Source: a virus. Taken from it: a stretch of 21,427 bases of DNA. Positions 1 to 21,427 of this stretch are shown here, piece by piece. The first letter of the stretch is position 1. Each line of letters begins with the position of its first letter. Under the pieces are notes generated by a model. It was not told the origin of the DNA and searched no databases. It saw only the letters and a program-made list of their open reading frames with translations. The stretch spans positions 1-21,427 of the IMG/VR virus record IMGVR_UViG_3300008110_000489; one strand, written 5' to 3'. The translations under genes and the position numbers were made by a program.

Positions 1-67
1 CCCAATCAAGAATGCCATCTTTAATTCCCCTCCGCTTCCTCCCCTGCAGCAGCAGGTCAACGCAAGG

Positions 68-343
68 ATGGGAATCAAGATCCAGGAAACTACAAGTGAT
101 CAACCACGGCCTAAGCCTGTGGGTGCACTTGGTACTAAACACTTTCGTTACGGTGGACTAACACCGAAACTTACGGAGTCTCAAGTACGTGAGATCAAGA
201 TGATGGTCTCTGATCCAGACATCGTCAGTAAGTTTTCTAGTAAGACGAAAGCATATCAAGCAATCGGTGAAGCATACAGTGTGACAGGCTGTGCCATTGG
301 CAACATCGCTCGCGGTATCGCCTGGTCACACGTAACGGTATAA
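68..343 (+). CDS. Hypothetical protein with C-terminal HTH-like region
   Basis: A 91-residue basic protein of unknown role. From about residue 34 it has the pattern seen in DNA-binding tails of phage homing endonucleases and small regulators: a TESQVREIK helix start, an IGEAYSVTGCAIGNIARG helix-turn-helix-like stretch, and a closing AWSHV. The same ending (KAWSHI) closes the zinc-ribbon protein at 7123-7467, so the two may share a DNA-binding module. The ATG follows AAGG, a weak ribosome-binding site. The frame is open upstream to the window edge, so this could also be the C-terminal part of a longer protein. Function is inferred from pattern only. Confidence 0.6.
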   Translation: MGIKIQETTSDQPRPKPVGALGTKHFRYGGLTPKLTESQVREIKMMVSDPDIVSKFSSKTKAYQAIGEAYSVTGCAIGNIARGIAWSHVTV

Positions 344-368
344 CACTTGTGTTATGCATCCACTCACA

Positions 369-415
369 ACGTGGGTGGTACTACTCACGTCCTGAGTATG
401 ACGTTAAACTGCTCA
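369..415 (+). promoter_or_regulatory. Two leader hairpins before 438 gene, second with conserved loop
   Basis: Two adjacent stem-loops lie in the 94-base gap. The first is ACGTGGGT (369-376) with ACTCACGT (383-390), containing one G-T pair. The second is TGAGTA (393-398) with TGCTCA (410-415) around the 11-base loop TGACGTTAAAC, which recurs exactly in the leader at 3613-3637. ACTCA at 383-387 could instead pair with TGAGT at 393-397, so the two folds compete. There is no T-tract, so this does not look like a terminator. The role is unknown. Confidence 0.5.
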
Positions 416-437
416 CCACTATTACTCAACTCACACG

Positions 438-635
438 ATGAAAGACCTTAACTTCATTGACGAACAACGCAATGCTGATTACCTCGATGCCATGGCAGAT
501 ATTGCACATGAGCAAGAGGAAGCAATGCGTGAATCAGATGCATTCAACTGGGACGGCATCGAAGAAATCGGCCCAGAAGAACGCAATGCATGTGACCATT
601 ACAACGAGAGGTATGTAATCAATGACTACCACTAA
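438..635 (+). CDS. Small acidic hypothetical protein
   Basis: A 65-residue strongly acidic protein with many Asp and Glu residues, predicted helical in its first half (IDEQRNADYLDAMADIAHEQ). It has no signal peptide, membrane segment or recognised domain. Its start has no purine-rich Shine-Dalgarno; instead the leader carries ACTCAACTC, also seen before other starts in this AT-rich block. Small acidic proteins are common in phage early regions, where some act as DNA mimics or host-protein inhibitors, but nothing here proves that. I do not recognise the family. Confidence 0.6.
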   Translation: MKDLNFIDEQRNADYLDAMADIAHEQEEAMRESDAFNWDGIEEIGPEERNACDHYNERYVINDYH

Positions 636-654
636 ACAAATCTGGGACGAAGAC

Positions 655-679
655 CCAGTGATATTAACTATCACACTGG
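655..679 (+). promoter_or_regulatory. Hairpin upstream of the 717 gene
   Basis: CCAGTGATA (655-663) pairs with TATCA-CA-CTGG (669-679), with a two-base bulge and the loop TTAAC. It ends 37 bases before the ATG at 717. It belongs to the series of stem-loops found in most non-overlapping gene junctions of the AT-rich block. Confidence 0.4.
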
Positions 680-716
680 TATCAATCACAATCACACTCA
701 TTGGAGACTTCATCAA

Positions 717-1070
717 ATGTCTACTGACAATTCATTTGCCAAAACAGCAGCAGCTCGTCGTTGGATCGACAGATACAACCTGCACACTCAGTGGGAAGAA
801 CGAGAACCAACCACCATCTGCCTCCACGAATGCGATAGCAGGTACGGTGGACCAGAAGAAGGTGGTTGGTACTATCAGCAAGGATGGCCCGTCAAAACGG
901 TCTGTGTCTTCTCCAAGAAGCAAGCCATCCGTGAAGCAATCAAGCTCGAAGCAGAAGCAGAAGAACAGTTCGGATCCCGCCGAGACAACCTCGGATGGGA
1001 CGCATGGAATGTTACATTCTCCAACGAGTACGCAAAAGCGTACCCAGAGGAACGTCCGTACTACTGCTGA
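717..1070 (+). CDS. Hypothetical cyanophage-type protein
   Basis: A 117-residue protein rich in Trp, Tyr and Glu. The N-terminal half has a tryptophan-rich segment (RRWIDRYNLHTQWEERE), followed by a charged helical stretch (KKQAIREAIKLEAEAEEQF) and a Tyr/Trp-rich tail. The residue mix looks like a folded soluble protein and is better than that of the competing overlapping frame from 622 to 1107, which is mostly Ser/Thr/Lys/Gln. The stop TGA at 1068-1070 shares its A with the ATG of the next gene (TGATG), pointing to translational coupling. I cannot assign a function. Confidence 0.65.
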   Translation: MSTDNSFAKTAAARRWIDRYNLHTQWEEREPTTICLHECDSRYGGPEEGGWYYQQGWPVKTVCVFSKKQAIREAIKLEAEAEEQFGSRRDNLGWDAWNVTFSNEYAKAYPEERPYYC

Positions 1071-1318
1071 TGCCACAGCTCATGCAAGTCGACAATCGTC
1101 CACTTAATCTCACAATCAATCAACGCAATTTATATATGTACTTCCTGAATCACAGGAAGAAACATCCGCACGTACCTTGTTACGTACCGAAAGTATCACT
1201 GCAAAGTACCAGGCTCGAAGACTACATCAGAGCCTTGGAAAAACTAGAGCGTCTCAACGTTATTAAACTAGAGCGCACCAGTGTTAACTACACTGGCTGG
1301 ATCATGCTTGAACCCTAA
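1070..1318 (+). CDS. Hypothetical protein, possible winged-helix fold
   Basis: An 82-residue protein. I chose ATG 1070 because it overlaps the previous stop as TGATG; an in-frame ATG at 995 would intrude 76 bases into the upstream gene. The pattern fits a winged helix: a helix (INQRNLYMYFLNHRKK), a helical segment (TRLEDYIRALEKLERLNVIKLER) and a final beta-like strand (VNYTGWIMLEP). Phage proteins of this shape are often transcription or replication regulators, but here that is inference from secondary-structure reading only. Confidence 0.6.
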   Translation: MPQLMQVDNRPLNLTINQRNLYMYFLNHRKKHPHVPCYVPKVSLQSTRLEDYIRALEKLERLNVIKLERTSVNYTGWIMLEP

Positions 1319-1320
1319 CA

Positions 1321-1430
1321 ACATATAAGTTTTTCTAATATGTACGTAGCATATGCTATTCGCAAATAACGAATACACCAGGGTATTGCCAGATAACTAC
1401 TGGCCTACCCCCCCTGCACCCCCCGCAGGG
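1321..1430 (+). promoter_or_regulatory. Structured intergenic leader with four stem-loops and a palindrome
   Basis: This 172-base gap (1319-1490) carries consecutive foldable elements: ACATAT/ATATGT (1321-1343); a 12-base perfect palindrome TAGCATATGCTA (1347-1358); ATTCG/CGAAT (1358-1374); GGGTA-tt-GCCAG with CTGGC-c-TACCC (1381-1410); and CCCTGC/GCAGGG around a C-rich loop (1412-1430). The palindrome could be an operator. The C-rich hairpins have no T-tract, so they are not classic terminators. This is the longest and most structured gap in the AT-rich block. Confidence 0.45.
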
Positions 1431-1490
1431 AGTACCAGGAAATACATTAATCTCTATTAGATAACACACCATTCATTCCACACATCAACC

Positions 1491-1790
1491 ATGACTACTC
1501 AACTCAACACTCCTCGTAAGTATCCAGAGATTGATTGGACTAAGAATGAGTACCACCAACTCAAACTCATAGTCCAACAACTACAAACAATCATTGACCG
1601 TGAAGACAAACGTCACATGATGGATCAACATCTAACTTGTCATACACACAATGTTATTGAAGAAGCAATCGCAATGCTAGAAGCAGAGATTGATTATGAT
1701 CCAACACCTAATGATCCAGGTGAACCACCTATCACTGCTGATGAAATGCACACTGCTGCATGGCAACAGCACCAAGAACTGCACAAGTAA
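1491..1790 (+). CDS. Hypothetical protein
   Basis: A 99-residue soluble, acidic protein with His-rich patches. A helical segment (QLKLIVQQLQTIIDRE) is followed by a second helix with Glu and Ala repeats (VIEEAIAMLEAEIDYD) and a Pro-rich linker near residues 70-82. No domain is recognised. It sits alone between two structured gaps, so its translation is not coupled to neighbours by overlap, unlike most genes in this block. Confidence 0.6.
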   Translation: MTTQLNTPRKYPEIDWTKNEYHQLKLIVQQLQTIIDREDKRHMMDQHLTCHTHNVIEEAIAMLEAEIDYDPTPNDPGEPPITADEMHTAAWQQHQELHK

Positions 1791-1820
1791 TTAACTACGA
1801 AACATTAAGAGAATCTGTAG

Positions 1821-1869
1821 GTCTACTGGGCACTTGCTCTGCCTGGTAGACTGATCAGGTCTTAGACCT
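1821..1869 (+). promoter_or_regulatory. Two hairpins in the 1791-1901 gap
   Basis: GTCTACTGGGCA (1821-1832) pairs with TGCCTGGTAGAC (1840-1851) over 12 positions with two G-T pairs and a 7-base loop. A second small hairpin, AGGTC-TTA-GACCT, follows at 1857-1869. The next ATG is at 1902. There is no run of T after either stem, so a regulatory or RNA-processing role is more likely than termination. Confidence 0.45.
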
Positions 1870-1901
1870 AACTTCAATTCACTCCGTAAAACACACATCA
1901 A

Positions 1902-2105
1902 ATGTCCGACGAACTACGCATTCCTGATTCACTTGATATGCAACGACTGCAAGCAATGCAGCTTGTTGCCAAGATGAAGGAATCAGCTGACCGACAAGGC
2001 GTTCAATTCATTGGGGGCTTTGTTGCCCCCAATGGAGAAAAGTTTGTAATGACAAACATGGACGAAGATGATCAACGTATGTTGATGCCGGAGGAACTTA
2101 AATGA
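1902..2105 (+). CDS. Small hypothetical protein
   Basis: A 67-residue acidic protein with a helical N-terminal half (MQRLQAMQLVAKMKESADRQ) and a beta-like C-terminal half (FIGGFVAPNGEKFVMTNMDE). It overlaps the next gene by four bases (ATGA at 2102-2105), so the two are probably translated together. The family is not recognised, but short proteins of this kind directly before the 2102-2407 family are usual in phage early operons. Confidence 0.6.
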   Translation: MSDELRIPDSLDMQRLQAMQLVAKMKESADRQGVQFIGGFVAPNGEKFVMTNMDEDDQRMLMPEELK

Positions 2106-2407
2106 CATCAGAATTACATGAAGTAATGATTCAAGAAATCATTGATGACTTCAACTTTGAACGCGTGCATTGTGCAATGACAGCGCTTGACTGGCGCTGG
2201 CAAACAACAGAAGGCAATGGTCTTGCTGTTCCAACAATTCCACGCCTTAAAGCCAATGCACGTATCTTGTTGCGTAAAGCAATCAAAGATAAGTACATTG
2301 CTACTGGCGGATTACATGCTCAGTATCATCCAGCAAATGACACTGAGCGTGAATCTTTTCAACTTCAATTTGTACTCTGCGAAGCAGACAATTGTCCTGA
2401 TGACTGA
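2102..2407 (+). CDS. Conserved phage hypothetical protein
   Basis: A 101-residue protein of a type I recognise as widespread in phages of many hosts but functionally uncharacterised. Its marks are an N-terminal helix with FNFERVHCAMTALDWRW, then VPTIPRLKANARILLRKA, then a TGGLHA motif and a beta-rich end (FQLQFVLCEA). It starts with an ATGA overlap on the previous gene and its end overlaps the next start by 8 bases (2400-2407). This placing in a chain of tiny coupled genes suggests an early or accessory role. Family membership is by memory of the pattern. Confidence 0.65.
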   Translation: MTSELHEVMIQEIIDDFNFERVHCAMTALDWRWQTTEGNGLAVPTIPRLKANARILLRKAIKDKYIATGGLHAQYHPANDTERESFQLQFVLCEADNCPDD

Positions 2408-2747
2408 CCAACACCCGATCACCCCACCGCCTGATCTGCTACATCAATGGGCTACGGAATACCGGGGCAATCCAGGTGAATCCATAGGCGAAGGTGAAAA
2501 GTACATTGCCATCCAGGCCGCCCGTTGGGGTGCCGACGCTGAGCTAGAGGCGTGTTGTGGCTTGCTGCGACAGCTGGGCTTCGACGTGATTAGTGACCTC
2601 CGTGCCGCCCGCCGCCCCAAGTCGCCGAGCTTGAAGGAGTTGGCATTAGCCGCTCTTAAAAGGCAAAAAGTTCGATCAGTCCCTTCGCTGATAGCAACAG
2701 AAGATTGTGACACCATCCGCAAAGCACTGGAGCAACTCGATGACTAA
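2400..2747 (+). CDS. ITPPP-family hypothetical protein (paralogue 1)
   Basis: A 115-residue protein. I chose ATG 2400 because the MTDQ-ITPPP N-terminus matches the paralogue at 8967-9290. The family features are ITPPP near the start, a W-x-x-E region, AARWGADAELEACC, a basic RAARRPKSPSLKELAL segment, and a C-terminal IRKALEQLDD. I know such proteins as multi-copy uncharacterised proteins in picocyanobacteria and their phages. It is GC-richer than its neighbours and shares a long near-identical DNA stretch (about 2600-2640) with 9141-9181, suggesting transfer or recombination from the GC-rich block. The function is unknown. Confidence 0.7.
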   Translation: MTDQHPITPPPDLLHQWATEYRGNPGESIGEGEKYIAIQAARWGADAELEACCGLLRQLGFDVISDLRAARRPKSPSLKELALAALKRQKVRSVPSLIATEDCDTIRKALEQLDD

Positions 2748-2940
2748 AGACAAATCACCTATTAACTTCGACAAAACTATTGCAGGATTTAACATTACAG
2801 AAAATGGTGTTAAATCGTATACCAAGTCATTTCAACTTGGTCCGTTTCAACTAACGCTTAATGCTCGTGACTCTGGTGTCAGGGGATCTATCAGTCTTCC
2901 TGGCACCGGTATCAGCAAAAGGAACGTTAAATTGTTTTAA
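2740..2940 (+). CDS. DUF4236-like small protein
   Basis: A 66-residue beta-rich protein. ATG 2740 overlaps the preceding stop by 8 bases. The C-terminal half reads as alternating strands ending in SISLPGTGISKR, which resembles the core of DUF4236 proteins (a strand-rich domain ending with a similar PGTG motif). DUF4236 has no established function. It is the last gene of the 1902-2940 overlapping set and is followed by a hairpin. Confidence 0.6.
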   Translation: MTKDKSPINFDKTIAGFNITENGVKSYTKSFQLGPFQLTLNARDSGVRGSISLPGTGISKRNVKLF

Positions 2941-2943
2941 TAA

Positions 2944-2975
2944 CTGGGCATCAGCATTTGCTGTATAAGTCCCAG
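2944..2975 (+). promoter_or_regulatory. Hairpin before the 2998 gene
   Basis: The outer stem CTGGG (2944-2948) pairs with CCCAG (2971-2975) and encloses a small inner CAGC/GCTG hairpin. It starts three bases after the stop of the preceding gene. The leader then contains ACTCAACTC directly before the ATG at 2998. There is no T-tract. Confidence 0.4.
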
Positions 2976-2997
2976 CACTCAACCCTATACTCAACTC

Positions 2998-3180
2998 ATG
3001 GAACCTAACTCATCACTAACACTTTTTGATCGCATCAACATTGCTAACTGTGCAGCACAACGTGCGATACAACACGTTACCAATGAAGAAGTGTTTAACG
3101 CTGAGTACCGTACTGCACGTATGTGGAGTAAGTACAAGTGTTACATCACCAAATCCGTTTCATTCGTGGAGACTGACTGA
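2998..3180 (+). CDS. Small hypothetical protein
   Basis: A 60-residue mildly basic protein with a predicted helical N-terminal half (FDRINIANCAAQRAIQHV) and an Arg/Lys-rich second half. It has no recognised motif. The ATG directly follows ACTCAACTC. The stop TGA shares its last base with the next ATG (3178-3182, TGATG), so it heads a three-gene coupled set ending at 3601. Confidence 0.55.
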   Translation: MEPNSSLTLFDRINIANCAAQRAIQHVTNEEVFNAEYRTARMWSKYKCYITKSVSFVETD

Positions 3181-3428
3181 TGGCTGTACTTGCAATCGAA
3201 TCAACCATCATTGATGATGACTATGTCACAGTTGAAGCAGTTGTTGATGGCATGCGTTGCATCTATCAAGCAACTTACTCAGACCCTTCTGAGTATGCTC
3301 CGGCACTTTGTCGAGCAGGCTTCTACATGGGTGACGACACACAAATCCCTGTTGATGAAGACGGCTTCTGCCGTTATCTTGATTCACTCCAGCTTGACTG
3401 GGAACCCATTGACCTAGGTAACGACTGA
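3180..3428 (+). CDS. Small acidic hypothetical protein
   Basis: An 82-residue acidic protein with a beta-rich N-terminal segment (VLAIESTIIDDDYVTVEAVV) and an acidic C-terminal half with two Cys residues. It is joined by TGATG overlaps to both neighbours, which supports both its start and the existence of the short gene that follows. The family is unknown. Confidence 0.6.
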   Translation: MAVLAIESTIIDDDYVTVEAVVDGMRCIYQATYSDPSEYAPALCRAGFYMGDDTQIPVDEDGFCRYLDSLQLDWEPIDLGND

Positions 3429-3601
3429 TGATTGGTTTCTCAATCGAAGTCAAACGCTGGTATATAACAGTGCGTGGTCCCATGGGTAGAGTTTATCTCT
3501 GCACTGGGTTTGCCAAGCGCTTGCCAGTGTTTATCTCACCTCGTCAATCAATGTTATTTGATGAATACATTGAATACAACGACGAGTATGGTGTGAAGTA
3601 A
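3428..3601 (+). CDS. Short basic/aromatic hypothetical protein
   Basis: A 57-residue gene that is easy to miss because of its length. The ATG at 3428 overlaps the preceding TGA (TGATG) and the frame runs to TAA at 3599-3601. The protein begins MIGFSIEVKRWYITVRG, is beta-like and basic at first, and ends acidic and Tyr-rich (DEYIEYNDEYGVK). Coupling to the upstream gene and codon choice like its neighbours support it. No function is recognised. Confidence 0.55.
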   Translation: MIGFSIEVKRWYITVRGPMGRVYLCTGFAKRLPVFISPRQSMLFDEYIEYNDEYGVK

Positions 3602-3612
3602 CACACCCGTCC

Positions 3613-3637
3613 TAGGTCATGACGTTAAACTGACCTA
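3613..3637 (+). promoter_or_regulatory. Leader hairpin with conserved TGACGTTAAAC loop
   Basis: TAGGTCA (3613-3619) pairs perfectly with TGACCTA (3631-3637) around the loop TGACGTTAAAC. The same 11-base loop, with a different but still paired stem, occurs at 393-415. Both copies are preceded by GTCC and followed by ACTCAACTC before the next ATG. The compensating stem changes argue for selection on an RNA (or cruciform) structure. Confidence 0.55.
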
Positions 3638-3668
3638 CACTACGAACTCAACTCTGAACTTACCATGC

Positions 3669-4211
3669 ATGAAACCTAACCCACTTCCACCAATTGAATA
3701 TCTTCAGCAATTGTTTTACTTGGATACAAATTCTCCAAGTGGTTTGCGTTGGCGTAAAGCACCTAGTGCTTGGACCAAAGCAACCTCAATTGCTGGCACC
3801 CAACGAATTAAGGATCATTATTGGCGTGTACGTTGGAAGTATCAAGGTAAAACTGTAGACTACATGGCTCACCGGATTGTGTATGCATTACAACATAACT
3901 GTGATCCTGCAGATAAGTTTGTTGACCACATACACAATGACAAAGATAACAACAAGCCTTTGCGTTTAGCTACTAAACTACAAAACTCTCAAAATCGAAA
4001 CGGTCGCAAGAATACAACAAGCATTTATAAAGGTGTTTGTTTGATTAAAGCAACTGGTCGATGGCGTTCTACCATTCGTATTAATAAGCAATACAAACAC
4101 ATTGGTGTTTACGCAACACAAGAAGAAGCAGCTTTAGCTTATAACGAAGTTGCTTTGCTACACTTTGGTGAGTTTGCTCGCCTTAATCAAATCAATTCAT
4201 CCCAGAACTAA
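3669..4211 (+). CDS. HNH homing endonuclease with AP2 domain
   Basis: A 180-residue HNH-family homing endonuclease, a selfish DNA-cutting enzyme. The central HNH module contains AHRIVYAL (His at about residue 68), VDHIHNDKDNN (residues 85-95) and the Asn-rich TKLQNSQNRNGRKN. The C-terminal 119-172 region is an AP2/ERF-type DNA-binding domain (SIYKGVCLIKATGRWRS ... AALAYNEVALLHFGEFARLN). This HNH_3 plus AP2 order is typical of free-standing phage homing endonucleases. The catalytic residues appear intact. It lies just before the PcfJ-like gene with only two bases between, a likely hint that it homed beside that gene. Confidence 0.9.
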   Translation: MKPNPLPPIEYLQQLFYLDTNSPSGLRWRKAPSAWTKATSIAGTQRIKDHYWRVRWKYQGKTVDYMAHRIVYALQHNCDPADKFVDHIHNDKDNNKPLRLATKLQNSQNRNGRKNTTSIYKGVCLIKATGRWRSTIRINKQYKHIGVYATQEEAALAYNEVALLHFGEFARLNQINSSQN

Positions 4212-4213
4212 TC

Positions 4214-5998
4214 ATGCATTTTGCTCTCCCCTCTAACCTTCAAACAGAACTAATCGCATACGATCCAGTACTTAAGAAACTGGCTCGTGCCGAGAAAACA
4301 GAAACATCTAAAGCTAAGAAAGCTAAGTATCCTCTTGGTTTACCACCACGGTTAGTGCCAACAGAAATCATACGTGACTCACTGTATGACGATGCAATTG
4401 TAAACATCAATGCTAACGCTGCACCAGAACGGTTTCATGAATTCCGTTTGCCTGTAGGTACTATTCCCAATGTGGAGTATGTCACACATGCTGTGATCTA
4501 CCACTGGGAAGGACTATGGGTAGCAGCATGGCTGCCGCCCAAAGGCAAAGAATCTGAATACGTATATGGTTACACAGAGTGTTACAAAGATACTGCAACA
4601 GCACGAAAGATGTTGGCTTACGATGTTCGCAGCGATAACACATTTCTTCAAGAACAAATCGGTCGTAGTTATTACATGATCAAGACCGTTTTAGTTACCA
4701 AGCAAATGATCATGGATGGCAATGATAGCCGTCATTGGTTTAAATGCAATGGCTATGGGATGAAAGCAGCTCATATGGTTCCAGCTATACGTAGATTTGA
4801 AGACGTATTGAAAACATCTATCCCCACATGGGATGATGCAACTGGCGGCTTCTTCCAACGTCTACGGCATGATCACAATCTATTCAACTTATTGTTTGCA
4901 CGCATTGACCCAAGAGTTGTAGATGAGTATTTTGCATTATGCCAAAAGAATTATCGTATGACCCGTGACAACTGGCAACTAAATGTAGATACATTATTTG
5001 CATTAATAGATATAAACACTGCATCCGCTTCAGCTGGATATATGTATATAAATTTGCGTTCAATGAAAGACGCAAGAACTATTCTTGATACTCCTGCATT
5101 ACGCAAATGGATTCAATCACAATGCAATGAAGTTATGCAGATGTACAACGATTCAACTAATCGTTTCCGCAGAAAAGTAATAGCACCACTCAAGCGTATT
5201 TATCAACTAGCAGATATGATCAATACTATTCATAGTATCTGGCCTGACACTCCACTTGATTATTACCAAAACAATATCGAAGTACTAATTGGTACTCGTC
5301 GTTTTTATTCACCTCCATATCATCCAATGGCTAAGGACTGGCTGCGTCAGCATATGCCAATTGCATCAGTGTTTCAGATTCTTTCTAAACATTACACTGA
5401 ACGCATAGAAGAAGAGATGAAAACTAATTCCAAAGATTACCACCGTCGTTGGAACTGGGATGATGACATGGATCATTGGTACTTCAGGTTCAATGAATTG
5501 GATGACACATTTTCCATGCTTACTCGTATCTTTGACAACGGCAAAACAATTACTCCGCCCAAGCGGTGGCGCATCACTGAATTCCATGACCATGTGCAAG
5601 CAGAGTCATGGAAGATTCAGAATCCCAACCACGCACTACCTCAAGATCTATTTCCACAACCTATTAAGATCAACCATGACAATAACAACTGGTCATTCTT
5701 CCAGCCTTTTGATACCCATCAGCTAGCGCAATGGGGTCAAGCCGTACGCAACTGCGTCGGTAATGCAACTAACTACGCCGAAGGTGTACGCAAGAAGCAA
5801 CACTTCATTGTCCTTGGTATGCTGGATGGCAAGCCAACGTTTACCATTCAGCTCAAGGTTAACAATGGTGTCATGTCCGTTGAACAGATCGTTGGCTTTG
5901 CTAACTCCAGGCTCAACGAGACAACACGTGACACGTACACCGAGGTGTTCCGCAAGGCCTTGCATTTCCGCGAGGATCAGCTAAAGTCTGAGAGCTGA
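4214..5998 (+). CDS. PcfJ-like protein
   Basis: A 594-residue protein, the largest in the AT-rich block. Residues about 505-585 resemble the PcfJ-like domain: QWGQAVRNCVGNATNYAEGV with the HxCV-like Cys-Val, then beta strands (HFIVLGMLDGKPTFTIQL) and QIVGFANSRLN. PcfJ proteins occur on conjugative plasmids and in phages; their biochemical role is not settled. The rest is soluble, rich in Trp, Tyr and His, with no membrane segment and no other domain I can name. It starts two bases after the homing endonuclease stop and is followed by a strong hairpin, so it may end a transcription unit. The assignment rests on the C-terminal domain only. Confidence 0.65.
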   Translation: MHFALPSNLQTELIAYDPVLKKLARAEKTETSKAKKAKYPLGLPPRLVPTEIIRDSLYDDAIVNINANAAPERFHEFRLPVGTIPNVEYVTHAVIYHWEGLWVAAWLPPKGKESEYVYGYTECYKDTATARKMLAYDVRSDNTFLQEQIGRSYYMIKTVLVTKQMIMDGNDSRHWFKCNGYGMKAAHMVPAIRRFEDVLKTSIPTWDDATGGFFQRLRHDHNLFNLLFARIDPRVVDEYFALCQKNYRMTRDNWQLNVDTLFALIDINTASASAGYMYINLRSMKDARTILDTPALRKWIQSQCNEVMQMYNDSTNRFRRKVIAPLKRIYQLADMINTIHSIWPDTPLDYYQNNIEVLIGTRRFYSPPYHPMAKDWLRQHMPIASVFQILSKHYTERIEEEMKTNSKDYHRRWNWDDDMDHWYFRFNELDDTFSMLTRIFDNGKTITPPKRWRITEFHDHVQAESWKIQNPNHALPQDLFPQPIKINHDNNNWSFFQPFDTHQLAQWGQAVRNCVGNATNYAEGVRKKQHFIVLGMLDGKPTFTIQLKVNNGVMSVEQIVGFANSRLNETTRDTYTEVFRKALHFREDQLKSES

Positions 5999-6008
5999 AG
6001 CCAGCACG

Positions 6009-6039
6009 GACCTGTTCTATTCTCGTTATAGGACAGGTC
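6009..6039 (+). terminator. Strong hairpin after PcfJ-like gene, possible terminator
   Basis: GACCTGTTCTAT (6009-6020) pairs with ATAGGACAGGTC (6028-6039), 12 positions with one G-T pair and a 7-base loop. The following TCTTTACTT is pyrimidine-rich but not a clean T-tract, so termination would be partial at best. The next ATG lies 10 bases downstream at 6049, so it could instead be a 5' stem that protects or exposes that start. Confidence 0.5.
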
Positions 6040-6048
6040 TCTTTACTT

Positions 6049-6312
6049 ATGGAACCATTTGCTAAACACACAGATCAACCTAATGAACACAGAGACATAA
6101 CACCTACAGAAGAACAACTGCTAACTATGGCATTAGCAAACTTAGGTGAATACATCCATGACAATTCACCACAATACATACTGATCGAAGACGATCCTCG
6201 CAACGAAGAGGACTATGATACATGGAGTTATGGTTGTGAGCCATTACCTCATGACCACACTTGGCAACACACATCAGTTGATGTGAGTGTAAGCCCAAGT
6301 GAGGCCGACTAG
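6049..6312 (+). CDS. Acidic hypothetical protein overlapping a tRNA
   Basis: An 87-residue acidic protein with a helical stretch (TEEQLLTMALANLGEYIH) and an Asp/Glu/His-rich second half. No family is recognised. Its last three codons and its stop (TAG 6310-6312) lie inside the tRNA gene that begins at 6303, so the mature tRNA and this message cannot both be recovered intact from one transcript unless processing follows translation. The start lies just behind a strong hairpin. Confidence 0.55.
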   Translation: MEPFAKHTDQPNEHRDITPTEEQLLTMALANLGEYIHDNSPQYILIEDDPRNEEDYDTWSYGCEPLPHDHTWQHTSVDVSVSPSEAD

Positions 6313-6380
6313 CCCAATAGGAAGTAGGCAAGCGACTTAAAATCGCTACAGTCCCGGTTCGAATCCGGGGTCGGCTACCA
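6303..6380 (+). tRNA. tRNA with anticodon UAA (Leu, UUA codon)
   Basis: The full cloverleaf folds by eye. The acceptor GGCCGAC (6303-6309) pairs with GTCGGCT (6370-6376), with a G-T first pair. The D stem is GCC/GGC. The anticodon stem AGCGA/TCGCT has loop CTTAAAA (6336-6342), giving anticodon UAA. The variable loop is five bases. The T arm is CCGGG-type with TTCGAAT, and the CCA end is encoded (6378-6380). UAA reads UUA leucine. The short variable loop is odd, since bacterial tRNA-Leu normally has a long variable arm. UUA codons are frequent in the surrounding AT-rich genes and absent from the GC-rich thyX. Confidence 0.9.
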
Positions 6381-6403
6381 ACAACACACTTAATTCAAAC
6401 ATC

Positions 6404-6766
6404 ATGTCATTCTTTGCAGCCTTCAAACACATCATCCCTCAATTTCACGCTTACTCAGACGATGACAATCGTTACAACGTAGGTGCTACATGGATTGGTA
6501 CTGATAGTCTTCAGGACTATCACAACATTGAATTCAAGTACGTTCACAACTCAGAGCGGCTTGCGCTCCAGGGTGAACCACAGCCTGATGGCAGCTGGCG
6601 TTACGTTTCACCAGAGGGTAACATCCATGTCATGTCTGCTGACCGTGCTCGCCATTTCATGGAGCAGACTCAGACGCATGCATCCATCATGGTAAGCATG
6701 TTACAAAAGCTACAAGATGCTGGTGCCCTTGATGACATCATCGACACCAGCATCCAACCTACCTAA
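6404..6766 (+). CDS. Hypothetical protein
   Basis: A 120-residue protein. The first two thirds look beta-rich with Trp, Tyr and His (GATWIGTDSLQDYHNIEFKY), and the last third is helical (DRARHFMEQTQTHASIMVSM), as in a small domain with a C-terminal oligomerisation helix. There is no membrane segment or recognised motif. It begins 23 bases after the tRNA CCA end, so it may be released as a separate message when the tRNA is processed. Confidence 0.6.
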   Translation: MSFFAAFKHIIPQFHAYSDDDNRYNVGATWIGTDSLQDYHNIEFKYVHNSERLALQGEPQPDGSWRYVSPEGNIHVMSADRARHFMEQTQTHASIMVSMLQKLQDAGALDDIIDTSIQPT

Positions 6767-6784
6767 ACTATTACCATCACTTAC

Positions 6785-6804
6785 ACCCCTGGGAAACCAG
6801 GGGT
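6785..6804 (+). terminator. GAAA-tetraloop hairpin before 6812 gene
   Basis: ACCCCTGG (6785-6792) and CCAGGGGT (6797-6804) form a perfect 8-base-pair stem closed by a GAAA tetraloop, an unusually stable RNA hairpin. It is followed by ATTTATT and then ATG 6812. The T-rich tail makes it a possible weak intrinsic terminator or a 3'-end stabiliser of the upstream message. Confidence 0.5.
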
Positions 6805-6811
6805 ATTTATT

Positions 6812-7126
6812 ATGAACAACGAAACAATTGATTTAGATCTAGTAGATCAAATCATTCAACACATCCCATCAAATGCATGGGAGATTGTTAAAACAGCAGC
6901 TATTGAATACCTTGTAGATAACATGCCATCTGATGTACTTATTAAGTTAACAAACAAGTTTGATGGATTTGAAGCGGCTGAAATTATATTGCACAATTAT
7001 TATGATGTGCCAATGATGGGCGCAGAATTAATTATAGATCTGATTAAAATCTCAGGCATTGATAACACTATCAATTTATTAGATCGTCTAGAGCTACATC
7101 AAACTGAAACAAATGATGACCTATGA
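6812..7126 (+). CDS. Helical acidic hypothetical protein
   Basis: A 104-residue protein, almost entirely helical and acidic, with repeated Leu/Ile heptad-like spacing (LVDQIIQHI, EIVKTAAIEYLVDNM, AELIIDLIKI, TINLLDRLEL). This resembles a small alpha-helical bundle. No domain is recognised. It ends with an ATGA overlap on the zinc-ribbon gene (7123-7126), so the two are likely translated together, and starts the coupled set 6812-8574 that ends with thyX. Confidence 0.6.
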   Translation: MNNETIDLDLVDQIIQHIPSNAWEIVKTAAIEYLVDNMPSDVLIKLTNKFDGFEAAEIILHNYYDVPMMGAELIIDLIKISGIDNTINLLDRLELHQTETNDDL

Positions 7127-7467
7127 AGTGTCGTCATTGCAACAGCAAGAACACACGTGTTACATGCACTGATCACTTCAACAACGTAACCAAACGTTAT
7201 TGCAGATGCCTTGATTGTAAAACAAAGTTTCGTACTATTGAACAGTATGAAATGCCTAAGCCTGGCCCCCTGCCAGGTACACCAAGGCCAGGTAACATCG
7301 CACGTGGTTCAGCTCATGGTTCATCAGTATTTAAAGATACTGATATACACATGATGCGTTTACTTTACACCCAAGGAAAAACACTTAAATTTATTGCAAG
7401 TAAGTACGGCATCAGTACTTCTTACACATCACGCATTGTCAACCGCAAAGCTTGGTCTCACATTTAA
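7123..7467 (+). CDS. Zinc-ribbon and helix-turn-helix DNA-binding protein
   Basis: A 114-residue probable DNA-binding regulator. The N-terminal zinc ribbon has CxxC pairs at residues 3-6 and 29-32, spaced as in NrdR-type and Ogr/Delta-type ribbons (MKCRHC ... CRCLDCKTKF). A Pro/Gly-rich linker spans about 45-60. The C-terminal part (about 70-114) reads as a helix-turn-helix (LKFIASKYGISTSYTSRIV) ending in KAWSHI, like the end of the protein at 68-343. NrdR itself would carry an ATP-cone domain, which is missing, so this is not NrdR. It lies four genes upstream of thyX in one overlapping set, so control of nucleotide metabolism is conceivable but unproven. Confidence 0.7.
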   Translation: MKCRHCNSKNTRVTCTDHFNNVTKRYCRCLDCKTKFRTIEQYEMPKPGPLPGTPRPGNIARGSAHGSSVFKDTDIHMMRLLYTQGKTLKFIASKYGISTSYTSRIVNRKAWSHI

Positions 7468-7766
7468 TGCCTGACAAACGACAGTATCATTTCAACATTG
7501 GTGACCGTGTTGCTGAACGACCCAAGTCTCATGGGTTGTTTGCAGTACGTGATGGTGCATTAGAGATTGCCAAACGCAATCGCAGTCAACGTTATGGTAC
7601 CGTCGTGGGTTACACCACGCAGGTAAACAAACGTGGATCACGCACCAAGTTTTTAATTATTCAATGGGATCATCTCAAGTCTCCAATGACTCATGCGAGA
7701 CACCGCATATGTCCCATTGACCAGCTTGCTACACTCACAAACAATGTTATTGTGCCAGGGGAATGA
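7467..7766 (+). CDS. Basic hypothetical protein, SH3-like
   Basis: A 99-residue basic, beta-rich protein. I chose ATG 7467 because it overlaps the preceding stop (TAATG). Its opening FNIGDRVAERPK, then RYGTVVGY, then TKFLIIQWDH and HRICPIDQLATL resemble an SH3-like or KOW-like barrel, where GDRV and GTVVGY form the first strands. Such proteins can bind nucleic acid, and the charge fits. The end overlaps the next gene (ATGA). Assignment is by fold pattern only. Confidence 0.6.
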   Translation: MPDKRQYHFNIGDRVAERPKSHGLFAVRDGALEIAKRNRSQRYGTVVGYTTQVNKRGSRTKFLIIQWDHLKSPMTHARHRICPIDQLATLTNNVIVPGE

Positions 7767-7930
7767 ACACTCAACTTATGGACACCAACACTTTCAATGA
7801 AATCATTGCTGCAGCTAAACGTTATCGAAAAACTAAACAAGAAGACGTTGTACGTTTCTTGATTGATGCTGCATACAACCGTGGCTACCAAGCTGGTTGT
7901 CAATCAATTTTAAAAGCTAATGAGCAATGA
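7763..7930 (+). CDS. Short helical hypothetical protein
   Basis: A 55-residue gene below the usual length cut-off. ATG 7763 overlaps the previous stop as ATGA, and its own stop overlaps the thyX start (7927-7930) the same way, so it is exactly bracketed in the coupled set. A second ATG at 7778 directly follows ACTCAACTT, close to the leader motif before 2998, and may be the true start (50 residues). The protein is helical and basic (FNEIIAAAKRYRKTKQEDVV ... GYQAGCQSILKANEQ). The role is unknown. Confidence 0.6.
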   Translation: MNTQLMDTNTFNEIIAAAKRYRKTKQEDVVRFLIDAAYNRGYQAGCQSILKANEQ

Positions 7931-8574
7931 ACGTTAAATTAATTTGGGCTACTCCAGGTGCTGAAAAACTTGTCACATATATGGCAAGGGTATCTGCACC
8001 AAAGAACCAGGACAACATGCAAACTGCTCCTAAGCTGTTGCGTTATTTAATTACGCATCAGCATTGGAGTCCATACGAAATGGCAAACATGTGTGTTGAA
8101 ATCAACACGACACGTTCTATATCTGCACAGATATTACGCCATCGTTCATTTAGTTTCCAGGAGTTCAGTACACGGTATGCCGATGTATCTGAATTAGGTT
8201 CTTGTGTTATGCCACATCTGCGTCGGCAAGATACCAAGAACAGACAGAACTCTATTGATGATCTGGACTCTGAACAGATCAGTGGTTATTACCGGCGCAT
8301 CAGTCAATTGTTTGAAGATGCAGAACATCTTTATCGTGAGATGGTAAGCACAGGCATAGCTAAAGAATGTGCCAGAAATATCCTGCCGTTGTCGACGCCT
8401 ACTAGACTTTATATGCAAGGAACTTTGCGATCATGGATCCATTATTTATTGCTTCGCTGTGACAACGGAACCCAACGAGAACACAGAGAAATTGCAGAAG
8501 CAATCAAACAAATCTTCTGTGAACAATTCCCCATCATTGGAAAAGCCGTATTCCAAGGAGAAGAAACAACCTGA
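7927..8574 (+). CDS. thyX: Flavin-dependent thymidylate synthase ThyX (copy 1)
   Basis: A 215-residue ThyX, which makes dTMP from dUMP using FAD, NADPH and methylene-tetrahydrofolate in the cytoplasm. The signature RHRSFSFQEFSTRY lies at residues 71-84, with Gln where many family members have Asn. The conserved MARVSAP and LRSWIHYLLLR regions are present and the length is normal. This copy is AT-rich and uses UUA leucine codons five times. The start overlaps the preceding gene (ATGA). A second, GC-rich thyX is at 13845-14468; by eye more than half of residues match, with several identical blocks. ThyX is the usual thymidylate synthase of picocyanobacteria and some of their phages. Confidence 0.95.
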   Translation: MNVKLIWATPGAEKLVTYMARVSAPKNQDNMQTAPKLLRYLITHQHWSPYEMANMCVEINTTRSISAQILRHRSFSFQEFSTRYADVSELGSCVMPHLRRQDTKNRQNSIDDLDSEQISGYYRRISQLFEDAEHLYREMVSTGIAKECARNILPLSTPTRLYMQGTLRSWIHYLLLRCDNGTQREHREIAEAIKQIFCEQFPIIGKAVFQGEETT

Positions 8575-8617
8575 TCAATGGACTGAGCAGGGTTACTCTC
8601 GTTTGTTTTTTTAACTC

Positions 8618-8974
8618 ATGACAACTAACAATCACCCGATCACCCCACCGCCGGAGCTGGTGCAGCAGTGGTGGGAGCAAGCCGACCAGTATCAAGACGA
8701 TCCAAAGACTTACTTCGACTATGTAGCTACCGAAGCCGCTCAATGGGGCGCCGACCAGGAGCTTTTGGCTTGTGGCAACTACCTCAAACAGTGCGCTGCA
8801 TGGGAAGAAGAGGATGTGACCGAGTTCTATAACTATCGCCGCCCGAGGCCACTGAGTTTGAAGGAACTGGCCTTGGAAAGTGTAAAACGATTTGAGAAGA
8901 GCGGTGAGTTTTTCTCGGACCAAATGCGTGAACTTGAGTTTATTCGTAAAGCACTGGAGACTATCGATGACTGA
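8618..8974 (+). CDS. ITPPP-family hypothetical protein (paralogue 2)
   Basis: A 118-residue member of the same family as 2400-2747 and 8967-9290: HPITPPPELVQQWWEQ at the start, AAQWGADQELLAC in the middle, a basic RRPRPLSLKELALESV segment and an IRKALETIDD end. It is acidic overall and soluble. It sits where base composition rises from the AT-rich block to the GC-rich block, after a 43-base gap with a T-run, and is coupled to the next paralogue by an 8-base overlap (8967-8974). The ATG follows AACTC. The function is unknown. Confidence 0.7.
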   Translation: MTTNNHPITPPPELVQQWWEQADQYQDDPKTYFDYVATEAAQWGADQELLACGNYLKQCAAWEEEDVTEFYNYRRPRPLSLKELALESVKRFEKSGEFFSDQMRELEFIRKALETIDD

Positions 8975-9290
8975 CCAACACACCATCACCCCACCGCCAA
9001 AGCTGGTGGAATGGCTTCAAGATCTTGGAAACTTAGACGCGATTGCGCTGGCCTACCAAGCAGGCGCCGACCAAGAGTTGGAGGCGTGCTGTGAATATTT
9101 GGTGCGCTGTGCCCAATGGGAGCCTGAGGATGTCGATGAACTCCGCGCCGCCCGCCGCCCCAAGCCGCCGAGCTTGAAGGAGCAGGCGCTGACTGCTTTG
9201 AGCGAAGCAGATCAAGGGCTAAATAAATCTGAATGGCAACAACGCTCCAACACAATCCGCCGCGCACTGGAGGCCCTGCCCAATGATTAG
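8967..9290 (+). CDS. ITPPP-family hypothetical protein (paralogue 3)
   Basis: A 107-residue paralogue with the N-terminus MTDQHTITPPPKLVEW, the GADQELEACCEYLV core, the basic RAARRPKPPSLKEQAL segment and an IRRALEALPND end. ATG 8967 was chosen because it reproduces the start of the 2400 paralogue and overlaps the preceding gene by 8 bases; a longer in-frame start at 8892 would run deep into that gene. The core DNA at about 9141-9181 is almost identical to 2600-2640, evidence of recent duplication or recombination. Confidence 0.7.
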   Translation: MTDQHTITPPPKLVEWLQDLGNLDAIALAYQAGADQELEACCEYLVRCAQWEPEDVDELRAARRPKPPSLKEQALTALSEADQGLNKSEWQQRSNTIRRALEALPND

Positions 9291-9618
9291 CCCCACCCGC
9301 GCCCAGCGCCTCGTCGACGAGTTTGAAGAAGCTGCCACCGACTGGGAGGGCGGGAAGTATAACATCCGCCACGGTATTGCCGGTGTGCTTCGGCATATCG
9401 CGGACACCGATGCTCAATACGGCGACATGGAATCGTTTTACGCCATTCCAACCCGCACCCTTGAGGACCTGGCCGACGCGCTAGAGGCTCCAACCCTACT
9501 GGAACGCGCCATGAAAGGCGATGCCGTTGCCGCTAAGCAGTTTCTGCATGAGGCTGGCTTCACCGACATGCAGGGTCAATGGCTTCCGCAGTATCAACCT
9601 ATCCCCGACGCCCAATGA
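9283..9618 (+). CDS. Hypothetical protein
   Basis: A 111-residue acidic, helical protein with HGIAGVLRHIAD, LEDLADALEAPTLLERA and a Gly/Gln/Pro-rich tail. It begins with SPTRAQRLVDEFEEAATDW, a type of opening I associate with small picocyanobacterial and phage proteins found beside the ITPPP family. It overlaps the genes on both sides (9283-9290 and ATGA at 9615-9618), so it is part of the long coupled train in block 2. No function can be assigned. Confidence 0.6.
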   Translation: MISPTRAQRLVDEFEEAATDWEGGKYNIRHGIAGVLRHIADTDAQYGDMESFYAIPTRTLEDLADALEAPTLLERAMKGDAVAAKQFLHEAGFTDMQGQWLPQYQPIPDAQ

Positions 9619-9818
9619 CTGACCTCTCCCCCGCCGCGCAGGCGGTGCTGGATGCCGCCAACGGTCGCAGCTCCTACGGTCCAGATGACTGCCTAAGTGA
9701 GTCACGCTGGATTGCTGCCGCCGCCCTGCGGGCTGCTGCATCTCAACTGACCAGCGCTAAAGCCTCGGATGCGCTTCGTGCCATCGCTGCCGAGCTGGAG
9801 GGCAGTGACCCTTCCTGA
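9615..9818 (+). CDS. Small helical hypothetical protein
   Basis: A 67-residue Ala-rich helical protein: an N-terminal helix (LSPAAQAVLDAANG), then SRWIAAAALRAAASQLT, then DALRAIAAELEG. Similar Ala-rich proteins beginning with LSPAAQAVLDA occur repeatedly in Synechococcus/Cyanobium genomes and phages, from memory. It is coupled to its upstream neighbour by ATGA. There is no membrane segment despite the Ala content, since Arg, Asp and Glu are interspersed. Confidence 0.55.
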   Translation: MTDLSPAAQAVLDAANGRSSYGPDDCLSESRWIAAAALRAAASQLTSAKASDALRAIAAELEGSDPS

Positions 9819-9894
9819 AGCCCTATGCCTAGCCTGCCTGTACTGGCTGATCTGCGCCGTGCTGATCTGCCTCTGCAAAAAGATCCTGCCATGA
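9805..9894 (+). CDS. Possible 29-residue membrane micropeptide
   Basis: A GTG at 9805 opens a short frame that ends with TGA at 9892-9894, exactly overlapping (ATGA) the best start of the next gene. The product is hydrophobic and Cys/Leu-rich with a single membrane-spanning stretch (CLACLYWLICAVLICLC) and a basic end (KKILP). It fits the overlap pattern of the gene train on both sides (14-base overlap upstream). Very short and without homologue knowledge, so this is a suggestion. Confidence 0.35.
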   Translation: MTLPEALCLACLYWLICAVLICLCKKILP

Positions 9895-10049
9895 GCCCCG
9901 GCTTTTACCGCATTCGACTGACACGCCCCGATGGCACCAACTGGCTTTGGCTGGCCTGGGCCGTGACTGCTACCAATACCCACTGGATGGCGGCCGAGCT
10001 CCATCCTGACTGCCAGGTTGCAGTGCTTGGCTTGGAGGGTGATTGGTGA
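9891..10049 (+). CDS. Small hypothetical protein
   Basis: A 52-residue beta-rich, Trp-rich protein (FYRIRLTRPDGTNWLWLAWA ... LGLEGDW). I chose ATG 9891 over an in-frame ATG at 9825 because the extra N-terminus reads as low-quality sequence and 9891 overlaps the preceding short frame. It ends with a GTGA overlap on the next gene. The function is unknown. Confidence 0.5.
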   Translation: MSPGFYRIRLTRPDGTNWLWLAWAVTATNTHWMAAELHPDCQVAVLGLEGDW

Positions 10050-10240
10050 TTCACTCCGAAGAGGGCGTCTACAGGGGCCAGAACCACCCCTGCTACGGCG
10101 TTCATCCCGTCGACCGCGGACTGGGGCTAGCGTTCCAACCGTGGTGCTTTGACGGCACCACCGTCACCTGGGGCCCGAGCTTCGAGACGCACTCGGAAGC
10201 TCAGGTTCATGCTCGCATTCTTGCTGGACACGATGTTTAA
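10046..10240 (+). CDS. Small hypothetical protein with GTG start
   Basis: A 64-residue protein rich in His, Trp and Gly (VIHSEEGVYRG ... TTVTWGPSFETHSEAQVHARI). The GTG at 10046 gives the four-base GTGA overlap typical of this train; a TTG three bases upstream is the alternative. It contains the strand-rich centre and final helix expected of a small alpha/beta protein. No domain is recognised. Confidence 0.5.
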   Translation: MIHSEEGVYRGQNHPCYGVHPVDRGLGLAFQPWCFDGTTVTWGPSFETHSEAQVHARILAGHDV

Positions 10241-10418
10241 CTGCCACCCCGCCCAGGAACAGAAGAAGGTCGACTTCCTCGAGCACCTGTATCAGAAGTC
10301 TGGTCGCGACGAGCTGCCGAAGGGCCACCCACTGCGCGGGACCTACACCGGTCTGTGGCAGGAGTTCATGCGTGACAACGCTGAGCAGGCCCGTGATCTT
10401 TGGTGTGCGACGCGATGA
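10233..10418 (+). CDS. Small basic hypothetical protein
   Basis: A 61-residue protein (start 10233, 8-base overlap with the previous gene). It is helical and charged: EQKKVDFLEHLYQKSGR, a LPKGHPLRGTYTGLWQEFM centre and an Ala/Arg end. A longer in-frame start at 10149 would overlap the previous gene by nearly 100 bases, so it was rejected. It is coupled to the kinase gene by ATGA, hinting at co-expression with nucleotide metabolism. Confidence 0.5.
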   Translation: MFNCHPAQEQKKVDFLEHLYQKSGRDELPKGHPLRGTYTGLWQEFMRDNAEQARDLWCATR

Positions 10419-10981
10419 ACAACGATTACGACCGTGAGGACTCGCGCCGGATCATCGGCCTCTACAGTCCTGCGCCGCAATCGGGCAAGACGTTTGCTGC
10501 CACCGTACTGGCCCATCAGGGCTTTCAGCCAGTGTCGTTTGCCGAGCCGCTCAAGCGGATGGCGTGCGAGTTTCTGACATCTCTGGGTTACCGCCAGGAC
10601 GAAGCTCTCAGGCTGGTCTGGGTCGACAAGCACAAGGTGATCCCTGATGTCGGCATCACGGTGCGCCAGCTGCTGCAGCGCCTCGGCACCGAATGGGGCC
10701 GCCAGCAGGTGGCTGATGACGTGTGGATCCGCTGCTGGGAAGCGCGGATCAAGGGGCACGATCGCGTGGTCACCGACGACGTGCGGTTCCTGAACGAAGC
10801 CCAGGCGGTCAAGGCTGCCGGCGGTCAGGTGTGGATGATCCGGCGGCCAACCGCTGAGCACAACGGTGAGCACGTTTCTGAAGGTGCTCTGGACGACTGG
10901 GACGAATTCGACGTTGTCATTGATAATGACAGCAGCATTGAAGAATTCCGTCGCAAGATCGACGCAGCACTATGGCCATGA
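10415..10981 (+). CDS. Deoxynucleoside monophosphate kinase
   Basis: A 188-residue P-loop kinase of the phage dNMP kinase type, which would phosphorylate dNMPs (in T4, dTMP, dGMP and hydroxymethyl-dCMP) to diphosphates in the cytoplasm. The Walker A region GLYSPAPQSGKT is at residues 15-26. VSFAEPLKRMACEFL, TVRQLLQRLGTEWGRQ and VVTDDVRFLNEAQAVKAAGG are the usual conserved blocks, and the end FDVVIDNDSSIEEFRRKI is typical. ATG 10415 overlaps the upstream stop (ATGA). With ThyX and dCTP deaminase elsewhere in the window it forms a dTTP-supply set. Substrate range is inferred from the family. Confidence 0.85.
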   Translation: MNNDYDREDSRRIIGLYSPAPQSGKTFAATVLAHQGFQPVSFAEPLKRMACEFLTSLGYRQDEALRLVWVDKHKVIPDVGITVRQLLQRLGTEWGRQQVADDVWIRCWEARIKGHDRVVTDDVRFLNEAQAVKAAGGQVWMIRRPTAEHNGEHVSEGALDDWDEFDVVIDNDSSIEEFRRKIDAALWP

Positions 10982-11310
10982 TGCGGTTTCATGCCGGGCG
11001 CATGATCCTCAACCTGCAGGATCACGTCTGGCATCTCCGCATCAGGCTTGGATCAACACCAGACAAACAGCTCAAAGCCAGCCTGGAGACAGCGAGCGCC
11101 GAAGAGGCGATCTTCAAGGCTGAGCGGATCTACACCGACATGAAACGTCAGCTGAACCGCAAGGCTGACAACAAGCCGCTCTGCTGGCAGTGCATTCACT
11201 GGGAAGCGATGAGCGCACAGTGCGGCTTCGGCTGGCCAGAGGCAAGTCAGACTGGTGGAAGATTTGCGGCCCAGTGCTCGGTCTTCAAGGCATGTCCAAC
11301 CCGGAAGTGA
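10978..11310 (+). CDS. Hypothetical protein with Cys-rich C-terminus
   Basis: A 110-residue basic protein. The first half reads MRFHAGRMILNLQDHVWHLRI with a helical ASAEEAIFKAERIYTDMKRQ. The second half has a Cys/Trp cluster (CWQCIHWEAMSAQCGFGWPE ... FAAQCSVFKAC) that could bind a metal through CxxC and later Cys residues. Start 10978 gives the ATGA overlap with the kinase; 10972 is an alternative two codons earlier. No family is recognised. Confidence 0.6.
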   Translation: MMRFHAGRMILNLQDHVWHLRIRLGSTPDKQLKASLETASAEEAIFKAERIYTDMKRQLNRKADNKPLCWQCIHWEAMSAQCGFGWPEASQTGGRFAAQCSVFKACPTRK

Positions 11311-11465
11311 TCAGTCGACACGAGCGGGACGGTGGCTCCATCGAAACGCTGGAACCCGCCGGTGGTGGCGAGCTGTACTACCGCAGCTGCGCCAATGGCT
11401 ACTGCCGGTACTCGAGCGACCTATGGCAGGCAGAGCTGTACCTCGACCACCTGCTGGCACGCTGA
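11292..11465 (+). CDS. Small hypothetical protein
   Basis: A 57-residue protein starting at 11292 (19-base overlap with the preceding gene). It has an N-terminal charged part (NPEVISRHERDGGSIETLEP), a YYRSCANGYCRYSSD centre with two Cys, and a helical end (LYLDHLLAR). It is the last gene of the plus-strand train before convergent minus-strand genes. The function is unknown. Confidence 0.45.
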   Translation: MSNPEVISRHERDGGSIETLEPAGGGELYYRSCANGYCRYSSDLWQAELYLDHLLAR

Positions 11466-11472
11466 ATAGTTG

Positions 11473-11550
11473 GCCGGTGGCGCCGGCTCACGCGCCCGCA
11501 CGCCTCACCGCTGCCGGCCTGCAGCGGAACGCCCTCTGCCGATTCAGAGG
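11473..11550. terminator. Convergent-gene gap with two hairpins
   Basis: Between the plus-strand train and the minus-strand HNH gene lie GCCGG-tggcg-CCGGC (11473-11487) and CCTCTG-ccgatt-CAGAGG (11533-11550). The location suits a bidirectional terminator, but neither stem is followed by a T-tract on either strand, so this is weak. Otherwise the 150-base gap shows no gene. Confidence 0.3.
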
Positions 11551-11615
11551 ACACTCAGCTTAGGGGCTGGAGTGCTCGGGTGCGACCGTCCGCACCAGTC
11601 GGTACAGTGAGCGAG

Positions 11616-11960
11616 CTATCCAATATCTCGAGAAAGCCAGTCAAGGATCGCCTGTTCTTGCAGCTCGCTATGGAACGGTTGAGACCGATAGAACTCCAGC
11701 CAGTCTCTTCCTGACTTAAGCGAATTACAAAAAAGGCAACAGGCAACAAGGTTTCGGCGCTCAGTGGCTCCTCCCTTTACCTTTGGCACAACGTGGTCAA
11801 GGGTTGCCGACTTCCCAAGTTGCTCCCTGCAGTAGGCGCAGCGGTGGTCCCATGCCAAGAGGATCTGGTCACGGAACCGGAGCTTTGCCTCCTTCCTGGG
11901 GATCAGCTCCGTCTCCGAAATCTGGTGATCCACCTGTTTCCTGGGGTAGGGGAAAGGCAT
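11616..11960 (-). CDS. HNH endonuclease
   Basis: A 114-residue HNH nuclease. The zinc-binding and catalytic module is CAYC (residues 41-44), LDHVVPKVKGGATERRNLV (54-72) with the DH pair and Asn, and CLFCNSLKSG (75-84). The length and layout fit the small bacterial and phage HNH family (McrA-like). It starts inside the upstream small gene, overlapping it by 92 bases in another frame; no later ATG is available, so the overlap seems real. It could act in phage DNA packaging or be a mobile element; distance from any terminase prevents a choice. Its neighbour is the attachment site. Confidence 0.85.
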   Translation of the reverse strand: MPFPYPRKQVDHQISETELIPRKEAKLRFRDQILLAWDHRCAYCREQLGKSATLDHVVPKVKGGATERRNLVACCLFCNSLKSGRDWLEFYRSQPFHSELQEQAILDWLSRDIG

Positions 11961-12102
11961 CCAGCTCTAGGTCGACGATGTGCTCGTCGTCTGGGACGAA
12001 CTCGGCGATGCGCGAGTAAGTGTTGGCGAGGAAGTCCTCAATCGAGTCCTCGTCGCTATGCACCACGACCTTGGCCGTCACTTCGAGGAGGTAGGTCGCC
12101 AT
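11869..12102 (-). CDS. Small acidic hypothetical protein
   Basis: A 77-residue acidic protein starting MATYLLEVTAKVVVHSDED. The N-terminal half looks like strand-helix-strand (TYLLEVTAKVVVH, SIEDFLANTYSRIAEFV); the last 25 residues are Gly/Pro/Asp-rich and of poor quality because they lie over the HNH gene start. An in-frame longer start at 12216 would cover the integrase-site repeats and reads poorly. Coupled with the HNH gene by a 92-base overlap. Confidence 0.5.
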   Translation of the reverse strand: MATYLLEVTAKVVVHSDEDSIEDFLANTYSRIAEFVPDDEHIVDLELDAFPLPQETGGSPDFGDGADPQEGGKAPVP

Positions 12103-12188
12103 GAAGCGCCCCGGCAAGGCCTTCAGAGACGGTAGCCAAACGCACTGGTGGCCAAGGATTTCTTTGGGATCACTGCGGGATTGGGAAG

Positions 12189-12457
12189 TGCGCGAATAGT
12201 GCGCGAACGGTTGCAAGCACAGGGCTCGCGACTTAACTTAATTTCTATTAAGTTACTGTTTTGTCTGCTATTTATGGTGAGCGCTGTGGGGGTCGAACCC
12301 ACGACCTACTGATTAAAAGTCGCTTGAAAAGTCCTCACGGAACTTACCGGCTTTTCATTAAACCCATGAATCATCACGCATATTCGCTATTGCTTTTTAC
12401 CGCTCGTTCGCGCAGATTCACCCAAAATCACGGAGATCTGCGCGAATGGTGCGCGAA
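12189..12457. other. attP: Putative phage attachment site (attP) with arm repeats
   Basis: This explains most of the 343-base gap 12103-12445. The centre is a 3' tRNA-Lys fragment (12275-12319). TGCGCGAA elements flank it: a direct pair at 12189 and 12200 on the left, an inverted copy at 12407 and a direct pair at 12439 and 12450 on the right. In both pairs the spacing is 11 bases, one helical turn. This is the layout of core plus arm-type integrase sites, and the right pair overlaps the integrase start. A perfect AACTTAAT-TTCT-ATTAAGTT hairpin (12235-12254) sits between left arm and core. It could equally be a hybrid att site at a prophage end. Confidence 0.7.
12275..12319 (-). other. Truncated tRNA-Lys(UUU), 3' half (att core)
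   Basis: Read on the minus strand this is the anticodon loop CTTTTAA, the 3' anticodon stem TCAGT, a five-base variable loop, the T arm GTGGG-TTCGACC-CCCAC, the 3' acceptor strand, A73 and CCA. The 5' side is lost: the upstream stem is AGCGA instead of the ACTGA needed to pair, and no matching 5' acceptor (GAGCGCT) follows. It is therefore not a working tRNA but the part that phages copy to rebuild a host tRNA upon integration. Confidence 0.8.
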
Positions 12458-13552
12458 TGGATTGCAGATTCGAAAGTCACCGGCCTCGGCATCCTGAGGC
12501 TCCCGAGCGGCGTCGAGACCTGGTATCTGCGCTACCGGGAGCCCACCGGCAAGCAGCAGCACCACAGGATCGGCCGGGTTGGCGTGATCGGTCGCACGCT
12601 GGCCCGCGAGGAGGCCTACAAGCTGCTCGCAGCCGTTGCTCGCGGTCAAGCGCCCACCAGTGCCCGCCAGGAGCTCCGCCGCGGCCCAAGCATGGCCGAT
12701 CTGTGCCAGCGCCTGCAGGCCGAGCACTACCCAAAGCTGCGAGCGAGCACCCGCGCCGGCTACCGAAGCATCTGGGATGTTCACATCATCCCAGCCTGGG
12801 GCGCCGCCAAGGTGCGGTCGATCACGACGGCGCAGGTCATGCAGCTGCTGCGAAACATCAGCCACACTCAGGCCAACCGAACGCTGGCGGTCCTGCGCAA
12901 GGCATTCAACCTCGCCATGCTGTGGGGCCTGTGCGATGCAAACCCCTGTGCCAAGATCCCGAGCAACGGCGAGCGCAAGCGGCAGCGCTACCTGTCAAAC
13001 GAAGAGCGGGATCGGCTGGTTGCCGCACTGGACGCGATAGCCACCACGCCACTGCGCTGGCGCTTCGCTCAACTGGTACGGCTGCTGATGCTGACTGGCT
13101 GTCGAGTTGGTGAAATATGCCGCGGACGGTGGGAGTGGGTCGACGAGCAGGCAGCTGTGATGGTGATTCCCGCTGAGGGTCACAAGACCGGCGGCCAGAC
13201 CGGAAAAAAGCGTGTAGTACATCTTCCTCCTGCAGCAGTTCGCATCTTGAGAGAACTGAGACTCAGGTCAAACACTGAATGGATTATCGCAGGCGATCGT
13301 AGTAGCCACTTGGTGGGCTACCAGAAGCTATGGGAAGAGCTGATGCGCATGGCGCAGATTGACGGCCTGCTGGTACACGATCTGCGACACCATTTTGCTT
13401 CAGTCGCGCTCACTAGGGCCGGCCTGACCCTGCCACAAGTCGGCGGCCTGCTTGGCCACGCCAGCCCGCTCACCACCAGTCGCTATGCCCACCTGATTGA
13501 GGATGGCGCCAAGGACATGGCGCGAAGCGTCGCCGATCAGCTCGGCCTGTAG
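12446..13552 (+). CDS. int: Tyrosine-type phage integrase
   Basis: A 368-residue tyrosine recombinase that would join attP to attB in a host tRNA-Lys gene. Residues about 15-70 match the DUF4102-type arm-binding domain (LPSGVETWYLRYREP). A SAM-like core-binding domain spans about 80-170 (SMADLCQRLQAEHYP ... TLAVLRKAFNLAM). The catalytic domain has R220 (TGCRVGEI), K247, H311 and R314 (HDLRHHF), H338 (LLGHAS) and the nucleophile Y347 (SRYAHL), so it is complete. Its ATG lies within the TGCGCGAA arm repeats, so binding of its own product could repress it. It is P4-like in its N-terminal domain. It converges with the late operon with a 16-base 3' overlap. Confidence 0.95.
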   Translation: MVREWIADSKVTGLGILRLPSGVETWYLRYREPTGKQQHHRIGRVGVIGRTLAREEAYKLLAAVARGQAPTSARQELRRGPSMADLCQRLQAEHYPKLRASTRAGYRSIWDVHIIPAWGAAKVRSITTAQVMQLLRNISHTQANRTLAVLRKAFNLAMLWGLCDANPCAKIPSNGERKRQRYLSNEERDRLVAALDAIATTPLRWRFAQLVRLLMLTGCRVGEICRGRWEWVDEQAAVMVIPAEGHKTGGQTGKKRVVHLPPAAVRILRELRLRSNTEWIIAGDRSSHLVGYQKLWEELMRMAQIDGLLVHDLRHHFASVALTRAGLTLPQVGGLLGHASPLTTSRYAHLIEDGAKDMARSVADQLGL

Positions 13553-13848
13553 TTCTCGTCGTACCAGGGCGACTGCTGATAGGCGGGCTCCATTTCGTCG
13601 GTGAGCACCGGCTGCAGCTGACGGTCGATGATCAGGTTGTAGACCGCGACGATAGCCATCATCTCTTTCAAGTGATCGGCGAGCGCCTCGTACTCGCTCT
13701 GGCTGACCATGCCGAGGTCGTTGTCCTGATCGGCGTAGGCGAGGAACATCATGGCCGCCTCTCGGGGGCGACCATCGGCAAACAGCTCATAGGCCATCTC
13801 GAGGCCTTCGCGGGGACTGAACTCACCAGTGCGGGATGCGAATCTCAT
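13537..13848 (-). CDS. Acidic hypothetical protein
   Basis: A 103-residue acidic, helical protein (start 13848, ATGA overlap with thyX; 13854 is a possible earlier start). The segments REGLEMAYELFADGRPREAAMMFLAYAD and SQSEYEALADHLKEMMAIV look like paired helices, as in TPR-like or four-helix proteins. I recall similar small proteins next to thyX in picocyanobacterial phages but cannot name a function. It is the last gene of the minus-strand operon and its end overlaps the integrase end. Confidence 0.6.
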   Translation of the reverse strand: MRFASRTGEFSPREGLEMAYELFADGRPREAAMMFLAYADQDNDLGMVSQSEYEALADHLKEMMAIVAVYNLIIDRQLQPVLTDEMEPAYQQSPWYDENYRPS

Positions 13849-14468
13849 GCCCATGCCGCCTCCGCGATGATCGGGAACTGCTGCCGAAAGATCTCGCGGC
13901 TAGCTTCGGCAATTTGCCGGTGCTCGAGCTGGGTGCCGGGGTCGGTGCGCACGTCGATGTAGTGCAGCCACGATCGCAAGGTGCCGTGCATGAACAGCGT
14001 CGTGGGCGTGCAGAGCGGCAGAATGCGCCGGGCGCATTCCTTGGCAACGCCGGCCTCAAGCATGTCGTCGTAGGCCCGGTAGGCGGCAACGATCGCTCCG
14101 CCGGCCTTCGTCATCAGCTGGTCGGCTAGCTCGAGCTCAAGATCGTCGAAGCTGTTCTGCCGGTTCTTGGTGTCCTGGCGCCTGAGCGCAGGGATCTCGG
14201 CCGGTACGGTCTTGGCATAGCGGGTGCTGTACTCCTGAAAGCTGAAGCTCCGGTGGCGCAGGATCTGAGCGGCAATGTCGCGCTCAGTTTCGATCTGGAC
14301 GCACATCGATGCCATCTCAAATGGACTCCAATGCCGGTGCTTGATCAGGTAGCGCAGCAGCCGTGGGCCGGTCTCCATGTTGTCGGCATTTTCCGGTGCC
14401 GACACCCGTGCCATCTTGACGATCAAGCGCTCGGCGTCGGGCGTGCAGTGGATCAGTTCGACTCCCAT
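13845..14468 (-). CDS. thyX: Flavin-dependent thymidylate synthase ThyX (copy 2)
   Basis: A 207-residue ThyX with the signature RHRSFSFQEYSTRY at residues 71-84 and the shared blocks MARVSAPEN, LRRQDTKNRQNS and GTLRSWLHYIDVRTDPGTQLEHRQIAEA. ATG 14468 was chosen because the N-terminus then aligns residue for residue with the copy at 7927; the longer frame to 14642 reads poorly. It is GC-rich and contains no UUA codon, unlike copy 1. Its start overlaps dCTP deaminase by 16 bases. Together the two genes would supply dUMP (after dUTP hydrolysis) and then dTMP. Confidence 0.95.
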   Translation of the reverse strand: MGVELIHCTPDAERLIVKMARVSAPENADNMETGPRLLRYLIKHRHWSPFEMASMCVQIETERDIAAQILRHRSFSFQEYSTRYAKTVPAEIPALRRQDTKNRQNSFDDLELELADQLMTKAGGAIVAAYRAYDDMLEAGVAKECARRILPLCTPTTLFMHGTLRSWLHYIDVRTDPGTQLEHRQIAEASREIFRQQFPIIAEAAWA

Positions 14469-14974
14469 GAAGGCATCACCTGCGAGTGGTTGTTGTAATG
14501 TCCCACGGCTGCGTAGGAGATGTCTGGGATGCCAGCCAGCAGATGAAAGACCATCTGGCCGATCTTCATGCCTGGATACAGCGGCAGCGGGTGCAGTTGA
14601 CGGGCGTTGGAAATCTCGAGCGTGAGCTTGGATCCCGTCCATTGCGGATCGGCGAAACCGGCATGGCTGTGCTCGAAACCTTCGCGTGCCCGGCTGGACT
14701 TCAGGAAGAACAGTCCGGCGATGTCGTCGGGCATGTTGAATGTCTCCCAGGTTTCTGCCAGCACCCAGGCGCCAGGAGGCAGCATGTAAGGACTGTCCTT
14801 GGTGCAGTCGCTGATGTCGACCCGCACCAGTTCAGGCGATGCAACGGATTCGACCATCAGGTGATTGCCCAGCAGCAGGTCATAGCTAGCCGGGTTCAGC
14901 TGCTCAACATCAAACGGCACAATCATCCGCTCCTCTTCGCAAAGGCGGCGGACCTCTCGATCGTGAAGGATCAC
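14453..14974 (-). CDS. dcd: dCTP deaminase
   Basis: A 173-residue member of the trimeric dCTP deaminase/dUTPase family, converting dCTP to dUTP (or directly to dUMP in bifunctional forms). The evidence is LNPASYDLLLG (26-36), KSSRAREG (92-99), the FADPQWTGSKLTLEISNA block (108-124) with the probable catalytic Glu at 120, and PGMKIGQMVF (134-143). The length is normal. It lies directly before thyX with an overlap, giving the logical dCTP to dUMP to dTMP order. Whether it also hydrolyses dUTP cannot be told by eye. Confidence 0.9.
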   Translation of the reverse strand: MILHDREVRRLCEEERMIVPFDVEQLNPASYDLLLGNHLMVESVASPELVRVDISDCTKDSPYMLPPGAWVLAETWETFNMPDDIAGLFFLKSSRAREGFEHSHAGFADPQWTGSKLTLEISNARQLHPLPLYPGMKIGQMVFHLLAGIPDISYAAVGHYNNHSQVMPSWESN

Positions 14975-15000
14975 AGCAGTTCTATGGTGTCGGCCTCAGG

Positions 15001-15165
15001 TTACCCGTCATTAGCGTCGGGTCCAATTACGTTTTGCGACTGCCGCTGCTCCAGCCACAGCCGCGCAAACTGCTCGTGAAACGTTCGCCGCGTCTCACCA
15101 GCCCAGGCCGCCATCCAGACGGTGCCGCGGCCTGGCACGAACAGCTTCCACAGCCCTGGTGCCAC
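15001..15165 (-). CDS. Small hypothetical protein after lysozyme
   Basis: A 54-residue reading from a GTG at 15165: basic and Trp-rich (GLWKLFVPGRG, WMAAWAGETRRTFHEQFARLWLEQRQ). The frame stays open up to 15432, but the upstream part lies opposite the lysozyme frame and reads as shadow. The true start is uncertain and may lie slightly upstream, overlapping the lysozyme end. The helical amphipathic end could be a small lysis or morphogenesis factor; that is a guess from position. Confidence 0.4.
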   Translation of the reverse strand: MAPGLWKLFVPGRGTVWMAAWAGETRRTFHEQFARLWLEQRQSQNVIGPDANDG

Positions 15166-15182
15166 CTTCCGGTTGACCGGGT

Positions 15183-15605
15183 CTATCCATCGGTGCCCGT
15201 CTGCATCATCCTCGAGAGTCGCTGCGCTCTCATCCCCACCTGCTTCGCCCAGAGGCTGTCCAGCATCATCTCCCCGCCCTTCTGGTAGCTGCCGGCCTGG
15301 ATGGTGGCCAGGGTGTTGCGGAACTTCAGCAGGCCATCGATTCCGAGATTGAAGGCCATGTCGAGCAAGACACGCTGCCGCACATCGTTCAGCCCAGTCA
15401 CCCACGGAAGTCTCGCTTGCAGTTCGGTCCATACCCGGTCGATGTCGTTGCTGAGCAGATAGGCCGACTCTGCGGCGGTGATGCCGCGATCATCCAGGTT
15501 GCGACCGACGCCGATGGTCAGCTTGCCGGCGGTGCAGCGGTAAGGCTTCAGCCGTTCGCCTTCATGACGACGGAGTTGTTGGATCAGTTTCTGACGATCG
15601 AACAT
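15183..15605 (-). CDS. GH24 lysozyme (endolysin)
   Basis: A 140-residue T4-type lysozyme (glycoside hydrolase family 24) that cleaves the peptidoglycan glycan chain for release of progeny. Aligned by eye to T4 lysozyme: Glu15 (RHEGERLKPY) is the catalytic acid, Cys24 replaces the T4 Asp20 and Thr30 (KLTIGVG) matches Thr26. The E-8-(D/C)-5-T spacing is known in this family, so Cys is tolerated. DMAFNLGIDGLLKFRNTLA is the typical second block. There is no signal peptide or signal-anchor, so it would need a holin; candidates lie just upstream. Confidence 0.9.
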   Translation of the reverse strand: MFDRQKLIQQLRRHEGERLKPYRCTAGKLTIGVGRNLDDRGITAAESAYLLSNDIDRVWTELQARLPWVTGLNDVRQRVLLDMAFNLGIDGLLKFRNTLATIQAGSYQKGGEMMLDSLWAKQVGMRAQRLSRMMQTGTDG

Positions 15606-15834
15606 GCCGTGATCTCCGCGGTGGGATGGCTGGTGCGCTGGGGGAGTCGATGAAGTAGGCGAGCAGGGTGCTGAGCAGGCCGGAGCTGACGGTGAAGCCC
15701 TTGTCCCATTCAGCGGAGCACTGACCGGAGCGCATGCGCTCGCAGACGGCGATCTGAGCGCCGGCGAGGCCCAGCTGGTAGGCGAAGCCCACGCCGATGC
15801 CTGTGACGATCGCCTGCTGCACTGCGCGGTTCAT
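15562..15834 (-). CDS. Holin-like small membrane protein
   Basis: A 90-residue protein with two probable membrane segments (about 9-30, VTGIGVGFAYQLGLAGAQI; and 47-63, FTVSSGLLSTLLAYFI) joined by a charged Cys-containing loop, and a Pro/Arg-rich C-terminal tail. This is the shape of a class II holin or of a lysis-associated membrane protein. It overlaps the lysozyme start by 44 bases and is coupled to the upstream peptidase by ATGA, so it is in the lysis cassette. The Cys pair (CERMRSGQC) could form a periplasmic disulfide. Function inferred from topology and place. Confidence 0.6.
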   Translation of the reverse strand: MNRAVQQAIVTGIGVGFAYQLGLAGAQIAVCERMRSGQCSAEWDKGFTVSSGLLSTLLAYFIDSPSAPAIPPRRSRHVRSSETDPTTPSS

Positions 15835-16532
15835 GGCCGTTCAGCGATGATGCACCAACCAGTGCCTGTGCCATCCGGCATCCAGCGTGGGCCGAAATTC
15901 TTGCGGCTGTAGCTCAGGCCGGCACCTTTGTTGTTCAGGTAGGTGCCGTTGACGAGATCCAGATCACCGTAGGGATCGTTGACCACCAGGGCATCGCGGT
16001 TGAAGCCGATCACGGTGAGCCAGTGGCCACCACCCACGGGATGACTGGCAGGGCCTTTGTGGAGGAAACCACAGGGCACGGGAATGCCGGCCTTGATTTG
16101 CTTCTCGATCGTGCTGAAGTTGCCGTTGGTCACAAAGCGAGCCGTGATGCCGAAGCTGGCGAGCGCCTTGATCTGCGCCTGGCTGTCAGTGGTGTCGCCG
16201 TAGCGAAACACCCGGCCGAGGTAGGTGTCGTCGCCGTTGGAGCCGATCAGCGTGCCGGGCTTCAGCGCCTCGAGGAGCATGGCGCAGCTGCTCGAGAAGC
16301 ACATCCGGTGGGCATGCGCCGTGCCGGAGTCGCGCTGGCTGTAGTAGGGCACCTTGATGGGGTTGGTCGGCAACGGCGGTTTGGGTGCCACCGCTGCCGA
16401 CCAGATGCTGCCGAGTTCACCGGCGGGTTCGAGGGAACCGGGCGGCAGCTTTCCTTCGACCGCGTTCCAGAACGCGATGTGATGCGACAACGTCAGATCG
16501 CTGTGCTTGACGTGGTCGGTCAGCCTGGCCAT
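15831..16532 (-). CDS. C39-family peptidase-like protein
   Basis: A 233-residue papain-fold cysteine peptidase-like protein (Peptidase_C39_2 type). The N-terminal 45 residues are helical with no domain. The catalytic part begins VPYYSQRDS with the oxyanion Gln66, then MCFSSSCAML with Cys78 as the likely nucleophile, GGGHWLTVIGF with His170, and VVNDPYGD with Asp186. Such proteins occur in phage lysis and tail regions and probably cut peptide bonds in peptidoglycan, or act as a tail-associated lysin. It stands between holin-like genes and lysozyme, so a role in wall degradation is likely. The RBS GAAAGG precedes the ATG. Confidence 0.8.
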   Translation of the reverse strand: MARLTDHVKHSDLTLSHHIAFWNAVEGKLPPGSLEPAGELGSIWSAAVAPKPPLPTNPIKVPYYSQRDSGTAHAHRMCFSSSCAMLLEALKPGTLIGSNGDDTYLGRVFRYGDTTDSQAQIKALASFGITARFVTNGNFSTIEKQIKAGIPVPCGFLHKGPASHPVGGGHWLTVIGFNRDALVVNDPYGDLDLVNGTYLNNKGAGLSYSRKNFGPRWMPDGTGTGWCIIAERP

Positions 16533-16536
16533 CCTT

Positions 16537-16692
16537 TCAGGCGCGACGCTTAGGGAAGGCGAGGCGCAGCATCTGCATGATGAGCTGCAGCCAGCTGTTG
16601 GACTTGAGCGGGCTCAGCGCGATGAGCTCGGAGCCTGCGGCAACGATGATGGCAACGGCGGCAACGGTAGCGGGGTCCATTTCGGGGGTCAT
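16537..16692 (-). CDS. Small single-span membrane protein
   Basis: A 51-residue gene below usual length limits. The RBS GGAGAG precedes the ATG at 16692 and TGA ends it at 16537. A hydrophobic Ala/Val/Ile stretch (residues 7-30) is followed by LIALSPLKSNSWLQLIMQML and a basic end (FPKRRA). I remember very similar short proteins in cyanophage tail/lysis regions, where they are unannotated or called holin-like. Position between the XhlA-like and C39 genes supports a lysis role. Confidence 0.6.
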   Translation of the reverse strand: MTPEMDPATVAAVAIIVAAGSELIALSPLKSNSWLQLIMQMLRLAFPKRRA

Positions 16693-16707
16693 ATAGCTCT
16701 CCTCAGG

Positions 16708-16968
16708 CTACTTGAGAGTTGCTGCTGGGGTACGCAGGGTGAGGTGCAAGTGCTGGCCTAGAAAGGAGGTCACGGGTGGCAGCAGCACACCAGCGAGCAC
16801 AGCGACAAGCAGCACCTGCGCCATGCGGGTTTCAAGCTTGTTGAGGCGGCCGAAAATATCCTTTTTCTCTTCGTCGTCCTTCTGGCCGCGCAAGACAATC
16901 GAGGACATCAAGCCTTTGAGCTCGCCGAGCTCCCGGTAGATGTCGTTGTGAGACACCTCTCTCTCCAT
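16708..16968 (-). CDS. XhlA/holin-like protein
   Basis: An 86-residue protein with a charged coiled-coil-like N-terminal part (about 1-48, EVSHNDIYRELGELKGLMSS ... IFGRLNKLETRM) and one membrane segment (51-70, QVLLVAVLAGVLLPPVTSFL). This matches the haemolysin XhlA/holin-associated family of phage lysis cassettes, usually beside an amidase or lysozyme. It would sit in the inner membrane with its charged domain in the cytoplasm. The family call is by topology and general pattern. Confidence 0.65.
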   Translation of the reverse strand: MEREVSHNDIYRELGELKGLMSSIVLRGQKDDEEKKDIFGRLNKLETRMAQVLLVAVLAGVLLPPVTSFLGQHLHLTLRTPAATLK

Positions 16969-16974
16969 CGGGCC

Positions 16975-17136
16975 TCACGTCGTCCGAGTGATGCTAGCTA
17001 TGGGGTCATCGTCGAAAGGATCGCGCCCGCCGGCGAGGATAGCAAGGGCACGCTTGTAGTAGTGGTTGTCAGTTTGTCCCACACGCTCCATGTGGTCGCG
17101 GATCTTGCGCCAGTTTTCGAGCGTGTCCCGGTCCAT
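16975..17136 (-). CDS. Small hypothetical protein
   Basis: A 53-residue protein starting at 17136 (MDRDTLENWRKIRDHMERVG) and ending FDDDPIASITRTT. Its ATG overlaps the stop of the basic 45-residue gene (TAATG), which fixes the start; the longer frame to 17370 lies over two other genes. It is helical in the first half. Proteins of this form follow tail-fibre genes in cyanophages, from memory. The function is unknown. Confidence 0.55.
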   Translation of the reverse strand: MDRDTLENWRKIRDHMERVGQTDNHYYKRALAILAGGRDPFDDDPIASITRTT

Positions 17137-17273
17137 TACCTGCCCTGCCCGCGGAGGGGCTTCTTGCCACGGCGCCGGGGGCGGCTGCGTTGGCCGAACC
17201 CCTGGCGTGTGGTCTTGGGCGGCCCCGGTTGGTGATCGAGGCGCGCGGTGCCGGTCTTGGACTTGACGGCCAT
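17136..17273 (-). CDS. Very basic 45-residue protein
   Basis: A short gene with a TGATG overlap upstream (17273) and a TAATG overlap downstream (17136). The product is Arg/Lys/Gly/Pro-rich: MAVKSKTGTARLDHQPGPPK near the start and RSRPRRRGKKPLRGQGR at the end. I recall short proteins with the same HQPGPPK opening in cyanophages next to tail-fibre genes. The charge suggests nucleic-acid or membrane-surface binding. The double coupling makes it likely to be real. Confidence 0.6.
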   Translation of the reverse strand: MAVKSKTGTARLDHQPGPPKTTRQGFGQRSRPRRRGKKPLRGQGR

Positions 17274-17587
17274 CAGCTAGCCCAGGGGAGACCTTGGCCG
17301 GTGACGGGCTGGCGCTGCTGATCCAGCTGCTGCTGGAGTGCCGCCTCGATCTCAGTGACCTTCTCGGCACCGAACTGATCCTGCACCCAGCTCACGATGG
17401 TGGGCTCGGTGAGATCGGCGAAGGGGACCATGGCCTCGGGTTCAGGCTCGGGCAGCCCGATCGATCCATAGGCGCCGGTGGAGTAGGTGCCGTCGTGCGC
17501 CTGGAGAGTCCAGTGGACGGTGGTCACCGCGCCGTCCGCGAGCTTGCGGTCAAGATTGGCGATGCCCCAGGTGAAGGTGGTGGTCAT
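17273..17587 (-). CDS. DUF7936-like tail-region protein
   Basis: A 104-residue protein. The opening TTFTWGIANLDRKLADGAV, then HWTLQAHDGTYSTGAYGSIG, then IVSWVQDQFGAEKVTEIEAALQQQLDQQ is the pattern of phage proteins grouped as DUF7936. These lie beside tail-fibre genes in many cyanophages and other phages; the function is not established. The strand-rich first half and helical end fit a small structural or chaperone-like protein. It overlaps both neighbours (ATGA at 17584-17587). Confidence 0.7.
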   Translation of the reverse strand: MTTTFTWGIANLDRKLADGAVTTVHWTLQAHDGTYSTGAYGSIGLPEPEPEAMVPFADLTEPTIVSWVQDQFGAEKVTEIEAALQQQLDQQRQPVTGQGLPWAS

Positions 17588-17844
17588 TCGGCAGAGCCTT
17601 CGGTTGTGGTGAGGGAGGCCTGGTAGGCGGAGATTAGCTCAGGCGTGTGGATGGCGCCCGCGATGGCCTGCACGCGCTCATCCTCGGCTGAGGTGTCGGC
17701 GCCAGGCGTGATCACGTGGCGGTGGAACTTCTCGGCGATGACGGCGCCGTCCTCGAGCACGCGCTCACAGACGCGCACCTGAAGGTGGCTGTAGGGTCCG
17801 ACCACCTCGATCTTGTCAACGATCGACTGCTTGGCAAGTGTCAT
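17584..17844 (-). CDS. Conserved small tail-region protein
   Basis: An 86-residue protein with strands at the start (QSIVDKIEVVGPYSHLQVRV), then FHRHVITPGADTS and a helical end (ERVQAIAGAIHTPELISAYQ). The FHRHVI-PG pattern is familiar from cyanophage and other phage genes downstream of tail fibres, usually paired with the DUF7936-type gene as here. The function is unknown. The gene follows the tail fibre after a 38-base gap and is coupled to the next by ATGA. Confidence 0.65.
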   Translation of the reverse strand: MTLAKQSIVDKIEVVGPYSHLQVRVCERVLEDGAVIAEKFHRHVITPGADTSAEDERVQAIAGAIHTPELISAYQASLTTTEGSAE

Positions 17845-17882
17845 CCGATCAGGCCTCCGGTCTGATTAGGTGTGAGATCAGG

Positions 17883-19487
17883 TTAGACATCGAAGGAGCC
17901 CGAGATGGAGATCTGGGCGCTGGTGTCCATCGGGATCGTGGCCACAGCACCGCCACCGGTCGGCAGCTGCCGCAGCGCGATGGTGGTGGTATTCGGCGAA
18001 GAGAACGCGGCGCCAATACTGCCGGCCGTCAAGGCGAGGCTGCTGAGGATGACGCTGTAGGTGCGGTTGAGGTTGGTGGTGTTCTGCACTGTGAAGGGCA
18101 GACCGTTGATCTGCAGATCGCCTGTGCCGGTGTGTGCCGACCATGCGAGGTAGAGATCGAAGAAAACGCGGTTGCCGATCTTGGTGTAGCGACCCTGCTG
18201 CCCGCTGCCGCCGTAGGTCGCGGTGCCCGCGGTCGTCGTGCCCACAATCGTCGGCGTGAAGGTGCCCTCTTCGTAGTCATCGAGCGCATTGGCAGCCGCG
18301 GTGTCGCCGTTGAACTGGATGCCGGGCGAGCTGGCCGAGAGGCGCACGTAGCCGTCGCTGGTGATCCGCATCCGCTCCGTAGGACTTGCTGCACCATCTG
18401 CGGTAGTGCTGAAGACCAGACGGCCTGGCATATCACCTGCCGCCGCAACGCCATCAACCTGAGCTTCAATTACAGCAGCTCTAATGAAGCCTGCATTGGT
18501 ACCAACGGCTTGACCGTCAGAGCCAAGAAAAACAACACGCCCCAGTGAGTCGTCATTGCTGACCAAGCCCTGTGCACTAAGCGCTCCACGGCTTTTACCT
18601 AAAAGTAAATTAGGAGCAACGGTCGAGGTTGTGCTATAAGTACTCCAAAAAGCACTTGCTTCTGCTTGAAACGCATCTGCTTGTTGATAACGAGGTGTTC
18701 CAAGAGTTGAGGAACTTAGTGGAGTTTGAATGCTAGTAGACGTCCCCACCAGCAGCCTGCCGCTGGAGTCGATGCGGGCACGTTCAGTAAATCCGATTGT
18801 ACCTAACGCAGTTGTTGTAGCAAAGCGCAACGCAGATGTACTATTCCAAATTAAAGCGGTATTATCTGCTGCGTTTGTTCCGCTATAAAGTTGCAACCAA
18901 GAAGACGCATCCGATCCTTGAGCGGTTACATGGGCGGCATTGATTCCAGATTTAACTTGAAAAGCTGTTCCGCCAGCCAGCGTACCACCAGTAATCCCAA
19001 CACCAACATTCCCACTCGCATCAACAAACAACCTGCCCGTCCCACCCGTGCTGATCGCCAGCTGGTCTGCGCCGGGGCTGTAGATGCCGGTGTTGGTGTC
19101 GCCGCTGACATACAGACCCGGCGCTGCTGCGGTACCGGCGATGATGCCGAGCGCGCCGGTCATTACATCGCCGTTCACGTCCACGAACGTGCCGCTCTCG
19201 CTGCGCCAAGCCGTGCCATCCCACACCTTGAAGACATAGGTGCCGCCGGTGGTATCCAGCCACTGCTCACCCACGCTGTTACCTGCGGTGCCACCCACAG
19301 CGGGGCTGGCGTTGGGCGCTGTGGTGCCAACATGCACCGGGCCGACTTTCACTAGGTTGCTGTTGCTATCCCTGAAGAACAGGCCGGGGCTGCCGTTATT
19401 GCTGTTCAGCGCCAGCTGGCCCTCGGACATGTTGCCGGGCACCGGGCGCTTGTTTGCCGTGCTGCTACGGAGATGCTGCAGAGACAT
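17883..19487 (-). CDS. Tail fibre protein (second)
   Basis: A 534-residue tail-fibre-like protein. The N-terminus (MSLQHLRSSTANKRPVPGNM, EGQLALNSNNGSPGLFFRD) is a common phage fibre opening, followed by a GEQWLDTTGGTYVFKVWDG segment. The middle is a Gly/Ser/Thr-rich repetitive shaft (TGIYSPGADQLAISTGGTGRL). The end has DYEEGTFTPTIVG and a strand-rich domain resembling a receptor-binding tip. A clear RBS (AAAGGAGGG) precedes the ATG at 19487. A stretch of about 18440-19020 is visibly more AT-rich than either side, consistent with exchange of part of the shaft between phages. It lies directly after the larger fibre gene. Confidence 0.85.
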   Translation of the reverse strand: MSLQHLRSSTANKRPVPGNMSEGQLALNSNNGSPGLFFRDSNSNLVKVGPVHVGTTAPNASPAVGGTAGNSVGEQWLDTTGGTYVFKVWDGTAWRSESGTFVDVNGDVMTGALGIIAGTAAAPGLYVSGDTNTGIYSPGADQLAISTGGTGRLFVDASGNVGVGITGGTLAGGTAFQVKSGINAAHVTAQGSDASSWLQLYSGTNAADNTALIWNSTSALRFATTTALGTIGFTERARIDSSGRLLVGTSTSIQTPLSSSTLGTPRYQQADAFQAEASAFWSTYSTTSTVAPNLLLGKSRGALSAQGLVSNDDSLGRVVFLGSDGQAVGTNAGFIRAAVIEAQVDGVAAAGDMPGRLVFSTTADGAASPTERMRITSDGYVRLSASSPGIQFNGDTAAANALDDYEEGTFTPTIVGTTTAGTATYGGSGQQGRYTKIGNRVFFDLYLAWSAHTGTGDLQINGLPFTVQNTTNLNRTYSVILSSLALTAGSIGAAFSSPNTTTIALRQLPTGGGAVATIPMDTSAQISISGSFDV

Positions 19488-19542
19488 TCCTTAACGCCCT
19501 CCTTTGGGGCCGGAAGTTATCGCCTCAGGCTAACGGCACCGA

Positions 19543-21427
19543 TCAGTAGGTTCCGTCATCGAGATCGCTGGTGAGCGCAACAGTGCCGGTCAGGTTCGGC
19601 AGCGTGATCGTGCGATCGGCAGTCGGGTCAGCGCAGGTGAGCACCGTCTCAAACGCGTCAGCGGTGGCGCCCTCAAACACGATCGAGACGCCAGCGCCGA
19701 GCTCGAGCGGCCCGGTCATGGTGCCGCCAGCCTTGGGCAGCGCCGCGTTCGCGAGGTCGTAGGCCGACTTCACCGCAGTGGATGTTGCCGCCAACACTGA
19801 GCTGCTGGTGCTGGTCGAGTCGCTCAGCTGGACGATGCCGTTCACCGAGGTGGTGGCGGATCGGATCGTCAGGGCTGGTGTGGTGGTCGCGGTTGCAACG
19901 GTGAGCGCTGCCGTGGAGCTGCTGACAGTGGTGACCGTGCCCACGAAGTCGGCGCCCCACTCGAGGCCGGTCGCCGTGGCGCTATTGGCGCGGAGCACTT
20001 GGCCGTTGGTGCCAACCGCCAGCTGGCTCAGTGCCGTGCCGCTGGAGGCCGCCAGCAGGTCGCCTTTCGTGTAGCTGCCGGTGCCGGTGCCGCCGCGGGT
20101 GGCGGCCAGCGTGCCGCTGGTGATGTTGCTGGCGTTGCGGCACTCGTTTGAGACTTCCTCGAGCGCAGCCTGAACGTTCGTGCTGCCAAGGTTGGCGCCG
20201 GGGGTGAAGCCGACGTTCGATGCCGTCTGCGCCACATAGGTGGAGCTGACATCGATCTCAACCCAAGCGCTGCCGTTGGACAGGATCAGGTCAGGCGGTG
20301 CAAGCGCGACAGCAGGCGCCGGGCTGACGCCGGTGCCGCCGGTCGAGACCACCACGTAGTAGGACTCATTGATCTGCGATGCAGCAGGGAGCGCATTGCC
20401 CACACTGAGCCCGATCGCTGTGCCCTCGGTGGTCACCGTGGCGATCTGGTTTGTGGTGGCGTTGTAGGTGCCGGCGAAAATGACCGAACCGGCTGAGATG
20501 CCGATCGGCTGCCAGACGTTGCCGTCCCACATGAAGAAGGCTTTATCGAGCGGATTCAGGAAGATCTGCCCGATGTAGTCCGCGGTTGGCAGCGTTTCGC
20601 CAACCTTGGCAGTGGAGTAGTTTGCCAGCTTCAGGCCCGTGATCGCGTCGTCGGCGATGTAAGCCGTGCCGAAAGTGCCGCTGGTGACCTTGCTGGCGTC
20701 AAGCGCGGGGACATCCGAGGCCGACAGCAGCGCGCCGGTGGTGACATGCCCCTGCGCGTCGATCGTCAGCTTGGTGTAGGTGCCGGCTGTAGCGCTGTTG
20801 CTGTGGTTGAGGGTGCCGCTGGTGATCGCTAGGCCGGTGCCGGGCTGGATGATGCCCTTGGTGCTGGCGGTGGCATCTGGAAGATCGCCAGGCACCAGCG
20901 CGCGGAAGGTGGGGGTAGCGTCCACGCCGCTGGTCGGGCCGGCCCACACGCGAGCAGCGGCCTGCACGTCAAGCGCCACCGCAACGCTGGCGGTGTAGGG
21001 GTCGGGATAGGTGACCGCAAACGTGAGCGGTGTCGTCTCGGAGAACAGCAGCACGGCGCCGAGCGATGCCTGCCGCACCCAGCTGCTGCCGTCCCAGGTG
21101 TATTCGATCGCGGTGTTGGTGTTAATCCACTGCTGACCGATGAAGGCGCCGGCGCCAGAAGGGGCGGCAGATGCCACAACAGCGGCCGAGTTGTTCGCCA
21201 GCTTGACGCCGGTCACGCTGGCTTCAAAAATCTTCGCGGTGGTCACCGCATTGCTGGCCAGCTTGAGCTCGTTGATCGCACCGGCCGCGATCGTGGTTGC
21301 GAACGATCCGGTGCCGAAGCCCGTCACATCACCGGTCAGGGTGATCGTCTGATCGCCGGTGTTCGTGCCCGAGCTGGTGCCGCTGTGGGTGCCGGAATAG
21401 GTGCCGTTCTGGGTGGCAAGGGAACCG
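19543..21427 (-). CDS. Tail fibre protein, 5'-truncated by window end
   Basis: At least 628 residues are visible; the frame stays open across the right window edge, so a GTG at 21327 is only internal. The sequence is repetitive and Gly/Ser/Thr/Ala-rich, with fibre-shaft signatures: LTGDVTG..GTGSF, several LKLANYSTAKVG-type and TSGTLAATRGGTGTGSY repeats, FEGATADAFETVLTCADPTADR and a final TITLPNLTGTVAL. There are two WDGS/WDGN segments with Trp (YTWDGSSWV, FMWDGNVWQ). Such proteins form trimeric fibres or baseplate spikes for host adsorption. It is the first visible gene of the late operon. Confidence 0.85.
   Translation of the reverse strand, partial: GSLATQNGTYSGTHSGTSSGTNTGDQTITLTGDVTGFGTGSFATTIAAGAINELKLASNAVTTAKIFEASVTGVKLANNSAAVVASAAPSGAGAFIGQQWINTNTAIEYTWDGSSWVRQASLGAVLLFSETTPLTFAVTYPDPYTASVAVALDVQAAARVWAGPTSGVDATPTFRALVPGDLPDATASTKGIIQPGTGLAITSGTLNHSNSATAGTYTKLTIDAQGHVTTGALLSASDVPALDASKVTSGTFGTAYIADDAITGLKLANYSTAKVGETLPTADYIGQIFLNPLDKAFFMWDGNVWQPIGISAGSVIFAGTYNATTNQIATVTTEGTAIGLSVGNALPAASQINESYYVVVSTGGTGVSPAPAVALAPPDLILSNGSAWVEIDVSSTYVAQTASNVGFTPGANLGSTNVQAALEEVSNECRNASNITSGTLAATRGGTGTGSYTKGDLLAASSGTALSQLAVGTNGQVLRANSATATGLEWGADFVGTVTTVSSSTAALTVATATTTPALTIRSATTSVNGIVQLSDSTSTSSSVLAATSTAVKSAYDLANAALPKAGGTMTGPLELGAGVSIVFEGATADAFETVLTCADPTADRTITLPNLTGTVALTSDLDDGTY

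Follow-up and report, generated by a model that had tools for sequence, protein, structure and literature searches.

What element is shared by the regions ahead of two unrelated genes in the window, a viral record of 21,427 bases, and what does it do there? The matches of the window to annotated phages are short stretches, all from Synechococcus. Both regions contain TGACGTTAAAC (399-409 and 3620-3630), preceded by GTCC (389-392 and 3609-3612) and enclosed by a stem of 6 base pairs including one U-G in copy 1 (393-398 with 410-415) and of 7 base pairs in copy 2 (3613-3619 with 3631-3637); ACTCAACTC follows at 424 and 3646, and an ATG at 438 and 3669. A preliminary description had located all of these parts correctly and had read them as a plain hairpin under selection for its structure. 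All features lie on the plus strand. Copy 1 stands between open reading frames for a 91-residue protein (68-343), whose stop is 45 nt ahead of it, and an acidic 65-residue protein (438-635), whose ATG is 22 nt past it, both without a Pfam match; copy 2 stands between frames for a 57-residue protein (3428-3601, stop 7 nt ahead) and a 180-residue protein (3669-4211, ATG 31 nt past) with matches to HNH_3 and AP2, both just below the Pfam cut-off. No third copy was found in the window by pattern scan or by a covariance model; the model, whose training set includes window copy 1, gave 6e-11 and 2e-6 for the two copies and 0.59 for the next best. Folded as plain hairpins, the copies resemble shuffled sequences (z about -0.8 and -1.3 to -1.7); therefore the window by itself is no proof of structure, and the case rests on its relatives. 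A second short inverted repeat (GTGGGTGGTACTACTCAC, 371-388) ends directly 5' of copy 1, and in its place two relatives (L035 and L053) carry GGGGTGGTATCACCCC, as seen by eye only. Elsewhere in the window, GC content rises near 9 kb from about 0.43 (1-9000) to 0.61 (9000-21427), and this shift, together with a tRNA gene (6303-6377), a tyrosine integrase (12446-13552) and a reverse-strand tRNA-like stretch near 12280-12325, suggests an integration junction.

The relatives show that the element is larger than a hairpin. GTCC is a structural part of it, and together with the stem and loop it forms an H-type pseudoknot of 27-29 letters, with S1 of 3 base pairs, L1 of one C, S2 of 6-7 base pairs and L3 of NNNAAAC, which corrects its boundaries to 389-415 (copy 1) and 3609-3637 (copy 2). 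In copy 1, GUC (389-391) pairs with GAC (400-402) inside what had been taken for the loop, and the variable stem S2 (UGAGUA, 393-398, with UGCUCA, 410-415) closes over this S1; the C of L1 (392) crosses S2, a single base (L2, 399) is T, A, C or G among the sites of the loop-free scan, and L3 (GUU AAAC) occupies 403-409. Copy 2 has the 7-base-pair form of S2 (UAGGUCA, 3613-3619, with UGACCUA, 3631-3637), with S1 formed by GUC (3609-3611) and GAC (3621-3623), L1 at 3612, L2 at 3620 and L3 (GUU AAAC) at 3624-3630. One base crossing 6-7 base pairs is the classical geometry, which explains the narrow range of stem lengths. In the viral collection, a scan for GTCC, a gap and the 11-mer gave at least 120 stretches, and among the matches listed most were clearly the same element before unrelated genes; scans of viral sequence and genomes together gave hundreds of copies. 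When GTCC was left free in the viral collection, with stem and loop fixed, it still stood 5' in 45 of 46; in the converse scan, which fixed GTCC and the stem and placed no demand on the 11 loop bases, about 128 of the 136 distinct sites showed N-GAC-NNN-AAAC. The two scans thus identify GTCC, GAC, AAAC and the stem as the constrained parts. The loop is constrained in part, as the three bases after GAC vary freely and AAAC and the following U are fixed; these, like the C of L1, are invariant in alignment A1.

Both helices covary. Among sequences selected for the C of L1, AAAC and pairing in S2, all three pairs of S1 were present without being demanded in 228 of 244 distinct 27-mers, compared with 0 of 10 in reversed sequence, and the variants seen were GAC/GTC, ATC/GAT, CTC/GAG, TTC/GAA, AAC/GTT, GTG/CAC, CTG/CAG and CAC/GTG. 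The first of these is the flipped S1 (GAC/GUC) seen in L112, in an ortholog of copy 1 that stands upstream of the ortholog of the window's 65-residue protein. A scan with four S2 pairs left free recovered 66 new sites, with all four paired in 58 and three of four in the other 8. In a named-structure count of 67 distinct copies, 99.5% of cells were paired, falling to 24-40% when the partners were slid, and double changes numbered 100, where shuffles gave 22.5; this set was picked for S1 variants and S2-paired sequences, so its S2 figure is partly due to selection. The element therefore has two crossing helices that both covary, as an H-type pseudoknot should. The G-U pairs in S2 and the orientation of every copy on one strand at 91 of 92 multi-copy loci indicate that it acts as RNA; with the S1 swaps they rule out a role at the DNA level or as a promoter. 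The selection for structure and the cis-acting intergenic role proposed earlier are strongly supported, and nothing points to the mark for phage-encoded RNA processing proposed alongside them. Rfam 15 gave no family match for the copies, even in permissive mode, and no publication describing an RNA element of this kind came up when the literature was searched for the 11-mer. A hammerhead ribozyme is rejected as its identity, the CUGAUGA and GAAA core with three stems being absent, as is an intrinsic terminator, there being no U-tract after either window copy.

The preliminary description had suggested that the element might be shared across an AT-rich module and had looked to cyanophages for relatives; its range proved far wider. 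Carriers include phages of cyanobacteria (Microcystis, Nostoc and several Synechococcus phages), actinobacteria (Mycobacterium phage Labelle, Arthrobacter phage Molivia, Corynebacterium and Cellulosimicrobium phages), Bacillota and alphaproteobacteria, among them Paracoccus, Moorella, Lactobacillus and Enterococcus phages and Staphylococcus phietaviruses, as well as a Vibrio phage group, a microvirus and some bacterial chromosomes. Across 85,000 species genomes, a scan with a tight pattern yielded no more than 81 stretches, many of them from Omnitrophota, Deltaproteobacteria, Clostridia and Saccharibacteria. In the last group some loci resembled tmRNA on visual inspection, but ARAGORN and Rfam detected none there. 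At the loci on bacterial chromosomes (within L276-L352, e.g. L328 at 6576, L346 at 7346, and L293), the knot lies exactly 8 nt past the last Cys codon of a micro-ORF in 38 of 41, the encoded peptide resembling MKRFMxPRxAHCxEGC and its stop codon often lying inside the knot. This arrangement, carried by Omnitrophota, Deltaproteobacteria, Actinobacteria, Acidobacteria, Chloroflexi and others, and followed in several Omnitrophota by an Rrf2-type regulator, resembles a leader whose translation brings the ribosome up against the knot. Tandem knots occur at L340 and probably at L329.

A second, short class of the element links it to a known RNA. Its form, GUC-CGNRAU-GAC-NNNAAACUA, or GUCC-GNRA-UGAC-NNN-AAAC-UA, contains every fixed letter of the long class, to which the window copies belong, except the long S2, and NNN varies likewise; the two classes occur together in three loci, in tandem in L106. 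In 5,426 E. coli genomes, seven had a near match to the short class and none had the long class. The short-class hexaloops CGAAAU, CGCAAU and CGAGAU are letter-identical to those of variants of coremin, an exonuclease-resistant RNA (xrRNA) of plant viruses (GUCCGAAGACGUUAAACUAC), that resist Xrn1 in the context of the beet virus BNYVV (PMC10520033). The coremin loop YGNNAD fits 107 of 112 short-class copies, most of which the scan pattern had pre-selected. By folding energy the short class is followed by structure, as coremin's hp2 demands (mean z -1.1, fading beyond 30 nt), and a strict finder, limited to perfect hairpins no more than 8 nt past short-class copies, gave no excess. The long class has the GUC/GAC stem of hp1, with Watson-Crick exchange, and the AAAC and U of the spacer GUUAAACU(AC), in which mutation of the C and the U abolishes resistance (PMC10520033); the spacer's GUU is present in the window and free in the relatives, and its AC is absent from the long class. 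The window loops C-UGAGUA-U and C-UAGGUCA-U depart from YGAD/YGNNAD in having no G at position 2, with Y, A and D kept, and no clear signal of hp2 follows the long class (mean z -0.2). With U for G in the loop and hp2 missing, the long class thus departs from coremin in two respects, and with the stem, first C, penultimate A, AAAC and U kept, it is to be regarded as a coremin-like variant and not as canonical coremin. Judged by their letters, the window copies are a putative coremin-like pseudoknot variant and the short class carries the coremin motif itself, so the earlier statement that no family was known has to be withdrawn, even though the window variant departs in loop and hp2. The coremin paper mentions neither phages nor bacteria (PMC10520033), and no earlier report of the element in phages was found in a literature search that left bioRxiv preprints and most subscription papers outside its scope.

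Since phage knot and coremin have this core in common, phages probably use coremin's trick to protect parts of their messages. We propose, with somewhat better than even confidence, that each copy is a cis-acting H-type pseudoknot and a coremin-class xrRNA protecting mRNA segments, mainly against decay of the RNase J type. The knot would sit between two cistrons of a polycistronic mRNA, typically just outside the footprint of the ribosome at the upstream stop; a 5'-3' exonuclease such as host RNase J would degrade the RNA, entering at an endonuclease cut or following the last ribosome, until it met the knot and halted, and the downstream segment would survive. We infer that the long-stem variant of the window acts like coremin, that RNase J is its natural opponent and that the segment protected is the downstream one. 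The placement of the copies is consistent with such a role on translated RNA. The knot begins 6 nt after the stop codon in 105 copies, 7 nt in 42 and less than 6 nt in 7, and most often ends 20-29 nt before the next start codon, and the gap between a ribosome that terminates and one that initiates is just large enough for it, so that it can stay folded while the RNA is translated. Readthrough or frameshifting at the stop is rejected, as copies follow all three stop codons and their distances from the stop spread past the peak at 6 nt; nor was a slippery site seen. In Bacillota phages, the knot lies just upstream of scaffold and capsid genes. A near-full-length RNase J match was found in 23 of 30 host or carrier genomes; some carriers (Omnitrophota, Bacteroidota MAGs) appear to have no RNase J, which rules it out as a strict requirement of the host. 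Copies also lie near replication genes of small Acinetobacter plasmids (L525, 1501-1526; L524, 1501-1528), a host group in which RNase J is unexpected; these copies, like those of the Vibrio phage group and the possible ones in seven E. coli genomes, speak against the proposal.

The direction of protection is the strongest doubt about this proposal, and 5' and 3' roles may both occur. The same pseudoknot might instead stop 3'-5' exonucleases (PNPase, RNase R) and guard the 3' end of the upstream cistron as REP and intercistronic hairpins do, a reading that we consider unlikely on balance. The spacing is locked to the upstream stop, and an upstream gene in the sense orientation is present for 281 copies, with 18 doubtful. 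RNAs of other kinds start right past the knot: a tRNA begins 1-6 nt after it at nine loci in a first set and at 13 in a later one, with Synechococcus phage S-CRM01 among the carriers; for long-class copies the count is 13 of 489, compared with 13 of 12,211 control stops. A hammerhead and the DUF2800 RNA also begin just past the knot at loci described below. The next gene is convergent at L314 and L341, and U-tracts just after the knot are found at 10% of long-class copies compared with 2.9% of control stops. A 3'-end role for the upstream RNA accordingly fits the tRNAs, the hammerhead and the convergent genes at least as well. Against it, the known activity of the same core opposes 5'-3' enzymes, the short class lies just 3' of tRNA ends in 6 of 110 copies and of terminator-like hairpins in 36 of 110, where an RNA would start, and simple stable hairpins would suffice for such a block, with no need for the fixed C, AAAC and U. 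A test of gene-cluster recurrence was symmetric, favouring neither the upstream nor the downstream partner.

Several of these loci deserve separate mention. At L263 (2594-2691), a type III hammerhead (Hammerhead_3, 45.9 bits against a gathering threshold of 48.5) starts about 13 nt and would cleave about 20 nt after the knot; of the other hammerheads seen by eye, that at L140 is weak (18 bits, E 0.13) and that at L171 was unconfirmed, leaving L263 as the only convincing one. In Clostridia phage regions, the Rfam DUF2800 RNA (RF02960) abuts the 3' side of the knot with no gap (L296, 2824-3008; L279, 1-128). At L345 in Clostridia (about 1552, reverse strand), a copy lies a few bases past a promoter-like TTGACA/TAAAAT and directly 5' of a terminator-like hairpin, so that the transcript may consist of hardly anything besides the knot.

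The U-tracts after some copies also suit an element acting on RNA polymerase as a pause, a terminator or a put-like antiterminator, and nascent-RNA elements of this size exist. We regard this as very improbable, because most copies have no U-tract, terminators follow the long class no more often than control stops (2.9% vs 4.7%) and the 6-nt stop-codon rule indicates ribosomes, not polymerase. The ribosome could itself be the target: the knot might keep post-termination or scanning ribosomes from entering the next cistron, uncoupling the two, or stall elongating ones. In vitro, coremin makes scanning ribosomes about fivefold slower (PMC10520033), and both the fit between the footprints and the fixed 8 nt of the chromosomal knots agree with a barrier; scanning by 40S subunits has no direct bacterial counterpart, however, and a barrier is unneeded before tRNAs, after tRNAs and at convergent gene ends, and we judge it quite unlikely. 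That a few letters of the loop are very highly conserved would be in keeping with a small ligand-binding riboswitch or an operator for a shared protein. PreQ1-I is an H-type aptamer of similar size. A single locus, however, can have as many as 8 copies of the knot, and copies stand ahead of unrelated genes and tRNAs and at gene ends, with no common pathway, and are positioned by the upstream stop codon, not by a ribosome-binding site, so that we give this reading hardly any weight.

Returning to protection by an xrRNA, we would extend it, with a little less than even confidence, to a broader picture, in which phages and some bacteria carry an xrRNA class of their own across phyla with RNase J as its natural opponent, the long stem shows a pseudoknot that coremin uses in reduced form, and one small fold, by descent or convergence, is set against unrelated exonucleases both by bacterial DNA phages and by RNA viruses of eukaryotes. 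If true, this would show phages setting mRNA stability segment by segment in long operons where the host has RNase J, scaffold and capsid genes being an example, and it would provide a 27-nt part for stabilising RNA in such bacteria.

Among known systems, coremin is the closest. Phage knot and coremin have in common the GUC/GAC stem with exchangeable pairs, the first loop C, the penultimate loop A, the spacer NNNAAACU and an intergenic or 3'UTR position, and the fixed C4, A10, C21 and U22 of the phage knot align with the loop Y and A and the spacer C and U of coremin. They differ in their carriers, DNA phages and bacteria as opposed to eukaryotic RNA viruses, and the window class has a loop of 8-9 nt with U, not G, at position 2, which base-pairs with what follows the spacer (S2), where coremin has a separate hp2. 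The H-type pseudoknots of T4 gene 32 and of the retroviral type, with a one-base L1 over an S2 of 6-7 base pairs, an A-rich L3 and a distance of 6-7 nt from the ribosomal codon, are alike in geometry and codon spacing; they have no letters in common with the phage knot, which follows all three stop codons. REP and intercistronic stabilising hairpins also follow stop codons in polycistronic RNA, but they are plain, long and without fixed loop letters. For coremin itself, the authors suspected a contact between loop and spacer and called the fold unsolved (PMC10520033), and the hundreds of covarying phage and bacterial sequences offer a concrete pseudoknot model for it. The flaviviral and the luteo/tombusviral xrRNA families, named in PMC10520033, are far larger and unrelated in sequence and topology, and resemble the phage knot in the presumed mechanical block of an exonuclease by a compact fold. 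Flaviviral xrRNA2 stops Bacillus subtilis RNase J1 in vitro, an enzyme that the authors of that 2018 study described as one that xrRNAs 'never naturally encounter' (PMC5760640); the phage copies are candidates for natural bacterial xrRNAs that face RNase J.
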